64,000 bases of DNA from Paracoccaceae bacterium (lineage in GTDB: Bacteria > Pseudomonadota > Alphaproteobacteria > Rhodobacterales > Rhodobacteraceae), in assembly GCA_014762635.1 (NCBI GenBank), contig JABURR010000042.1, forward strand, positions 1 through 64,000. Reading direction: 5' to 3'. A program made the translations under genes and the position numbers. The notes under the pieces are model-generated. The model had not been told where the DNA came from, did no database searches, and saw only the letters and a program-made list of their open reading frames with translations. This document shows, one piece after another, positions 1-64,000 of this stretch; position 1 is the first letter of the stretch; each line of letters begins with the position of its first letter.

Positions 1-487
1 ACAGCAGATCCGGCAGACCGCCCATTTCACGGATGCCGCCCAGCGAGGCCTGCAGTTTGGCCTGCTCGCGCTCCATGCCAAGACGTTCCTTCTTGGTCAG
101 GCCCGCGGCGCCTTCGGCCATCTTCTCGTCGATTTCCTTCAGGCGGTTGATCGACTGGCTTACGGTCTTCCAGTTGGTGAGCGTGCCGCCCAGCCAACGG
201 TGGTTCATGTAGTACTGCGCACATCTCTCGGCGGCCTCGGCGACCGGCTTCGCGGCCTGGCGCTTGGTGCCGACGAACAGGATGCGGCCGTTCTTGGCCA
301 CGGTCTCGCGGACCACGTTCAGCGCCGCGTCGAGCATCGGCACGGTCTGGGTCAGGTCGAGAATGTGGATACCGTTCCGCTCACCGTAGATGAACTCGCC
401 CATGCGGGGGTTCCAACGCTGAGTCTGGTGGCCAAAGTGAACGCCAGCTTCGAGCAGCTGACGCAGAGAAAATTCAGGGAGCGCCAT
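1..487 (-). CDS. rpsB: 30S ribosomal protein S2 (3' part outside window)
   Basis: Ribosomal protein S2 of the small subunit. About 162 N-terminal residues are visible and the gene runs off the left edge, so this is an edge truncation, not a broken gene. The N-terminus [20 protein letters not shown] is the classic S2 start, followed by the QTQRWNPRM and WLGGTLTN motifs of the family. The start is the ATG at 487, with a GGAAAGGA purine run just upstream. A 214-bp leader without an ORF separates it from the divergent cupin gene and probably holds the rpsB promoter and leader RNA. The family assignment is direct from sequence. Confidence 0.97.
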
Positions 488-701
488 GTCCATTTCCTTT
501 CCGGTTTGCGCCTCGGCGGGACGTCAGGGATCTCTCCCAACCGGCGGACCTTTGGGGATGTCTCCCCCGAAAGGCCCAAGCCCCGCCTGTGAAGTGGGGT
601 GCCATTAGCCCATGCATCATGGGTTGGCAAGCCCCAAGCAGCGCTTGCCGGACCCGTATCGCCGCGTCTACCCTGTTTCGTGACAAATTCAGGAGGTTCC
701 C

Positions 702-1040
702 ATGCCATTTCCCGCTTTCATGCAGGCCTTTCCCGGGCTCGACGTGCCGTTTTCCGAAGACGTGGTCTCGATCAATGCCGTGCGGTCCGACGACGGGCTG
801 GTGGCCTTCTTTACCTTCCACCAGGATATGGTCCTGCCGCCGCATTCCCACGGCGCGCAATGGGGCACCGTGGTGGAGGGCCAGATCGAGTTCACCATCG
901 GCGGCGAGACGAAGACATACGGCCCCGGCGACAGCTATGACATCCCCGCAGGCGTGGAGCACGGCGCGAAGATTGCCGCCGGGTCGCGGGTCATCGACGT
1001 GTTCGAGGAGGCCGACCGATATCCCCTCAAAACCCGATAG
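702..1040 (+). CDS. small cupin-domain protein
   Basis: A 112-residue single-domain cupin, a small beta-barrel fold that often binds a metal. Cupin motif 1 is visible as H48-x-H50 followed by E59, and motif 2 as the GDSYDIPAGVEH segment ending in H87, so a metal site is plausible. There is no signal peptide, so it is cytosolic. The start is the ATG at 702 behind an AGGAGG-like ribosome site. The gene stands between rpsB and psuK on its own strand. The reaction and ligand cannot be told from sequence; members of this size include small isomerases, dioxygenases and non-enzymatic sugar or metabolite binders. Confidence 0.8.
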   Translation: MPFPAFMQAFPGLDVPFSEDVVSINAVRSDDGLVAFFTFHQDMVLPPHSHGAQWGTVVEGQIEFTIGGETKTYGPGDSYDIPAGVEHGAKIAAGSRVIDVFEEADRYPLKTR

Positions 1041-1076
1041 AAGTCCGATGAAATTCCGATAGTTTTCCGATTTGGT
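1033..1076. repeat. four 11-bp direct repeats (YCCGAT units)
   Basis: Four consecutive 11-bp units start at 1033, 1044, 1055 and 1066. Each begins with CCCGAT or TCCGAT and the rest of each unit is more variable. The first unit overlaps the stop codon of the cupin gene and the array lies 45-88 bp before psuK. A period close to one DNA helical turn puts all copies on the same face of the helix, as in some operators, but no protein is linked to it. Confidence 0.6.
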
Positions 1077-1120
1077 TTTTGCGGCTTGCCGCGCCCCCTG
1101 CCCCTTGGCACAACCCGACC

Positions 1121-2014
1121 ATGACACGCGCGCCCGACATCCTCTGTATCGGCTCGGTCCTGTGGGACGTGATCGGCCGTTCGGCCAGCCACATGCGGGT
1201 CGGATCGGACGTGCCGGGTCGGATCACGCGAGTGCCGGGCGGGGTCGCGATGAACATCGCGATGACGCTCCGCCGCTTCGATCTGCGGCCTGCTGTTCTG
1301 ACCGCGATCGGCAGCGATCCCGAGGGGCGCGAGTTGGTCGAGACCTGCACGCGGCTCGGGATAGGCACGGATTTCGCGCATGTTTCCAGTGACTTGCCGA
1401 CCGACGTCTATATGGCGGTCGAGGGCGCGAACGGGTTGATCGCGGCGATTGCGGATGCTCATTCACTCGAGGCGGCGGGCGACAAGATCCTGCGTCCTTT
1501 GGCTGATGGCAGGCTTGGAAGCGCCGAGGCGCCCTACCCCGGGATCATCGCGCTTGACGGCAACCTGACCGAGGCGCTGCTGGCGGAGATTGCCGCGAGC
1601 CCCTTGTTTTCAAAGGCAGATCTGCGCGTGGCCCCGGCCAGCCCCGGCAAGGCCGAGCGGCTGCAGCCGCTTCTCTCTCACCCCCGGGCGACGCTTTATC
1701 TCAATCTTGAGGAAGCCGGTATTCTCTGTCAGGCCGAATTCCGATCGGCAAAACAGGCCGCCGAAGCCTTGGGAAAGCGCGGGGCCAACCGGGTTCTGGT
1801 GACGGATGGAGGTCGCCCGTGCGCCGAGGCGCATCGCGGTACCCTCCGCAGCGCCACACCACCCGAGGTTCTGGTGACGCGGATCACCGGCGCGGGCGAC
1901 AGTTTCATGGCCGCGCATATTGCGGCGGAATTCGCGGGCCGGGCGCCGGAAGAGGCGCTGGACCGGGCCTTGGCTGCGGCGGCGGCCCATGTTTCAGGCG
2001 AGGCGCATCAATGA
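1121..2014 (+). CDS. psuK: PfkB-family sugar kinase, probable pseudouridine kinase
   Basis: A ribokinase/PfkB-type kinase of 297 residues, likely phosphorylating pseudouridine to pseudouridine 5'-phosphate in nucleoside salvage. The N-terminal ILCIGSVLWDVIG segment and the GGVAMNIA substrate-binding stretch are PfkB signature 1. The C-terminal RITGAGDSFMAAHIA is PfkB signature 2 with the catalytic Asp. The start chosen is the ATG at 1121, because residues before it do not match the family. It overlaps psuG by four bases (ATGA), and that pairing is the main reason for calling the substrate pseudouridine rather than another nucleoside or sugar. Confidence 0.85.
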   Translation: MTRAPDILCIGSVLWDVIGRSASHMRVGSDVPGRITRVPGGVAMNIAMTLRRFDLRPAVLTAIGSDPEGRELVETCTRLGIGTDFAHVSSDLPTDVYMAVEGANGLIAAIADAHSLEAAGDKILRPLADGRLGSAEAPYPGIIALDGNLTEALLAEIAASPLFSKADLRVAPASPGKAERLQPLLSHPRATLYLNLEEAGILCQAEFRSAKQAAEALGKRGANRVLVTDGGRPCAEAHRGTLRSATPPEVLVTRITGAGDSFMAAHIAAEFAGRAPEEALDRALAAAAAHVSGEAHQ

Positions 2015-2928
2015 TCGACATGTCCCACTCCACCGAGGTCGCGGAGGCCCTGCGCGAAGGTGTTCCTGTCGTGGCACTGGAATCCACGATCATCACGCAC
2101 GGGATGCCCTATCCGCAAAACCTCGAAACCGCCCGCGAGGCAGAGGCCCAGGTGCGGGCCCACGGCGCGGTTCCGGCCACGATCGCGGTTCTGAACGGCA
2201 CCCTGCACGTGGGCTTGTCAGACCGTTTGCTCGAGAGGCTGGCCCGCGCGCATGACGTGGCCAAGCTGTCGCGCGCGGATCTTGCAGCCTGTCTTTCGCG
2301 CAGCGGGTCAGGCGCGACCACCGTCGCCGCCACAATGATCGCGGCACGGTTGGCCGGGATCGACGTTTTCGCCACCGGTGGCATCGGCGGGGTGCATCGG
2401 GGCGCGGAGACCAGCTTCGACATCTCGGCCGACCTTCGGGAACTGTCCGAGACACCGGTCACCGTGGTTGCCGCCGGGGCGAAAGCGATCCTCGACCTGC
2501 CGAAGACGCTCGAAGTTCTCGAAACCTTAGGCGTCCCGGTCATCGCCGTGGGTCAGGATGAGCTCCCCGCCTTCTGGTCGCGTTCCTCGGGTCTGAAGGC
2601 GCCGCTCCGGATGGACACGGCCTCGGAGATCGCGGCAGCCCACCTGATGCGCGGGGCTCTCGGCCTGCCCGGTGGGCAACTCGTGGCCCAACCCGTGCCG
2701 CCCGAACATGAGATTCCCCGCGAGGATATCTCGGCGGTCATAGATGTAGCGCTGTCCGAATTGCCCTCGGCCGGGGTTTCCGGAAAGGCAGTCACGCCCT
2801 ACCTTCTCCAGCGGATATTCGACCTGACCGGAGGCGCTTCTTTGCGTACCAATGTCGAGTTGGTTCTGAACAACGCTCGGCTCGCGGCGGAAATCGCGTG
2901 GGAAATCCAGGACCAGCGCAATTTCTGA
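2011..2928 (+). CDS. psuG: pseudouridine-5'-phosphate glycosidase
   Basis: Cleaves the C-C glycosidic bond of pseudouridine 5'-phosphate to give uracil and ribose 5-phosphate, the second step after PsuK. The 305-residue protein has the family features ALESTIITHGMPYPQN near the N-terminus, the SGATTVAATMIAA stretch and the FATGGIGGVHRGAE motif. The start is the ATG at 2011, overlapping the psuK stop, so the two are translationally coupled. Length is normal for the family. No pseudouridine importer is next to the pair, so salvage of pseudouridine from internal RNA turnover is possible. Confidence 0.95.
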   Translation: MIDMSHSTEVAEALREGVPVVALESTIITHGMPYPQNLETAREAEAQVRAHGAVPATIAVLNGTLHVGLSDRLLERLARAHDVAKLSRADLAACLSRSGSGATTVAATMIAARLAGIDVFATGGIGGVHRGAETSFDISADLRELSETPVTVVAAGAKAILDLPKTLEVLETLGVPVIAVGQDELPAFWSRSSGLKAPLRMDTASEIAAAHLMRGALGLPGGQLVAQPVPPEHEIPREDISAVIDVALSELPSAGVSGKAVTPYLLQRIFDLTGGASLRTNVELVLNNARLAAEIAWEIQDQRNF

Positions 2929-3072
2929 CCGCGGATTGGACCCTGCCCTTGAGGTTGTGCGCCTGAATTTTGGGCAAGATGGCAGTAAAATCGCAGGAAG
3001 CCGCGCAATCCGTTGTGATGCCCGCGCAAAGCCCCTAGATACTCAATTCAGGAAGAATAGCGACCGTGACGA

Positions 3073-3804
3073 ATGAATAACCCATTCGAAGAAACCCCAA
3101 CGCCCCGACGAAAGCGGCGCCTGTTCGGCGGACTGCGGTCCAATTTCCTGACCGGGCTCGTGGTCATTGCCCCTATATGGCTGACCATCTACCTGATCTG
3201 GACGGTCATCGGCTGGATCGACAGCTGGGTTCTTCCTTTTGTCCCGTCGCAATACCGAATCGACCGCTATATCGGGATCGACCTGCGCGGTGTCGGCGTC
3301 ATCATCTTCTTCCTGTTCACGATCATCGTGGGCTGGCTTGCCAAGGGACTCCTGGGGCGCTCGCTGCTGAGTTGGGGGGAAGGCGTGGTCAACCGTATGC
3401 CGGTCGTCCGCTCGATCTACAGTGGTGTGAAGCAGATTGCCGAGACGGTCTTTGCCCAGTCGGAAACCAATTTCGACAAGGCTTGCCTGGTGGAATATCC
3501 CCGGCGCGGAATCTGGGCGATCGCCTTCATCTCGACCAAGGCGAAGGGTGAGATTTCAGGAAAGATCCCGCGTGACGAAGACATCATGTCGGTCTTCCTG
3601 CCAACCACCCCGAACCCGACTTCCGGCTTCCTGCTCTTCGTGCCCCGGTCGGACGTGATCGAGCTGGACATGAACGTGGAGGATGCCGCGAAGCTGGTGA
3701 TCTCGGCCGGCCTCGTCTACCCGAACCCCAAGGACCCAAGCAAACCCAGCAAGAAGGGCAACGGGACAGGAAAAGCTGATTCCAAGGGCGAAGCGGTGGA
3801 CTGA
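3073..3804 (+). CDS. DUF502-family inner membrane protein
   Basis: A 243-residue protein of the DUF502 family with no established biochemical role. Two hydrophobic segments are visible at about residues 28-50 (TGLVVIAPIWLTIYLIWTVI) and 75-95 (GVIIFFLFTIIVGWLAKG), followed by a soluble region with the conserved NRMPVVRSIYSGVKQ stretch and the GFLLFVPRSDV motif. The C-terminal 25 residues are lysine- and proline-rich, probably disordered. It is a single-gene unit converging on bdhA, with only 29 bp between the two stops. Confidence 0.88.
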   Translation: MNNPFEETPTPRRKRRLFGGLRSNFLTGLVVIAPIWLTIYLIWTVIGWIDSWVLPFVPSQYRIDRYIGIDLRGVGVIIFFLFTIIVGWLAKGLLGRSLLSWGEGVVNRMPVVRSIYSGVKQIAETVFAQSETNFDKACLVEYPRRGIWAIAFISTKAKGEISGKIPRDEDIMSVFLPTTPNPTSGFLLFVPRSDVIELDMNVEDAAKLVISAGLVYPNPKDPSKPSKKGNGTGKADSKGEAVD

Positions 3805-3833
3805 GGGCTGCGGCGGCCCCCAGCCCTATCGTA

Positions 3834-4607
3834 TCAGGACGCTGTCCAACCGCCGTCGAGGCTGATCGTCGTGCCGCGAATCTGGTCTCCGTTGGGCGAA
3901 CACAGGAAGGACACGGTCCCGGCTACCTGCGAAATCGTGGCGAAGTCCCGCGACGGATGCTTCACCAGGATGACGTCGCGCAGGACCGTCTCGCGATCCA
4001 TGTTGTGCGTCTTCATCTGATCGGGGATCTGTTTCTCGATGATCGGTGTCAGGACATAGCCCGGGCAGATCGCGTTGCAGGTGATGGGCTCCTGCGCGGT
4101 TTCGAGCGCGACCGATTTCGTCAGGCCCACAACCCCGTGCTTGGCCGCAATATAGGCCGATTTAAAAGGCGATGCGCGCAGCCCGTGCGCCGAGGCGATA
4201 TTGACGATCCGCCCCCACCCGGCCTTGCGCATCATCGGCAGGGCCGCGGCCGTGGTATGGAAGGCCGAGTTGAGGTTGATGGCGATGATCGCGTCCCACT
4301 TGTCCACCGGGAATTCGTCCACCGGGGCCACGTGCTGGATTCCGGCGTTGTTCACGAGGATGTCACAGGCGCCCGCCTTTTCGATCAGGGCGCGGCATTC
4401 GTCACCCTTCGACATGTCTGCCTTGATGTAGCGCGATTCGACGCCGTACTCATCCCCGATTCGCTTGGCCTCGGCATGGTCCTCGTCGGTATCGGTAAAG
4501 GAGTTCAGAACCACATTGGCTCCCTGCCGGGCGAGGTCCTCGGCGATGCCAAGCCCGATGCCAGAGTTCGACCCCGTAATTACTGCTGTCTTGCCTTTGA
4601 AAGCCAT
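3834..4607 (-). CDS. bdhA: 3-hydroxybutyrate dehydrogenase (SDR family)
   Basis: A short-chain dehydrogenase of 257 residues, probably the NAD-dependent D-3-hydroxybutyrate to acetoacetate enzyme of polyhydroxybutyrate turnover. The N-terminal TGSNSGIGLGIA dinucleotide motif, NNAGIQHVAPVDEFP, the catalytic serine region NIASAHGLRASPFKSAY and YIAAKHG (Tyr-x-x-x-Lys) are all present, and the NNAGIQHV form is typical of BdhA. The start is the ATG at 4607, because residues further upstream do not match the family. It is monocistronic. The 261 bp upstream carry a separate small transcription unit on the same strand, closed by its own terminator before bdhA. Confidence 0.88.
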   Translation of the reverse strand: MAFKGKTAVITGSNSGIGLGIAEDLARQGANVVLNSFTDTDEDHAEAKRIGDEYGVESRYIKADMSKGDECRALIEKAGACDILVNNAGIQHVAPVDEFPVDKWDAIIAINLNSAFHTTAAALPMMRKAGWGRIVNIASAHGLRASPFKSAYIAAKHGVVGLTKSVALETAQEPITCNAICPGYVLTPIIEKQIPDQMKTHNMDRETVLRDVILVKHPSRDFATISQVAGTVSFLCSPNGDQIRGTTISLDGGWTAS

Positions 4608-4682
4608 GTTTGCCGTCCTTTGCTGCAACTGCGAAGACCTTACATCCTGCAGCCGCAAAGAACAGAGGGGCGCCTCCGAAGC

Positions 4683-4714
4683 GACCAAAAAAAACGCCCG
4701 CACGAAGCGGGCGC
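4683..4714 (-). terminator. intrinsic terminator, minus strand
   Basis: Read on the minus strand, a GCGCCCGC stem with a TTCGT-type loop and a GCGGGCG partner is followed by eight U. It lies upstream of bdhA, so it ends a transcript that starts before bdhA rather than bdhA itself. Confidence 0.8.
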
Positions 4715-4762
4715 TAAGTTATTGAGGCAGGTTTCATACAGGCAAGAAACCTATCGAGCAGT
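4683..4762 (-). ncRNA. candidate small RNA (about 80 nt)
   Basis: A minus-strand transcript is predicted from about 4762 to the end of a strong intrinsic terminator at 4683. Its promoter (TTGGCC, 17-bp spacer, TATAAA) lies at 4797-4769 and nothing in the interval resembles a normal gene. A 17-codon ORF begins at 4767, before the likely transcription start, and MKPASIT could be read from 4737; neither has a convincing ribosome site. I do not recognise the RNA family. The call rests only on promoter and terminator geometry. Confidence 0.45.
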
Positions 4763-4768
4763 GGCATC

Positions 4769-4797
4769 TTTATACGCGACCCACCGCCGGGGGCCAA
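4769..4797 (-). promoter_or_regulatory. sigma-70-type promoter of the candidate sRNA
   Basis: On the minus strand, TTGGCC (4797-4792) and TATAAA (4774-4769) are separated by exactly 17 bp. Transcription would start near 4762, about 80 bases before the terminator at 4714-4683. Confidence 0.5.
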
Positions 4798-4868
4798 GCT
4801 AAAAGTTTGAAAAGGCGGAATAGACAGCCTAGGCTCGAAGTAACCAACAGAAGAGGGTTAATTCAAAA

Positions 4869-6692
4869 ATGGCAAAAATAAGGCCTATCGTGCAGCGCTG
4901 TTTCCGACTACCTACAGTTGCTTTCGCTGCGGCTTTCTCGGTCGGAATCGCAAGCGCCGAACCGCAACATGGCATAGCTATGTACGGCGATCCCGCGCTC
5001 CCACCCGATTTTGTGTCCCTGCCCTATGTGAACCCAGAGGCCCCCAAGGGCGGACGTATCGCATTCGGAGAGGCCGGTGCGTTTGACTCGCTCAACCCGC
5101 ATATCCTGAAAGGGCGCGCGCCCTACGGCGTCCGCGCCTATGTTTTCGAGAGCCTCCTTGGCCGGTCTTGGGATGAGCCATTCACGCTCTACGGTCTTCT
5201 GGCCGAATCGGTGGAGACGCCTCCGGATCGGTCGTGGGTGGAATTCACGCTGCGACCCGAGGCGAAGTTCTCGGATGGCTCGCCGGTCACGGTGGAGGAC
5301 GTACTCTGGTCCTACGAGACTTTGGGCACCGAAGGACACCCGCGCTACCACGGCGCATGGGGCAAGGTTGCAACCGCAGAAGCCACCGGCCCGCGCAGCA
5401 TCCGCTTCACCTTCAACACCGAAGATCGCGAGTTGCCGCTGATTCTGGGCCTGCGCCCGATCCTGCAGAAGGCCCAGTGGGACGGTCGTGACTTTGCCGA
5501 AAGCGGGCTCGACGTGGTACCGATCGGCTCCGCGCCCTACGTCATCGGCGATTTCGAGGCCGGGCGCTTCATCTCGTTGAAGCGCAACCCGGATTACTGG
5601 GGCAAGGATCTGCCCTTCATGCGCGGTCAGGCGAATTTCGACGAGATTCGTTACGACTACTTCGGCGATGGCGATGTGGTTTTCGAGGCATTCAAGGCCG
5701 GCGAGATCGACTCCTACCGCGAAGGCAATGCCCAGAAATGGGATACCCAGTACGACTTTCCGCGGGTGCAATCGGGAGAGGTCGTGAAGTCGATTGTCGA
5801 GCATCAGCGGCCGTCGGGGATTCGCGGTTTCGTGATGAACACCCGCAACCCGGTCTTCGCCGATTGGCGGGTGCGCGACGCGATGATCCATGCCTTCAAC
5901 TTTGAATTCATCAACCAGACGCTCAACGGCGGGAGCCAGCCGCGGATCACCTCCTACTTCTCGAACTCGGTGCTGGCCATGTCGTCCGGCGCCGCCGAGG
6001 GCAAGGTCCGAGCGCTTCTCGAACCCCACGCCGACCAACTGCTTCCCGGCGCGCTTGAGGGATACGCCCTGCCCGCCTCTGACGGCACCGAGCGCAACCG
6101 CGCCAATATCCGCGCCGCCATCGACCTGATGGCCGAAGCGGGCTGGACAGTTCAGGACGGGGTGATGCGCAACGCCCAGGGCCAGGACTTCACCTTCGAG
6201 ATCGTCCTTAGCCAGGGCGCGACCGAGACGCAGCAGATCGTCGACATCTTTGCCTCCGCCCTGTCACGGATGGGAATCACGCCGACCATCACCACCGTGG
6301 ACAGCGCCCAGTACAAGGAACGGACAAATGTCTACGATTTTGACATGGCGTACTATTACCGGGGCCTTTCGCTCTCTCCCGGAAACGAGCAGATGCTCTA
6401 CTGGGGATCGGCCGGCGTAACCGAACCGGGAACCCGGAACTGGATGGGCATGGATTCGCCGGTTGCCGAGGACATGATCCAAAACATGCTGACAGCCCAG
6501 TCGCGAGATGATTACTTGGCGTCCGTAAAGGCGCTTGACCGGATTCTGACCACGGGTCGCTACGTGATCCCGATTTGGTTCTCCGATCACTCGCGCCTTG
6601 CACATGAAAGTCGGCTCAAATTCCCGGATCGGGTGCCGATGTACGGAGATTGGATCGGGTTTCAGCCCGACATTTGGTGGAACGAGGAGTAA
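4869..6692 (+). CDS. extracellular solute-binding protein, family 5 (YejA-like)
   Basis: A 607-residue periplasmic binding protein of the peptide/oligopeptide family 5. The N-terminus has basic residues, a hydrophobic core and a SIASAEP-type cleavage region around residue 32. The GRIAFGEAGAFDSLNPHILKG segment and the following AYVFESLL and VEFTLRPEAKFSDGSPVT stretches are typical of family-5 proteins related to YejA, which deliver peptides or antimicrobial peptides to ABC importers. It is an orphan here: only a 38-residue lipoprotein follows before a terminator, and no permease or ATPase genes are linked. Substrate unknown. Confidence 0.88.
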   Translation: MAKIRPIVQRCFRLPTVAFAAAFSVGIASAEPQHGIAMYGDPALPPDFVSLPYVNPEAPKGGRIAFGEAGAFDSLNPHILKGRAPYGVRAYVFESLLGRSWDEPFTLYGLLAESVETPPDRSWVEFTLRPEAKFSDGSPVTVEDVLWSYETLGTEGHPRYHGAWGKVATAEATGPRSIRFTFNTEDRELPLILGLRPILQKAQWDGRDFAESGLDVVPIGSAPYVIGDFEAGRFISLKRNPDYWGKDLPFMRGQANFDEIRYDYFGDGDVVFEAFKAGEIDSYREGNAQKWDTQYDFPRVQSGEVVKSIVEHQRPSGIRGFVMNTRNPVFADWRVRDAMIHAFNFEFINQTLNGGSQPRITSYFSNSVLAMSSGAAEGKVRALLEPHADQLLPGALEGYALPASDGTERNRANIRAAIDLMAEAGWTVQDGVMRNAQGQDFTFEIVLSQGATETQQIVDIFASALSRMGITPTITTVDSAQYKERTNVYDFDMAYYYRGLSLSPGNEQMLYWGSAGVTEPGTRNWMGMDSPVAEDMIQNMLTAQSRDDYLASVKALDRILTTGRYVIPIWFSDHSRLAHESRLKFPDRVPMYGDWIGFQPDIWWNEE

Positions 6693-6695
6693 ACA

Positions 6696-6812
6696 ATGAA
6701 GAAAATCGCAATCGTTTCGGTTCTTCTGGCCCTGGCTGGCTGCGGGAACACTCTTGAAGGCTTGTCTGCCGACTTTGGCAGCAACAAAGAACGCGTTCAG
6801 GAAGCATTCTGA
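6696..6812 (+). CDS. very small lipoprotein, entericidin-like
   Basis: A 38-residue protein beginning MKKIAIVSVLLALAGCGN, a textbook lipoprotein signal with lipobox LAGC at Cys16. The mature part would be only about 23 residues, ending in a charged NKERVQEAF tail. It starts three bases after the stop of the family-5 binding protein and shares its transcript, with GAGGAG overlapping that stop region as ribosome site. The layout resembles entericidin-type membrane peptides, but the mature sequence is too short and diverged to be sure. Its operon partner suggests an envelope role. Confidence 0.7.
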   Translation: MKKIAIVSVLLALAGCGNTLEGLSADFGSNKERVQEAF

Positions 6813-6835
6813 TACCACTCACGAAAGACTGCGAA

Positions 6836-6864
6836 GGGCCGGGTTTCCCGGCCCTTTGTCTTTT
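6836..6864 (+). terminator. intrinsic terminator after the binding protein/lipoprotein unit
   Basis: A perfect 8-bp stem GGGCCGGG/CCCGGCCC with a TTT loop is followed by TTTGTCTTTT. It closes the two-gene unit just before the convergent usg gene. Confidence 0.92.
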
Positions 6865-6869
6865 CTGCT

Positions 6870-7139
6870 TCAATGCAGCGTGAACTCTCCGGTCACGTTG
6901 CGCCATTCTCCGGGCGAGATCATCTTTCGGTGGGTGAATCGCACGGAATGGAGCGGGCCCTCGATTTCCTTCTGCCAGAACTCGATGAATTTGAAGAGCT
7001 GCGGATAATCGGGCGCCAGATCGTATTCCTGCCAGACGAAGCTATTCAAAACATTGCGAAAATCTGGCATCCGGTAGTATAGCTCGGCCGTCGTCAGCCC
7101 GTATCCCTTCAGCATGAGTTCTGTATCGCTGATGCTCAT
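6870..7139 (-). CDS. usg: Usg family protein
   Basis: An 89-residue protein of the alphaproteobacterial Usg family, named for a position near tryptophan genes in other species; its function is not established. The family pattern is clear: a LMLKGYGLTTAELYYRMPD N-terminus, then the QEYDLAPDYPQL segment and a hydrophobic/aromatic middle. No signal peptide or membrane segment is seen. It is a single gene that converges on the upstream terminator and is divergent from gyrA, sharing a 193-bp promoter region with it. Confidence 0.88.
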   Translation of the reverse strand: MSISDTELMLKGYGLTTAELYYRMPDFRNVLNSFVWQEYDLAPDYPQLFKFIEFWQKEIEGPLHSVRFTHRKMISPGEWRNVTGEFTLH

Positions 7140-7332
7140 CGGTTACCTCGCGGTTATTCTTCTTTTCTGAATTGAGCCGCATTTCGAAATAGTTTTCAAC
7201 AAAAACAGTGTGTTATCACTCACCCTATGTGGCTGCTTCACCCGCGACGATCCTGCCATTGCACCCAACATCGGGGTTCTGATAGAGTTCGGGCAACTAA
7301 ATCTTGTGAACAGTCAGAAAAGTGGCGGACGC

Positions 7333-10053
7333 GTGAGCGATACTCCCGAACCCCCTGAAAACGAAGACGAAATGACGCCCGAAGGGCCGCGTTATCACGG
7401 CCCGACGATCTCGATCGAGCAGGAGATGCGAAGCTCTTACCTCGATTACGCGATGAGCGTCATCGTCAGCCGTGCCATCCCGGACCTTCGGGATGGTCTG
7501 AAACCCGTGCACCGGCGGATCCTCTATGCCATGCACGAGACCGGGAACACGCACGACAAGCCCTATCGCAAGTCCGCCCGTCCGGTCGGTGACGTCATGG
7601 GTAAATACCACCCGCATGGCGACAGCGCGATCTATGACGCGCTTGTGCGGATGGCGCAGGATTTCTCCATGTCCCTGCCCCTGCTTGATGGTCAGGGCAA
7701 CTTCGGCTCCATGGATGGCGATAACGCCGCGGCCATGCGCTATACCGAGGTGCGTATGGACGCGCCCGCGCAGGCGCTGCTGGCCGACATCGAGAAAGAG
7801 ACCGTCAACTTTCAGGACAACTACGACGGCAAGGACAAGGAACCGACGGTCCTGCCGGCGCGGTTCCCGAACATGCTGGTCAACGGGGCTGGCGGTATCG
7901 CTGTGGGCATGGCCACGAATATTCCGCCGCACAACCTGGGCGAGGTCGTGGACGCGACCCTGGCACTGATCGAAGAGCCTGACCTGACCTCGGAACAGCT
8001 GATGGAATACGTGCCCGCGCCGGACTTCCCGACGGGCGGCATCATTCTGGGGCGCAACGGTGCGCGGAAGGCCTATCTTGAAGGGCGCGGCAGCGTCATC
8101 GTGCGCGCGAAGACCCGGATCGAGGAGATCCGCAAGGACCGCTACGCCATCGTCCTCGACGAGATCCCCTACCAGGTGAACAAGGCGTCGATGATCGAGA
8201 AGATCGCCGACCTGGTACGTGAGAAGAAACTCGAAGGCATCTCGGCGGTTCAGGACGAATCCGATCGCGTCGGCATCCGCGTTGTCATCGAGTTGAAGCG
8301 GGATGCCACCCCCGAAGTGGTGCTGAATCAGCTCTTCCGCTACACGCAGATGCAGACCTCTTTTGGCTGCAACATGCTGGCACTGAACGGTGGTCGGCCC
8401 GAGCAACTGACGCTGCGGGATTTCCTGAAGTATTTCATTGAGTTCCGCGAAGAAGTCGTGGCGCGACGCACCGCTTATGACCTGCGCAAGGCACGCGAAC
8501 GCAGCCATGTACTCTGTGGTCTGGCCGTTGCGGTCTCGAACGTGGACGAGGTCGTCGCGACGATCCGTGCATCGGCCGATGCGGCGGAAGCCCGAGAAAA
8601 GCTGATGACGCGCCGTTGGCCCGCCGCCGACATCGCGGACTACATCCGCCTGATCGATGATCCGACCCACACCATGAACGAGGACGGGACCTACAACCTG
8701 TCCGAGACACAGGCTCGGGAAATCCTCAATCTTCGGCTTCAGCGCCTGACCCAGATCGGTGTCAAAGAGGTCACCGGGGAGCTCGAAGAGCTTGCCGCGA
8801 AGATCCAGGATTATCTCGACATTCTGCGCTCGCGCGAGCGCATCATGTCGATCATCTCGGACGAGTTGAAAGAGGTCCGCGAGAAATTTGCCGTGCCGCG
8901 CCGGTCCGAAATCGTCGACTGGTCTGGCGACATGGACGACGAGGACCTGATTGAGCGCGAAGACATGGTCGTGACTGTCACCCAGTCCGGCTATATCAAG
9001 CGCACGCCGCTGGCCGAATTCCGTGCTCAGCGCCGGGGCGGCAAGGGCCTTGCTGGCATGGCGACCAAGGAAGATGACGTGGTCACCACGCTCTTCGTGG
9101 CGAATACCCACACGCAGCTTCTGTTCTTCACCACCGACGGCATGGTCTACAAGCTGAAGACGTGGCGCCTTCCGCTGGGTGGCCGCAACGCCCGCGGCAA
9201 GGCCATCGTGAATATCCTGCCGATCCCGACCGGCGTTTCGATCGCGGCGATCATGCCGGTCGACCGGGACGAGGCAGAGTGGGATCAACTCCAGATCGTC
9301 TTTGCCACCTCGATGGGTGACGTGCGGCGCAATGCACTGTCGGATTTCACCAATGTGAAGTCCAACGGCAAGATCGCGATGAAACTGCCCGAGGGCGTCA
9401 GCTTGGTGAACGCGCGCATCGCGACCGAAGACGACGACATGATGCTGGTAACGGCGATGGGCCGTGCCATCCGATTCAGCACCACGGATGTGCGGGTCTT
9501 CAAGGGGCGTGATTCCACCGGTGTTCGGGGTATCCGCCTGGCTGAGGGCGACGAGGTCGTCTCCATGGCTGTCATCCGCCATTTCGAGGCAACCGCAGAG
9601 GAACGCACCGCCTATCTGAAGATGCGTCGCGCCGTGGCAGGCGTGACCGAAGAGGGCGAAGAGGAAGAAGCCCCCGCCGCCGCCGATTTCAGCCAGGAGC
9701 GCTATGCCGAAATGTCGGCAGCCGAGGATCTGATCCTGACGATCTCGGCGAAAGGTTCGGGAAAGCTGAGCTCCAGTCACGACTACCCGGTTCGCGGTCG
9801 CGGCGGTCAAGGTGTGATGGCGATGGACAAGGCCATGCGCGGCGGCAAGCTGGTGGCTTCCTTCCCGGTGGATATGGACGACCAGATCATGCTGGCGACC
9901 TCGACCGGCCAATCCATCCGCTGTCCGGTTGACGGAATCTCGTTCCGTTCGCGCAGCGCGGGCGGTGTGAAGGTCTTCGACACGGCCGCCGGGGAAGAGG
10001 TGGTTTCTGTTGCCTGGATCGCCGAGAAATCCGACGAACAAGCGGAGATTTGA
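7333..10053 (+). CDS. gyrA: DNA gyrase subunit A
   Basis: The breakage-reunion subunit of DNA gyrase, about 906 residues. The catalytic tyrosine lies in AMRYTEVRM. The quinolone-resistance region reads [18 protein letters not shown], with Ser and Asp at the positions equivalent to E. coli 83 and 87, so it is wild type there. The C-terminal beta-pinwheel repeats follow, interrupted at about residue 773 by a Glu-rich acidic insert seen in alphaproteobacterial GyrA. The start is probably the GTG at 7333 ([10 protein letters not shown]); the longer upstream frame from 7210 encodes sequence unlike the family. It stands alone, as is usual in this group. Confidence 0.97.
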
Positions 10054-10064
10054 TCACCCGCCAA

Positions 10065-10091
10065 ACTACCGCTTTTCACAAAGGCGGTAGT
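10065..10091 (+). terminator. stem-loop after gyrA, possible terminator
   Basis: Perfect 8-bp arms ACTACCGC and GCGGTAGT enclose an 11-nt loop, 12 bp after the gyrA stop. There is no good U-tract after it, so termination would be weak or Rho-assisted, or the stem may only protect the 3' end. Confidence 0.5.
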
Positions 10092-10214
10092 AAGGTACAT
10101 TTAAGTATAAATACCAAGGATTTAGCGGCAGTTTCCGAAACAAGTCCATTTCTTTAGTCAGTTTGTGCATGAATCCCGTCCAATGTTGGGCGCAACAACC
10201 GAATGGATTGAGCA

Positions 10215-10844
10215 ATGGCAAGGCAGAATATGCTGAGGTTGGATACCAGTGACGTGGCGTTGGCTGCGGCCCGTATGCTGATCGCGTCGTATTTCATCGC
10301 CAAGGCAAGTGGCTTCGTGGTCGATTCCGATACCGATGCGCTGGTCAAGGTCGTGCTTCCTGATGACACCGCGGCTTGGGCAGCGGCAGGTTTTGTATAC
10401 CTGACGGCCTTTTTCGTGATGGTCGGTCGATACACACGGGGCGCGGCCCTTCTGTTGGCGACCTATTCTGTTTGGTCGAGCATTGTCGCCAATGTCGGCC
10501 TTTCGAGCCAAGCGGATGTGGCCGAGCTCTGGAGCGATCTCGCGATGGTAGGTGCACTACTTCTCGTTTCGCTTACGCATCGTGGAACCTCCCAAAAGAT
10601 GCGGCTGTCGAAGCGCAAGGTCGCACCACGTCGGATCACGATTCGCCCATCTACCCCGGAGACTCCGCCAGAGGATCCTTCGGTTGCCAAGCCTGCTTTG
10701 GTAGAGCCGATCAGTGCCGATAATCAGTCGGAGACACAAACGACTGCACAGGACGGTGGAGGTGAAACCGCTATCGAAGCCATCGAAGATATCGAAAACG
10801 TGTTCATCGATTTGGAAGAGCATCGCAAGAAGCGCCTCGCCTGA
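10215..10844 (+). CDS. four-helix membrane protein, DoxX-like
   Basis: A 209-residue protein with about four hydrophobic segments near residues 15-33, 57-74, 77-95 and 104-121, the spacing of DoxX-type small membrane proteins. A cytosolic tail follows, rich in Pro, Glu and Thr, probably disordered, ending in an acidic helix and KKRLA. The tail is longer than in ordinary DoxX proteins. It begins at the ATG at 10215 behind a GAGCA-type purine run. No function can be assigned. It lies between gyrA and trmFO on the same strand, 55 bp before the latter. Confidence 0.6.
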   Translation: MARQNMLRLDTSDVALAAARMLIASYFIAKASGFVVDSDTDALVKVVLPDDTAAWAAAGFVYLTAFFVMVGRYTRGAALLLATYSVWSSIVANVGLSSQADVAELWSDLAMVGALLLVSLTHRGTSQKMRLSKRKVAPRRITIRPSTPETPPEDPSVAKPALVEPISADNQSETQTTAQDGGGETAIEAIEDIENVFIDLEEHRKKRLA

Positions 10845-10899
10845 TATCTTCTGAGGTGCAGCCCTTTTCAAGCGCGCCTTGCACCGCTACATCGCGGGC

Positions 10900-12255
10900 A
10901 TGACCAAGACACTCCACATCGTAGGCGGCGGCATGGCCGGGTCCGAGGCGGCCTGGCAGGCCGCCCGGATGGGCATTGACGTCGTCATCCACGAGATGCG
11001 GCCCAAGGTCGGCACCTTCGCGCATCGTACCGGCAACCTCGCCGAGATGGTCTGTTCCAACTCCTTCCGCTCGGATGATGACGAGCAGAACGCGGTTGGC
11101 CTGCTGCATTGGGAAATGCGCGCGGCCGGCGGCCTGATCATGGAGATGGCCGACCGCCATGCCCTGCCCGCGGGCGGTGCCCTGGCGGTGGACCGCGATC
11201 TTTTTGCCGAGGCCGTGACCGAACAACTCAGATCGCACCCGCGCGTGACCGTCGCCGAGGGTGAGATCGACAGCCTTCCGGAAGACGGCTCCTGGATCAT
11301 CGCCACAGGTCCGTTGACCTCGGGCAACCTTGCCGAGGCGATCCGTGTCGAGACCGGGGCCGAAGCGCTGGCCTTTTTCGACGCGATCGCCCCAATCGTC
11401 TATGCCGAGAGTATCGACATGAACGTCGCCTGGATGCAGTCGCGCTACGATAAGGGCGAGACCGAGGAAGAGCAGAAGGCCTACCTCAACTGCCCGATGA
11501 CCAAGGATCAGTACGAGGCTTTCATCGACGCGCTTCTGGCCGCCGACAAGACCGAGTTCCACGAGGGCGAAACCGCGGGCTATTTCGACGGCTGCCTGCC
11601 TATTGAAGTCATGGCTGAGCGTGGTCGCGAGACCCTGCGCCACGGGCCGATGAAACCCGTGGGTCTGACCAATTCGCATCGCCCCGAGGAAAAAGCCTAC
11701 GCCGTGGTGCAATTGCGCAGGGATAACGCTTTGGGGACGCTGTTCAACATCGTGGGCTTTCAGACCAAGATGAAATACGGCGCCCAGACCGATGTCTTCC
11801 GGATGATCCCAGGGTTGGAAAACGCCAGCTTTGCCCGGCTTGGGGGCATCCACCGGAACACCTTCATCAACTCCCCCACCCTGCTCGATGATCAGATGCG
11901 GTTGAAGTCACGACCGAACATCCGCTTCGCCGGTCAGATCACCGGGGTCGAGGGCTACGTGGAAAGCGCCGCGATGGGCCTTCTGGCCGGACGCTTGGCC
12001 GCCTCGGAATTGCTTGGAAAAACCATGTCCGCCCCGCCCCCGGTGACGGCGACAGGTGCGCTGGTGACCCATATCACCGGCGGGGCCGAGGCCAAGACGT
12101 TCCAGCCAATGAATGTGAATTTCGGGCTCTTCCCGCCGGTCGAGGGGCTGAAAGCCGGGCGCCGGGGCCGCAAGGACCGCTACAAGGCTTATACTGACCG
12201 GGCCAAGGCCGCCTGGACCGAATGGCTGGGCGCGTCGGAACAGGACGCCGCGTGA
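10900..12255 (+). CDS. trmFO: methylenetetrahydrofolate-tRNA (uracil-54-C5) methyltransferase
   Basis: A folate- and FAD-dependent enzyme that makes 5-methyluridine at tRNA position 54. The 451-residue protein opens with the FAD-binding [20 protein letters not shown], followed by the GID/TrmFO signature stretch [14 protein letters not shown], which holds a conserved Cys. A second conserved region, NFGLFPP, is near the C-terminus. The start is the ATG at 10900; seven extra codons upstream are not part of the family. It is followed after 16 bp by gluQ, so two tRNA-modification genes lie together. Confidence 0.96.
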
Positions 12256-12271
12256 GGCAGGGAGGACAGCC

Positions 12272-13150
12272 GTGACCTTTCGCACGCGCTTTGCCCCCTC
12301 TCCCACCGGGCCGCTGCACCTTGGCCACGCCTATTCCGCGATCCTCGCCCATGACATGGCAGCGGCCGAAGAGGGTGAGTTCCTGCTTCGGATCGAAGAC
12401 ATCGACCATTCCCGCTCTCGCCCCGAGTGGGAGGAGCTGATCTACGAGGATCTCCATTGGCTCGGCCTTTCCTGGCCAGAACCCGTCATGCGCCAGTCCG
12501 AGCGACAAGCGGCTTATGAGGCAGCACTGGATCGCCTTTGGGAGCGTGATCTTCTCTATGTCTGCACTTGCCGACGCCGCGATATCGAAGCCGCCGCCAG
12601 CGCCCCTCAGGAAGGCGCGCCTTTGCTCGGGCCGGACGGGATCGTCTATCCGGGCACCTGTCGAAAGAGTTTGCGCGCAGCGTCGGGACCCCGCCCCCGG
12701 GATGCGGTGTTGCGCCTGGACATGGCCGCCGCGCTGAAGGCGCTGTCCGCCAACGGCGGCGGGAAGATCGAGTTTTGTGAAACCGGTTCCAGCCCCAATG
12801 GTGCGTCAGGCTTGACCCAGATCAGTCACGTGCATCTCACGATGCTTGTAGGGGATGTGGTCCTTGCACGGCGGCAGATGGGAACATCCTACCACCTGTC
12901 GGTGGTTCTGGACGATGCCGAGCAGGGTATCACGCATGCGGTGCGCGGGCAGGATTTGTTCGAGACAACCGCGATTCACGTGGTCCTGCAACGCCTGCTG
13001 GACCTGCCAACGCCCATTTACCACCACCACAGGCTGATCCGTGACGAGAACGGCAGGCGCCTTGCCAAGCGTGATGATGCCCGCGCGATCCGAAAATACC
13101 GCAAGGATGGCGTGACGCCGGACGATATCCGGGCGATGGTAGGGCTCTAG
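12272..13150 (+). CDS. gluQ: glutamyl-Q tRNA(Asp) synthetase
   Basis: A truncated glutamyl-tRNA synthetase paralogue that attaches glutamate to queuosine in the anticodon of tRNA-Asp. At 292 residues it has only the catalytic domain. The FAPSPTGPLHLGHAYSA segment holds the HIGH-type motif (HLGH), and the KMSKS-equivalent is RLAKRDDARAI. A Cys-x-Cys pair at CTCRRRD and a later YPGTCR supply the zinc ligands typical of GluQRS. The start is a GTG at 12272 with GGGAGGAC upstream. The stop is one base from the end of the convergent hisI gene. Confidence 0.95.
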   Translation: MTFRTRFAPSPTGPLHLGHAYSAILAHDMAAAEEGEFLLRIEDIDHSRSRPEWEELIYEDLHWLGLSWPEPVMRQSERQAAYEAALDRLWERDLLYVCTCRRRDIEAAASAPQEGAPLLGPDGIVYPGTCRKSLRAASGPRPRDAVLRLDMAAALKALSANGGGKIEFCETGSSPNGASGLTQISHVHLTMLVGDVVLARRQMGTSYHLSVVLDDAEQGITHAVRGQDLFETTAIHVVLQRLLDLPTPIYHHHRLIRDENGRRLAKRDDARAIRKYRKDGVTPDDIRAMVGL

Positions 13151-13151
13151 C

Positions 13152-13511
13152 TCACGCCTCAGGGGCGAGGATTTCGACCTCATCTCCCGACTGCACCTCG
13201 GTATAGAAGCAGCTTCGGCGGTTGGTGTGGCAGGCCGGGCCGGTCTGTCGGATGCACAGCAGCAGGCAATCCCGGTCGCAATCGACTCTCAGGCTCACCA
13301 GTTCCTGCACATGACCCGAGGTCTCACCCTTGACCCAGAACGCCTTGCGCGACCGGGACCAGTAGGTCACCCGGCCTGTCTCAAGCGTGCGGGCCACGGC
13401 CTCGGCGTTCATCCAGGCCATCATCAGGACATCGCCGTTCTCGGCATCCTGCGCGATCGCGGGAATGAGGCCCGCCTCGTTATAGACCAATGTCGTGGGG
13501 TCGAATGGCAT
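13152..13511 (-). CDS. hisI: phosphoribosyl-AMP cyclohydrolase
   Basis: Third step of histidine biosynthesis: opens the adenine ring of phosphoribosyl-AMP. The 119-residue length is normal for the stand-alone form. Signature stretches are VLMMAWMNAEA, TYWSRSRKAFWVKGETSG, DCDRDCLLLCIRQTGPACHTN with metal-binding Asp/Cys residues, and SCFYT. The start is the ATG at 13511 (MPFDPTTLVYNEAG). It is away from other his genes and divergent from the NifU-like scaffold gene. Confidence 0.96.
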   Translation of the reverse strand: MPFDPTTLVYNEAGLIPAIAQDAENGDVLMMAWMNAEAVARTLETGRVTYWSRSRKAFWVKGETSGHVQELVSLRVDCDRDCLLLCIRQTGPACHTNRRSCFYTEVQSGDEVEILAPEA

Positions 13512-13575
13512 GATCCATCCTTTTCTTGAGCCGATGCCTCGCCTATCTATGGCAGAGGCAGGCAAAGGGAAAGCC

Positions 13576-14028
13576 ATGAGCGACTCGGATCTTATCAAGC
13601 TTTACTCCGGCAGAATCCTGGAACTGACGACCCAGATTCCGCATACGGAGCGTCTTGAAAACCCCGACGCCACCGTGCGCCGCCGCTCCCCGCTTTGCGG
13701 ATCGACTGTGACGGTGGACGTGATCCTGGAAGACGGGAAAATCAAGGATTTCGGTCAGGACGTGAAGGCCTGCGCCTTGGGCCAGGCGGCTGCATCCGTT
13801 GTCGGCGCCCATGTCATCGGCCGAACCAGGGCCGAGGTGGAAAAGGCGCGCGATGAACTCAAGGCCATGCTGAAGGATGGGGGTGATCCGCCCTCGCCGC
13901 CCTTCGATGAGCTCGAGGTCCTCCTGCCAGCCCGCGAGTACAAGAACCGCCACGCCTCCATCATGCTTGCTCTGGAAGCCACGGTCGAGGCCATGGCCGA
14001 GGCCGAGAAATCCGCACAAGCCTGTTAA
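13576..14028 (+). CDS. NifU/IscU-like iron-sulfur cluster scaffold protein
   Basis: A 150-residue protein with an IscU/NifU-N fold. The SPLCGSTVTVDVILEDGKI segment corresponds to the first scaffold cysteine region, and VKACALGQAAASVVGAHVIG to the second Cys loop. The third ligand cysteine of true IscU is not obvious, although a Cys is the last residue of the protein (AQAC). It may be a SufU-like or diverged scaffold. The start is the ATG at 13576 behind AGGGAAAG. The protein contains no helicase or ferredoxin fusion and has no isc/suf genes beside it; sufE lies 7 kb away. Confidence 0.8.
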   Translation: MSDSDLIKLYSGRILELTTQIPHTERLENPDATVRRRSPLCGSTVTVDVILEDGKIKDFGQDVKACALGQAAASVVGAHVIGRTRAEVEKARDELKAMLKDGGDPPSPPFDELEVLLPAREYKNRHASIMLALEATVEAMAEAEKSAQAC

Positions 14029-14061
14029 AAAAAACCGCCGCACTCCGGAGGGAGGCGGCGG
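14027..14061 (-). terminator. intrinsic terminator, minus strand
   Basis: On the minus strand CCGCCG and inner CTCC/GGAG pair to form a long GC stem followed by eight U (14034-14027). It can end the transcript carrying the small peptide gene at 14326-14204, and perhaps read-through from recG. Confidence 0.85.
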
Positions 14062-14203
14062 CAAGTAAGCGTGTCTGTTACAGATCCGGCTTTCGGGGTG
14101 GATGAGGCAGAAACCCCGGACGTGGGACAGGCAATGTCAGGTCAGGCGCCATCATGTGGGGACAGGTGGGCGCGATGGCCGGAACAGACCGCAGGCAGTA
14201 CTC

Positions 14204-14326
14204 CTAGTAAATCGAAGGCAGGTGAAGCGCACCGAACAGGATGATCGCGAGAGCGGCCATGCCGACCGTATCCTCGAGGATCGTGGGGGCGGACCTGTGA
14301 ATTATCGCGCGGACTTCCGTGAACAT
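14204..14326 (-). CDS. 40-residue single-span membrane peptide behind an SOS box
   Basis: The frame from the ATG at 14326 to TAG encodes 40 residues: a basic and polar half (MFTEVRAIIHRSAPTILED) and a hydrophobic segment (GMAALAIILFGALHLP). A strong GAGGAG ribosome site lies 7 bp before the ATG. The gene has its own spacing from recG, and a LexA-type box about 60-75 bp upstream. A clear intrinsic terminator follows. This layout recalls SOS-induced small membrane toxins such as TisB, but I see no sequence match that proves such a role. Confidence 0.6.
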   Translation of the reverse strand: MFTEVRAIIHRSAPTILEDTVGMAALAIILFGALHLPSIY

Positions 14327-14385
14327 TTGCAACTCCTCTTCCCTTGAGTTGCTATCTTGTTCTCATAGTGCGTCGGATTTGTAAA

Positions 14386-14410
14386 GAACTTTATGAGAAC
14401 ATCGGAGAAC
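14386..14410 (-). promoter_or_regulatory. LexA-type SOS box
   Basis: On the + strand GAAC-N7-GAAC (14386-14400) followed after six bases by another GAAC (14407-14410); read on the minus strand it is GTTC-N7-GTTC, the direct-repeat SOS box known from Rhodobacter. It lies between the recG stop (14427) and the 40-residue peptide gene, 60 bp before the latter. A distal mirror copy, GTTCTCATA at 14359-14367, forms an inverted repeat with TTATGAGAAC at 14391-14400. Confidence 0.6.
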
Positions 14411-14426
14411 ATTATGGCATCAAAGG

Positions 14427-18664
<4,238 letters not shown>

Positions 18665-18720
18665 TCACTCCCCACGTGATAGGAGGGAGCCCACGAGAGG
18701 TCCAGAGTTTCCGGAGCGTT

Positions 18721-19437
18721 TCAGGCGCGCAGGGCGATGCCTTCCGCCACTTCGGCCTGCGGTGCTGGATCGCGCAGGACATATCCCCTGCCCCAAACGG
18801 TTTCGATATAGTTTTCGCCGTCTGTCGCCTCGTTCAACTTCTTGCGCAGCTTGCAGATGAAAACGTCGATGATCTTGAGTTCCGGTTCATCCATGCCGCC
18901 GTAGAGGTGGTTGAGAAACATCTCCTTGGTGAGCGTCGTTCCCTTGCGCAGGCTGAGAAGTTCCAGCATCTGGTATTCCTTGCCGGTCAGGTGAACGGGC
19001 TGGCCTTCTGCCTCGACGGTCTTGGCGTCGAGGTTCACGGCGACCTTGCCCGTATGGATCACCGACTGGGAATGCCCCTTGGACCGGCGAATGATCGCGT
19101 GGATGCGGGCAACCAGTTCTTCCCGATGGAAGGGCTTCGTCATGTAGTCGTCTGCGCCGAACCCGAAGCCCTTGATCTTGCTTTCGGTATCGTCAGAGCC
19201 GCTCAGGATCAGGATCGGCGTGTTGATCCGCGCCAGGCGCAGCTGCCGTAGAACGTCATGCCCGGTCATGTCCGGCAGGTTGAGGTCCAGAAGGATCAGG
19301 TCGTAATCATACAATTTCGCCAGGTCGATCCCTTCCTCCCCCATGTCCGTGCAGAAGACGTTCAGGCTGGCGTGGGTCAGCATCAGTTCGATGCTGCGTG
19401 ACGTGGTCGGGTCGTCTTCAACCAGAAGAATCCTCAT
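18721..19437 (-). CDS. ctrA: cell-cycle response regulator CtrA
   Basis: An OmpR-family response regulator of 238 residues. The receiver domain has acidic D8-D9, phospho-acceptor D51 ([11 protein letters not shown]) and K at DDYMTKPF. The C-terminal winged-helix ends with RGYVLRDP. The strong conservation of [17 protein letters not shown] identifies CtrA. In Rhodobacterales it controls motility and gene-transfer-agent functions and is not always essential. It lies directly downstream of sciP with 95 bp between them, where a near-consensus CtrA box occurs. Confidence 0.97.
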
Positions 19438-19491
19438 TACAATGCTCCATTTCCTTCCATCCCACCGGCCTAAAGCTTTGGGGAGGAATGG

Positions 19492-19506
19492 TTAATTACA
19501 CGTTAC
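19492..19506. promoter_or_regulatory. near-consensus CtrA binding site
   Basis: TTAA (19492-19495), seven bases, then TTAC (19503-19506), one mismatch from the TTAA-N7-TTAA CtrA consensus. It is in the 95-bp gap between sciP and ctrA, just before ctrA, so autoregulation of ctrA is plausible. Confidence 0.5.
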
Positions 19507-19532
19507 CGATGTTAATAAATTAGAGCAGCAAC

Positions 19533-19811
19533 TTAAAGTTGTCTATATCGATTCAGGAGCGTCGCCTTCAAGGCGGCTTCGCCGAAGGAAGACACACGCT
19601 CCTCCCAACTCGAAAGCTCTTCATCCGAGATCGAGTAGAGCTTCATCGCTTCTCCCCGGTCGAGGAGCCCCGCCCTGATCGCCTTGACCACAAGGGCTTT
19701 GCGGCTGGCAACCCAGCGCTGTGTGTTGGTGGGCGGAAGTTCGGCCCGCGACAGGGTGGTTCCGTCTTCCAGTGTCACGGTTTCGGTCTTTTCAAGCGTC
19801 TTGATCTGCAT
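19533..19811 (-). CDS. sciP: CtrA inhibitor SciP (DUF1153)
   Basis: A 92-residue helix-turn-helix protein of the DUF1153 family. SciP binds CtrA at promoters and blocks its transcriptional output. Family marks are the TNTQRWVASRKALVVKAIRAGLLDRGEAMKLY region, containing WVASRKA, and a serine-rich SISDEELSSWEE segment before the C-terminal helix. It lies immediately upstream of ctrA on the same strand. The pair of regulator and inhibitor is a useful marker of alphaproteobacterial cell-cycle circuitry. The start is the ATG at 19811. Confidence 0.92.
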   Translation of the reverse strand: MQIKTLEKTETVTLEDGTTLSRAELPPTNTQRWVASRKALVVKAIRAGLLDRGEAMKLYSISDEELSSWEERVSSFGEAALKATLLNRYRQL

Positions 19812-19930
19812 TCGTGGTCCCCTGCCGGTTGCGAAGACCCTGCGCCGGGTGCGTTAATCGCCGGTGAAACGCGCCCTTGTTGTTGTGTCGCATTTTCCTA
19901 TATTTCGACGGACTTCCGAAAGGCACGATC

Positions 19931-21079
19931 ATGGCACTGGACAGCAACAACACCCCGCTGAACTCACTGGGCTTTGCGAAGAGCCCGGCCGAAACGCGCG
20001 TGGTCGTCGCCATGTCGGGCGGTGTGGATTCCTCGGTCGTGGCCGCGATGCTGGCCGAGGAAGGCTATGACGTGGTCGGCGTCACGCTCCAGCTCTATGA
20101 CCACGGCGCAGCGCTTGCCAAGAAGGGCGCCTGCTGCGCCGGTCGGGATATCCACGATGCGCGCCGCGTGGCCGAGGAGATGGGCTTTCCGCATTACGTG
20201 CTGGATTACGAGAATGTCTTCCGCGATGCGGTGATCGACGAGTTTGCCGACAGCTATCTTGCCGGGGCGACGCCCGTACCCTGCATCCGGTGCAATGAAC
20301 GGGTCAAGTTCAAGGACCTGCTTGGCACGGCGAAGGACCTGGATGCCGATTGCATGGCCACGGGCCACTACATCCAGCGCATGATGGGGGACGCCGGGGC
20401 TGAACTGCATTCGGCAGCCGACGCGGCGCGAGACCAGTCCTATTTCCTGTTTTCGACCACGCCGGAGCAACTGGACTACCTGCGCTTTCCGCTCGGCCAT
20501 CTGGCCTCCAAGGCCGAAACCCGGAAACTGGCCGCCAAATACGGGCTCAGCGTCGCGGACAAGCCCGACAGCCAGGACATTTGTTTCGTCCCTAACGGGA
20601 ACTACGCCAGCGTCATCGAGAAGCTGCGCCCGGGCGCGGCGGAACCGGGCGAGATCGTGGACATCGACGGCAACGTCCTGGGCGAGCATCGCGGCGTGAT
20701 CCACTACACCATCGGCCAACGCCGTGGCTTGGGTATCGGCGGCCTGTCCGACCCGCTTTACGTGGTCAAACTCGACGTGGACAATCGCCGGGTCATCGTG
20801 GGGCCGAAGGAAATGCTGGCCACGCGAACGGTTCCGGTGCGTGAAATCAACTGGCTGGGCGATGAGCCCTTCGACAGCCGGCCTGAATGGCATCTCTCGG
20901 TCAAGGTCCGTTCGACCCGACCGCCCACCGAAGCTATTATCCGGCCGCTCGGCCCGACCGAGGCCGAGGTGGAACTGACGTCGCCCGAAGAAGGCGTGTC
21001 CCCGGGACAGGCCTGCGTCTTCTACGATCCGAATGGCAGCCGCATCTACGGCGGCGGCTGGATCTGGAGGGGCAATTAA
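19931..21079 (+). CDS. mnmA: tRNA-specific 2-thiouridylase
   Basis: Adds sulfur to the wobble uridine of tRNAs for Lys, Glu and Gln. The 382-residue protein has the PP-loop [18 protein letters not shown] near the start, the catalytic cysteine pair CCAGRDI and the [10 protein letters not shown] region with a second catalytic Cys, plus the QDICFV segment. The ATG at 19931 is chosen, as the preceding 18 codons are not family sequence. It is divergent from sciP. Its stop overlaps that of the convergent sufE by 4 bp. Confidence 0.96.
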
Positions 21080-21501
21080 CCCGCGGTTTCCGCCGCCAAC
21101 AGGCGTATGCGCTCCACCATGGCCCTGAGGCCGTTGGAGCGCTGCGCCGACAGGTGGTCGTGCAGCCCCAGCCGCGCCAGTTCGCCACCGGCATCGACCT
21201 TCAGGACCTCTTTCACTGGCAAGCCGCTATAGAGGGCGTGAAGCACCGCGATCAGGCCACGCACGATCATCGCGTCGCTGTCGCCACGAAACCGCAAAAT
21301 GGCGTCCGGGCCTTCGCCCTTGATCTCGGGCAGGATCCAGACCTGGCTGGCGCAGCCCTCCACCTTGGTGGCCGGGACGCGGAAGGCCTCTTCAAGCGGG
21401 TCCATCGCCTTGCCCATGTCGATGACGTGACGATAGCGATCCTCCCAGTCGTCGAGGAATTCGAACGTGTCTGCAATCTCTTCGAACGCTTCCGTGGCCA
21501 T
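21076..21501 (-). CDS. sufE: cysteine desulfuration protein SufE
   Basis: Accepts sulfur from the desulfurase SufS and passes it to iron-sulfur assembly. The 141-residue protein has the SufE signature [11 protein letters not shown] with the active-site cysteine, and the [13 protein letters not shown] segment. The start is the ATG at 21501; an upstream in-frame ATG at 21513 is possible, but GGAGCGG before 21501 suits the chosen start. It is separate from any suf operon visible here and ends overlapping mnmA by 4 bp. Confidence 0.93.
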
Positions 21502-21622
21502 CTTCCGCTCCATTTCGCTGCCCTTCACCTAGGACGCCGCGCCGAGAAGGTCCAGCCTGCCGCTGAAGGCTTTTCAAACAGTCCGCCGTGGGGTACGCCA
21601 GACGCGGTTTCTTTGTGGGGCA

Positions 21623-22114
21623 ATGATGACGACACGCATCCTTCTGGCACTCGTTCTGGCCACCGGGCTTTCGGGATGCGCCAATTTTTCCGGTTCGCCC
21701 ATGAATCCCAAGAACTGGTTCGGCGGCAAAGAGGAACCCGCGGAGTCGCTCGCGGTCGACGAGGTTCAACCCGATCCGGCAGCCGTGCCGCCCATCGCGG
21801 AGGATGGTCGGCGCCTTGTTTCTCAGGTCACCAGCGTCGCGGTGGAGCGAATTCCCGGCGGCGCGATCCTGCGAGCCCAGGGCATCGCGTCTGGCACCGG
21901 GAATTTCAACGCCTCGCTTGAACCGCTGAACGACGAATTCCCCATCAACGGTGTGCTGATCTACGCCTTCCGCATCGCAACGCCGGAAGACGCAGAGGAC
22001 ACTGGCGCCGTGCAACCGGTGGTCGTCGCCCATTACCTCTCGGACTGGCGGTTGAGAGGCGTTCGACAGGTCCGCGTCGTGGCCGAGACCAACACCGCCT
22101 CGACCGCGCGCTAG
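21623..22114 (+). CDS. small lipoprotein of unknown function
   Basis: A 163-residue predicted lipoprotein. The signal ends in the lipobox LSGC with Cys at about residue 19, following MMTTRILLALVLATG. The mature protein begins NFSGSPMNPKNWFGGKEE, a spacer rich in Gly, Pro and acidic residues, then a beta-rich domain with LVSQVTSVAVERIPGGAILRAQG, and no enzyme motif. The orientation and composition suggest envelope or outer-membrane attachment. Its stop shares the CTAG bases with the convergent rnd stop. Confidence 0.78.
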   Translation: MMTTRILLALVLATGLSGCANFSGSPMNPKNWFGGKEEPAESLAVDEVQPDPAAVPPIAEDGRRLVSQVTSVAVERIPGGAILRAQGIASGTGNFNASLEPLNDEFPINGVLIYAFRIATPEDAEDTGAVQPVVVAHYLSDWRLRGVRQVRVVAETNTASTAR

Positions 22115-23268
22115 AGGTCGAAGGTCTCCACCCGCGGCCCGCGGGCAACGAGGCCGATCTTCCCTTCGCACAGGCGCAGCGCATCCTCGCCGAAAACCTC
22201 GCGCCGCCACCCCTTCAGGGCCATCACGTCGCGCATGCCTCCGGCGATTGCATCAAGGTCCGCCGAGGTGGCGATCAGCTTTTGCGCCACGCCTGCCGTG
22301 TCGGATTTTGCCTTGAGCAATACCCGCAGCATATCGGCCAGCGCCGGGTTGACCTGCAGCTTCTCCCGGCTCAGGTCAGGGCGTGGGTAGTCTTCGGGAC
22401 GAGCCGCTGCACCTGCTTGTACGGCAGCAAGAATTCCATCGGCGATATCTCCCCTCCGTGCCTCTCTGAGCAGAAGGCGAGAGCGAGACAGGTCTTCCAT
22501 GGTGCTGGGCTTGGTCGATGCCAATTCCAGAAGGGCGTCGTCCTTGTAGACCCGGTTCCGGGGAATGTTACGATCTTGAGCATAGATTTCGCGAAACCGA
22601 GCAAGCTCACGCACCATCGACAGGAACTTCCCGGAATTGGTGCGGGTTTTCACCCGCTTCCAAGCCTCTTCCGGCTTGATGATATAGGTCTCGGGCGTGG
22701 TCAGGACTTCGAGTTCTTCCTCCACCCATTTCTGGCGTTTTGATTTCGCGATCTGGCTCGACAGTTCTTCGTAGATGACCCGAAGATGCGTGACATCCGC
22801 AAGCGCGTAGGTCTTCTGGGCATCCGACAGCGGGCGGCGCGACCAGTCGGTGAACCGCGATGTCTTGTCGAGCGATTGCTTGGCAACCTTGCGCACCAGG
22901 GTCTCGTATCCGACCTGTTCGCCAAACCCGCAGACCATCGCCGCGACCTGGGTGTCGAACAGAGGTTCCGGGAATACGCCGCCTTCGATGAAGAAGATTT
23001 CCAGATCCTGACGCGCGGCATGAAATACCTTCACGACCGACTTGTCGCGGAACAACTCATAGAGCGGATCCAGGGAAATTTCCCTCGAGAGCGGGTCTAC
23101 GAGGACAGCATCCTCTTTCTCCGGCCCGGGCACGGCAAGTTGCACCAGGCAAAGCTTGGAGTAATAGGTGCGCTCTCTGAGAAATTCAGTATCGACGGTA
23201 ACGTAGGGGTGGTTTCGCGCGCGTTCGCAGAAAGCCGCCAGCCCCTCGGTCGTTGTTATTGTGATCAT
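22111..23268 (-). CDS. rnd: ribonuclease D
   Basis: A 3'-to-5' exoribonuclease for maturing tRNA and other RNAs. The 385-residue protein has the DEDD exonuclease motifs: VTVDTEFLRERTY (D and E), VFHAARQDLEI, and the YALADVTHLRVIYEEL motif with the last Asp and Tyr. HRDC-type helical domains follow in the C-terminal half. The start is the ATG at 23268 (MITITTTEGLAAF). Codons further upstream do not match the family. It is the last gene of a minus-strand run of purM, purN, rnd, separated from purN by about 110 bp. Confidence 0.95.
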   Translation of the reverse strand: MITITTTEGLAAFCERARNHPYVTVDTEFLRERTYYSKLCLVQLAVPGPEKEDAVLVDPLSREISLDPLYELFRDKSVVKVFHAARQDLEIFFIEGGVFPEPLFDTQVAAMVCGFGEQVGYETLVRKVAKQSLDKTSRFTDWSRRPLSDAQKTYALADVTHLRVIYEELSSQIAKSKRQKWVEEELEVLTTPETYIIKPEEAWKRVKTRTNSGKFLSMVRELARFREIYAQDRNIPRNRVYKDDALLELASTKPSTMEDLSRSRLLLREARRGDIADGILAAVQAGAAARPEDYPRPDLSREKLQVNPALADMLRVLLKAKSDTAGVAQKLIATSADLDAIAGGMRDVMALKGWRREVFGEDALRLCEGKIGLVARGPRVETFDL

Positions 23269-23375
23269 GTCGCCCTTGGCTGTCGTCTTATTTGCCCCCT
23301 GATAGGCAAATGTGACCGAAATGTGAAGCGGCGTCGGGCAATGAAATTGCACGCGTGGCAAATGCTCCCCAGAAA

Positions 23376-23966
23376 CTACTCGAGGAGGAGTTTGCTCCGC
23401 TCTCCCTCAGCAAATCGGCGCAGCACCGCCGGATAGAGTTGATGCTCCATCGGAAGCACCCGGGCCGCGAGATCGTCCGGCGTGTCATTGCCACGAATGG
23501 GAACGATGGCCTGCCCCAGGATCGGCCCGCCATCAAGCTCCGCCGTGACTTCGTGCACGGTGCAGCCCGCGACCGCATCCCCGGCCTCGATTGCCCGCGC
23601 GTGGGTGTGCAGGCCGCGGTACTTGGGTAAAAGGGACGGATGGATGTTCAGCATCCGGCCTTCCCACGCCTTGGTGAACCCGGCGGTCAGGATGCGCATG
23701 AACCCGGCAAGGCAAATGATGTCGGGACGAGCGGCCTGAAGAGCCTCCAGTAGCGCGGCCTCGAAACTTTCCCGGTCGGGATAGGCCTTGTGATCGACGA
23801 CTGCCGTTTCGACGCCCAAGGCAGCGGCTTTCTCGAGCCCTACCGCGCCGGGCACGTTAGAAACCACCAAAACGGGTTCAGCCGGGTGGTCTTCGCCCAT
23901 GCTTTCGACCAAGCGGACCATGTTCGACCCGCTGCCCGAGATCAGAATTGCAACGCGTTTCTTCAC
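23376..23966 (-). CDS. purN: phosphoribosylglycinamide formyltransferase
   Basis: Transfers the formyl group in the third step of purine synthesis. The 196-residue protein starts with [18 protein letters not shown], and has [24 protein letters not shown] with catalytic Asn and His, and DGGPILGQ with catalytic Asp. The length fits the stand-alone enzyme. Its ATG overlaps the purM stop by four bases, so the two are translationally coupled. Confidence 0.97.
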
Positions 23967-25009
23967 AGGAGAGTGCCAGAATAGCGGACACCTTCCCCCT
24001 GCCCCACACGGCCGATGCGGAACGTGCGCTCACCTGCCTCGGCCAACAATGCTTCGATCGTCTCGGCCCGGTCGGGAGCCACGACCAGGCACATCCCGAT
24101 CCCGGCGTTGAAGGTCTTGAGCAGTTCGGCCTCGGCCAGTCCGCCGCCCTCGCCAAGCCAGCGAAACACCGGAGGCAGATCCCAAGCATTCAAGTCGATC
24201 TCGGCGCCCAGCCCCTCGGGCAGGACCCGCGGCAGGTTCTCGGTCAGGCCGCCGCCCGTGATATGGGCCAGCGCATGCACCCCGCCCGCCTTGATCGCGG
24301 AGAGACACTGCACGACATAAAGCCGCGTCGGCGCAAGAAGGCTGTCGCCAAGCGAGCCATCGGCAAAGGGTGCATCCGACGCCCAGTCAAGCCCGGACAG
24401 CTGTATAACCTTGCGAACCAGCGAATACCCGTTGGAATGGACGCCATCGGAGGCAAGTCCCAGGATGACATCGCCCTGAGCCACGTCACGGGGCAGATCG
24501 GCCCCCCGTTCCATCGCACCAACAGCGAAACCTGCCAGATCGAAATCCCCGCCATGATACATCCCGGGCATTTCCGCCGTCTCGCCCCCGATCAGAGCCG
24601 CGCCGGACCGTGCACACCCCTCGGCAATGCCGGAAATGATCTCGCTCGCCGCCTCGACGTCGAGTTTGCCGGTGGCGAAGTAATCCAAGAAGAACAGGGG
24701 TTCTGCCCCCTGACAGACGAGATCGTTCACGCACATAGCCACAAGGTCGATGCCGATCGTGTCGAGTTTACCCGTGTCGATGGCGATCCGCAGCTTGGTT
24801 CCCACGCCATCGGTCGCAGCGACAAGCACCGGGTCCGTGTATCCAGCAGCCTTCAGATCAAAAAGCGCCCCAAATCCCCCGAGGCCAGCCATGACGCCCG
24901 GTCGCGAAGTCTTTTTCGCTGCAGGCTTGATCTTCTCGACCAGCGCGTTGCCCGCGTCGATATCTACGCCCGCATCGGCATAGGTCACACCGCTCTTTGA
25001 GGTGCTCAT
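23963..25009 (-). CDS. purM: phosphoribosylformylglycinamidine cyclo-ligase
   Basis: Closes the imidazole ring of the purine precursor (AIR synthetase). The 348-residue protein has [49 protein letters not shown]-like N-terminal ATP-binding sequence, then [20 protein letters not shown] and the [13 protein letters not shown] motif. It forms a unit with purN. The 147 bp upstream also hold the start region of the divergent tRNA gene and its promoter, so the two promoters are close. Confidence 0.97.
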
Positions 25010-25117
25010 GTGCGCCGCTCCTTGCTAACCTCGTTGGCCGCGGGGTTAGCAATAGTCTGGGGTCGTGTCCATTGGACATCGCGCGACATCTTGCTCGAAA
25101 AGGCGCGTTCGAGCCAC

Positions 25118-25146
25118 TTGACCCGCCGCACCACCCTGCCTAGTGA
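25118..25146 (+). promoter_or_regulatory. promoter of the tRNA-CAU gene
   Basis: TTGACC (25118-25123), 17 bp, TAGTGA (25141-25146), giving a predicted start near 25153, four bases before the mature tRNA. Confidence 0.6.
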
Positions 25147-25156
25147 AAGCTTAGGC

Positions 25157-25233
25157 GGGCCTGTAGCTCAATTGGTTAGAGCAGAGCGCTCATAACGCTT
25201 TGGTTGGGGGTTCGAGTCCCTCCGGGCCTACCA
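25157..25233 (+). tRNA. tRNA with CAU anticodon (Ile2 more likely than elongator Met)
   Basis: A 77-nt cloverleaf with encoded CCA. The acceptor stem pairs GGGCCTG with CGGGCCT, the D-arm is GTAGCTCAATTGGTTAGAGC, the anticodon loop is CTCATAA, and the T-arm contains TTCGAGT. The discriminator is A. CAU could be tRNA-Ile2 (C modified to lysidine) or elongator Met; the anticodon stem and acceptor resemble Ile2, but this is not certain. Not an initiator. Confidence 0.95.
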
Positions 25234-25448
25234 GACAGTCTTGGGTTTTTTCGCGCCTCAGGCAGCATTTTGAATTACCGTTTCTTTTCCGAGGGTTACG
25301 CGCGGCTTTCTTGAACATAGCACATTGGTTTGGCGCTGAGACCGCCAAAATCGCCGACACCTGGGGCACCCGCCCAAACTATCTCTGTCAGGGTCCAAAC
25401 TAAATTTGAAGTAGCATCGTTTTGTGGGGGTATCGCCGACTTCGGCCG

Positions 25449-26745
25449 CTAGCCGAGAAACGCGCGCTGCTCTTCCCAGTCCAACGGCAAGTTTTCCAGC
25501 CGCAGAAGCCGCGTCGCTGTCAGGTGGGTTGGCTGCCGACCGTCAAGAATGGCCGCCACGAGGTCCGGTGCCAGGAACGCCAGTTGCAGCGATCGCGAGA
25601 CATCTGCCACGCTGGTTTTTTCAGCCTTCGCTATCTGCGAGAGTGTCATTGCGTGGATGCGATCGGTATAGGTCTTGAAACGGCGACGGGCATCCAGGAC
25701 GCAACGGACGAGGTTCGGGTCGGGCAATCGTTCACTTCCCGCAGCCCCCTGGAGGACCAACTTGAGTTCTGCGCCGCGCCGAGCGACCTTGATCGGGGCA
25801 GACACTTCCAAGTCAGGGAGATCTGACGACGGCTCACCGAGGCGACCGGTCATGACTGGTCGCAATGAGATCGACGCCGCAAGGCAATCGTCTTTCAGAT
25901 CAACGCGCCGAACGATCGATATCAAAAGCTGCCTACCCTGCCGGGATCGGGCATCAGCCAGTTGATCTCGTACAGATTGGACAGTCGCTGCAACCTGTTC
26001 GCCTGCCCCGCGCCGGCATTTTTCCCAGCAACAGGCTTTGTAATTCCGGATCGCCCAGGCGATCAGAAACCACCTTGGCGAGAACCGTCTCGACTTCTTC
26101 TGCCGGCAAGCGCCATCCTGTTGCTCCGGTTTCGACGCTGCCCTCAACAAGCTTCGGGCTGACGTAATAACGATAGAGTCGCGCCCCTTTGCGAGCATGC
26201 AGAGGGCGCATTCTTTGGCCGTCCGGGTCGTACAGCTTGCCTGCAAGCGGGCTCGGGTGCGCCGCGCGAGTTCGCCTCTGGTGCGACGCACGATTTGAGA
26301 CGAGCAATGCCTGCACCTTTTTCCAGGTGTCCACGTCAACGATGGCCTGATGCTGGCCAGGGTAGATCTTCTCGCGGTGACGGATGCGGCCGATATAGAC
26401 CGGGTTGGAGAGCATCTTGTAGAGTTTTCCGGTCGAAAATATGCAACCGCCGCTCACCCTGCCCTTCCGGCTCGTCCGAAGCGGGGTTCGGTGACCCTGG
26501 CTTGAAAGCTCCGCCTGCAGGCGCCGGACTGAACCAAGGCCCAGGAAACGGTGGAAAATGAGCCGAACAATCTCCGCTTCCTCCGGCACGACGATCAACT
26601 GCCGCGTCTCCGGCAGATAACCAATTGGCGGAATGCCTCCCATCCACATGCCCTTTGCCTTGAATGCCGCGATCTTGTCGCGGATCCGTTCTGCCGTCAC
26701 CTCGCGTTCAAACTGAGCAAGCTGTTTGTGGCTTTGACAACAGAA
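25449..26745 (-). pseudogene. decayed serine site-specific recombinase
   Basis: Remnant of a large serine recombinase. The piece begins in mid-protein at 26745 (FCCQSHKQLAQFEREVTAE), right after an in-frame TGA, so the N-terminal catalytic domain of about 150 residues, with its nucleophilic serine, is missing. The recombinase domain follows, with IRDKIAAFKAKGMWMGGIPPIGY and LYKMLSNPVYIGRIRHREKIYPGQH. Near 26000-26040 the frame shifts: the 5' frame ends in an unrelated tail, and the C-terminal coiled-coil and DNA-binding part (LAFLAPDLVAAILDGRQP, then LPLDWEEQRAFLG) is in another frame. It lies 216 bp from the tRNA gene. No partner genes or attachment sites are visible, so it is a scar of a lost element. 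Confidence 0.88.
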
Positions 26746-26805
26746 TCATTGCAATAATGGCGGAAACCCCTCAGGTTTTGTCTGGAAAAGTGGGGGAAGC
26801 GCCAA

Positions 26806-27636
26806 TTGGCCGAGGCTGCGGCACAATACAGGCACAAAGAAAAGCGCCGGGGCCGGATCAAGAAATCCGAACGCAGGGCGCAAATTCTTCTTGAGTTGAA
26901 GCTGCACCCCCATGTGCGGATCAGCGAACTTGCCAGACGGTTCGATGCCTCCACGGAAACATTGCGCCGCGATCTGGATGCGCTTGCAAAGGATGGTTTG
27001 ATCGACCGGGCACACGGCGGGGCCTCTGCGCCATCGCAGGGGCACTATCCGACTCTCGACCAGCGCAATGCGGCGCGGTCAGAGGAACGGGAACGGATCG
27101 CCCAATTGGCCGCCGCCCAAGTGCGGGATGGTGAAACCATCATGATCGACTCTGGGTCCACCACGATTCAGCTGGCAAGATTTTTGGCATATCGCGGGGT
27201 TACCTGCAAAGTCATCACAAATTCTCTGCCCGTCGCCATGACACTGGGTCACGGGGCCGCCGAAGTCATGTTATGCCCGGGCGAATATCTGCCAGACGAA
27301 AGCGCGGTCGTGGGTCCCGAAACGCTGGAGTTTCTTTCTCAATTCCACGTGGATCGCTGCATTATCGGCGCATCCGGCATTTCTGACGAGGGCGTTTCCG
27401 AAACGGTTCGTGGCTTCGCCGCCGTCAAGAAGGAAATGCTGCGGCGTGCGTCGCGACGCCAGCTCTTGGTGGGGTCAGAGAAATTCGGAAAAGACGGGTT
27501 GGCGCGGGTTACCCGGCTTGATGGCTTGGACACCGTCGTTACAGACGCAAGACCGGATGGGAGCCTGTTGCGGGCGCTGTCTAAATCCGGCGTCGAAATT
27601 GTGGTCGCTGAACCAAGCGGCGACCAAAAAGCCTAG
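26806..27636 (+). CDS. DeoR-family regulator of the PhnD-type transporter operon
   Basis: A 276-residue repressor of the DeoR/GlpR type, usually responding to a phosphorylated intermediate. The N-terminal winged helix is clear at about residues 21-75 (ILLELKLHPHVRISELARRF, STETLRRDLDALAKDGLIDRAHGG), and the sugar-phosphate-isomerase-like C-terminal domain has GETIMIDSGSTTIQLARFL. The start at 26806 is a TTG; no ATG is available before the HTH, and the first 20 residues are basic and not clearly family sequence. Its 5' end borders the recombinase remnant, so the native start region may have been changed by that event. It runs straight into the transporter genes. Confidence 0.85.
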   Translation: MAEAAAQYRHKEKRRGRIKKSERRAQILLELKLHPHVRISELARRFDASTETLRRDLDALAKDGLIDRAHGGASAPSQGHYPTLDQRNAARSEERERIAQLAAAQVRDGETIMIDSGSTTIQLARFLAYRGVTCKVITNSLPVAMTLGHGAAEVMLCPGEYLPDESAVVGPETLEFLSQFHVDRCIIGASGISDEGVSETVRGFAAVKKEMLRRASRRQLLVGSEKFGKDGLARVTRLDGLDTVVTDARPDGSLLRALSKSGVEIVVAEPSGDQKA

Positions 27637-27666
27637 TCAATTAGGATGAAAACCAGGGAGGAAACT

Positions 27667-28641
27667 ATGAAAATCAATCACAAACTGCTACTGGGCGCGT
27701 GCTCCGCGGTCTTGCTGTCGTTTTCGACGGTCGCATCCGCGCAGGATTGCCCGCGCGGCGATCTGGATGAGCGTTTCTGCGACGTCGATGGCGATCTCAT
27801 CGCTGACATCCCCACAGATCCCTCTGAGCAGATCGATCCCGACACGCTCATTTTCGCATATACCCCGGTGGAAGATCCTGCCGTCTATAAGACCGCGTGG
27901 TCGGACTTCCTGAACCATCTCGAGGCAGAAACCGGCAAGGATGTCGTTTTCTTCCCGGTCCAGAACAACGCTGCACAGATCGAAGCGATGCGGTCGGGCC
28001 GACTGCACATCGCGGGCTTCAACACGGGATCGAACCCCTTGGCCGTGAATTGCGCCGGATTCCGGCCCTTCACGATCATGGCCTCCGAAGACGGGAAATT
28101 CGGCTACGAGATGGAAATCATCACCTATCCGGGCTCGGGCATTGAAACCGTGGAAGACATCAGGGGCAAGCAACTGGCCTTTACCTCGCCCACGTCGAAC
28201 TCGGGGTTCAAAGCCCCCTCGGCGATTCTGAAGGGCGACTTCGACATGCTGCCGGAACGTGACTTCGAACCGGTCTATTCGGGCAAGCATGACAACTCGA
28301 TCCTTGGTGTGGCCAACAAGGACTACATGGCAGCCTCCATCGCCAACTCGGTCAAGTTTCGGATGATCTCCCGCGATGTGATCAGCGAAGACGACGTGGT
28401 CACGATCTACAAATCGCAGACCTTCCCGACCACGGGGTTTGGCACGGTCTACAACCTGACGCCCGAGTTGCAGGAAAAGATCCGCAATGCCTTCTTCAGC
28501 TTCGAATGGGAAGGCACCACCCTTGAGGCCGAATTCTCGAAATCCAACGAAGGTCAATTCCTCGAGATGACCTACCAGGAGTTCTGGGAAGTCATCCGCA
28601 AGATCGACGCTGCCAACGGCGTGTCCTACGCCTGCGAGTAA
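27667..28641 (+). CDS. PhnD-like phosphate/phosphonate ABC substrate-binding protein
   Basis: A periplasmic binding protein of 324 residues, with signal peptide cut near A25 (STVASA-QD). It is in the phosphonate/phosphite PhnD family: [53 protein letters not shown]. Before the PhnD domain there is an extra segment with Cys28 and Cys38 and D39-x-D41-G-D43-x-x-x-D47, which looks like a calcium-binding loop. The start is the ATG at 27667 behind GGGAGGAAAC. The ligand is inferred only as a phosphorus compound. A strong stem-loop follows the gene, before the ATPase. Confidence 0.88.
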
Positions 28642-28654
28642 TCCATTACCAGTC

Positions 28655-28678
28655 CGGCGGGCCTGAACGGGCCCGCCG
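28655..28678 (+). promoter_or_regulatory. intercistronic stem-loop after the binding protein
   Basis: Perfect 9-bp arms CGGCGGGCC and GGCCCGCCG with a 6-nt loop lie 14 bp after the binding-protein stop and 26 bp before the ATPase gene. Such stems often protect the upstream mRNA or attenuate read-through, giving more binding protein than permease. Confidence 0.7.
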
Positions 28679-28703
28679 ACCACCCTCTAAACCGGGGCAT
28701 TTC

Positions 28704-29495
28704 ATGCTGCGTCTTCAGAAGCTTACAAAAACATACAAGACCGGAGATCAGGCGCTGAAAGCGATTGATCTTGAGGTGCCCAAGGGGCAGGTTCTGGCAC
28801 TGATCGGACCGTCGGGCGCGGGCAAATCGACCATGATCCGGTGCATCAACCGGCTGGTCGAACCGACAGACGGCGGGGTTCATCTGGGAGATATGGACCT
28901 AACCAAGCTCGGCTCGAGCGCGTTGCGGAAGGCGCGCCGCGAGATGGGCATGATTTTTCAGGAATATGCGCTGGTCGAGCGTTTGACGGTCATGGAAAAC
29001 GTGCTGTCAGGACGGTTGGGCTATGTGGGGTTCTGGCGGTCATTCCTGCGTCGCTTTCCGCAATCGGACGTAGACGAGGCATTCCGGCTTCTCGATCGTG
29101 TCGGGCTTCTGCACATGGCCGACAAACGCGCCGATGAACTGTCTGGCGGCCAACGTCAGCGGGTCGGCATTTGCCGTGCGCTGATCCAGAATCCCAAGCT
29201 TTTGCTTGTGGATGAGCCGACCGCCTCACTGGACCCGAAGACAAGCCGGCAAATCATGCGGCTGATAACCGAGCTGTGCAAGGAACGCGGTCTGGCCGCG
29301 ATCATCAATATTCACGACGTCGCGTTGGCTCAGATGTTCGTCCCCCGTGTTGTCGGGCTCCGTTTTGGCGAGGTCGTCTATGACGGTCTGCCCACCGGTC
29401 TGACGCCCGGCAAACTGACCGAGATCTACGGTGAGGAAGACTGGGAGGCGACCATCGAAAAGGTGGATGACGAAGATATCGAGGCTACCGAATGA
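28704..29495 (+). CDS. PhnC-like phosphonate/organophosphate ABC ATPase
   Basis: The 263-residue cytoplasmic ATPase of the importer. Walker A is [11 protein letters not shown], the signature is [15 protein letters not shown], Walker [13 protein letters not shown] and the H-loop NIHDVALA. It belongs to the PhnC branch by position and sequence. It overlaps the first permease gene by four bases. The C-terminal tail is acidic (DEDIEATE). PhnC homologues serve phosphonates, phosphite or phosphate esters, so the true substrate cannot be fixed. Confidence 0.9.
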
Positions 29496-30307
29496 GCCAT
29501 CGTGAATTGGACGACATGCTGGGCAAAGGGTGGCGAAAGCCGGCCTTTGTCAAGAATCCGCTGGTGCGCTGGCTTCTGATCGTTGGATTTGTCGCCTACC
29601 TGATCGCGGCCTTCATGACGATCGAAGTCGATTGGGGCCGGGTCTATGAAGGTCTGGACCGGGGCTGGGCCTTCATCCTCGCCTTCACCAGCCCGGACTT
29701 CCTTTCGCGTTGGAGCGACATCTGGGGCGGCCTTGTTGAAAGCATCGTGATGACGGTCGCAGCCTCGGTCGTCGGCATCCTGATCTCGATCCCGATCGGG
29801 TTGGGCGCCGCGCGCAACATCGCACCGCTGCCGGTTTACGTGGTCTGTCGCGGAATCGTCGCGATCAGCCGTGCCCTGCAAGAGATCATCGTTGCTATTC
29901 TGCTGGTCGCGATCTTCGGCTTCGGTCCACTGGCCGGTTTCCTGACCCTCTCCTTCGCCACCATCGGCTTCCTGTCGAAACTCCTGGCGGAAGACATCGA
30001 ATCCATGGATAAGGTGCAGGCCGAGGCGATCAAGGCCAGCGGCGCCCGATGGATGCAATGGATCAACTACGGGGTGCAGCCGCAGGTCATGCCGCGACTG
30101 GTGGGTCTGTCCATGTACCGGATCGACATCAACTTTCGCGAAAGCGCGATCCTGGGCCTTGTGGGCGCAGGGGGCATCGGCGCGACGCTCAACACCGCTT
30201 TCGACCGCTATGAATACGACACGGCGGCCGCCATCCTTATCCTGATCATCGGGATCGTCATGACGCTTGAATACCTCTCAGGTGTAATCCGCGCGAGGGT
30301 ACAGTAA
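29492..30307 (+). CDS. PhnE-like ABC permease 1
   Basis: An inner-membrane permease of 271 residues with about six hydrophobic segments and a cytosolic EAA loop ([19 protein letters not shown]) that contacts the ATPase. The segment [20 protein letters not shown] is typical of PhnE. It overlaps the ATPase and shares its last base with the start of a second permease gene, so a heterodimer of PhnE-type subunits is likely. Confidence 0.9.
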
Positions 30308-31122
30308 TGCCGGTGCTTGAAAGAGAGGGCGCCCAGATCTGGCGCAGACGGACCACCCGCGAAAGCCTGGTCCGATGGTTCGGCTGGTTTCTTGGCACGG
30401 CAGTCTTCGTCTACTGCTGGCAAATCATTTCGGCCTCGACCACATGGTTTTTCGTCTGGGACGCTCCGCGCATCGCAGATGACATCTGGACCCGCGCGAC
30501 ACCTCCCAAATGGGGGTACATTACCCAGTTGGGCGGTCCGATCTGGGATACGCTGAATATCGCGACGCTCGGCACCCTGATATCGCTCTGTCTTGCGGTT
30601 CCAGTGGCCTTTCTCGCCGCGCGCAACACCACGCCCTCGGCGCTCGTCATCCGGCCCATAGCGCTTCTTATCATTGTCTCGACCCGCTCGATCAACTCGC
30701 TGATCTGGGCGCTTCTGCTGATCGCCATTATCGGCCCCGGCGTCTTTGCCGGTGTCGTCGCGATCGCCATCCGCTCGATCGGTTTCTGCGCCAAGCTTCT
30801 TTATGAAGCCATCGAGGAAATCGACCACAGCCAGGTCGAAGCGATTACCGCCACCGGGGGCAGCCGCTGGCAGGTCATGGCCTACGGCATTGTCCCGCAA
30901 ATCCTGCCCGCCTTCGCCGGCATCGCTGTCTTCCGCTGGGACATCAACATCCGGGAGTCTACCGTCTTGGGGCTGGTCGGCGCAGGTGGTATCGGATTGC
31001 AGCTTTCCGCCTCGCTCAACGTGTTGGCCTGGCCGCAGGTCAGTCTCATTCTGATCGTGATCCTCGCTGCCGTCGTCATCAGCGAATGGGTCTCCGCCAA
31101 GGTTCGGGGGGCTATCATTTGA
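30307..31122 (+). CDS. PhnE-like ABC permease 2
   Basis: The second PhnE-family permease, 271 residues, with EAA loop sequence VEAITATGGSRWQVMAYGI and hydrophobic segments typical of the family. The two permeases are similar in length but clearly diverged, so they are old paralogues. The gene ends in a TTGA overlap with the next gene, a HAD hydrolase, linking transport to phosphate-ester cleavage. Confidence 0.9.
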   Translation: MPVLEREGAQIWRRRTTRESLVRWFGWFLGTAVFVYCWQIISASTTWFFVWDAPRIADDIWTRATPPKWGYITQLGGPIWDTLNIATLGTLISLCLAVPVAFLAARNTTPSALVIRPIALLIIVSTRSINSLIWALLLIAIIGPGVFAGVVAIAIRSIGFCAKLLYEAIEEIDHSQVEAITATGGSRWQVMAYGIVPQILPAFAGIAVFRWDINIRESTVLGLVGAGGIGLQLSASLNVLAWPQVSLILIVILAAVVISEWVSAKVRGAII

Positions 31123-32024
31123 CCACGATATCGGCGGAAGAGGCATTTCAGGCCTATGAGGCGGTTCGCCACCGCCTGCCAGATGTCACGCAGACAGATC
31201 AGACGTATCGCGATGCAGCAACGCTGGAAGACCTTGCCGATGAGTTCGACGTCTTTCTGCTGGATGCGTTCGGGGTTCTCAACATCGGGGAAACCGCGAT
31301 CCCCGACACCCCCGAAAGGGTCAGGAACCTGAAAGCGGCAGGCAAGCGCGTCCTCGTCGTCTCGAACGCGGCAGGGTTTCCCCATGCATCCTTGATGGAG
31401 AAATATACCCGGCTGGGCTATGACTTCGCGCCCGAGGACGTCATCACAAGCCGCGCAACCCTGCTGGAGGGACTGGAGACGCGCCGTGGTCTGCACTGGG
31501 GGCTGATGGCAACGCGCAGCACCGGCCTTCGCGACCTGGAGGGCCTGAACCTGACCTATCTTGAAGAAGATCCGGCGCCCTATGCGGCCGTTGACGGATT
31601 CCTGATGATCGGCTCCGCAGCCTGGACCGAAAAACGCCAGGCCTTGCTGGAAGACGCGCTGAAAGAGCGCCCTCGCCCGGTGCTGGTCGGCAATCCCGAC
31701 ATCGTCGCGCCGCGCGAAAAAGGGTTCTCGACCGAGCCCGGTCATTTTGCGCACCGACTGGCCGACCGCACCGGGGCCGCGCCAGAGTTCTTCGGCAAAC
31801 CCTTCAACAACATCTTCGACCTTGCCTTCAAACGGCTGGGTCCGGTTGAAAAATCGCGGGTTGTGATGGTCGGTGACAGCTTGCACACCGACATTCTGGG
31901 CGCACGCTCCGCCGGGGTCGCCTCGGCCCTTATCTCGGGCTACGGGTTCTTCGCGGGCCAGGATGTGGCGGCGGCAATCTCAAGGGCCGGGATCGTGCCC
32001 GACTTCGTGGTGGGCCGACCATGA
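31119..32024 (+). CDS. HAD-superfamily class IIA hydrolase
   Basis: A 301-residue HAD-type phosphatase of the class IIA (NagD-like) branch. The nucleophile motif is FLLDAFGVLNIG (D-A-F-G), the second motif VSNAAG and the final acidic motif GDSLHTDILGA. The start is a TTG at 31119 that overlaps the permease stop (TTGA); the eleven codons before it lie within the permease gene. A position right after a phosphorus-compound importer suggests it removes phosphate from the imported molecule, but its substrate is not known. Confidence 0.86.
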   Translation: MTTISAEEAFQAYEAVRHRLPDVTQTDQTYRDAATLEDLADEFDVFLLDAFGVLNIGETAIPDTPERVRNLKAAGKRVLVVSNAAGFPHASLMEKYTRLGYDFAPEDVITSRATLLEGLETRRGLHWGLMATRSTGLRDLEGLNLTYLEEDPAPYAAVDGFLMIGSAAWTEKRQALLEDALKERPRPVLVGNPDIVAPREKGFSTEPGHFAHRLADRTGAAPEFFGKPFNNIFDLAFKRLGPVEKSRVVMVGDSLHTDILGARSAGVASALISGYGFFAGQDVAAAISRAGIVPDFVVGRP

Positions 32025-32671
32025 GTGCGCGGATCGTCTTTGATCTGGATGGAACGCTGATCGACAGCGCCCCAGACATTCAGGCCATCGCCAACGTGGC
32101 CCTGAAAAGCGTCGACGCGGTGCCCATCACCCTGCAAGAGACTCACAGCTTCATCGGCGAAGGCATCAGCATTTTCGTTGCCAAGATGCGCGCGGCGCGC
32201 GGCATCCCCGACAGCGAGCAGGCTCAATTGCTGGATCAGGTCGTCGCGCTCTATGACGACGCGGTAACTCTGACCGTGCCCTATCCGGGCGTTCTGGATG
32301 CGCTGGATACGCTGGCCCGCCGTCACCGGCTTGGTATCTGCACCAACAAGCTCCACCGTCCTTGCCTGGCCGTATTGAAGCACCTGGGAATTGGCGACTA
32401 TTTCGGCACGGTCTGGGGCGGCGACAACCGATTTGGCCCGAAACCCAACCCGGCACCCTTGCAAGCCGCCTTTGACGAGCTTGGCGACGGGCCATGCATC
32501 TACATTGGTGACAGCGAGGTCGATGCGGAAACCGCCAGACGGGCTTCGGTTCCTTTCTTCCTGTTCACCGAAGGCTACAGGAAGAAACCCGTAGGAGATA
32601 TCCATCACGACGTCAGCTTCAGCGATTTCGACAGCTTGCCCGATCTGGTCGAAACCCAGCTTGGCAGATGA
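32021..32671 (+). CDS. HAD hydrolase, phosphoglycolate-phosphatase-like
   Basis: A 216-residue class IA HAD hydrolase. Motif 1 is VFDLDGTLIDSAPDI with the nucleophile Asp and DxDGT, followed by a helical cap domain, a Thr in CTNKLH and GDSEVDAETAR as motif 4. Gph of glycolate metabolism is the closest family, but the operon position suggests a phosphatase specific for the imported compound or a product of it. It overlaps the previous HAD gene by four bases, and is the last gene of the unit. Confidence 0.85.
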   Translation: MSARIVFDLDGTLIDSAPDIQAIANVALKSVDAVPITLQETHSFIGEGISIFVAKMRAARGIPDSEQAQLLDQVVALYDDAVTLTVPYPGVLDALDTLARRHRLGICTNKLHRPCLAVLKHLGIGDYFGTVWGGDNRFGPKPNPAPLQAAFDELGDGPCIYIGDSEVDAETARRASVPFFLFTEGYRKKPVGDIHHDVSFSDFDSLPDLVETQLGR

Positions 32672-32726
32672 AAATGCAGAGATCTCTCTCACCATCACCG
32701 GCCTGACATACCCGTCCGGTTCTCGG

Positions 32727-32812
32727 CTGGCCTGATGACCGGCATCAGGCCAGGAGATGCCCCGGTCTTCGTGCTGACTGGCTTGGTCAGAGGCCCCTGC
32801 CCGTTCCGGGCA
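32727..32812 (+). promoter_or_regulatory. three stem-loops between the HAD gene and Na/Pi carrier
   Basis: The first stem is a perfect 11-bp hairpin (CTGGCCTGATG / CATCAGGCCAG, loop ACCGG, 32727-32753). It is followed by CTGAC/GTCAG (32774-32790) and TGCCCG/CGGGCA (32798-32812). There is no U-tract, so this is not a classic terminator. It could be a processing or read-through control site, or a leader of the carrier gene. Confidence 0.6.
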
Positions 32813-32850
32813 TCAAGAAATGAACAGCCTCCAAAGGGCATCTTAAAGCG

Positions 32851-34509
32851 ATGGACAGCTCCCCGATTGCAATCCTGTTGAACATGGCCGCGGCTGCGGC
32901 GCTTCTGATCTGGGCGGTACGCCTGGTCCGAACCGGCTTCGAGCGCGCATTCGGCAGCCAGCTGCGACGTTGGCTGCGGCGATCCACGTCAAACCGTGTC
33001 GCAGCCGCCGCAACCGGGACCGCAGCGGCCATCCTGATGCAAAGTTCCACTGCGGTGGCGATGCTGCTGGCCGGTTTCATGACGGTCGGCGCGATCGGCG
33101 GAGTGGCGGGCCTCGCAATCATACTGGGGGCGGATCTTGGCTCTGCCATCGTGGTGCAGATCCTAAATTCCCGGGTCGCGTTTCTCACCCCGCTCCTGAT
33201 GCTTGCCGGGGTCGTGTTCTTCCTGCGCAGCTCGCGCCGTAGCCTGCGCCAGATTGGCCGTATCCTGATCGGCCTGGCCCTGATTTTCATTTCGCTCGAC
33301 CTGATCCGCGAGGCAAGCGAACCGCTCTCGACCAGCAGCGCCGCACAATCTGCCATGGCCTATCTCGCGAGAGATGCAATATCGGCCTTTGCCCTCGCCG
33401 CGGTCTTTGCCTGGGTGGTGCATTCAAGCGTGGCCGCGGTTCTGCTCTTTGCGACGCTCGCCCAACAGGGCATCCTGCCCATCGAAGCGGCCTTTGCAAT
33501 GGTACTGGGCGCAAACCTGGGAGGGGCCCTGATCGCTGTTTTCCTGACGCTCCAGGCGGCTGCCGGGGTGCGGCGCGTGATATGGACCAACCTCGTCCTC
33601 CGGGGCGGAAGTGCGGCATTGGTGCTGGTTCTTCTGAACCTTTTTGGCGTCCCGGACTGGCTTCCGGGATCTTCGCCCGCATACCAGGCTCTCAATGTCC
33701 ACCTGCTCTTCAACCTGGCGCTTCTTGTGGTCGCGCTGCCGTTTGTCGGCCCGCTCATGCGGGCGGCCAGGTGGTTTGTGCCCGATCCAACCGGCGAGGC
33801 CTTGGAGGGCCTGACACGTTCCGCTCTCGATCTGACGGTCCAGAACCAGCCCCGGCGGGCCTTCGCCTGTGCGCAGCGCGAACTCGTGGAAATGGGGAAC
33901 CGGATCGAGGTCATGCTGCGGGAAGCCATCGGCCTGTTTGAAAAGTACGACGATGGGGTCGCCAAGCGGCTCAAGGCCGAAATGCAGGAAGTTGCGCGCA
34001 TGTCCCTGGACCTGCGCGTCTACCTTGCCGGGGTGAAAAGCAATGATCCCGACGAGGACACAGGAACCCGCGCCTTCGACCTATCAGGAGTTGCGGTGAA
34101 CCTCGAGGCCGGTGCCGACATGATCGCGCGAAAGATGTCCGAGCTTGCCCGCCGGAAGAACGTGGACAAACTGAATTTCTCGAGTGATGGCTGGCGGGAA
34201 CTTTCGGACTTCCATGATGTCGTGCTTCGGAATGTCCAGCATGGGATCACCGTTCTGATGTCGGAAGATGTCGGGCTTGCCCGCGAATTGGTGGAGCAGA
34301 AGGAAAAGGTGCGTGAAATTGAGCAGACGCTTGAACGCAAGCACCTGAAACGGCTTCGTCAGGGTTTGTCCGAGTCGATCGAGACCAGCGCCATCCACCT
34401 TGATTTCCTGCGCGCGCTGAAGATGCTTAACACGTCTTTCGCGATGATCGCCTACCCACTCCTTCAGGAGCATGGAGAACTTCTCGAAAGCAGGCTGGCA
34501 AGCGCCTGA
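32851..34509 (+). CDS. Na/Pi cotransporter-family protein with PhoU-like tail
   Basis: A 552-residue protein with eight or more hydrophobic segments in the first 310 residues (for example LNMAAAAALLIWAVRLV and ATGTAAAILMQSSTAVAMLLAGF with the QSS motif typical of Na/Pi carriers), then a cytosolic helical region like PhoU from about residue 330. E. coli YjbB of this family exports phosphate, so an efflux role is reasonable. Its position downstream of a phosphatase-bearing importer suggests relief of excess phosphate, an inference. The start is the ATG at 32851. Confidence 0.87.
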   Translation: MDSSPIAILLNMAAAAALLIWAVRLVRTGFERAFGSQLRRWLRRSTSNRVAAAATGTAAAILMQSSTAVAMLLAGFMTVGAIGGVAGLAIILGADLGSAIVVQILNSRVAFLTPLLMLAGVVFFLRSSRRSLRQIGRILIGLALIFISLDLIREASEPLSTSSAAQSAMAYLARDAISAFALAAVFAWVVHSSVAAVLLFATLAQQGILPIEAAFAMVLGANLGGALIAVFLTLQAAAGVRRVIWTNLVLRGGSAALVLVLLNLFGVPDWLPGSSPAYQALNVHLLFNLALLVVALPFVGPLMRAARWFVPDPTGEALEGLTRSALDLTVQNQPRRAFACAQRELVEMGNRIEVMLREAIGLFEKYDDGVAKRLKAEMQEVARMSLDLRVYLAGVKSNDPDEDTGTRAFDLSGVAVNLEAGADMIARKMSELARRKNVDKLNFSSDGWRELSDFHDVVLRNVQHGITVLMSEDVGLARELVEQKEKVREIEQTLERKHLKRLRQGLSESIETSAIHLDFLRALKMLNTSFAMIAYPLLQEHGELLESRLASA

Positions 34510-34588
34510 TGGGGTGATGCCTGTGACGCGGAACCCGCCTGCTGTGTCACATCCAGGCAGTGACGGCCGCAACCTGGGCGGCAAAAGC

Positions 34589-35338
34589 TCAGACGACCTC
34601 GATACCGGACCTCCGAAACTGGTCGATTTGCGCCGTGGTCGCCCCCCGGCTGGTCACCAGCGTATTGATCCCTGCCACATCCCAGGACCGGACCCGACTG
34701 GTCGCGCCCAGCTTGGTATGATCCGCCAGAACCACCGAACGCACGGCCTGCGACGCCATGGCGAGCGAGACTTCGGCCTCCTGAAGATCGTAGAAAAATG
34801 CGCCCTTCTCAGGGTGCACGGCGACTGGAGCGGAAAAGCAGAGCTCGACCTCGAAGCGTCGGATTTCCGACAAGGTAAGCTCACCCACAGTGGCGGGCAC
34901 ATCTGCAGCCATCCGCCCCCCCAGCAAGACAACCTCCATTTCGGCGGCTTGTAGTGTCGTGGCAATGTCCAGTGAATTGGTGATCACCGAGACTCCGGGC
35001 ACCTTCACAAGCTCTCGGGCGAAAACTGCCGTGGTCGATCCGGCATCCACCATGATCGTCTGACCGGGCTGGATCATTCCGACAGCTTTCTTCGCGATTT
35101 CTGACTTCGCCCGGATCTGCGTTGTCATGCGCTGGCGGAACGGATCCTCGGAGCGAGCCTCGGGCAGGACAGCACCACCGTGCACCCGAGCAACCTTGCC
35201 GATTTCCTCCAGGTCAAGCAGGTCACGGCGGACAGTCTCGCGCGAAACCCCCAGCATCTCGGCCAGGTCGTTGGCGCTGACCTGCTGATTGGCGGCCAAC
35301 ATGGACAAGATCCGCTGGTGACGCTCCTTTGCCCACAT
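34589..35338 (-). CDS. DeoR-family regulator of the Fbp/Afu-type transporter operon
   Basis: A 249-residue DeoR/GlpR-type regulator. The HTH is at about residues 5-57 (WAKERHQRILSMLAANQQVSANDLAEMLG is the start, then SRETVRRDLLDLEE), and the ligand domain has IMVDAGSTTAVFARELV. It is the last gene of the minus-strand ABC operon; its ATG at 35338 touches the permease stop, and a GTG at 35341 would give a four-base overlap. DeoR proteins usually sense phosphorylated sugars, which fits a transporter of such compounds. A perfect dyad at 39287 is a possible target. Confidence 0.88.
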   Translation of the reverse strand: MWAKERHQRILSMLAANQQVSANDLAEMLGVSRETVRRDLLDLEEIGKVARVHGGAVLPEARSEDPFRQRMTTQIRAKSEIAKKAVGMIQPGQTIMVDAGSTTAVFARELVKVPGVSVITNSLDIATTLQAAEMEVVLLGGRMAADVPATVGELTLSEIRRFEVELCFSAPVAVHPEKGAFFYDLQEAEVSLAMASQAVRSVVLADHTKLGATSRVRSWDVAGINTLVTSRGATTAQIDQFRRSGIEVV

Positions 35339-37023
35339 CACGCTTCCCCCTTTGCCCTGGTGCGCCGCCCCATCAGCGCCAGCGTGACCTTCATGAACAA
35401 CACCGCCACACAGACCACCGCCATGACGCAGGTCGAAAACGCAGCGGCCTGCGACGTCAGCCCGGCATCGTCGAGCCGCATGATTGTCACGGCGGCGACA
35501 CTCAGGTCGGGCGTTGTCAGGAAAACCACTGCCGAGAGCGTGACCATGGAGCGCATGAAAAGGAAGAAAAAGACGGAAACCAGCATCGGCGCGATGAAAG
35601 GCGCGACGACGTCCCGCGCGGAACGCGCCAGCCCTGCGCCAAGGCTTCCGGCGGCCTCTTCAAGCGCCTGTGGCAACTGTCGGAAGCCGGTCATTACGGT
35701 CAGGAAACCTTGCGTATGGTAGTGGTAGAAGTTGACAATGGCGATCAGCGCCGCGCTGCCATAGAGCAGGTACAGCGGCGTGGCCGTGGAATTGAACGTC
35801 AGGATATAGGCCAACCCGAGGACCATACCGGGCACAGCAGCCGGCATTGCCGCAAGAATCTGTATCGGTTGAGCGACAGCCGGCGGCAGACGACGTAGCC
35901 CCAATGCAAGCAGGAACACCGCTAGGGTCCCGCCCGCCGCAGCCGCAAGCGATATGACGATCGTCATCCATAGAGAGGAATACCCCCCCGCCAACGTGAT
36001 ATCGTAATGCTTGGTCGACAGGGCCATGTTGTAGGGCCAAAGCTTGACAAAGCTGGCATAGACAACAATCCCGATAACCCCGACGATGCCCGCGCAGATC
36101 AGCAACGACAGCGACGCCATGCTCAGATCACGCAGCGGCGCAAAACTGGGACGGTAGGCCACCTGCCCTGTGGCCTGGCCCGCCCTTTGACGCTTCATCG
36201 CCTGCCGTTCGATTGTATAGGAAATGACCGTGGGCAGCAGCAGCATGATGCCGACCACTGCGCCCATGTTGAAATTTCTCTGACCAACGACCTGGCTGTA
36301 GATCTCTGTGGCCAGCACCGAATAGTCGCCACCAATCACCGCAGCGTTGCCAAAATCGGTGATCGTGACGGTAAAGCAGACGAATGCCGCATTCAGGATG
36401 CCAAAGCGCGCCGCGGGAATGGTCAGGTCCCGGAACTGCCGCCACGGTGAAGCCCCCATAACCTCGGCCGCCTCGTAGGTGCGCGCGTCCAGCAACACCA
36501 GTGCCGCACCGATGATCATCACGGCTTGTGGCAACGCATAAAGCGTATTGGCAATCAGCAGGCCCCAGAACCCATAGATCTCGATCTCGACCCCAAGGGC
36601 GCGGCTGACAACGCCGTTGCGCCCCAGCAGGAAGATCAGCCCAAGTGCCTGAACCAGTGATGGCGCCAACAGTGGCAGCACGATCACGCTCCGGATGATC
36701 CACTTGCCCGGGAAGGCGCAGCGATAGAGACCATGCGCAATGACAAAGCCCAGCAGGACACTCAGTGCAGTGGTTGCGCCCCCCATGATCAGTGAGTGCC
36801 GCGTGGCCCGCCAGAAACCGGACGACCCAAGGACTTCGGCATAATTCCCCAGCCCGTAGCTTTCCCCTACCGTGATGGAGCGCAGGAACACGATCGCCAT
36901 CGGGTACGCAAAGAACAGGATCAGCCCGATCAGGGGCAATCCGACACAGGCCAGGGTCAAAAGTCGATCCGCGTCCAGGCCTCCGCGGGCCTCATCGCGC
37001 GTGTTCTGATCCGCGACACTCAT
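35338..37023 (-). CDS. fused two-domain ABC permease, Fbp/Afu/AEP type
   Basis: A 561-residue permease with two permease domains in one chain, the arrangement of FbpB/AfuB and of some aminoethylphosphonate carriers. About twelve hydrophobic segments are visible. One EAA-type loop is near AAEVMGASPWRQFRDL in the first half and another near ALEEAAGSLGAGLARSARD in the second. The start is the ATG at 37023, overlapping the ATPase stop; the longer frame upstream is inside the ATPase gene. The substrate is not readable from sequence; it is iron, hexose phosphate or 2-aminoethylphosphonate in known relatives. Confidence 0.86.
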   Translation of the reverse strand: MSVADQNTRDEARGGLDADRLLTLACVGLPLIGLILFFAYPMAIVFLRSITVGESYGLGNYAEVLGSSGFWRATRHSLIMGGATTALSVLLGFVIAHGLYRCAFPGKWIIRSVIVLPLLAPSLVQALGLIFLLGRNGVVSRALGVEIEIYGFWGLLIANTLYALPQAVMIIGAALVLLDARTYEAAEVMGASPWRQFRDLTIPAARFGILNAAFVCFTVTITDFGNAAVIGGDYSVLATEIYSQVVGQRNFNMGAVVGIMLLLPTVISYTIERQAMKRQRAGQATGQVAYRPSFAPLRDLSMASLSLLICAGIVGVIGIVVYASFVKLWPYNMALSTKHYDITLAGGYSSLWMTIVISLAAAAGGTLAVFLLALGLRRLPPAVAQPIQILAAMPAAVPGMVLGLAYILTFNSTATPLYLLYGSAALIAIVNFYHYHTQGFLTVMTGFRQLPQALEEAAGSLGAGLARSARDVVAPFIAPMLVSVFFFLFMRSMVTLSAVVFLTTPDLSVAAVTIMRLDDAGLTSQAAAFSTCVMAVVCVAVLFMKVTLALMGRRTRAKGEA

Positions 37024-38054
37024 GCCGGGCTTGTCGCGTGTTGGGCCGCATCGTCGATGACCCAAGTGCAGGCGTGCGGTTGGATGTTCAGGCTCACGCG
37101 GGTGCCCTCTTGGCAAGGGTTCGCGCCGTGGGTTTCCACCAGAAGCGGCCCGCCCGGAGTGTCTACCTCCAGCCGCCGCAGGTTTCCCAGAAAGCTGATA
37201 CTGCGCACCGAGGACATGCCATCTTCGTCCGGCGTCACCCCGATCTGTTCGGGCCGGATACAGGCAAGATACGCCGATTCTGACGAAGGCCGGGTCGCCA
37301 GCAGGTCTGGATAGTGCCGCTCGACCTGTTCGGCAGACAGCAGATTGCTGATCCCCATGAACTCGGCGACAAAACGTGTGGCCGGACGATGATACAGCTC
37401 TTCTGGCGTACCCGCTTGTACGACGACGCCGTGATTCATGCAGATGATCTTGTCCGCAAGGGCCAGGGCCTCTTCCTGATCGTGGGTCACCATCAGCGTC
37501 GGAATGCCCAAGGAGCGCTGCACCTGCCGGATCTCGTCGCGCAATTCGGCGCGGACCTTGGCGTCCAGCGCCGAAAGCGGTTCATCCAACAGCAAGACTC
37601 GCGGATCAACGGCAATCGCCCGCGCCAGGGCGATCCGTTGCTGTTGCCCACCAGACAGTTGACCAGGAAAATTGTCGGCCAGATGTGGCAATTTCACCAG
37701 CGCCAGAAGATCCGTAACCCGCGCATTGATTTCCTCGTTCGGCGCGCCACGTATCTTCAGCCCATAGCCGATGTTTTCGGCAATCGTCATGTTCGGAAAC
37801 AGCGAATAGGACTGAAAGACGATGCCGAAGCCGCGCTTGCGTGCGGGCAGGTCAGACAGCGGCGACCCCTCCAGGGAAATTTCTCCTCCATCCAGATCCG
37901 TCAAACCGGCGATGAGCCGAAGCAGCGTCGTCTTTCCGCATCCTGACGGTCCAAGCAGGCAAACGAATTCACCCTTCTCGATCTCGATCGACACCCGGTC
38001 GAGCGCGGTAAAGTTGCCATAGGTCTTTGTGGCATCGCAGACGGTCAGATACAT
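37020..38054 (-). CDS. ABC ATPase, Fbp/Afu/AEP type
   Basis: A 344-residue ATPase. Walker A is GPSGCGKTTLLRLIAG, the signature LSGGQQQRIALARAI, Walker B LLLDEPLSALDAKV and the H-loop MVTHDQEEA. A C-terminal TOBE domain (about residues 245-340) follows, as in ferric, polyamine and phosphonate carriers. The gene overlaps the permease by four bases (ATGA). A stem-loop and a gap of about 85 bp separate it from the binding-protein gene, which precedes it. Confidence 0.9.
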   Translation of the reverse strand: MYLTVCDATKTYGNFTALDRVSIEIEKGEFVCLLGPSGCGKTTLLRLIAGLTDLDGGEISLEGSPLSDLPARKRGFGIVFQSYSLFPNMTIAENIGYGLKIRGAPNEEINARVTDLLALVKLPHLADNFPGQLSGGQQQRIALARAIAVDPRVLLLDEPLSALDAKVRAELRDEIRQVQRSLGIPTLMVTHDQEEALALADKIICMNHGVVVQAGTPEELYHRPATRFVAEFMGISNLLSAEQVERHYPDLLATRPSSESAYLACIRPEQIGVTPDEDGMSSVRSISFLGNLRRLEVDTPGGPLLVETHGANPCQEGTRVSLNIQPHACTWVIDDAAQHATSPA

Positions 38055-38107
38055 AGAGGTCGTGCCTTTCCTGGCGCACAGGCGGCCTGCGACCAGCCTG
38101 CAAAGTA

Positions 38108-38131
38108 GCGGGGCGACCCGGGCCGCCCCGC
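38108..38131 (-). promoter_or_regulatory. intercistronic stem-loop after the Fbp/Afu-type binding protein
   Basis: Arms GCGGGGCG and CGCCCCGC (8 bp, loop of 8) lie between the binding-protein stop and the ATPase start on the minus strand. This is the same architecture as in the PhnD-type operon and may serve differential expression. Confidence 0.65.
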
Positions 38132-38139
38132 GCTCTGGC

Positions 38140-39147
38140 TCAACGCCCGAACCGCTCTCTCCATTCCGCTTTGACAGCGGTCTGATCGGTCGCGGCCCTT
38201 ATGAAATCCACGTCCGCAAGAACAGTCGAGATGTCGGCAGGCAGGCCGGCGGCCTCTGCGACCTCCGAGGCGTCAACGCCCGGCACGGTGATCAATGCCT
38301 TGTACTGCTGGTACAGGCCGATTGCCTCATCGGACATCGTCCAGTCAAGGAAAGCCCTTGCCGCCGCCTTGTTGTCCGAGCTTGCCATCAGGCCTGACGC
38401 CTCGAGCTCGTAGCCCACACCGCCTTCGGGAAAGACCATGGCCAGCGGATAGCCTTCTTCAATCGACTGCATCGCGGTAAAGGCCAGAGAGATGCCGACC
38501 GTGAATTCGCCCACGCGCGCGGCTTTGCACGGCTTCGAGCCAGACGACGTGTATTGCGCCATGTTCGGATCCACGGCCTCAAGCTGAGCCCAACCGGCCT
38601 CTTCACCCATGCTTTGCAGCACGGCGTTCACATGCAGATACCCGGTGCCGGACGAGTTCGGGTCAGGCATCACCACTTCGCCTTCAAAGGCCGGGTTTTC
38701 GAGATCGGACCAGCTGGACGGCATCGGGAGGCCCTTTTCTTCCAGCCGTGCAGTATTCACGCAAAAGGCGCCCATGTAGCCAATGGGCGCGAACCACTTG
38801 CCATCTTCGGCGCGGAACGTGTCGGGCAGCACATCGACGCCCTTGGCCGCGTAGGGCTCCAGCATCTCGAGGATCTGCGGATCCATCATGGCGCTGACCG
38901 CCCAGCCCCAGATCACGTCCGCCTGCGGGTTCCCTGCCTCTGCCAGTAGCCGCGCGCCCAGCTTTCCGGTGGAAAGCCGCAGCACATTGATCTTCGTATC
39001 GGGCATGGCCGCCTGTGCCGCCTCGACATAGGCGGCGATCTCTTCTTCCTCGAGCGCGGTGTACACGGTCAACTCATCCGCCAGTGCAGGCGCCGCAAGA
39101 CCGAGAACTGCCACCGATAGCGCGGTGGTCTGAATCCAGGTTTTCAT
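38140..39147 (-). CDS. FbpA/AfuA-like ABC substrate-binding protein
   Basis: A 335-residue periplasmic binding protein, signal peptide ending at LAAPALA-DE, about residue 23. The mature sequence starts ELTVYTALEEEEIAAYVEA, typical of the ferric/hexose-phosphate/aminoethylphosphonate binding group. The ligand-binding tyrosine pair that marks a true ferric-binding FbpA is not obvious, so an organophosphate ligand is favoured. The start is the ATG at 39147 with AAGGAG at six bases; a second ATG at 39153 has no room for it. It is the first gene of the minus-strand operon. Confidence 0.86.
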   Translation of the reverse strand: MKTWIQTTALSVAVLGLAAPALADELTVYTALEEEEIAAYVEAAQAAMPDTKINVLRLSTGKLGARLLAEAGNPQADVIWGWAVSAMMDPQILEMLEPYAAKGVDVLPDTFRAEDGKWFAPIGYMGAFCVNTARLEEKGLPMPSSWSDLENPAFEGEVVMPDPNSSGTGYLHVNAVLQSMGEEAGWAQLEAVDPNMAQYTSSGSKPCKAARVGEFTVGISLAFTAMQSIEEGYPLAMVFPEGGVGYELEASGLMASSDNKAAARAFLDWTMSDEAIGLYQQYKALITVPGVDASEVAEAAGLPADISTVLADVDFIRAATDQTAVKAEWRERFGR

Positions 39148-39286
39148 GGTCATCTCCTTGTTGGTCCACATCTGTTTGGCCCGGACCTGTATCCGGATGG
39201 CTGCGAGCCCTTGCAAAGACCCGTTCTGATTGCCCCACCCGTCTTTCGGTATTGGGGTTAATTGTGTAGTCTTGCGCTTTTGTGGC

Positions 39287-39300
39287 ATTTGTCTACAAAT
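39287..39300. promoter_or_regulatory. perfect dyad in a divergent promoter, possible DeoR operator
   Basis: ATTTGT-CT-ACAAAT, two perfect 6-bp arms, lies between the binding-protein gene (start 39147, minus) and the IMPase-family gene (start 39355, plus). One site could control both directions. The regulator encoded at the end of the minus operon is the natural candidate. Confidence 0.45.
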
Positions 39301-39354
39301 AAATTTCCAAACGGACGTGCACAGCCCGCCGGATCCCGCATTTGAGGAAATTTC

Positions 39355-40155
39355 ATGCAAACTTTCACCGCATTTCCCGAAATCGATCGGCTGGTGCAAT
39401 TCGCGGATACAGTGGCTGACGCAACAGATGCCATGTCCATGAGTTATTTCCGCAAGGCGCTGGATATCGAGGCGAAGGCTGATGCTTCTCCGGTCACGCA
39501 AGCCGACCGTGCCATCGAAAAGGAGATCAGGCGCCGGATCGCGCAAGCTTTTCCGTCCCATGGCATTCTGGGAGAGGAGCAGGAGGGCACGCGGTTGGAA
39601 GCCTCTCACATCTGGGTCATCGACCCGATCGATGGCACCAAAAGCTTCCTTTCCGGCATGCCTACCTTCGGAACGCTGATTGCCTGTCTGTCCGATGGCA
39701 CCCCTGAACTCGGCGTGATCTCAATTCCGCCGACCGGTGAACGATGGACCGGTCAACGTGGCAGGCCGACGCTGCTGAACGGCACGCCTTGCAGAACCAG
39801 CGAGAAGACGCGTCTTGAAGATGCGATTCTCTATACGACCAGCCCTGACAGCTTTGACGCGCCAGGATTGGCACAGTTCGAGGCGCTCTCAGACAAAGTC
39901 GCATTGCGGCGATTTGGCGGGGACTGCTATGCCTACGGGCTATTGGCCTCAGGGCATGTGGACTTGCTCTTCGAGATGAACCTGCATCCCTACGACTACA
40001 TGGCTCTCATCCCGGTCATCGAAGGCGCAGGCGGTGTCATCACCGACTGGGCAGGCCAACCCTTGACGATTGGGTCCGGTGGCACCGTGATCGCTGCCGC
40101 GAACCCGGCCCTCCACGCCGCGGCAATGGCCACGCTGAGAACTGATCATCCATGA
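39355..40155 (+). CDS. inositol-monophosphatase-family phosphatase (HisN-like)
   Basis: A 266-residue Mg-dependent phosphatase. The metal motif GEEQEG and the DPIDGTKSF loop are present, and the second motif is LHPYDYMALIPVIEGAGG in place of the usual WDxAAG, as in histidinol-phosphatase-like members. It may be a histidinol-phosphate phosphatase (HisN) or a sugar-phosphate phosphatase serving the neighbouring importer. It is divergent from the binding-protein gene, sharing a 207-bp control region. The ATG at 39355 is chosen. Confidence 0.85.
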   Translation: MQTFTAFPEIDRLVQFADTVADATDAMSMSYFRKALDIEAKADASPVTQADRAIEKEIRRRIAQAFPSHGILGEEQEGTRLEASHIWVIDPIDGTKSFLSGMPTFGTLIACLSDGTPELGVISIPPTGERWTGQRGRPTLLNGTPCRTSEKTRLEDAILYTTSPDSFDAPGLAQFEALSDKVALRRFGGDCYAYGLLASGHVDLLFEMNLHPYDYMALIPVIEGAGGVITDWAGQPLTIGSGGTVIAAANPALHAAAMATLRTDHP

Positions 40156-40360
40156 CGCTGATCGGCCGTCAATGCACGGCATCGGCCCATAACAGGTCAC
40201 ACCTTGGCTGCTCCTCTCCCGATGGAGTGGTCTGCCGCTTTCCCAGGGAAGACCAAGGGTCGGCTTCCAAGGCTGACCGCGCAGCCTGATTCCCATGGAA
40301 ATCAATGTCCTCCCATGCGTTCATAATGCGCGGGACAGTTCTTTCAACTAAAGCCGGCGT

Positions 40361-40388
40361 CGGGGCGGTCGTTCGCGTGACCGCCCCG
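40361..40388 (-). terminator. stem-loop closing the luxI transcript
   Basis: A 10-bp perfect stem (CGGGGCGGTC / GACCGCCCCG, 8-nt loop) lies 13 bp after the stop of the small coupled ORF on the minus strand. The U-tract is poor, so a Rho-assisted or weak end is likely. Between it and the convergent IMPase stop (40155) no convincing gene is present. Confidence 0.55.
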
Positions 40389-40400
40389 TTCGCGGGAAGT

Positions 40401-40604
40401 CTAGTTCGCTTCGCAACACATGGGCTGCGCGGCAAGTTCCATCACCAGGCTGACCGTCGCATCAAAATCCTCAGGTGTCTCCGAGGCCAGCATCTGCTCG
40501 GTGCAATACTGGCGCAGGACCGGGTTCTCGATACAGGCGATTGCGATCTTCAGATCATGCCGCCGCGACGTGTGATCTTGCGTGATTTGTGCCGTTTCCA
40601 TCAT
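40401..40604 (-). CDS. 67-residue protein coupled to luxI
   Basis: A small acidic protein starting at the ATG at 40604, which overlaps the luxI stop by four bases (ATGA). The sequence has a helical MEAA-free body with CIENPVLRQYCTEQMLASE and a C-terminal QPMCCEAN tail; four cysteines are present. There is no signal peptide or membrane segment. No family is recognised. Coupling to luxI and a closing stem-loop suggest it is a real gene expressed together with the signal synthase. Confidence 0.6.
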   Translation of the reverse strand: MMETAQITQDHTSRRHDLKIAIACIENPVLRQYCTEQMLASETPEDFDATVSLVMELAAQPMCCEAN

Positions 40605-41257
40605 GCTGCTGCCCTTTCCATCGGCATGATCAAATCGTCTTCACCAACGAAGACATCATGTTGAATCCCGGCGAATTCCCGGATTGACGCGACCCTTTCG
40701 GCCGAGCAATCCATCAGGGCGGCCATAGCCACGACCTTGCCCATCTGCTTGGGCGTTCCGAGATAATCATAGGGAGCGTTGCCGGAGCGCTTCAGCACTC
40801 TGTTCATCACCGGGTCGATGACCGCGACCGCATCCTGGATACCGGCGCGCATCGCGTATTCGAACGACCCGATCATCACCTCGCTGGTGACATAGGAAAT
40901 CGAATTCCGGCCCCTGCCCTGATCCAGTGTGTTTGTGTCTACGCAAAACCGCGTTGCTTCCCAGATCGTGGAAGATCTAAGCGGCGGTTCGCCATCCAAG
41001 ATGTCAGAGAATACATCGGACAACATATGCGGACCGGTCGTCTGAAGAAGGCGCATGCACCCAACGACCTTTCCGTCGTCGTTCATACTGATCACGTGAG
41101 CGGGATAGAGTTCGTCGAAGACGTCCATTTCACGTCCATCCCGAACCTCCACGTCCCATCCAAGCCTGTCCCGAAAGACACGCGCTCGAAGTTTGTACAT
41201 TTCGTCAAGGATCGAGTGATGCTGCTCCCTATTGAGAGCATCCAAAACGACAATCAT
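40601..41257 (-). CDS. acyl-homoserine-lactone synthase (LuxI family)
   Basis: Makes an N-acyl-homoserine lactone from S-adenosylmethionine and an acyl carrier. The 218-residue protein has the invariant residues of the family: MYKLRARVFRDRLGWDV (Arg, Phe, Trp), EMDVFDE (Asp pair), RLLQTTGPHMLSDVF, and WEATRFCV with Glu-x-x-Arg. The start is the ATG at 41257 with GGAGG eight bases upstream. It lies downstream of luxR on the same strand, with a candidate lux box between them. The acyl chain cannot be predicted. Confidence 0.93.
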   Translation of the reverse strand: MIVVLDALNREQHHSILDEMYKLRARVFRDRLGWDVEVRDGREMDVFDELYPAHVISMNDDGKVVGCMRLLQTTGPHMLSDVFSDILDGEPPLRSSTIWEATRFCVDTNTLDQGRGRNSISYVTSEVMIGSFEYAMRAGIQDAVAVIDPVMNRVLKRSGNAPYDYLGTPKQMGKVVAMAALMDCSAERVASIREFAGIQHDVFVGEDDLIMPMERAAA

Positions 41258-41317
41258 GTTCGCGGCCTCCACTGGCTGAGTTGATAACTGCAGCTTCAGC
41301 CGAAGACGAAACCTAAT

Positions 41318-41337
41318 CTATTGGGGAAATCCCGTAG
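41318..41337 (-). promoter_or_regulatory. candidate lux box before luxI
   Basis: An imperfect 20-bp dyad, CTATTGGGGAAATCCCGTAG on the + strand, lies 61-80 bp before the luxI start and 15 bp after the luxR stop. Half-sites share CTA and GG positions. The position fits activation of luxI by the LuxR protein. Confidence 0.45.
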
Positions 41338-41351
41338 GTCCGAATTTTCCG

Positions 41352-42053
41352 TCAAATGGCGTGAATAATTCCCATGGACACAGCGCGGGCGACGGCCTGG
41401 GTCGTCGAAAGAGCACCTATTTTTTCACGCGCCGACCGAATGTGGACCTCGACCGTTCGATTGGAAATTCCCAGGATATCGCCAATGTCAGCTTGGCTTT
41501 TGCCTGCCGCCGTCCATTGCAGGATTTCCTTTTCCCTTCCAGACAGTGCCGGTTTGGCGATCGCCTTCATCAGCAGACTCGACCGCAAAACGGCGTCGTG
41601 CATATGTACCGCGGACATCTGCAACTCGACGATGATCTCGGGCAAAAGGAGGCCCCATTCCCGATCGTCGCAGTTGCGCGTCACGCTAAAAATGGCCGAA
41701 TCGCCATACATGCCGCGAATGGGTATGCTCAGCCCTTGCGAAGAGACACCGAACTCACCCGCAGCGTCGAAAACGCGCCGAAAATCCGCGTTCCTCTTGA
41801 AGCGCCTCCACTCGATCGGGGCGACGCTGCGCGAGGTAGCGTGAAGCGTGGGGTCAAACTCCTGAAAGGCCTGCCCTATGTAGTGTTTTTTCCATTCATC
41901 CGGGTAGTTGGCATATCCTTGAACCGCACCGTTGACGGGGTTCGTGGTGGCATACGACGCATATTCCAACTCAAGTTTTTCACAGAGTTGGTCGATGAAG
42001 TCCTGAAAATGGATGTCGCCATCCGGAATCGTACTCAGATCGACAAGGTCCAT
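41352..42053 (-). CDS. LuxR-family autoinducer-binding regulator
   Basis: A 233-residue regulator. The N-terminal domain has the autoinducer pattern W-x-x-x-Y in DEWKKHYIG, the DP pair in EFDPTL and a Trp in IEWRR. The C-terminal HTH is LSGREKEILQWTAAGKSQAD followed by ISNRTVEVHI. It is the partner of LuxI, with luxI next on the same strand. Upstream is an XRE gene, and an 8-bp inverted repeat at 42106-42137. Confidence 0.93.
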   Translation of the reverse strand: MDLVDLSTIPDGDIHFQDFIDQLCEKLELEYASYATTNPVNGAVQGYANYPDEWKKHYIGQAFQEFDPTLHATSRSVAPIEWRRFKRNADFRRVFDAAGEFGVSSQGLSIPIRGMYGDSAIFSVTRNCDDREWGLLLPEIIVELQMSAVHMHDAVLRSSLLMKAIAKPALSGREKEILQWTAAGKSQADIGDILGISNRTVEVHIRSAREKIGALSTTQAVARAVSMGIIHAI

Positions 42054-42105
42054 TGCGAACCTCCAAACATGACATCAGCCGCGACGCTCAACATGTATGA
42101 TGATA

Positions 42106-42137
42106 CACCAAAACGGGAAAAGAAAACGATTTTGGTG
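42106..42137. promoter_or_regulatory. 8-bp inverted repeat upstream of luxR
   Basis: CACCAAAA (42106-42113) and TTTTGGTG (42130-42137), perfect arms 16 bp apart, lie between the XRE gene and luxR. The XRE protein or LuxR could bind here. Confidence 0.4.
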
Positions 42138-42165
42138 AATATTGTTCTCCATCGCGAGCAAATGG

Positions 42166-42537
42166 TCACTTATCCGCCGCCTCGAGCGATTTGGCAAGAT
42201 TGAGCAAGGCGCGCCGTTGTTCCTGCGGCAATTTGCGGAATTTCTGAATCAACGCGCGCGCTTCCGGGCGGTCTGCAAGGTCGCCGAAGTCCGTACGATC
42301 GGATACATCGGTTCCGACACCACCCAAGCCTTCAAAAAAACTCGATACGGAAGTCTTGAGCGCGCACGCGATTTCCCAAAGACGTGACGAACTCACGCGG
42401 TTGAACCCGCTTTCATACTTCTGAACCTGTTGGAAGGTAACGCCGATCGCATTGGCAAGGTCGGTCTGTGTCATCCCAAGATGAATTCTTCTTTTTCGAA
42501 TGTTTTTCCCAATAAATTCGTCAATTTTCAACTTCAA
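42166..42537 (-). CDS. XRE-family helix-turn-helix regulator
   Basis: A 123-residue protein with an N-terminal Cro/CI HTH (IRKRRIHLGMTQTDLANAIG, then VTFQQVQKYESGFNRVSSSRLWEIA) and a helical C-terminus with LPQEQRRALLNLAKSLE. The start is a TTG at 42537 with AGGAG upstream; a GTG at 42555 is the alternative. Proteins of this type are common in Rhodobacteraceae. It lies upstream of luxR on the same strand and may take part in quorum-sensing control, an inference from position only. Confidence 0.82.
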   Translation of the reverse strand: MKLKIDEFIGKNIRKRRIHLGMTQTDLANAIGVTFQQVQKYESGFNRVSSSRLWEIACALKTSVSSFFEGLGGVGTDVSDRTDFGDLADRPEARALIQKFRKLPQEQRRALLNLAKSLEAADK

Positions 42538-42566
42538 GAAAACAACTCCTAGCACTATCGACGTAT

Positions 42567-42572
42567 ATTATA
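42567..42572 (-). promoter_or_regulatory. -10 element upstream of the XRE gene
   Basis: A consensus TATAAT on the minus strand, 30 bp before the TTG start, with a poor -35 (TCTTTT, 17 bp away). AT-rich surroundings support a promoter for the XRE-luxR-luxI run. Confidence 0.45.
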
Positions 42573-42622
42573 AGTTGCATAGGGCGATGAAAAGAATAAT
42601 CTTCACCTTATGGGTGCACACC

Positions 42623-43942
42623 CTATCGAGGCAATGAAAGATCGATTCTCAGTCCCCCCAGCGACTGGCTCTTTGATAGGGTCAGGCTTCCACCGTGCCG
42701 CCTCGCTATGTCGTTTGCAATCGCCAAACCGAGTCCGACACCAGATCCCCGGTCCTGGTTCCGCGCGTTGTCCAGCCGCACAAAAGGCTGGACTGCCTGC
42801 TCGCGCTGATCTTCAGGGATGCCCGGCCCATCGTCTTCGACCGTAAACCTGACCTTGTGTTCATCCATGCAAACAGAAACGCCAGCGCGGCTCCCATAGC
42901 GCAGTGCGTTTCCGATCAAGTTTTCCAGTGCTCGCTCCATCGCCATCGGTCGCAAAGAGGCTCGCCCATCGCTCGTGGCAGACGTGATGGAAACCTCCAT
43001 TCCGTCCACACGCGCTCGACGAACAGCCTCCTCCAACAGTGCTATAGGATCGACTGACTGGATTTCATCGACCAGGTCACCGCGCGCAAACGCCAGAAAC
43101 TCATCAATCAAACGTTCCATGTCTGCGACATCTCTTTGCAGTTCTTTCGCATCAGAAGTTTGCTCGATCATCGAAAGACCCAGCTTGAGCCGCGTCAGGG
43201 GCGTCCGCAGGTCATGACTTACGCCTGACAGCATCATTGTCCGTTGCTCGATGTGCCGATCTATCCGGGATCGCATGTCCAGAAAGGCATTCCCGGCCGA
43301 TCGCACTTCAAGTGCGCCAGTGGGCTTGAAGGGTACTATCCGCCCCTTACCGAATTCCTCGGCTGCGGCGGCCATCTGCTTGATCGGGCGCAACTGGTTA
43401 CGAAGGAAGATGTAGGCGATGACCGTAAGCAGAATACTGACAAAGACCATCAACACCAAAAGTTGATGTGGGTTCGACGCAGCAACGCGCCGCCTGCTCA
43501 ATGTGATCGAAACATCCGACCATCTTGTTTCGAACCGAAATGACACAGTCCGTATCGTGGAGGCCAAGTCTACGGCCTGCAAACTATCGATCTTGTCACG
43601 GACCGTCTCAATCATCACCCGGCCGGAAAGATCGTAGAACTTTCTTTCCTCGTAAGCGGGATAGGAGGAAGGAATTTCGATGGTCATCGCGAGAGATTTC
43701 CCAAGGCGCTCGGCTTCCTGCTGCGCGACTTTTAGCGATGGCGCTGAGTTGAGAACATCAAGCGCATATTGCAACTCATACACAACGCTACTCGTCATCT
43801 GCCGAGTCACACCTTCATAGTGCCGCTGAATGAAGACGATCGACAGGACAAGCTGGATTGTCACGACAGGAGCGATCAGAATAAGAGCCGCGCGCCCGTA
43901 AAGGGACCGTGGAACATAGCGCTTCATCCAACCGAATAGCAT
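42623..43942 (-). CDS. orphan sensor histidine kinase (EnvZ-like layout)
   Basis: A 439-residue membrane sensor. One hydrophobic segment near residue 20-37 and another near 163-182 flank a periplasmic domain. A HAMP linker follows, then the H-box SGVSHDLRTPLTRL, the N-box NLIGNALRYG, and the ATP-binding motifs DDGPGIP and GVGLGLAI. The fold is like EnvZ. No response regulator gene adjoins, because the upstream neighbour (metallo-hydrolase) is divergent. The start is at 43942 (MLFGWMKRYV) or possibly MKRYV at 43927. The stimulus is unknown. Confidence 0.9.
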   Translation of the reverse strand: MLFGWMKRYVPRSLYGRAALILIAPVVTIQLVLSIVFIQRHYEGVTRQMTSSVVYELQYALDVLNSAPSLKVAQQEAERLGKSLAMTIEIPSSYPAYEERKFYDLSGRVMIETVRDKIDSLQAVDLASTIRTVSFRFETRWSDVSITLSRRRVAASNPHQLLVLMVFVSILLTVIAYIFLRNQLRPIKQMAAAAEEFGKGRIVPFKPTGALEVRSAGNAFLDMRSRIDRHIEQRTMMLSGVSHDLRTPLTRLKLGLSMIEQTSDAKELQRDVADMERLIDEFLAFARGDLVDEIQSVDPIALLEEAVRRARVDGMEVSITSATSDGRASLRPMAMERALENLIGNALRYGSRAGVSVCMDEHKVRFTVEDDGPGIPEDQREQAVQPFVRLDNARNQDRGSGVGLGLAIANDIARRHGGSLTLSKSQSLGGLRIDLSLPR

Positions 43943-43979
43943 GGTCTAGGGATAGGCCAGTCGAACGATCTGGGAAAGC

Positions 43980-44897
43980 ATGAAGATTGAAGACCCCGCA
44001 ACCTACGACCCCACGCCGGGAGACCCCGTTCTTCTGGAGCCTGGGGTTCGCAGGATCCTGGCGCCCAACCCCTCCCCGATGACGCATCGGGGCACCAACA
44101 CCTATCTCGTCGGGGAAGGTGATGTTGCGCTGATCGACCCCGGGCCGAATGACCGGGCACATCTTGCGTCCATACTTTCTTCCCTGCGTCCCGGTGAGCG
44201 CATCACCCACATATTCGTGACCCATTCCCACCTAGACCATTCCGGTCTCGCCGCGCCTCTCGCCCGGGCAACCGGCGCGCCGGTTCTGGCCTTCGGCGCG
44301 TCCGACGCGGGGCGCAGCCCGATCATGACCGAACTTCTGAAAAATGGCTTGGACAGCGGCGGCGAAGGCTCCGACCGTGGCTTCCAGCCTAATGAAACGC
44401 TGGCGGATGAAGAGGAAGTACATGGCGCCGACTGGTCGATCTCCGCGCTCTGGACCCCGGGACACTTCGGAAACCACATGTGTTTCTCCTTCGGATCAGC
44501 GCTTTTTAGCGGAGATCACGTGATGGGATGGGCAAGCACCATGGTCTCGCCCCCCGACGGTGACATCGCGGCCTTCATGGAAAGCACCGAGATGCTCTCA
44601 CGTCGCAGCGACCGCATCTTCTATCCCGGCCACGGCGGCCCGATCACCAGTCCCGTTGAACGGGCAACGGAACTCGTGGCCCATCGCAGGGCGCGGGAAG
44701 CGCAGATCCTTCAGGCCCTTGCCGACGCCCCCGCCGGTGTTTCCGAGATCACGCGTCGGATCTATGTCGACACCCCGCCGCAACTCCTACCCGCCGCGCA
44801 ACGCAACGTCTTTGCTCATCTCATTGATCTTGTGTCGAAATCTGTTGTCTTGGCCTCCCCCAACCTCTCCACTCAGGCAAAGTTTTCGCTGCGGTGA
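43980..44897 (+). CDS. metallo-beta-lactamase-fold hydrolase
   Basis: A 305-residue MBL-fold protein. The metal motif is THSHLDHSG, with further His ligands in WTPGHFGNHM and Asp in FSGDHVMGW; the GHGGPI segment closes the active site. A C-terminal helical region of about 70 residues (VERATELVAHRRAREAQILQAL) is winged-helix-like, as in the LACTB2 group of endoribonuclease-like hydrolases. No signal peptide. It is divergent from the sensor kinase, and its substrate is not known. Confidence 0.85.
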   Translation: MKIEDPATYDPTPGDPVLLEPGVRRILAPNPSPMTHRGTNTYLVGEGDVALIDPGPNDRAHLASILSSLRPGERITHIFVTHSHLDHSGLAAPLARATGAPVLAFGASDAGRSPIMTELLKNGLDSGGEGSDRGFQPNETLADEEEVHGADWSISALWTPGHFGNHMCFSFGSALFSGDHVMGWASTMVSPPDGDIAAFMESTEMLSRRSDRIFYPGHGGPITSPVERATELVAHRRAREAQILQALADAPAGVSEITRRIYVDTPPQLLPAAQRNVFAHLIDLVSKSVVLASPNLSTQAKFSLR

Positions 44898-44916
44898 AAA
44901 ATCTTCCCAAACCCTC

Positions 44917-44945
44917 TGGACCTCGAAATGAGCACTTGCTATACG
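44917..44945 (+). promoter_or_regulatory. promoter of tRNA-Asn
   Basis: TGGACC (44917-44922), 17 bp, TATACG (44940-44945). Transcription would begin a few bases before the tRNA at 44956. Confidence 0.5.
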
Positions 44946-44955
44946 GCCCCCGTGT

Positions 44956-45030
44956 TCCGGCGTAGCTCAGCGGTAGAGCAGTTGACTGTTAATCAATTGG
45001 TCGTAGGTTCGATCCCTACCGCCGGAGCCA
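44956..45030 (+). tRNA. tRNA-Asn (GUU)
   Basis: A 75-nt cloverleaf with encoded CCA. Acceptor TCCGGCG pairs with CGCCGGA, the anticodon loop is CTGTTAA with GTT, and the T-arm contains TTCGATC. The discriminator is G. Confidence 0.97.
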
Positions 45031-45182
45031 AACAATCCCTTTGAATTGCCATCTTGTCGGCGGTGCCGTTTCAGTACCGAGCTGACAAAGTCCCCCAGCC
45101 AGTTTTAAGGTGTTTCAGCTCGACTTGGCCCCGCTTCCGCGCGAGAACATGAACCTCGGATTGCTCGCGACGGAGGTACGAT

Positions 45183-45506
45183 GTGTTTCGCCTATTTGGG
45201 AAACGGGTCACTCAGCGCCTGAACACGGTGGATTTCGTGGACATCATGGACGCCGTCGAGTTGCAGGAAACATTGGAGGAAACATTTGGCATCAAGATCG
45301 AAGATGCCGAATGCGAAACGCTGACCACTGTCGGCCAGCTTTACGAGGTCATCAGTCCAAAACTGGCTGAAAGGCCCGATTTCGACCCTGTTTGGGCGCT
45401 TATTTGTCAAATCGTCAGGGAGCAGTCCCAATCCAAAGATCCGATCGACCACGAAACGACGTTCTTTGCCGGAAATGCCAAGCCGCGCGCAACTGACCCT
45501 TCATGA
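45183..45506 (+). CDS. acyl-carrier-protein-like protein without the usual serine
   Basis: A 107-residue protein with the ACP pattern DAVELQETLEETFGIKIED followed by LTTVGQLYEVI, the helix 2-3 region of acyl carrier proteins. At the position of the phosphopantetheine serine in DSLD the sequence reads DIMD, so Ser is replaced by Ile and the protein should not be charged. It starts at a GTG at 45183, and a downstream tail of about 45 residues (residues 63-107) is not ACP-like. It follows tRNA-Asn. It could be a scaffold or regulator that keeps only the four-helix fold. The family call is from motifs only. Confidence 0.6.
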   Translation: MFRLFGKRVTQRLNTVDFVDIMDAVELQETLEETFGIKIEDAECETLTTVGQLYEVISPKLAERPDFDPVWALICQIVREQSQSKDPIDHETTFFAGNAKPRATDPS

Positions 45507-45544
45507 CGAAGCCCGCACCATCGAAGTCGCTCTACGAACAGATT

Positions 45545-47071
45545 TCAATCCAGACCCTGAGCACCGCTCCCCACTCCCTCGGCGAGCGCCAAGTCTTTCT
45601 CCTCGATCAGGCTGAACGAGACGTAATATTTGAAGATATTACGTACATAGGTGACCGGCTCCCGTGAAATCTCTCGCGCGGCGGCCAGTTCAACGTTGGA
45701 GAACCAGACATCGGGATCCAGCCCCATTCGTTCTGCGCGACGGCGCGCGCGGGCGATGTTGCCGGGGCCGGCATTGTAGGCAGCGAGCGAGAACATGATC
45801 TCATCGAACGGCTCGATATCGCCATCGTTGAAATACGTGTCCCGCACCCAGCGGAGGTATTTCACGCCCGCATGGATATTGTCATTCCTGTCCCAGACAT
45901 TCGGCAAGCCGATGTACGGCTCCTTGGCGGTGGCGGGCAGCACCTGCATGATCCCGACTGCCCCTGCCCGGCTGTTCGCAGACTGTTCAAGGCCGGATTC
46001 CTGGTAGGCTTGCGCAAGGATCATCCTCCAGTCGAAATCGTACTGTGAGGAATATTCCTGTATGAGAGCCAGGATTTCCTCGTAGTCGTCCTGTTGTCGG
46101 CCTTCACGAATGGCTTGGATCCAGGAACTTGATCCAAGATACCTCTTGCGGAGTATGTTCCCCAGCAACGTCCCTTCCCTGACCTTCCGCACGAACCCGT
46201 TCATGACGGACATGAGTTCGGGTGAATCCTTGCGCATGGCCCAGGCGATTTCGCCGTCCTCGTTGAATGCAAGGTCCTGATGGACGGTGACATTTGGGAA
46301 GACCTCGGACCATAGCTCCATCTTGTGGCTGTCCACGATGATTGCCGGAATGGTCCCTATGCTGAGCAATTCCAGAAGGTCGTAATCTTCCAACCGCTCG
46401 TCGGCCAGGGTCATTGGGATTGCCGCCTTGCCCGCCTGACGGCGCATCTGGTTCAAGGCCTGGGCACTGGAAAAGTAGCTGCTGGATTTCCTGACGTAGA
46501 TCCCGCGCGTCACCAGGTCGTCGAACGAGGCCACCTTTCCGGCCGCCGGGCCAGTCACGACCAGTTCCGACACTCCGGTGAAAATCGGCCTCGTGAAATC
46601 GACCACCTCCTGACGGTGTGAGGTAATCGTCAAGTTGGCCATAGCCAGGTCCGCCCGTCCTTCGATCACCGCAGGCAATATCTGGTCGCGCGGCAGAGGC
46701 ATCAGGATCACGTTGATGCGCGATCCGTGCACACGGGCCAGGTAGGTTTCCATCTCTCGCGCCAGATCGACGGCAAATCCTATGAGGTTCTCGCCATCAT
46801 AGCTGAAATAGATCGGAGTATAGGGGATCGCAACGCGCAGCATCCCCGACTCGGCAATCGCATCGAAATCCCCCAAGCGGGGCTCCATCGCCGAGGTGAT
46901 GACCTCGATCTCATCGCGGGATGCACCATTTGCGGAGGGTTCGACCAAACCGACGTCGGTCTCGGGTCGGGTCTCGGCACTGATCGACCAGGACTGCGCC
47001 GAGGAAAGCACAACCAGCACGAACAGGGCGAAAAGGGCGATATGACGCGCAGCCTTCGAAAATTTCCGCAT
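45545..47071 (-). CDS. MltF-like membrane-bound lytic transglycosylase
   Basis: A 508-residue periplasmic protein with a signal or anchor segment at the start. A family-3 solute-binding domain covers about residues 65-300 (VAIPYTPIYFSYDGENLIGFAVD is the start), and a lytic transglycosylase SLT domain follows, with catalytic Glu in QAYQESGLEQSANS, then GAVGIMQVLP and FSLAAYNAGPGNI. This two-domain layout is that of MltF, which cleaves peptidoglycan glycan chains. The start is the ATG at 47071, because upstream codons are unrelated. It is divergent from the LapG-like gene. Confidence 0.9.
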   Translation of the reverse strand: MRKFSKAARHIALFALFVLVVLSSAQSWSISAETRPETDVGLVEPSANGASRDEIEVITSAMEPRLGDFDAIAESGMLRVAIPYTPIYFSYDGENLIGFAVDLAREMETYLARVHGSRINVILMPLPRDQILPAVIEGRADLAMANLTITSHRQEVVDFTRPIFTGVSELVVTGPAAGKVASFDDLVTRGIYVRKSSSYFSSAQALNQMRRQAGKAAIPMTLADERLEDYDLLELLSIGTIPAIIVDSHKMELWSEVFPNVTVHQDLAFNEDGEIAWAMRKDSPELMSVMNGFVRKVREGTLLGNILRKRYLGSSSWIQAIREGRQQDDYEEILALIQEYSSQYDFDWRMILAQAYQESGLEQSANSRAGAVGIMQVLPATAKEPYIGLPNVWDRNDNIHAGVKYLRWVRDTYFNDGDIEPFDEIMFSLAAYNAGPGNIARARRRAERMGLDPDVWFSNVELAAAREISREPVTYVRNIFKYYVSFSLIEEKDLALAEGVGSGAQGLD

Positions 47072-47581
47072 GTGCGGACATCCTCCTGTCTGTAAGTCTA
47101 GCGCATTATCAACAACGGCCAACTACGTGACCGGACTCGACAACCCAGTGTTGCACACACCCCACGCCCCACAAACTTGCCGGGCGCGAAATCTCGCCTA
47201 AATCGCCTCTCCGAAAGAGGAGCGATTTGATCACGAGAGGCGGGTTCGGTCTCGCCCGTGCACATTATCGCGAAGAACACGTGTCGAGCGGATACCCGTG
47301 ATGGTCGAAACCACACCAAGACCACTGGTCATTTCTTGGCTTGCCGCAGCCGCCGGAGGCTGGGTTGAGGGGTGCGCGGCACCACGACAATGCAAGAGCA
47401 TTCTCCAAAATTGTCTTCGAGATCGGGTCCATTTGCCAAATTCCAGCCCCATTTCGCCACAACCGGCCACTCTGCCGCCACGTTGCAAGCCAAATTTCCG
47501 AGTAAACGATTCTTATCGGTCGAGTTGCTGCTCGGCTGAGATTTTGAATTTGGCCGTTGCACTTTCTGTGGGGGAAAGCCG
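47072..47581. other. 510-bp divergent intergenic region
   Basis: Between the MltF-like gene and the LapG-like gene no ORF with a believable start or codon use is present. A hairpin at 47200-47228 (AAATCGC ... GCGATTT with an inner CTCT/AGAG) is the clearest structure; GC-rich dyads (GGCGGG ... CGCCCG) follow. It probably holds promoters of both genes and a long leader. Confidence 0.5.
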
Positions 47582-48205
47582 TTGAGCAACTCGATCTCGA
47601 ACTACTTCTCTGCCAAGGGGTGGAAAATCGCGAGCTTCGCATCGGGGCTGTCGCTTGCCATGTTGCTTGCAACCGGCTCTGTCAAGGCAAGCGAAAACGC
47701 AACCCCGTTCCTCGTGCCGAAACAGGTTGCGGCTGCCCCCGAAGGCTTCAACGGTCTTTGCTCCCGTTATTCCTGGGCGTGTCAGAATTCGCGCTCGTCG
47801 AACCTGAATGCTCGCAGCGCGCTGGATGTCGCCCAGCGTATCAATCTTGACGTCAACAGAGCCACACCGGAAATTGAGGATCGCGATCAGTACGGCAAAG
47901 CGGAAGTCTGGGCTCTTCCGACCCGTCGCGGTGGCGACTGTGAAGACTTTGCGCTGCTCAAGAAGCTCCGTTTGATCGAGGCTGGCCTTCCCGGTCAAAA
48001 TCTACTGATGGCAACTGTTTTGGATCGTCAACTTCGCAACCACGCGGTCCTCGTACTACGCACGGAGAACGGCGACTACGTTCTCGATAATCTCACCAAC
48101 AAGATCGTCCCGTGGCAGGCGACTGGCTATACGTTCCTGAAACTCCAAAACCCTACCTCACCCGGAGCGTGGGACGCAGTTCTCGCTGGCGGCGTCGCAG
48201 GGTAG
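47582..48205 (+). CDS. LapG-like transglutaminase-type cysteine peptidase
   Basis: A 207-residue periplasmic cysteine protease of the bacterial transglutaminase-like group. A signal segment (GLSLAMLLATGSVKA) ends near residue 37. The catalytic residues are Cys in RGGDCEDFALLKK, His in NHAVLVLRT and Asp in YVLDNLT. In Pseudomonas LapG cuts the surface adhesin LapA under control of c-di-GMP and LapD. No LapD, LapA or type I secretion gene is in this window. It starts with a TTG at 47582 behind GGGGGAAAG. A divergent neighbour makes a cell-wall hydrolase. Confidence 0.85.
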   Translation: MSNSISNYFSAKGWKIASFASGLSLAMLLATGSVKASENATPFLVPKQVAAAPEGFNGLCSRYSWACQNSRSSNLNARSALDVAQRINLDVNRATPEIEDRDQYGKAEVWALPTRRGGDCEDFALLKKLRLIEAGLPGQNLLMATVLDRQLRNHAVLVLRTENGDYVLDNLTNKIVPWQATGYTFLKLQNPTSPGAWDAVLAGGVAG

Positions 48206-48252
48206 CGTCTTCGCACCAAGGTTCGCAAACAGGGTCTGACCAAAACGCCACA

Positions 48253-48284
48253 CCCGCGCCATATAGGCGCGGGTTCGTTGTTTC
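48253..48284 (+). terminator. intrinsic terminator after the LapG-like gene
   Basis: CCCGCGCC-ATATA-GGCGCGGG with TTCGTTGTTTC following. It separates the LapG-like gene from the convergent SDDE-repeat gene. Confidence 0.85.
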
Positions 48285-48309
48285 AGAGCCAGCCTAGAGA
48301 CGCAGGGAC

Positions 48310-48822
48310 TCAGTCGTTGCTTTCCCCGTGTTGGCCGCCCTCTTCGTCATCACCATCGTTCCTTGGGTCTTCACCCGACCGACCGACCGGCTTCGTGTTG
48401 CCAGGGTTCCCCAAATTGTCGTCAGACTCGTCGTCGCTCTGGTCATCAGACTCATCGTCGCTTTCGTCGTCGGACTCATCGTCGCTTTCGTCGTCTCCAA
48501 AGATAAAGGGCTGGTGCGGCTTTCCCCTGACCGTGGCAGTCGGATTCTCTGTCAGGCGCAATGCTGCATCGGGACAGACCTGGAACATACGTTGAAGCAG
48601 TGTCTCATAGTCCGGCCTGCGCTGGATCCGCGCCAGCGCGTCCCTTTCTATGAATTCCCATGCACAAAGGTTGTTTTCCGCAACCTGACGGTACGGAATG
48701 ACTTCTGGTTCCACCCTGGCCTGGGCAAGCGAACCCGCGAAAGCCCGTTCCGTAGCTGAAACCGAAAGTACAAGAACTCCGGCCGCGGCAAAGCCGCGGA
48801 CAAAACGTGTTGAATTTTTCAT
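48310..48822 (-). CDS. secreted protein with acidic Ser-Asp-Asp-Glu repeat tail
   Basis: A 170-residue exported protein. Residues 1-29 are a signal peptide (FAAAGVLVLSVSATERAFA). The next 75 residues contain Cys at NNLCAWEF and VCPDAALR, probably a small disulfide-bonded domain. From about residue 107 the chain is a run of SDDE units, DDESDDESDD and so on, followed by Asn/Gly/Pro-rich NLGNPGNTKPVG and an acidic end DGDDEEGG. The tail is disordered and could bind Ca2+. It is convergent with the LapG-like gene. No function is known. Confidence 0.7.
   Translation of the reverse strand: MKNSTRFVRGFAAAGVLVLSVSATERAFAGSLAQARVEPEVIPYRQVAENNLCAWEFIERDALARIQRRPDYETLLQRMFQVCPDAALRLTENPTATVRGKPHQPFIFGDDESDDESDDESDDESDDQSDDESDDNLGNPGNTKPVGRSGEDPRNDGDDEEGGQHGESND
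48425..48496. repeat. three tandem 24-bp repeats encoding the acidic tail
   Basis: Units 48425-48448, 48449-48472 and 48473-48496 each encode one 8-residue block of the SDDE tail. Units 2 and 3 are identical except for their last base; unit 1 differs at six positions, mainly in its 3' half. Copy-number variation by slippage or recombination is possible. Confidence 0.7.
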
Positions 48823-49191
48823 GACCCCTCCACCCCGAGTTGGAGCCAGCTACCCGGAAAAAATGCTTTGTTCGGTCCAAAAAACGGGCCCAGCAATGCC
48901 CTTTGACCGATAAGTATGGCCCCTCAACCAAGGTCAATATTATGACTTATTTTAGCCACTGTCATCTTATTTTGGCCTTAGTTGTTAATTTTCTACCTTC
49001 TTCGTTGCCATAATGGCTTAATGCCGCGATCCAATCGCCGCTGTTCGCTACTTCGCAACAATAACCCCTATGAGACGTTTCTCGATCTCAGGACACGTGC
49101 CGACTCGCACCCTCCGCGCCTGGCCAAATGTTTGTTGATTGACGGGTCAACCAAAACCTGAAAAAACCTCAACAAAGCTGGGATGAGTCAT
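48823..49191. other. 370-bp AT-richer intergenic region
   Basis: No gene is visible between the SDDE-repeat protein and betI. The middle part (48940-49010) is clearly AT-richer than its surroundings, with runs such as TATTATGACTTATTTT, and likely holds promoters of the minus-strand gene and of betI. A long dyad lies at 49135-49154, near betI. Confidence 0.5.
49135..49154. promoter_or_regulatory. candidate BetI operator
   Basis: TTGATTGACGGGTCAACCAA is a 20-bp dyad with arms matching at 8 of 9 positions around a GG centre, 37 bp before the betI ATG. BetI binds long dyads of this sort containing TTGA/TCAA halves, so autoregulation is plausible. Confidence 0.55.
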
Positions 49192-49773
49192 ATGCCGAAA
49201 ACAGGAATGGAACCCGTTCGTCGTGCGGGCCTCGTTGACGCCGCCATCATGGAAATCGGACGCATTGGCTCGCTCGAGGTCACGGTCGGTCAGATTGCCA
49301 AGCGCGCAGGTGTCTCAAGCGCCCTCGCCCACCATTATTTTGGGACGAAAGACCAGATTTTCCTGTCGGCCATGCGGCACATACTGTCCCTTTACGGTGA
49401 AGAGGTACGCAAACGTCTTGCAAACGCAGACACCCATCGGGCGCGGCTTGAAGGAATTATCGAGGCCAGTTTCGACGAAAGCAACTTCCGCCCCGAGGTC
49501 ATCAGCGCCTGGCTGAATTTCTATGTTCGTGCGCAAAATTCTGATGAGACCGCGCGCATTCTTGGGGTCTACAAGTCCCGCCTGCGCTCCAATCTCCTCT
49601 GTGATCTTCGTCCGCTACTGGGGCCCGGGGCGAATGCGGCGGCCGAAGGGATCGCGGCTCTCATCGACGGTCTATATGTCCGGCAGAGCCTTGGTCATTC
49701 GGGGCCGAGCCCATCAGACGCGACCAGGATCGCGCTCGATTATCTCGATCTGCTGCTCGCCCGAACCGACTAG
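49192..49773 (+). CDS. betI: choline-responsive repressor BetI
   Basis: A TetR-family repressor of 193 residues. The start MPKTGMEPVRRAGLVDAA matches the BetI N-terminus, and the HTH is TVGQIAKRAGVSSALAHHYFG. The C-terminal half has the BetI pattern ISAWLNFYVRAQ and ALIDGLYVRQ. In choline metabolism BetI represses betA and betB until choline is present. The ATG at 49192 is favoured because known BetI proteins start there; 49183 is an alternative. It is followed by betA after 74 bp. betB is not in the window. Confidence 0.92.
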   Translation: MPKTGMEPVRRAGLVDAAIMEIGRIGSLEVTVGQIAKRAGVSSALAHHYFGTKDQIFLSAMRHILSLYGEEVRKRLANADTHRARLEGIIEASFDESNFRPEVISAWLNFYVRAQNSDETARILGVYKSRLRSNLLCDLRPLLGPGANAAAEGIAALIDGLYVRQSLGHSGPSPSDATRIALDYLDLLLARTD

Positions 49774-49847
49774 CCGGGGCAGATTCCCGTCATCGCCCGC
49801 TCTCAGAACAACCGGCGACCATTTCTTCGACAAGGTGAACAAAGCCC

Positions 49848-51506
49848 ATGCGTGCTGATTATGTGATCGTTGGCGCCGGATCCGCTGGCTGCGCCATTGC
49901 CTACCGCCTGTCCGAGGCGGGACATTCCGTCATCGTGATCGAACACGGCGGAACCGATTGGGGCCCATTCATCCAGATGCCGGCGGCGCTCAGCTACCCG
50001 ATGAACATGCCCCGCTATGACTGGGGATTCCGCAGCGAGCCTGAACCGAACCTTGGTGGTCGGCCAATGGCGGTACCACGTGGCAAGGTGATCGGTGGCT
50101 CATCTTCCATCAATGGCATGGTCTATGTGCGTGGCCACGCACGGGATTTCGATCACTGGGCCGAGGCCGGTGCTGCGGGATGGGGTTATGGGGATGTCCT
50201 TCCCTATTTCCGGCGCATGGAGTGCTGGCACGACAATGGCCACGGCGGCGACCCTGCGTGGCGCGGGGCGGACGGTCCCATGCACGTCACCAGGGGGCCG
50301 CGCGCCAATCCGCTCTATCAGGCCTTTGTCGATGCAGGTCAGCAGGCAGGGTACGAGCTGACCCCGGACTATAACGGCGAGAAGCAAGAGGGCTTCGGCC
50401 CAATGGAGCAGACCGTCTGGCGGGGGCGCAGATGGTCGGCCGCCAATGCCTATCTCCGCCCTGCCCTGAAACGCCCGAACTGTCGGCTCGTCAATGCGCT
50501 TGCCCGCAAGGTCCAGATCGCCGAAGGCCGGGCCACCGGCGTCGAGGTTCAGCGGCGCGGTCAGGTCGAGGTGATCGCCGCAAACCGTGAGGTCATTCTT
50601 GCGGCCTCTGCAATCAACTCCCCCAAGCTGTTGATGCTGTCCGGGGTCGGCCCCGGCGCGCACCTGTCGGAACTGGGAATTCCGGTCATTGCCGACCGCC
50701 CGGGTGTTGGCCAGAATCTCCAGGATCACCTCGAGGTCTATATCCAATACGCCTCGAAACAGCCGATAACCCTTTACCGTTACTGGAATATCTTCGGCAA
50801 AGCCCTGATCGGCGCGCAGTGGTTGTTCACGCGCACCGGACTTGGCGCATCCAACCAGTTCGAGAGCGCGGCCTTCATCCGATCGACCGCTGGTGTCGAG
50901 TATCCGGATATCCAGTACCATTTCCTGCCCTTGGCCGTGCGCTATGACGGAAAGGTCGCCGCCGAAGGTCACGGTTTCCAGGCCCATGTCGGCCCCATGC
51001 GCTCCCCCTCGCGCGGCGCGGTAACGCTGCGTTCGGCCGATCCGGCGCATCCGCCAAAAATCTTTTTCAACTACATGTCGACCGATCAGGACTGGACCGA
51101 CTTCCGCCGTTGTATCCGGCTGACGCGCGAGATTTTTGCCCAGCCCGCCTTCGAGCCCTTCGTAAAACATGAAATCCAGCCCGGGGATCGGTCTCAGAGC
51201 GATGACGAGATCGACGCCTTCATCCGCGAGCACGCCGAGAGCGCCTATCATCCCTGTGGGACCTGCAAGATGGGGTCAGCGGACGATCCGATGGCCGTGG
51301 TTGACCCTGAAACCCGCGTGATCGGGGTTGAGGGGTTGCGGGTGGCCGACAGCTCCATCTTCCCGCGAATTACCAATGGCAACCTGAACGCGCCCTCGAT
51401 CATGACAGGCGAGAAAGCCTCTGATCACATCCTGGGTCGCGCGCCTTTGCCTTCCGCGAATGACGAACCGTGGATTCACCCGAACTGGCGAGAGGCGCAG
51501 CGGTAG
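49848..51506 (+). CDS. betA: choline dehydrogenase
   Basis: FAD-dependent GMC oxidoreductase converting choline to betaine aldehyde, and possibly on to glycine betaine. The 552-residue protein starts [20 protein letters not shown] and contains [36 protein letters not shown] and the C-terminal catalytic HPCGTCKMG with the active-site His. It follows betI in the same unit. A betaine aldehyde dehydrogenase and choline importer may lie elsewhere. The length is normal. Confidence 0.93.
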
Positions 51507-51512
51507 TTCCGC

Positions 51513-52367
51513 CTAGGTCTTGCCCAGGATGCTGGCTTCCATTGCTTGGCGCAGATCATCCGTGACGGTCGGCTCCAGCCCGAACCAGAGCTTCCAGGCG
51601 GGCGGCCCCTGGTAAAGCAGCATACCCAAGCCGCCGACGACCGTGTTGCCACGCGCTTCGGCTGCTTTCAGGAAGTCGGTCTTGAGCGGCGTGTAGATGA
51701 TGTCCGCGGCGACAGTTTCCCGGGCAAGCTTGTCCAGTTTCAGGTCCAATGGCGGTTGTCCGACCATTCCCAGGCTCGTGGTATTCACAACCGTTGCGGC
51801 CCCCTCAAGGGCATCGTGGCGTCCCTCCCACGGAACCACGTTGATCGGGCCGCCGAAGTCCGCGGCGATGCGTTCCGCGCGATCACGGGTGCGGTTCACC
51901 AGCCGGATCTCGGGGCAGCCCTCGTGCAGCAGCGCATGGCAGATCGCCCGCGATCCGCCGCCAGCGCCCAGCACGACAGCAGGCCCCGCATTTCCGCACC
52001 AGTCCGGCGCGCCGTTCTTGAGGTTTCCGAGAAATCCCCGCCAATCGTTGTTGGTCCCGAAAAGTGCCCCATCCTCCCGCACCACGGCGCAGCTGATCGC
52101 ACCGATCTTTCGGGCGACGTCGTCCAACTCGTCGACCACCTGCATGGCATCCAGCTTGTGCGGAATCGTCAGGTTGCAGCCCGAGAAGCCAAGCGGATGC
52201 AATGCCCGCAGCGCCGCCTCGACGGCTCCGGGCTTGATGGCGAGCGGCACGTAGGTCCCCTTCAGTCCCTGTTGCCGGAACCAGTAGTTGTGCATGAGCG
52301 GAGAGCGTGAGTGCATCACGGGCCAGCCCATGACACCGGCCATGTAGAACCTATCCTTGTCGATCAT
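51513..52367 (-). CDS. shikimate-dehydrogenase-family oxidoreductase
   Basis: A 284-residue AroE/YdiB/QuiA-type NAD(P)-dependent dehydrogenase. The substrate domain has MGWPVMHSRSPLMHNYW and GCNLTIPHKLDA with catalytic Lys; the nucleotide domain has VVLGAGGGSRAICHALL. It ends with the NTTSLGM and GLGMLLYQG motifs. As the last gene of a catabolic operon it is more likely to be a quinate/shikimate-type or substrate-specific dehydrogenase than the biosynthetic AroE. The start at 52367 overlaps the preceding gene by 17 bases. Confidence 0.82.
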   Translation of the reverse strand: MIDKDRFYMAGVMGWPVMHSRSPLMHNYWFRQQGLKGTYVPLAIKPGAVEAALRALHPLGFSGCNLTIPHKLDAMQVVDELDDVARKIGAISCAVVREDGALFGTNNDWRGFLGNLKNGAPDWCGNAGPAVVLGAGGGSRAICHALLHEGCPEIRLVNRTRDRAERIAADFGGPINVVPWEGRHDALEGAATVVNTTSLGMVGQPPLDLKLDKLARETVAADIIYTPLKTDFLKAAEARGNTVVGGLGMLLYQGPPAWKLWFGLEPTVTDDLRQAMEASILGKT

Positions 52368-53055
52368 GAGCACCCCCGTCCAGCTTGGCGCGGAAATGAT
52401 CCCACGTTCGCTGAAAAAGCACAGTATTCCAGAGCTTTCCGCGGCATAGTTCACGCTCTTCCTCACTGAAAGAATAGGGCGTTCCGATCTGCATCGCCAT
52501 GTACTGGCGGTGCGCGTTTTCCTCGAGGTAGTTGATCAGCACGAAAGCCTCGACGATATCCTTGCCGGCCGTCACCGCCCCATGGGATTTCATCAATGCG
52601 GCCGGGCGATCCTGCAACACCTCGCAAAGCCGCGCCGACATCTCGGGCGAGTTGATCGAGTTCGGCGTATCCAGAACCCCAACCGGATAGAGCAGCGATC
52701 CCTGAGCAAACACAGGCAGGTAGTCGTGCCCGGTCATGGTCAGGTAGGTCGACCACTTGGGATGCGCATGGACAACCGCGCCAGCGTCGGGCCGCGCCTT
52801 GTAGATGCCCGCGTGCAGGTGAAACTCCAGCGGCGGCTTGCCGTTGCCCTCCAGCACGTTCCCGTCGAGGTCGATCCGGCAGATGTCACCGGCGGTCAAC
52901 TGGCTGCGCTGGCTCGACCCGATGTTGATCAGCATCTGGTCGTCACCGACCCGGATACTGGCGTGTCCGTTGTAGTCGATGATCTCGGACTCCTCGAGCA
53001 TGCGCAGGCAGTCGGCAAGCTGGATCTTGGCGGCTTCGATGTCGGCCTTGGTCAT
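52351..53055 (-). CDS. class II aldolase/adducin-family protein 1
   Basis: A 234-residue class II aldolase-like enzyme, normally using a divalent metal to split carbon-carbon bonds or decarboxylate. The metal ligands appear as HLHAGIYKARPDAGAVVHAHPKWS with several His, and ALMKSHGAVTAG adds another. The acid residue is Glu in PLEFHLHAG. In phthalate pathways, members of this family act as dihydroxyphthalate decarboxylases. It lies between a similar gene and the AroE-like gene, in one operon. Confidence 0.82.
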   Translation of the reverse strand: MTKADIEAAKIQLADCLRMLEESEIIDYNGHASIRVGDDQMLINIGSSQRSQLTAGDICRIDLDGNVLEGNGKPPLEFHLHAGIYKARPDAGAVVHAHPKWSTYLTMTGHDYLPVFAQGSLLYPVGVLDTPNSINSPEMSARLCEVLQDRPAALMKSHGAVTAGKDIVEAFVLINYLEENAHRQYMAMQIGTPYSFSEEERELCRGKLWNTVLFQRTWDHFRAKLDGGAHDRQG

Positions 53056-53070
53056 TGTGGCTCCTTGCTG

Positions 53071-53817
53071 TTACCAGCCGGTCTGATCGCGGATTTCGGA
53101 ACGCCAGAGGTCCCAGGCGCGCATCCCGGCGGTGAGGTTCGGTTGATCCGCAAGGGCGCCCTCCCCTTCGGACAGGGCCGCCAGCGGCCCGCCGTTGGCC
53201 AGTGCCGTGGCCCAGTGCTGGATGCGGGCGCTGACCTCGGTATAGACGGCACGGAAGACGGCCACCTGCAGGCTGGGTCCGCAGGCCACGGAGCCATGCG
53301 CGCGCATCAGCGCGATATCCTTGTCGCCGAGCTTCTCGGCCAGGGCGACGCCCTTGGCGCAATCGCAGACCAACATGTCCGTCTCGCCGAATTTCTCGGA
53401 TATGTCGAAGACCGGTACGCCCTTGGCAAGGAAAGCCGCGTTGTGGAACATCGCCTGCATCTTCACCTCGGTCAGGCCAAACGGGATCACCGAGGGAGAA
53501 TGGCTGTGCACGACCGAGTTGATGTCGGGCCGCGCCTTGTAGATCTCGCCATGGATGAACCGCTCCAGGAAGCCCTTCGGCGCCTCCGGATCGCAGGCCG
53601 TGCTGTCGAGATCATATTCGACGATATCCTCGGGCGTCACCAGCGCAGGCGCAAGGCCACGCGACATCAGGTAACGATCCGGCGTATCCGGGTGGCGCAT
53701 GGAGACGTGTCCAAATCCATCCACCACCCCGCGCGCGGCAAGGATGCGGCTTGCGGCGGCAAGGTCGGCCAGCAGGTCGGCGCTGACGAGGCCGCCGGAT
53801 GCGGGAGTTGTCGTCAT
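53071..53817 (-). CDS. class II aldolase/adducin-family protein 2
   Basis: A 248-residue relative of the preceding gene product, clearly diverged. It has RFIHGEIYKARPDINSVVHSHSPS with the His cluster, ALMRAHGSVACG with the last His, and the GFGHVSMRHP segment near the start. Two different family members in one operon suggest two successive steps or two substrates. It ends 15 bp before the other, with its own ribosome site. Confidence 0.82.
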   Translation of the reverse strand: MTTTPASGGLVSADLLADLAAASRILAARGVVDGFGHVSMRHPDTPDRYLMSRGLAPALVTPEDIVEYDLDSTACDPEAPKGFLERFIHGEIYKARPDINSVVHSHSPSVIPFGLTEVKMQAMFHNAAFLAKGVPVFDISEKFGETDMLVCDCAKGVALAEKLGDKDIALMRAHGSVACGPSLQVAVFRAVYTEVSARIQHWATALANGGPLAALSEGEGALADQPNLTAGMRAWDLWRSEIRDQTGW

Positions 53818-53826
53818 ATTATCCCC

Positions 53827-54816
53827 CTAGATGATGACCTTGGTCATCACGCTGGCCGGAAAGATTTCCTCGGGCGTGAACTGGCGATGCGCGATGCCCT
53901 GCTGATAGGTGTAAAGTGCCATCTTCTCCCAGGTCGCGCGGTTTTCCTCCACGCCGAAGGGGAACGGGTCCTTGCCGAAGATGCCCTGCATCCGACGTGC
54001 GTAGATCGGCAGCCATGCCACGGGATAGCGCGACACGGCGGGGTCGAGGATACGCTCTACGCTGCGCCGCTTCGATTCCTGGAATGCGTTGAAAAGGTTG
54101 CGCGCGGCCCAGGGATGCGCGTCATGCACGCTCTTTTTCATGGCGATGATATGCATGATCGGCCAGACCTTGGACTCGGCGTAATATTCCTCTTCCATCT
54201 CGAGGAAATTTGGGAAGAGCCGCACCACGTCGGGATGCCTCTCAAGGAAACACGTTGGCGGGCGTGCGATGATGGCGCAATCCAGCTCACCCGAGGCCAG
54301 CATGTCGGAGAGTGACTTGTCCTTCACACGGGTGATCTCGACCCCGTCGGGGAGGTTCAACTCCACCTTCTCCTCGCGCCCGGGAGAGTTCGCTCCGGCC
54401 TGAACCCACTTGATATCCTGAAGCGGAATGCCCTTGTCGTTCTGCATCCAGCCACGCATCCAGACGGCGGCAGAATGCGCCCATTCCGGGCTGCCGACCG
54501 TCTTGCCGCGCAGGTCCTCGATCTTCTCTATCCCGGCTTTTCGGTTGACGTAGAACGAGCTGAAGCGGAACAGGCGCGAACAGATCACGGGCAAACCAAT
54601 CAGGTCGCTGTCGGGCCGCGTGACCTGGGTCGAGAATTTGGCAAAGGACATTTCCGACAGGTCGAATTCCCGGTTCGCGGTCATCCGGGCGAAGCACTCA
54701 TGATGGCCTAGCAACAGCCAGTTCGGGTCAATCCCCTCAGCTTTGACCTCTCCGGTGCGGAAATCGCGGAAATGGTCGTAATCCGTTGTGGCGATCGTCA
54801 GTTTCAGTTTCGACAT
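53827..54816 (-). CDS. 4,5-dihydroxyphthalate-decarboxylase-like protein
   Basis: A 329-residue protein like Pht5, the enzyme removing CO2 from 4,5-dihydroxyphthalate to give protocatechuate. The protein has the periplasmic-binding-protein-like fold but no signal peptide, consistent with a cytosolic enzyme. Family stretches are LTIATTDYDHFRDFRTGEV, FDLSEMSFAKFSTQVTR, and KTVGSPEWAHSAAVWMRG. No phthalate dioxygenase (Pht3/Oph type) is present, so its real substrate may be another carboxylated catechol-like compound. Confidence 0.8.
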   Translation of the reverse strand: MSKLKLTIATTDYDHFRDFRTGEVKAEGIDPNWLLLGHHECFARMTANREFDLSEMSFAKFSTQVTRPDSDLIGLPVICSRLFRFSSFYVNRKAGIEKIEDLRGKTVGSPEWAHSAAVWMRGWMQNDKGIPLQDIKWVQAGANSPGREEKVELNLPDGVEITRVKDKSLSDMLASGELDCAIIARPPTCFLERHPDVVRLFPNFLEMEEEYYAESKVWPIMHIIAMKKSVHDAHPWAARNLFNAFQESKRRSVERILDPAVSRYPVAWLPIYARRMQGIFGKDPFPFGVEENRATWEKMALYTYQQGIAHRQFTPEEIFPASVMTKVII

Positions 54817-54842
54817 GCTCCCCCCTGTCCCTTGGCACCCTA

Positions 54843-55934
54843 TCAGTTTCTTATGGTTTGCAGGAACCAGCTATCCGGCACCTCGTGGCCCAGCCCTTTT
54901 GCCACGGCGGCCTCAAAGGCGCGCCCGGCCACGGCGTAGAATTGCGCGCCTTGCAGGTTCCCCCGCTCCGACCAGGTGATCTGCTCGTCCGAGGTCCGCC
55001 CCGGGCGGCAGCCTTCGTGCAGGTCTTTCAGCGTCACCCGCTTTTCCGGCAGCATGACCCCGTGCGCGCGCTTCTTCTTGCGCGGCTGACCACCTTGCAC
55101 GCGCCAACTCAGGTATTCGTCGTCGAACTGAATGTCCTCAAGGCCCTCGGGCGCGGGCGCATCGCCGAAGCGCAGGTAGACGTCCACACGCTCCATCGTG
55201 CGGGCATCGGGCAGGCCGCCGCCTCCGATATTGACCACATGGGTTCCGGGCTCCAGCAGATCGCCATTCAGCACCGGCTGGGCTGCATCGGTCAGTGAGG
55301 CCACGATATCGGCCCCGCGATAGACCTGCTCGGGCGCATCGCAGACCTGAACGTCGATCCCGTATCGCTCCGCTATCCGGGCGCCAAAGGCGTCACGGTT
55401 TGCCTTGGTCGGGCTGTAGACTTGGAGTTTGCGGATATTTCGCGCCAGGCAGAAGGACAGCATATGCGTCTCGGCCATCCCGCCCGAGCCGAGCATCCCC
55501 ACCACCTCGGCCTCCTTGCGAGCCATATGCTTGACGCCAAGGCCACCGTCCCCGCCTACCCGCATGTGTTGCAGGACGCCGTCATTGATCAGCGCCAGCG
55601 GTTCGCCGGTTTCCACGCTGGTCAGGAAGATCAGCCCACAAAACAGCCCGGGCTGCTTGCAGTATTTCTCTTGCGTGCGGGTGCCGTCGTCCGCGGTCTG
55701 GTAATAGAGCACGTCGGATTTCATCCGGATCGCGAAATACCCATCGGCCGAGCCGCCTTCCATGGTGCCCCAGCGATATTCGCGGTCGGGATCGCTGGTG
55801 GGGATCGAGATGTCGATCCTCGGGCGACAGACGGCCCGTCCCCGCGCGATGTTCAGATAGGATGTCTCCAGCGCGTCCATGGTCATTTCCATGGTCAGCA
55901 CCTTTGAAATCGTCTCGTTGTCGAGGATCAGCAA
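54843..55934 (-). CDS. ornithine cyclodeaminase / mu-crystallin family protein
   Basis: A 363-residue Rossmann-fold enzyme. The nucleotide-binding segment is EAEVVGMLGSGGMAETHMLSF, followed by TKANRDAFGARIAERYGI. Family members catalyse ornithine cyclodeamination, ketimine or alanine reduction, and lysine- or tauropine-type reactions. The C-terminus has an unusual Arg/Lys stretch (QPRKKKRAHG). Within this operon its role is probably reduction or deamination of an intermediate, but no precise reaction can be claimed. Confidence 0.8.
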   Translation of the reverse strand: MLILDNETISKVLTMEMTMDALETSYLNIARGRAVCRPRIDISIPTSDPDREYRWGTMEGGSADGYFAIRMKSDVLYYQTADDGTRTQEKYCKQPGLFCGLIFLTSVETGEPLALINDGVLQHMRVGGDGGLGVKHMARKEAEVVGMLGSGGMAETHMLSFCLARNIRKLQVYSPTKANRDAFGARIAERYGIDVQVCDAPEQVYRGADIVASLTDAAQPVLNGDLLEPGTHVVNIGGGGLPDARTMERVDVYLRFGDAPAPEGLEDIQFDDEYLSWRVQGGQPRKKKRAHGVMLPEKRVTLKDLHEGCRPGRTSDEQITWSERGNLQGAQFYAVAGRAFEAAVAKGLGHEVPDSWFLQTIRN

Positions 55935-55947
55935 CGTCTCGCGCCCC

Positions 55948-56412
55948 CTAGAGGAGCCATTCGAGGAAGAACCCCTGGAACAACGAAAGCTCCAACAGCC
56001 AGATGAACATCCCGTACATCACGGCAAAGGTTCCACCGGCGGCAAACAGGGCATTCTGCCAACTGTCCCGGCTCGAGAATCGCACGAATGCCCCCACGAT
56101 GACCGGGCCGCCAAGGATGAAGCCGAAACACAGCAGGATGACTGTGAAAAGCCCCAGCCACAGAAAGGCCTGTGCTTCCGATTGACCGTCTTCGCCCTGA
56201 TCCTGCGCGGCCTGCGCCCCTTGCCTGGCCACATCTTCGGGCTTGCGCCTGAGATCAATCACCAGCTGCGCGGCACAGAGAATGGCGCCCGGCACGCCGA
56301 TCAGAAGCGGCATGAAGCGCGCCTTGGTGGGCAGGTCCAATGCCAGAAGACTTGCCCCGGCAAAGATGACCAACATGACCATGGTGGTCGCAGTGCGGCC
56401 GTCAAACGTCAT
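55948..56412 (-). CDS. tripartite tricarboxylate transporter small subunit TctB
   Basis: A 154-residue inner-membrane protein with about four hydrophobic segments (for example TATTMVMLVIFAGASLLALDL and FLWLGLFTVILLCFGFILGG), the size and pattern of TctB. It works with TctA and a periplasmic TctC to import carboxylates using an ion gradient. Its start overlaps the TctA stop by eleven bases. Confidence 0.88.
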   Translation of the reverse strand: MTFDGRTATTMVMLVIFAGASLLALDLPTKARFMPLLIGVPGAILCAAQLVIDLRRKPEDVARQGAQAAQDQGEDGQSEAQAFLWLGLFTVILLCFGFILGGPVIVGAFVRFSSRDSWQNALFAAGGTFAVMYGMFIWLLELSLFQGFFLEWLL

Positions 56413-57907
56413 AATGGATCCCCTTGCCCCGCGGCGCCGTGCGCTGCCGCCAGATGTATGTTCCGATGGTCAGAACAATCAGCGCGATCAGAACCAGCGA
56501 GAGCGGTCGCAGGAAGAATGTCGGCCCCCAAATTGCCAGCGCCTTATGGATGGAGTCCTCGGCAATCGCGCCAAGGACCAGCCCGATCACGAAAGGCGGA
56601 CGCGGCCAGCCATATTTCTTGAGGAAATAGCCAAGGATGCCGATCATGACGAGCAGCACCATGTTCTCCCACGCCGCCTCGGAAAGGTAGGCTCCCAGGA
56701 AGGCAAGCACCAGGACGAACGGGATCAGCAGCGTCCCACGCACGAAGACCAGCAACGAAAAAGCGGGCGCCATGGCCAGAAACACGAAGACCGACAGGAT
56801 ATTGGCCAACGCCAACGCCCAGATCAACGACCAGACAAGATCCATTCCTGTAAGCGCGATATGGGGCCCCGGCTGGATTCCCAGCATGACGAAAGCCCCG
56901 ATAAGGATTGCCATCCCCGAAGAACCGGGAACCCCGAAGAACAGAGTAGGCAGCAGCGATCCGCCTTCCTTGGAGTTGTTTGCGGTCTCGGGCGCGATAA
57001 CGCCGCGCACATCGCCCTTGCCGAAGTTCTCGGGGTTCTTGCAGGTCTGAACCGCGTGCCCATAGCAAAGCCACGAGGCCGCATCCCCTCCCAGGCCCGG
57101 GATCGCACCGATGGCCGCCCCGATGATCGAGGTCCTTAGCGTCAGCCACCAGTTACGGAAGACATCCAGTATGCCCTCGATGACCTGGCGCAGATCGTAG
57201 CGTGCCATCTTGCCAGAGACCTCGGCAATCGAGCCTCCCTTGACCCCAAGCGCCAGCATCTCGGGCAACGCGAAGAGTCCGAGGACCGCTGCGACGACGC
57301 TGACCCCCTCCCACAAGAAGAGTTGGTCAAAGGTGAAACGCTGCGATCCCGTATGCGGGTCGAGCCCCACCAGCGACACCATGATCCCCAGAAGGCCAAC
57401 CGTGACGCCCTTCATGAGGCTGCGCCCCGAAAGCATGGCGATGAAGGTGATCCCGAAGATCGCCAGCAGGAAGAACTCGGCCGGGCTGAAGGCCAGAACG
57501 ACGGGCTTGAGCACGGGCAGCATGGCGGCAAGGAATAGCGCGCCGATCACCCCCCCGATCCCGGATGCCCCGAGCGAGGCGCCAAGCGCCCGCCCAGCCT
57601 CGCCCCTTTGAGCCATGGGATAACCGTCGACGATAGTCGCGGCGTCAGGCCCGGTTCCCGGGACCCCGAACAGGATCGACGGGATAGACCCGCCCGTGTG
57701 GACGACAGCGTGCATGGACAACAGGAAGACGGCACCGGGCAGCGGTTCCATCCCGAAAACGAAGGGGATGAGCAGTACGATCCCCAGTTTGCCGCCCAAC
57801 CCCGGAACCGCGCCAAAAAACATCCCGATCGGGATAGCAAGCAGGATGAGTCCCATCAAATATGGGGATGTGACGATATTGATCAGCGGCGAAAAGATGG
57901 CTTCCAT
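56402..57907 (-). CDS. tripartite tricarboxylate transporter large subunit TctA
   Basis: A 501-residue permease with ten or more hydrophobic segments. Family signatures are FFGAVPGLGGKLGIVLLIPF, GGSIPSILFGVPGTGPDAAT and the repeat version AAIGAIPGLGGDAASWLCYG, FFGVPGSSGMAILIGAFV. The two internal halves show the inverted-repeat pattern of TctA. The start is the ATG at 57907; earlier residues are not family sequence. It is the first gene of the seven-gene minus-strand operon. Confidence 0.92.
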   Translation of the reverse strand: MEAIFSPLINIVTSPYLMGLILLAIPIGMFFGAVPGLGGKLGIVLLIPFVFGMEPLPGAVFLLSMHAVVHTGGSIPSILFGVPGTGPDAATIVDGYPMAQRGEAGRALGASLGASGIGGVIGALFLAAMLPVLKPVVLAFSPAEFFLLAIFGITFIAMLSGRSLMKGVTVGLLGIMVSLVGLDPHTGSQRFTFDQLFLWEGVSVVAAVLGLFALPEMLALGVKGGSIAEVSGKMARYDLRQVIEGILDVFRNWWLTLRTSIIGAAIGAIPGLGGDAASWLCYGHAVQTCKNPENFGKGDVRGVIAPETANNSKEGGSLLPTLFFGVPGSSGMAILIGAFVMLGIQPGPHIALTGMDLVWSLIWALALANILSVFVFLAMAPAFSLLVFVRGTLLIPFVLVLAFLGAYLSEAAWENMVLLVMIGILGYFLKKYGWPRPPFVIGLVLGAIAEDSIHKALAIWGPTFFLRPLSLVLIALIVLTIGTYIWRQRTAPRGKGIHYDV

Positions 57908-58133
57908 GCCGAAACTGTGCTCCTCCCTCGCCGACGGACGAACCGCGACGCTCGCTGGCGGACCTTCTTGCCTGCCCGTCCAGTCACCGCAAAGTGTAGG
58001 CACAGGACCCCAACGTGGCAATTCGATTTTGGACCAGCGTTCCGCATACAGGAAATCCGGGAACGGTCCGATTGAACGAACGCCAACGGCATTGTCATCT
58101 TGATCAACAGCGCTGACAGGAGGAGACATCGCC

Positions 58134-59000
58134 GTGAAAGTCGGGTTCGTAGGCGTGGGCGCCATGGGCGCCGCGATGGCCGGTCATGTGGTTCGCGCCA
58201 ATCACGAGGTCATGGCATTCGACACCGACACCGAGGCACTGTCCGCTGCCGCCATAGGTGACGTTCAGGCCGCGTCGGATTTGGGCGAGATTGCGCGGTT
58301 CTCGCAAATCGTGATCGTCATGGTCGCCTCCGACGATCAAAGCCGAACCGTGACCCACGCGCTACTCGATGCGGGTATCGCTTCAGGATCAACCATTGTC
58401 GTCACCGCCACCAACCACCCGAAAACGATGATCGAACTCGCGCGTGACTGCGCGGTGAAGGGCGTCGATTTCGTGGATGCCCCGGTTTGCTATGGCCTGC
58501 AGGGCGCGAAGAACGGAAACCTCATCTCACTTTGCGGCGGGGCGCCGGACGTTGTCGAACGGGTTGCGCCAATCCTCGAATGCTACAGCCGCAGCGTCGA
58601 GCATCTGGGCGACCATGGCTGCGGCCAATTGGGCAAGACCTGCAACAACATGATGCATTGGGCAGCCTGTGTAGCCAACTACGAGGTTCTGGCATTGGCC
58701 AAGGCCTGCGGGATCGACGCCCAGTCCATGCGGGAAACCCTTCTGAAATGCCCCGCCCGGAACACCACGCTCGAGCGTTGGGATACGACCCGGTTCACAT
58801 GGCACCAGAAGGACATGGACGTCGCCTTGGAACTGAGCCAGCAGGCGGGCCTCGCCCTGCCCCTCTTCGGCGCCGTGGATCAGCTGGTTAAACGTCTGGG
58901 CCCCGACCGTGTGCGCGAACTGCTCCACGAGGAGAATGCCGAATACCTTGGCCTTCCAATCCCGGTCAGACCCTTGGCCGAGGTCGCGGGCCAAGACTGA
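58134..59000 (+). CDS. 3-hydroxyisobutyrate-dehydrogenase-like oxidoreductase
   Basis: A 288-residue NAD(P)-dependent beta-hydroxyacid dehydrogenase. The Rossmann motif is VGFVGVGAMGAAMAGHVV, the active-site lysine is in GCGQLGKTCNNMMHWA, and GVDFVDAPVCYGLQGA is the substrate motif. The start is a GTG at 58134 behind AGGAGGAGAC. It is divergent from TctA, over a 226-bp control region. Relatives act on hydroxyisobutyrate, tartronate semialdehyde or similar beta-hydroxy acids. In this cluster a role in catabolism is likely. Confidence 0.85.
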   Translation: MKVGFVGVGAMGAAMAGHVVRANHEVMAFDTDTEALSAAAIGDVQAASDLGEIARFSQIVIVMVASDDQSRTVTHALLDAGIASGSTIVVTATNHPKTMIELARDCAVKGVDFVDAPVCYGLQGAKNGNLISLCGGAPDVVERVAPILECYSRSVEHLGDHGCGQLGKTCNNMMHWAACVANYEVLALAKACGIDAQSMRETLLKCPARNTTLERWDTTRFTWHQKDMDVALELSQQAGLALPLFGAVDQLVKRLGPDRVRELLHEENAEYLGLPIPVRPLAEVAGQD

Positions 59001-59031
59001 CACCCGTTTTTCTATACGGAACGCTGTGCCG

Positions 59032-59060
59032 TTGACGGGAAAAGGGGTGGTTTGTACTCT
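59032..59060 (+). promoter_or_regulatory. promoter of the cupin-cupin-TctC unit
   Basis: TTGACG (59032-59037), 17 bp, TACTCT (59055-59060), between the dehydrogenase stop and the first cupin gene. It would start a transcript near 59067, before the AGGGAGGAA ribosome site. Confidence 0.55.
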
Positions 59061-59091
59061 TTTTTAGTTTCGTGAACAGGGAGGAACGCGA

Positions 59092-59670
59092 ATGTCAGAA
59101 ACCTCCGATTCCGGCGCCGGCGTCGGCCACAACAGCGAAAAGCGGGAAAAGGTCGTTTGGGAGCGCTGGACCAAGAAGCGCACCTTTGTCCGCGCGCTTG
59201 AGGGCACCTACGGGCAGCTGAAGGAAGAACTCTACAACCAGCCGCGCGTTTATCGCACCAGCGACATGAAGTGGAAAGGCGGGCCCCAGAACTTCGGCAA
59301 GAAGGTCATCAACCCGCAGGCCAACCGCATCGCCCAGTCGATCGAGGCGCACGTGGATGCCTTCGCCCCCAAGGGCTATGGCCAGATCCACGGCCACATG
59401 AACTCGGCCGTCTTCTTCGTGTTGAAGGGCAAGGGCCACGACATCCACGATGGCCGCAAGCTGCCGTGGGAAGCTGGCGACGCGCTGATCGTGGAAAACG
59501 CTTGCGTGCACCAACACCTCAACGACAGTGACGATGAGACCTTCGTACTGGTGCTGAAGGCGAAACCTCTCTTCCTGTTCATGCACATGATCTTCCAGAA
59601 GATGGTGGAATTCCCGCCCGAAGATCCGGTTCCCGGACACGAAGATTACGCGCCCCCGGCCAGCCTGTGA
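59092..59670 (+). CDS. single-cupin protein 1 of a split pair
   Basis: A 192-residue protein with one cupin domain. Motif 1 is GQIHGHMNSAVFFVLKGKG, giving the H-x-H pair, and motif 2 GDALIVENACVHQHLND with a third His. The pattern resembles a half of gentisate or hydroxynaphthoate-type ring-cleavage dioxygenases. The N-terminal 85 residues are polar and helical. The start is the ATG at 59092 with AGGGAGGAAC upstream. It is followed after 10 bp by a second cupin gene, which suggests a complex. Confidence 0.8.
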   Translation: MSETSDSGAGVGHNSEKREKVVWERWTKKRTFVRALEGTYGQLKEELYNQPRVYRTSDMKWKGGPQNFGKKVINPQANRIAQSIEAHVDAFAPKGYGQIHGHMNSAVFFVLKGKGHDIHDGRKLPWEAGDALIVENACVHQHLNDSDDETFVLVLKAKPLFLFMHMIFQKMVEFPPEDPVPGHEDYAPPASL

Positions 59671-59680
59671 GGAAGATGGT

Positions 59681-60277
59681 ATGAGTATCGATCCGACAAC
59701 CTTTGCCGACGCCATCGAACGTCAGCGCGCCAAGTCGGGCGCGCCGGAAGTCTCGTTCTACAAGGAGGCGCTGGAGGAGTCGCAGAAGTTCCGCAAGGAA
59801 TACGACGACCGCGTCAACGTGGTGAAATGGGACACGATGCCCATGGAGCGGTCGGCTGACGGCCTCATCAAGCACATCATCAACGAGCGGATGGACACCA
59901 AGGAGTGCTGCATCGACATCTACATGCAGTTCATCGAGGCGGGCAAAGCCACCGGCACCAGCCGCCACCTCTCCGAGGAAATCGCCTTCGTGATCGAAGG
60001 GACCGGCCACGACCTGCATTATGACGTGCATTTCGAGTGCAAGACCGCCTTCGAATGGACCTGGGACACCACGCCCAAGAAATACGAATGGGGTCCGGGC
60101 GATTTCATCTACGTCCCGCCCTACGTGGCCCACAAGCGCGTGAACACCTCGGAAATCGAAGCACGCGTGGTGGTTTGCAACAGCCGTGTCATGAAGGCCA
60201 TCGGCCTCGACTGGTTCGACCAACTCGAGCCAGCCGAGGGCTTCGAGGACGTCTGGGTTCCCCCGGCAGACGAATAA
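59681..60277 (+). CDS. single-cupin protein 2 of a split pair
   Basis: A 198-residue single-cupin protein. Motif 1 is SRHLSEEIAFVIEGTGHD with only one clear His, and motif 2 GDFIYVPPYVAHKRVN with another, so its metal site is less complete than in its neighbour. The pair has the total size of a bicupin dioxygenase, so one subunit may be catalytic and the other structural. It is cytosolic. The start is the ATG at 59681 behind GAGGAAG, 10 bp after the preceding stop. It is in the same unit as the TctC gene. Confidence 0.8.
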   Translation: MSIDPTTFADAIERQRAKSGAPEVSFYKEALEESQKFRKEYDDRVNVVKWDTMPMERSADGLIKHIINERMDTKECCIDIYMQFIEAGKATGTSRHLSEEIAFVIEGTGHDLHYDVHFECKTAFEWTWDTTPKKYEWGPGDFIYVPPYVAHKRVNTSEIEARVVVCNSRVMKAIGLDWFDQLEPAEGFEDVWVPPADE

Positions 60278-60347
60278 CCGGGGCGAAGAACGGGTGATCC
60301 GGCCGCAAAGAGCCGGGCGCCCGATGTTCATCAAGGGAGTAAAGCCA

Positions 60348-61805
60348 ATGAAAAAGACACTTGGCGCGGTGACACTCGCCTGTCTGACCGCCCTGCCCGC
60401 CTGGGCAGAGGGGTTCTACGAAGGCAAGACCGTCACCTATATCATCGCCACCAACCCGGGCGGCAACTACGACGCCTACGGGCGCCTGATCGGCCGCCAC
60501 CTGGAAGAGCATCTTGGCGCCGACAAGGTGATCTTCAAGAACCTGCCCGGAGCGGGCCATATCATCGGGGCCAACACGCTATATGCATCCAAGCCCGACG
60601 GGCTGACGATAGGGACCTTCAACACCGGCCTGATCTACGCGCAGATCCTGCAACGCGAAGGCATCCAGTTCGACCTGAACGAATTCAGCTGGATCGGAAA
60701 GGCCGCCGCGGACCCGCGCGTGATGGTTCTGTCGAACAACTCGGGGCTCGGAAGCTTCGAAGATCTTGCGGCCAGTCAAAACAAGGTCCTGTTCGCGGCC
60801 TCCGGCGTGGGCTCGGCTTCGTTCACCGAAACCAAGATGCTGGCAGACGGCCTGGACCTGAACATCGAGATGATCCCCGGCTACCAGGGCAACGAGGGCG
60901 AAATGGCCATGCTGCGCGGCGAGGTCGTGGGCCAGGTCGGTTCGCTGAGCTCGCTCCAGCCGTTCATCGACGCGGGGAACGGGTTTCTTGCCATTGGGAT
61001 CGGTGGCGACGTGCAACCCGCAGCCATCGCTTTCGCGACCACGGACAAGGGCAAATCCATCGTCAACCTTATCGCGGCGATGTCGACCCTGGGCCGCCTG
61101 ACGGCGGCGCCTCCGGGCGTGCCGGAAGATCGTCTGGCCGAACTGCGTGATGCCTACATGGCCGTCATGACCGATCCGGACTTCCTTGCCGAAGCCGAAA
61201 AACTGGGCCTGCCGATCGAACCCTCCCCCGGCGACCAGGTTGATGCAATGGTCGAAGCCGCGCTGAACCAAAGCCCTGACACCGTTGCGATCATCTCGGC
61301 AGCCTTGTCGGTCGAAATCCCCACGATCAAGGTCACGACCGACATTCTTGCTCTCGAGGATCGAAACAAGGTCGTCACCTTCATGTCGGGCGATCAAAAG
61401 GTCTCGGGCGAGATTTCGGGGTCGCGGACTGCGGTCAGCCTCAACGGCGCCGAGGCCGAACGCGGCGACCTTGCTGTCGGAATGCACTGCGAGATCGAAT
61501 ACGATCCGAACAGCGACGTGAACGAGTTCAAGATGATCTCCTGCTCGGGTGAGGCCATGGCCGCAGCCGCGACGATGATGATGATCTCCAGCAAGATTAT
61601 CGGCCTCGAAGATCGCAACAAGATCGTGACCTTCATGGCTGACGGTGCCGAAACCGTCGGCGAAGTCTCAGGTTCTCGCACGACGGTCACGGTGAACGGC
61701 AACGCGGCCGAGCGTGGTGATCTCGCAGCGGGCATGACCTGCGAGTTCGGCTACGAGGCCGCCGAAGAGATCGAGTTCAAGACCGTTTCCTGCACATCGA
61801 ACTGA
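60348..61805 (+). CDS. TctC-type binding protein with a duplicated C-terminal domain
   Basis: A 485-residue periplasmic binding protein of the TTT family, with signal peptide cut near WAEG. The N-terminal part, to about residue 325, is an ordinary TctC (TVTYIIATNPGGNYDAYGRL, VIFKNLPGAGHIIGANTLY, GLTIGTFNTGLI). The last 160 residues are extra: two copies about 84 residues apart, each with LEDRNKV/IVTFM (from L336 and L420), then GSRT, ERGDLA and GM-x-C, ending with SC. Two cysteines per copy could form a disulfide. Normal TctC is about 320 residues. The start is the ATG at 60348 behind AAGGGAG. Confidence 0.87.
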   Translation: MKKTLGAVTLACLTALPAWAEGFYEGKTVTYIIATNPGGNYDAYGRLIGRHLEEHLGADKVIFKNLPGAGHIIGANTLYASKPDGLTIGTFNTGLIYAQILQREGIQFDLNEFSWIGKAAADPRVMVLSNNSGLGSFEDLAASQNKVLFAASGVGSASFTETKMLADGLDLNIEMIPGYQGNEGEMAMLRGEVVGQVGSLSSLQPFIDAGNGFLAIGIGGDVQPAAIAFATTDKGKSIVNLIAAMSTLGRLTAAPPGVPEDRLAELRDAYMAVMTDPDFLAEAEKLGLPIEPSPGDQVDAMVEAALNQSPDTVAIISAALSVEIPTIKVTTDILALEDRNKVVTFMSGDQKVSGEISGSRTAVSLNGAEAERGDLAVGMHCEIEYDPNSDVNEFKMISCSGEAMAAAATMMMISSKIIGLEDRNKIVTFMADGAETVGEVSGSRTTVTVNGNAAERGDLAAGMTCEFGYEAAEEIEFKTVSCTSN

Positions 61806-61832
61806 GCGTCAGACTCGGGACAACACACCTGC

Positions 61833-61861
61833 GGGGCGCCTTTGGGCGCCCCTATTTCATT
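61833..61861 (+). terminator. intrinsic terminator between TctC and the MFS gene
   Basis: GGGGCGCC-TTTG-GGCGCCCC followed by TATTTCATT. It lies between convergent genes and may act in both directions; its 3' end overlaps the stop codon of the MFS gene. Confidence 0.75.
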
Positions 61862-63098
61862 CCCCGGTCAGGGTCCGGATGCGCCTGAGCTGCGGGAAGC
61901 CCTTCATCCAGAGCCCCGCCACAGCCAGCGTTCCCACGGCGCCGAACGTGACCGCCGCCACCGGTCCGATCAAGGCAGCCATGGCCCCGGCGCGGAACCC
62001 GCCAAGCTCGTTCGAGGCGCCGATGAATACCTGGTTTACCGCGTTGACCCGACCTCTGAGTTCATCAGGGGTCCAAAGCTGAATGAGCGTACCGCGGATG
62101 TAGACGCTGATCATGTCAGCCCCGCCCATCAACGCCAGCGCGATGACGGAGATCCAGACAGTCTTGGACAGGGCGAAAACCAGCGTGAAGGCCCCGAAGG
62201 CCATCACCGAGGCAAACATGATCTTGCCCGCGTGATTGGTGACAGGGCGGAAGATCAGAAGCGCCCCCACCGTGATAGCCCCCACCGCCTGAGCCGAGCG
62301 CAACAGCCCAAGGCCCGTTGGCCCCACGTCGAGTACATCGCGCGCAAAGACAGGCAACAGTGCCGTCGCCCCGCCCAGCAGAACGGCGAACAGATCGAGC
62401 GAGATCGCCCCAAGGATCACCTTCTCGGACCAGATGTATCGGAAACCGGCGCTGATCTTTTCCCAGGTTGCATAGCTCATCGCCTTACGTTGCGCCGGTT
62501 GCGGGATCGAGATCATCAGAACGACCGCTGCCAGGAGCAGCCCGAATGTCACGCCATAGGCCGCTGGCGGCATGAGTCCATAAAGCAGCCCACCCGCGAC
62601 CGGCCCGCAGATCGTGGCGAATTGCTGCGCCGAGGTGGTGATGGCGATGGCGTTGGGCAGGTCCTTCGCCGGAACCAGGTTCGGAACGATGGCTTGCCGC
62701 GCGGGGTTGTAGAACGCTCGTGCCGCGCCAAAGAGGATCAGGAAGCCAAAGATCGGCAACGCGCTGCTGGCATCGCTCCGCGCCACGTAGAGCAGACCCG
62801 CCGCGGCCACCGCCTTGATCGCCAGGCAGACGCCAAGGATCATCCGACGCGGATAGCGGTCCGCGACGGCTCCGGTCACCAGGACCAGCAGCAGTGCGGG
62901 CATGAACTGCGAAAGCCCCACAAGGCCAAGGTCCAGCGGATCGCGGGTCAGGTCATAGACCTGCCAGCCGATGGCGACGGTTTGGATCTGCAGCGCGAAG
63001 ACCGTGAAGATATGGGCGATCCAGTACCGCAGGAAGCCGCTATGCCGGAACACGGCAAAACGCCCTTCGCCTTCCTCTTCATCAGCCTTCGCGGTCAT
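61857..63098 (-). CDS. MFS transporter, EntS-like
   Basis: A 413-residue major facilitator carrier with about 12 hydrophobic segments. The signature loop between helices 2 and 3 is VTGAVADRYPRRMIL. The RGRVNAVNQVFIGASNELGG stretch, with a preceding LWTPDELRG, places it in the EntS-like group of drug or siderophore exporters. It is the second gene of a minus-strand pair, 13 bp after the TPP enzyme. It may release a product or protect against a toxic intermediate, but the substrate is unknown. Confidence 0.86.
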   Translation of the reverse strand: MTAKADEEEGEGRFAVFRHSGFLRYWIAHIFTVFALQIQTVAIGWQVYDLTRDPLDLGLVGLSQFMPALLLVLVTGAVADRYPRRMILGVCLAIKAVAAAGLLYVARSDASSALPIFGFLILFGAARAFYNPARQAIVPNLVPAKDLPNAIAITTSAQQFATICGPVAGGLLYGLMPPAAYGVTFGLLLAAVVLMISIPQPAQRKAMSYATWEKISAGFRYIWSEKVILGAISLDLFAVLLGGATALLPVFARDVLDVGPTGLGLLRSAQAVGAITVGALLIFRPVTNHAGKIMFASVMAFGAFTLVFALSKTVWISVIALALMGGADMISVYIRGTLIQLWTPDELRGRVNAVNQVFIGASNELGGFRAGAMAALIGPVAAVTFGAVGTLAVAGLWMKGFPQLRRIRTLTGE

Positions 63099-63111
63099 TT
63101 CGCGCCTTCCC

Positions 63112-64000
63112 TCACCGGTGCCGAGTGATCACGTCAACCAGCGCGGGCTTTCCGGACTTCACCACTTCCAGCGCACGCCGGATCGCGGGCGCCACGTCCT
63201 CGGGCTGGTCGATGGGGCCTTCCCCCCACATGCCCATGCCCTTGGCGATGGTGGCGAAATCCGGTTCCGGGTCGAAGATGTCCATGCCGATATGGGCCTT
63301 GTCCTCGTCGGTGCCGCGCATCCGGGCCATGCGGATCTGGTGGTGCCAGTCGTTGTAATAGGCGCGGTTGTTGAACATCACGATCAAGAGCGGGATCTCG
63401 TGCTTCGCCGCGGTCCAGAGCGCGCCTGCGTCGTACATCAAGTCCCCATCCGGCTGTATCGCCACGACCACCTTGTCCGACTTTTTGTGCGCCAGCGCCA
63501 CGCCCAGGCTCATGCCGATCTGGGTTGAGGTGCCAAGGCCCTTGCCCGGGTGCCGGTAGGGCTTGTCGAAATCCCAAAGCTTGCGCGTCCACTGGCGCAG
63601 GGTCCCCGCGCTGAGAACCCAGTCCTCGTCCTTGATGACCGACCAGATCTCCTCGGCCAGCCGCGCGGTGGTCAGGGGCGAGGCATTGTGATCGGCTTTC
63701 GCCTCTTCGGCCCAACGGGCAAAGTTCTCGGCATGCCGGGCGGCGAAGACCTTCTTGCGGGCCTCGATCCGATCCGCCAGGGCCGGATCCGCGGCGATTT
63801 TCACCTTCGCGATCTCGGTCATTTGGGGCATGGCAACCCGTGGGTCACCCAACGCGCTGAGCGATTTTGGTAGATACCGTCCATAGTCCAGGGACCATGA
63901 CCCGATCCCGATCTCGTGGAAGCCCACCTCCATCCAGGTGCAGTCCTCCCGGAGGTAGGAGGTCAGTTCGCGATTTGTGCTATCGAGCTTGGCGACGGCC
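63112..64000 (-). CDS. thiamine-diphosphate-dependent enzyme (5' part outside window)
   Basis: The C-terminal 296 residues of a TPP enzyme of the acetolactate synthase/benzoylformate decarboxylase group. The TPP-Mg motif is visible as QPDGDLMYDAGALWTAAKHEIPLLIVMFNNRAYYN (G-D-G/L to N-N), after LGTSTQIGMSLGVALA. The frame is open to the window edge, so the N-terminal domain with the catalytic glutamate is not seen. It is the first gene of the pair with the MFS carrier and belongs to the same neighbourhood as the catabolic cluster. Reaction unknown; 2-ketoacid decarboxylation or carboligation is likely. Confidence 0.87.
   Translation of the reverse strand, partial: AVAKLDSTNRELTSYLREDCTWMEVGFHEIGIGSWSLDYGRYLPKSLSALGDPRVAMPQMTEIAKVKIAADPALADRIEARKKVFAARHAENFARWAEEAKADHNASPLTTARLAEEIWSVIKDEDWVLSAGTLRQWTRKLWDFDKPYRHPGKGLGTSTQIGMSLGVALAHKKSDKVVVAIQPDGDLMYDAGALWTAAKHEIPLLIVMFNNRAYYNDWHHQIRMARMRGTDEDKAHIGMDIFDPEPDFATIAKGMGMWGEGPIDQPEDVAPAIRRALEVVKSGKPALVDVITRHR

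Follow-up and report, generated by a model that had tools for sequence, protein, structure and literature searches.

The window, by which we mean the whole 64,000-nucleotide stretch that was analysed, stops at position 64000 of a 102013-base contig, and its genes between 51513 and 61805 form the left part of a proposed catabolic island of roughly 45 kb, whose gene set runs on for about 35 kb beyond the window. We propose, with confidence evenly poised between yes and no, that this island breaks down an isophthalate-like acid by import, hydroxylation, decarboxylation and ring opening by cupins, ending at LigJ and LigK. The transporter TctABC would bring the aromatic acid into the cell, where a Rieske oxygenase with its reductase and ferredoxin would hydroxylate the ring. 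Dehydrogenases and Pht5/PhtC-like decarboxylases would restore aromaticity and remove one carboxyl group, and a heteromeric cupin dioxygenase, with CupA contributing a three-histidine metal site and CupB the second cupin half, would cleave the ring. The cleavage product would lead to 4-oxalomesaconate, to be hydrated by LigJ and split by LigK to pyruvate and oxaloacetate. The computed basis consists of family-level gene identities, conserved linkage and the lack of a LigB-type match in a 96%-complete genome; the order of the steps, the ring cleavage by cupins and the substrate are what we infer. This is probably a route for an acidic aromatic compound not described so far in searchable open-access papers, in whose titles and abstract openings we recognised no match to the gene set or to cupin cleavage giving oxalomesaconate. 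If true, an aerobic route with a core common to marine Rhodobacterales, Litoricola-type Gammaproteobacteria, lake Rhizobiales and Pseudomonas agarici would explain part of the aromatic acid recycling in water. It would also add a split (two-gene) cupin dioxygenase, a ring-cleavage enzyme new relative to the open-access papers searched, and a role for EutA-like proteins outside ethanolamine metabolism.

Gene layout and conserved linkage

All eleven genes of the original prediction were found as described, seven on the minus strand diverging from four on the plus strand. The minus-strand genes are an AroE-like dehydrogenase (51513..52367; NF001312, 343.9 bits against a cut-off of 295; the start is our reading of an ORF reaching 52466), two class II aldolase-like genes (52351..53055, PF00596 at E 8.7e-37; and 53071..53817), a 4,5-dihydroxyphthalate decarboxylase-like (Pht5-like) gene (53827..54816), an accessory gene of the ornithine cyclodeaminase/mu-crystallin (OCD) family (54843..55934; PF02423, E 1.1e-33), TctB (55948..56412; PF07331, 38.3 bits, cut-off 29.1) and TctA (56402..57907; PF01970, 413.3 bits, cut-off 28.9; start again our reading, the ORF reaching 58165). 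On the plus strand lie a 3-hydroxyisobutyrate dehydrogenase-like (HIBADH-like) gene (58134..59000; PF03446 and PF14833), the single cupins CupA (59092..59670; PF07883, 40.4 bits) and, adjoining it, CupB (59681..60277), and the solute-binding protein TctC (about 60348..61805 by our reading of an ORF starting at 60294; PF03401, 64.8 bits). Each of TctA, TctB and TctC, the three components of a tripartite tricarboxylate transporter, scores above its Pfam cut-off. TctC also bears a C-terminal extension made of two repeats. Between the cupin genes and the remainder of the island lies an MFS transporter (61857..63098, minus strand; PF05977), followed by a thiamine-diphosphate enzyme (63112..64884 of the contig, minus strand; PF02775/PF02776), of which the 3′ part up to 64000 falls in the window.

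Further along the contig are a Rieske oxygenase with Rieske and LigXa_C domains (67862-69148) that resembles isophthalate dioxygenase, a bicupin adjoining it (69233-70576), a reductase (73122-74117), two more Pht5-like paralogues (at 74153 and 76809, making three in all), LigK (80274-80972; TIGR02798, 335 bits, cut-off 304.5), LigJ (80969-81994), a second cupin pair 1.5 kb from these lower pathway genes (83467-84737) and a Rieske-type ferredoxin (about 84932-85276). The claim that no ring-hydroxylating dioxygenase is present therefore fails; the apparent absence arises because the window edge cuts the gene set. For the same reason the substrate need not be hydroxylated beforehand, as had been supposed, since beyond the window edge the locus encodes a Rieske oxygenase together with a reductase and a ferredoxin. 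The bicupin and the PanB-like, hydrolase, thiamine and EutA-like island proteins stand outside the proposed pathway steps. It may be added that EutB gave no match in the genome, although two EutA-like genes are present within the island.

Linkage was counted in 80 CupA loci of other proteobacteria, the best 80 of 422 relatives, taking as a homologue any protein with at least 50% identity over 60% of the shorter protein; only 35 of the 80 loci span at least 20 kb, and all counts are thus lower bounds. Homologues near CupA were found for CupB in 71 loci, where it adjoins CupA, TctA in 31, HIBADH and TctC in 23 each, the thiamine-diphosphate enzyme in 11, TctB in 8, AroE and each aldolase in 7, the Pht5-like gene in 6, OCD in 4 and the MFS transporter in 2. 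The Rieske oxygenase has such a homologue within 10 kb of CupA in 33 loci. The low counts of 4-8 loci for AroE, the aldolases, the Pht5-like gene, OCD and TctB speak against the proposed pathway. None of 41 control genes from positions 1-48000 of the window reached 50% identity in any of the 80 loci, and because homologues of the island genes recur near CupA while these controls never do, the grouping is not due to chance. Under looser synteny counts (best match at E 1e-10) the island is syntenic with G020/L027, Roseibium marinum (L035, L139) and Pseudomonas agarici (L070, L140).

The cupin pair, proposed ring opening and the lower pathway

H100, H102 and H140 of CupA, which we take from the cupin family motif to be metal ligands, are invariant in 81 of 81 sequences, and we propose CupA as the metal-site carrier and catalytic subunit. 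The CupB residues H96, E100 and H151 are likewise invariant (71 of 71). The profiles of both proteins find gentisate 1,2-dioxygenase 3bu7 as best match (E 2.8e-13 for CupA, 8.4e-11 for CupB). The idea that the two cupins together form one oxygenase stands in part: the genes are adjacent in 71 of the 80 loci, and within the bicupin the CupA profile fits the C half best and the CupB profile the N half. In 3bu7, however, the best match of both is to one and the same half, the C-terminal one, and therefore complementary halves are not favoured. On these comparisons a joint CupA-CupB oxygenase is plausible. The likeness to gentisate 1,2-dioxygenase and to the 5-aminosalicylate 1,2-dioxygenase MabB is that CupA and CupB each match a cupin domain and that CupA has three conserved histidines; the difference is that gentisate dioxygenase carries two cupin domains on one chain instead of in separate genes, and that the MabB model NF049978 gave 35.4 and 26.1 bits, far under its cut-off of 650. 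The name of a two-subunit, PnpCD-type hydroquinone dioxygenase was absent among the PDB matches of the two profiles at E 0.01. The structure models have mean pLDDT values of 67.3 (CupA, low confidence) and 74.3 (CupB), and as Foldseek returned many kinds of cupin, they add little beyond the fold; in the CupB list, a 5-nitrosalicylate dioxygenase comes no higher than rank 23 and a gentisate dioxygenase no higher than rank 44.

A small protein, mostly His-rich, was found in 41 of the 80 CupA loci, and nickel/cobalt-transporter-like genes (NicO/NicT) lie close to the cupins, which raises the possibility of a Ni/Co-dependent cupin. In the available part of its description, the nickel quercetinase QueD is a precedent for a cupin dioxygenase taking up nickel (PMC4416304); CupA and CupB are likened to it by description, the metal here being read solely from the neighbouring genes. 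In a fuller version, a heteromeric Ni/Co-dependent CupA-CupB dioxygenase would take the place of LigAB-type enzymes and convert a trihydroxybenzoate resembling gallate directly to 4-oxalomesaconate. Genes close by would supply its metal (His-rich protein, NicO/NicT transporter, CobW), and the pathway, for a natural acid similar to isophthalate, would be widespread. This version is speculative and we rate it as unlikely.

CupA and CupB need not cleave rings at all, because cupins also act as hydratases: LumY is described, in the part of the paper available, as one working after ring cleavage (PMC12746152). With this precedent, the bicupin could open the ring, leaving CupA/CupB to process the opened product in a later step, as a tautomerase or a hydratase. 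The bicupin has homologues of at least 50% identity in 32 of the 80 CupA loci; its gene neighbours that of the Rieske oxygenase on this contig and is paired with EutA-like genes (in 25 of the 26 loci having one). Its match to gentisate dioxygenase as a single sequence is, however, only E 0.0011 as compared with 5.8e-9 for CupA, and a bicupin at any similarity occurs in at least 41 of the 80 loci, many of which are truncated. We regard this alternative as unlikely, though the most serious of the three considered.

The preferred reading, ring opening by CupA/CupB, draws on the lower pathway. At family level, LigJ (E 3.9e-157 to a solved 4-oxalomesaconate hydratase) and LigK are the enzymes taking 4-oxalomesaconate to pyruvate and oxaloacetate; LigJ is the only Amidohydro_2 protein among the scanned island proteins, and the NCBIfam scan gave no model match for it. 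This hydratase and aldolase are shared with LigAB-type protocatechuate/gallate 4,5-cleavage, whereas LigB-type extradiol dioxygenase (PF02900) had no match in this genome and cupins occupy the expected place of the ring-cleavage enzyme. From protocatechuate, 4,5-cleavage requires the LigC dehydrogenase and the LigI hydrolase. LigJ was found in 46 of 50 CupA genomes (40 not beside LigB and 6 only beside LigB) as against 2 of 99 CupA-less relatives, two sets that differ taxonomically, many of the 50 being metagenome bins. The CupA genomes compared come from 50 of the 80 loci, and one of them, G104 (L027), is apparently identical with the relative G020; six further relatives with weak cupin matches (27-31% identity) were not scored as CupA. 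Against the preferred reading, 35 of the 50 CupA genomes do contain LigB-type genes; using all 92 LigB places, 9 of 56 LigJ matches have one within 5 kb. LigJ lies within 30 kb of CupA on the same contig in 21 of 48 tabulated copies. That table covers 48 of the 56 LigJ matches and omits two G122 fragments, one more piece in G103, two in G106 and three matches, found in G131, G143 and G149, whose identity does not exceed 37%. A further point against the preferred reading is the relative G001, which carries LigK-LigJ, its LigJ being 84% identical, but gave no match to CupA at E 1e-5. In the 30 best-scoring LigJ loci (L107-L136), the neighbour of LigK-LigJ is a CobW-like gene in 21 and an alcohol dehydrogenase in 5.

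The AroE, aldolase and decarboxylase genes

The original prediction was to fall if cupins and aldolases showed no conserved linkage in relatives. They are linked in seven, and the prediction withstands this check, though the linkage is limited to these 7 of the 80 loci. AroE and both aldolases occur there together, with the Pht5-like gene in 6, and homologues of the neighbouring GMC and TetR genes are missing from all 80 loci, as would be seen if this block were a separate sugar-acid or quinate-type pathway merely abutting the cupin island. However, the seven loci (CupA 81-95% identical) keep the block on the same side of HIBADH-CupA-CupB, and in four of them (L027, L030, L035, L040) it meets these genes without an intervening TctA, so we find a separate pathway improbable. 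Within the proposed island pathway, the AroE-like dehydrogenase, judged by its homologues in these seven loci, would be accessory; two more Shikimate_dh_N genes exist elsewhere in the genome. The Pht5-like protein of the window gave no match in Pfam and NCBIfam scans and matches 9jp7 by phmmer at E 2.5e-60. Island genes match Pht5 and PhtC, decarboxylases of the phthalate pathway, at family level; the model of the 3,4-dihydroxyphthalate decarboxylase PhtC (NF053537), which is the best NCBIfam model for the second aldolase-like gene (93.2 bits), gave 93.2 and 70 bits, under its cut-off of 200.

Rieske oxygenase and substrate

The nearest solved relative of the Rieske oxygenase is 9ina (E 7.2e-143), a code that occurs in the accessible part of the paper on isophthalate dioxygenase (IPDO) of Comamonas testosteroni KF1 (PMC12445078). 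The two share the Rieske and LigXa_C domains; IPDO is given in that part as a two-component system, whereas the island has a separate Rieske-type ferredoxin. In IPDO, R234 and H257 are reported to hold isophthalate by its two carboxylates; both residues are conserved in all 32 of the Rieske sequences compared, picked at 60% or more identity to that of the island and with residues numbered along the HMMER alignment. In the pocket, F249 is replaced by R (R253) and L198 by N (N202), also in 32 of 32, and the substrate is therefore probably not isophthalate itself. The original prediction of a carboxylated aromatic substrate is supported by the resemblance to isophthalate dioxygenase, by the decarboxylase match to 9jp7 and, weakly, by TctC, whose nearest solved relative is a terephthalate-binding protein (E 2.2e-11). 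A Comamonas-type isophthalate/terephthalate pathway ending in protocatechuate would agree with these Rieske and TctC relatives, but it is highly improbable given R253 and N202, the genome lacking a LigB-type match, and the widespread occurrence of CupA loci in marine and lake bins, which suggests a natural substrate. From sequence comparison, the substrate of the proposed cupin route is probably an isophthalate-like dicarboxylate; as a guess, conversion of a hydroxylated isophthalate to gallate would suit the carbon count. A third pocket residue of IPDO, F333, is replaced by I in 26 of the 32 Rieske sequences and kept as F in the other 6.

Literature on three other substrates gave no counterpart. 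In the parts available, riboflavin/lumichrome breakdown has a different gene set, though one including a hydratase cupin (PMC12746152), and no matching gene set was seen for homarine breakdown in the literature listing or for dipicolinate breakdown (PMC11494986).

A probable catabolic gene set within and beyond the window

The window comprises bases 1-64000 of the 102013-base contig, and window and contig coordinates are identical. All eleven genes that the original prediction placed between 51513 and 61805 were found at their positions, and Pfam or NCBIfam bore out the family assignment in 10 of the 11 cases. The decarboxylase-like protein had no match in the Pfam/NCBIfam scan; its naming is upheld by the solved 4,5-dihydroxyphthalate decarboxylase 9jp7, which it matches at E 2.5e-60. 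It may be noted that the AroE-like protein scores above the curated NCBIfam cut-off for shikimate dehydrogenase, and since this domain occurs in two further genes of the same genome, the protein is likely a catabolic paralogue. For the second aldolase-like protein PhtC is the nearest NCBIfam model, with a score under the PhtC cut-off. TctC (60348-61805) has a C-terminal extension of ~75-residue repeats, with two copies here and a probably variable number in relatives (loci L025, L029 and L024), as judged from protein lengths of 403 to 595 residues. Elsewhere in the window, a single protein on the minus strand (45545-47122) combines a family 3 solute-binding domain with a lytic transglycosylase domain, and the C-terminal half of a minus-strand ORF (48310-48822) contains an acidic repeat of the DDESDDESDD type; as the frame on the opposite strand is open too, this ORF is possibly no gene.

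The set runs on past the window and includes a Rieske oxygenase (67862-69148), therefore the absence of a ring-hydroxylating dioxygenase, as stated earlier, is true only of that part of the locus which lies in the window. A thiamine-diphosphate enzyme (63112-64884) is followed by two ArsP-like membrane halves (64895-66009), a small His-rich protein (66025-66456, minus strand), a weakly NicO-like protein (66528-67313; 26.4 bits, cut-off 27.7) and, adjoining the Rieske gene, a 182-residue protein (67310-67858, minus strand) with no Pfam or NCBIfam match. Past the oxygenase lie a bicupin (ORF 69233-70576), an EutA-like protein (ORF 70478-72172), an IclR regulator (72253-73086), a 2Fe-2S/FAD/NAD reductase (73122-74117) and the second and third Pht5-like (4,5-dihydroxyphthalate-decarboxylase-like) proteins (74153-75139 and 76809-77798), between which a PanB-like protein and then an alpha/beta hydrolase are encoded. 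An alcohol dehydrogenase (78140-79276) is separated by a CobW-family GTPase from LigK (80274-80972) and LigJ (80969-81994), and an EamA transporter stands between LigJ and a second cupin pair (83467-84737). The Rieske ferredoxin that comes next (about 84932-85276) precedes parts of a second and a third Tct transporter and then an isochorismatase-like protein. These are followed by another EutA-like protein (89196-91043), which has its own bicupin, and the listed set ends with another thiamine enzyme, another OCD gene and a subunit of a molybdenum hydroxylase.

Conservation and limits of the island

An alignment search with CupA (59092-59670) in a one-genome-per-species collection gave 422 relatives, of which the best 80 loci were read. 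In 71 of these 80, CupB (59681-60277) is the same-strand neighbour of CupA; one of the 9 loci lacking this neighbour stops 35 bases past CupA. At a minimum of 50% identity, the genes found near CupA in the same best 80 loci were, besides CupB, the Rieske oxygenase (33), bicupin (32), TctA (31), the two membrane halves (23 and 25), HIBADH and TctC (23 each), EutA-like protein (18), 182-residue protein (15), NicO-like protein (12), thiamine enzyme (11), TctB and IclR (8 each), AroE and both aldolases (7 each), the decarboxylase-like protein (6) and OCD (4). As a control, none of 41 genes from window positions 1-48000 had a match at 50% identity in the 80 loci, and at 40% only 3 of the 41 did, in 1, 1 and 5 loci. 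Also, the TetR and GMC genes flanking the cluster have homologues in none of the 80 loci, which would place the start of the island probably at ~51.5 kb. Among 101 genomes (this one and its relatives) CupA above 80% identity occurs only here and in genome G020, therefore the distribution of the island is patchy; each of these two has, in addition, a CupA of the second type (42-43%), and in six others all cupin matches are weak. Much of the island is found in a single stretch in G020, Roseibium marinum (L035, L139) and Pseudomonas agarici (L070, L140). No description of the gene set or pathway was found in the open-access literature searched.

Rieske oxygenase and paired cupins

Among solved structures the oxygenase comes nearest to 9ina/9ioy, with 480 bits over 414 residues. 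These codes appear in a paper on the Comamonas isophthalate dioxygenase (PMC12445078), which gives G172, T175, R234, I246, F249, H257, I294 and F333 as determinants. The numbering was transferred by counting along the HMMER alignment, 9ina showing the expected letters at those places, and 32 sequences, each at least 60% identical to the island's oxygenase, were compared. G172, R234 and H257 are kept in these sequences, and T175 is replaced by S. Positions 246 and 294 have V or I, 26 of the 32 have I in place of F333, and all 32 have R for F249 and N for L198. We infer a substrate whose two carboxylates would be meta to each other and which would bear a further acidic or polar group.

As for the cupins, H100, H102 and H140 are present in 81 of 81 CupA sequences, and H96, E100 and H151 in 71 of 71 CupB sequences. 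The proposal that the two form one oxygenase is plausible. Against the island bicupin, the CupA profile prefers the C-terminal half (3.2e-7, other half 1e-3) and the CupB profile the N-terminal half (5.9e-10, other half 1.2e-8), with preferences in the same order for the second bicupin; this is the pattern expected of a split bicupin, the CupB gap being small and profile diversity low. But the best solved-chain match of both profiles is gentisate 1,2-dioxygenase 3bu7 (CupA E 2.8e-13, CupB 8.4e-11), and both align to its C-terminal half. The structure models of CupA and CupB, whose confidence is low to moderate, reveal no more than the cupin barrel.

Lower pathway, proposed route and other genes

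The island amidohydrolase closely resembles the 4-oxalomesaconate hydratases (LigJ) of known structure, matching 6dwv at E 3.9e-157, and the gene upstream of it is LigK (TIGR02798, 335 bits against a cut-off of 304.5). In the 30 best-scoring LigJ loci, LigK adjoins LigJ in 26 and a CobW-like gene is present in 21. At E 1e-40, a search for LigJ was positive in 46 of 50 CupA genomes, as opposed to 4 of 101 genomes in the relatives' set, two of these four being the CupA-bearing ones. In a table of 48 LigJ copies, CupA is on the same contig and no more than 30 kb away for 21, and a second-type CupA is no more than 15 kb away for 10. On entering all 92 places of LigB (the LigAB-type extradiol dioxygenase) and 56 LigJ matches, LigB was within 5 kb of 9 LigJ matches, these being 57-70% identical, and of none of the 32 matches (29 genomes) with at least 74% identity. 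A LigJ match away from LigB occurs in 40 of the 50 CupA genomes, and 6 have LigB-side copies only. A search of the island's own genome for LigB-type matches gave none; of the 50 CupA genomes, 35 have at least one and 15 have none, and 12 carry LigJ without LigB, some perhaps owing to incompleteness. As counter-evidence, genome G001 has LigK-LigJ without any CupA match, and G042 has LigJ at 63% with no CupA and no LigK nearby; therefore LigJ is used by other routes too, the G001 pair apparently serving another pathway. The G001 LigJ (L137, G001:C4:60843-61859), found with LigK, is 84% identical to that of the island.

The island looks like a conserved aromatic-acid pathway made of known enzyme families. 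The original observation is borne out and its interpretation is right in part; its central negative, the missing ring-hydroxylating dioxygenase, fails. The acid would be imported by TctABC and hydroxylated by the Rieske oxygenase, after which the dehydrogenases and Pht5/PhtC-like enzymes may re-aromatise and decarboxylate it; CupA/CupB, or the second cupin pair beside LigJ, would open the ring, and LigJ and LigK would take 4-oxalomesaconate to pyruvate and oxaloacetate. Family membership is the basis for predicting import and the LigJ/LigK reactions, and the steps between them are those that we infer.

A small, mostly His-rich protein is present in 41 of the best 80 of 422 CupA loci, with at least four histidines in its last 40 residues in 34 of the 41 and three or fewer in 7, and lies directly 3′ of CupB in L073, L082, L098 and L103. 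In L082 (11218-12740) it is followed by a HoxN/NixA-type nickel/cobalt transporter (TIGR00802, 349.9 bits against a cut-off of 333.05; NicT model 404.4, under its cut-off of 450), an 84% identical homologue of which lies immediately past CupAB in L100, at the place of the NicO-like gene in other loci. The presence of these genes near the cupins suggests that the pathway may use nickel or cobalt. Alternatively, the metal genes may serve export, which would be needed if the substrate chelates metal. EutA-like genes occur in 26 of the 80 CupA loci, 25 of which also have a bicupin. A search of the island's own genome for EutB gave no match, and in this genome both EutA-like proteins (70478-72172 and 89196-91043) adjoin a bicupin gene.
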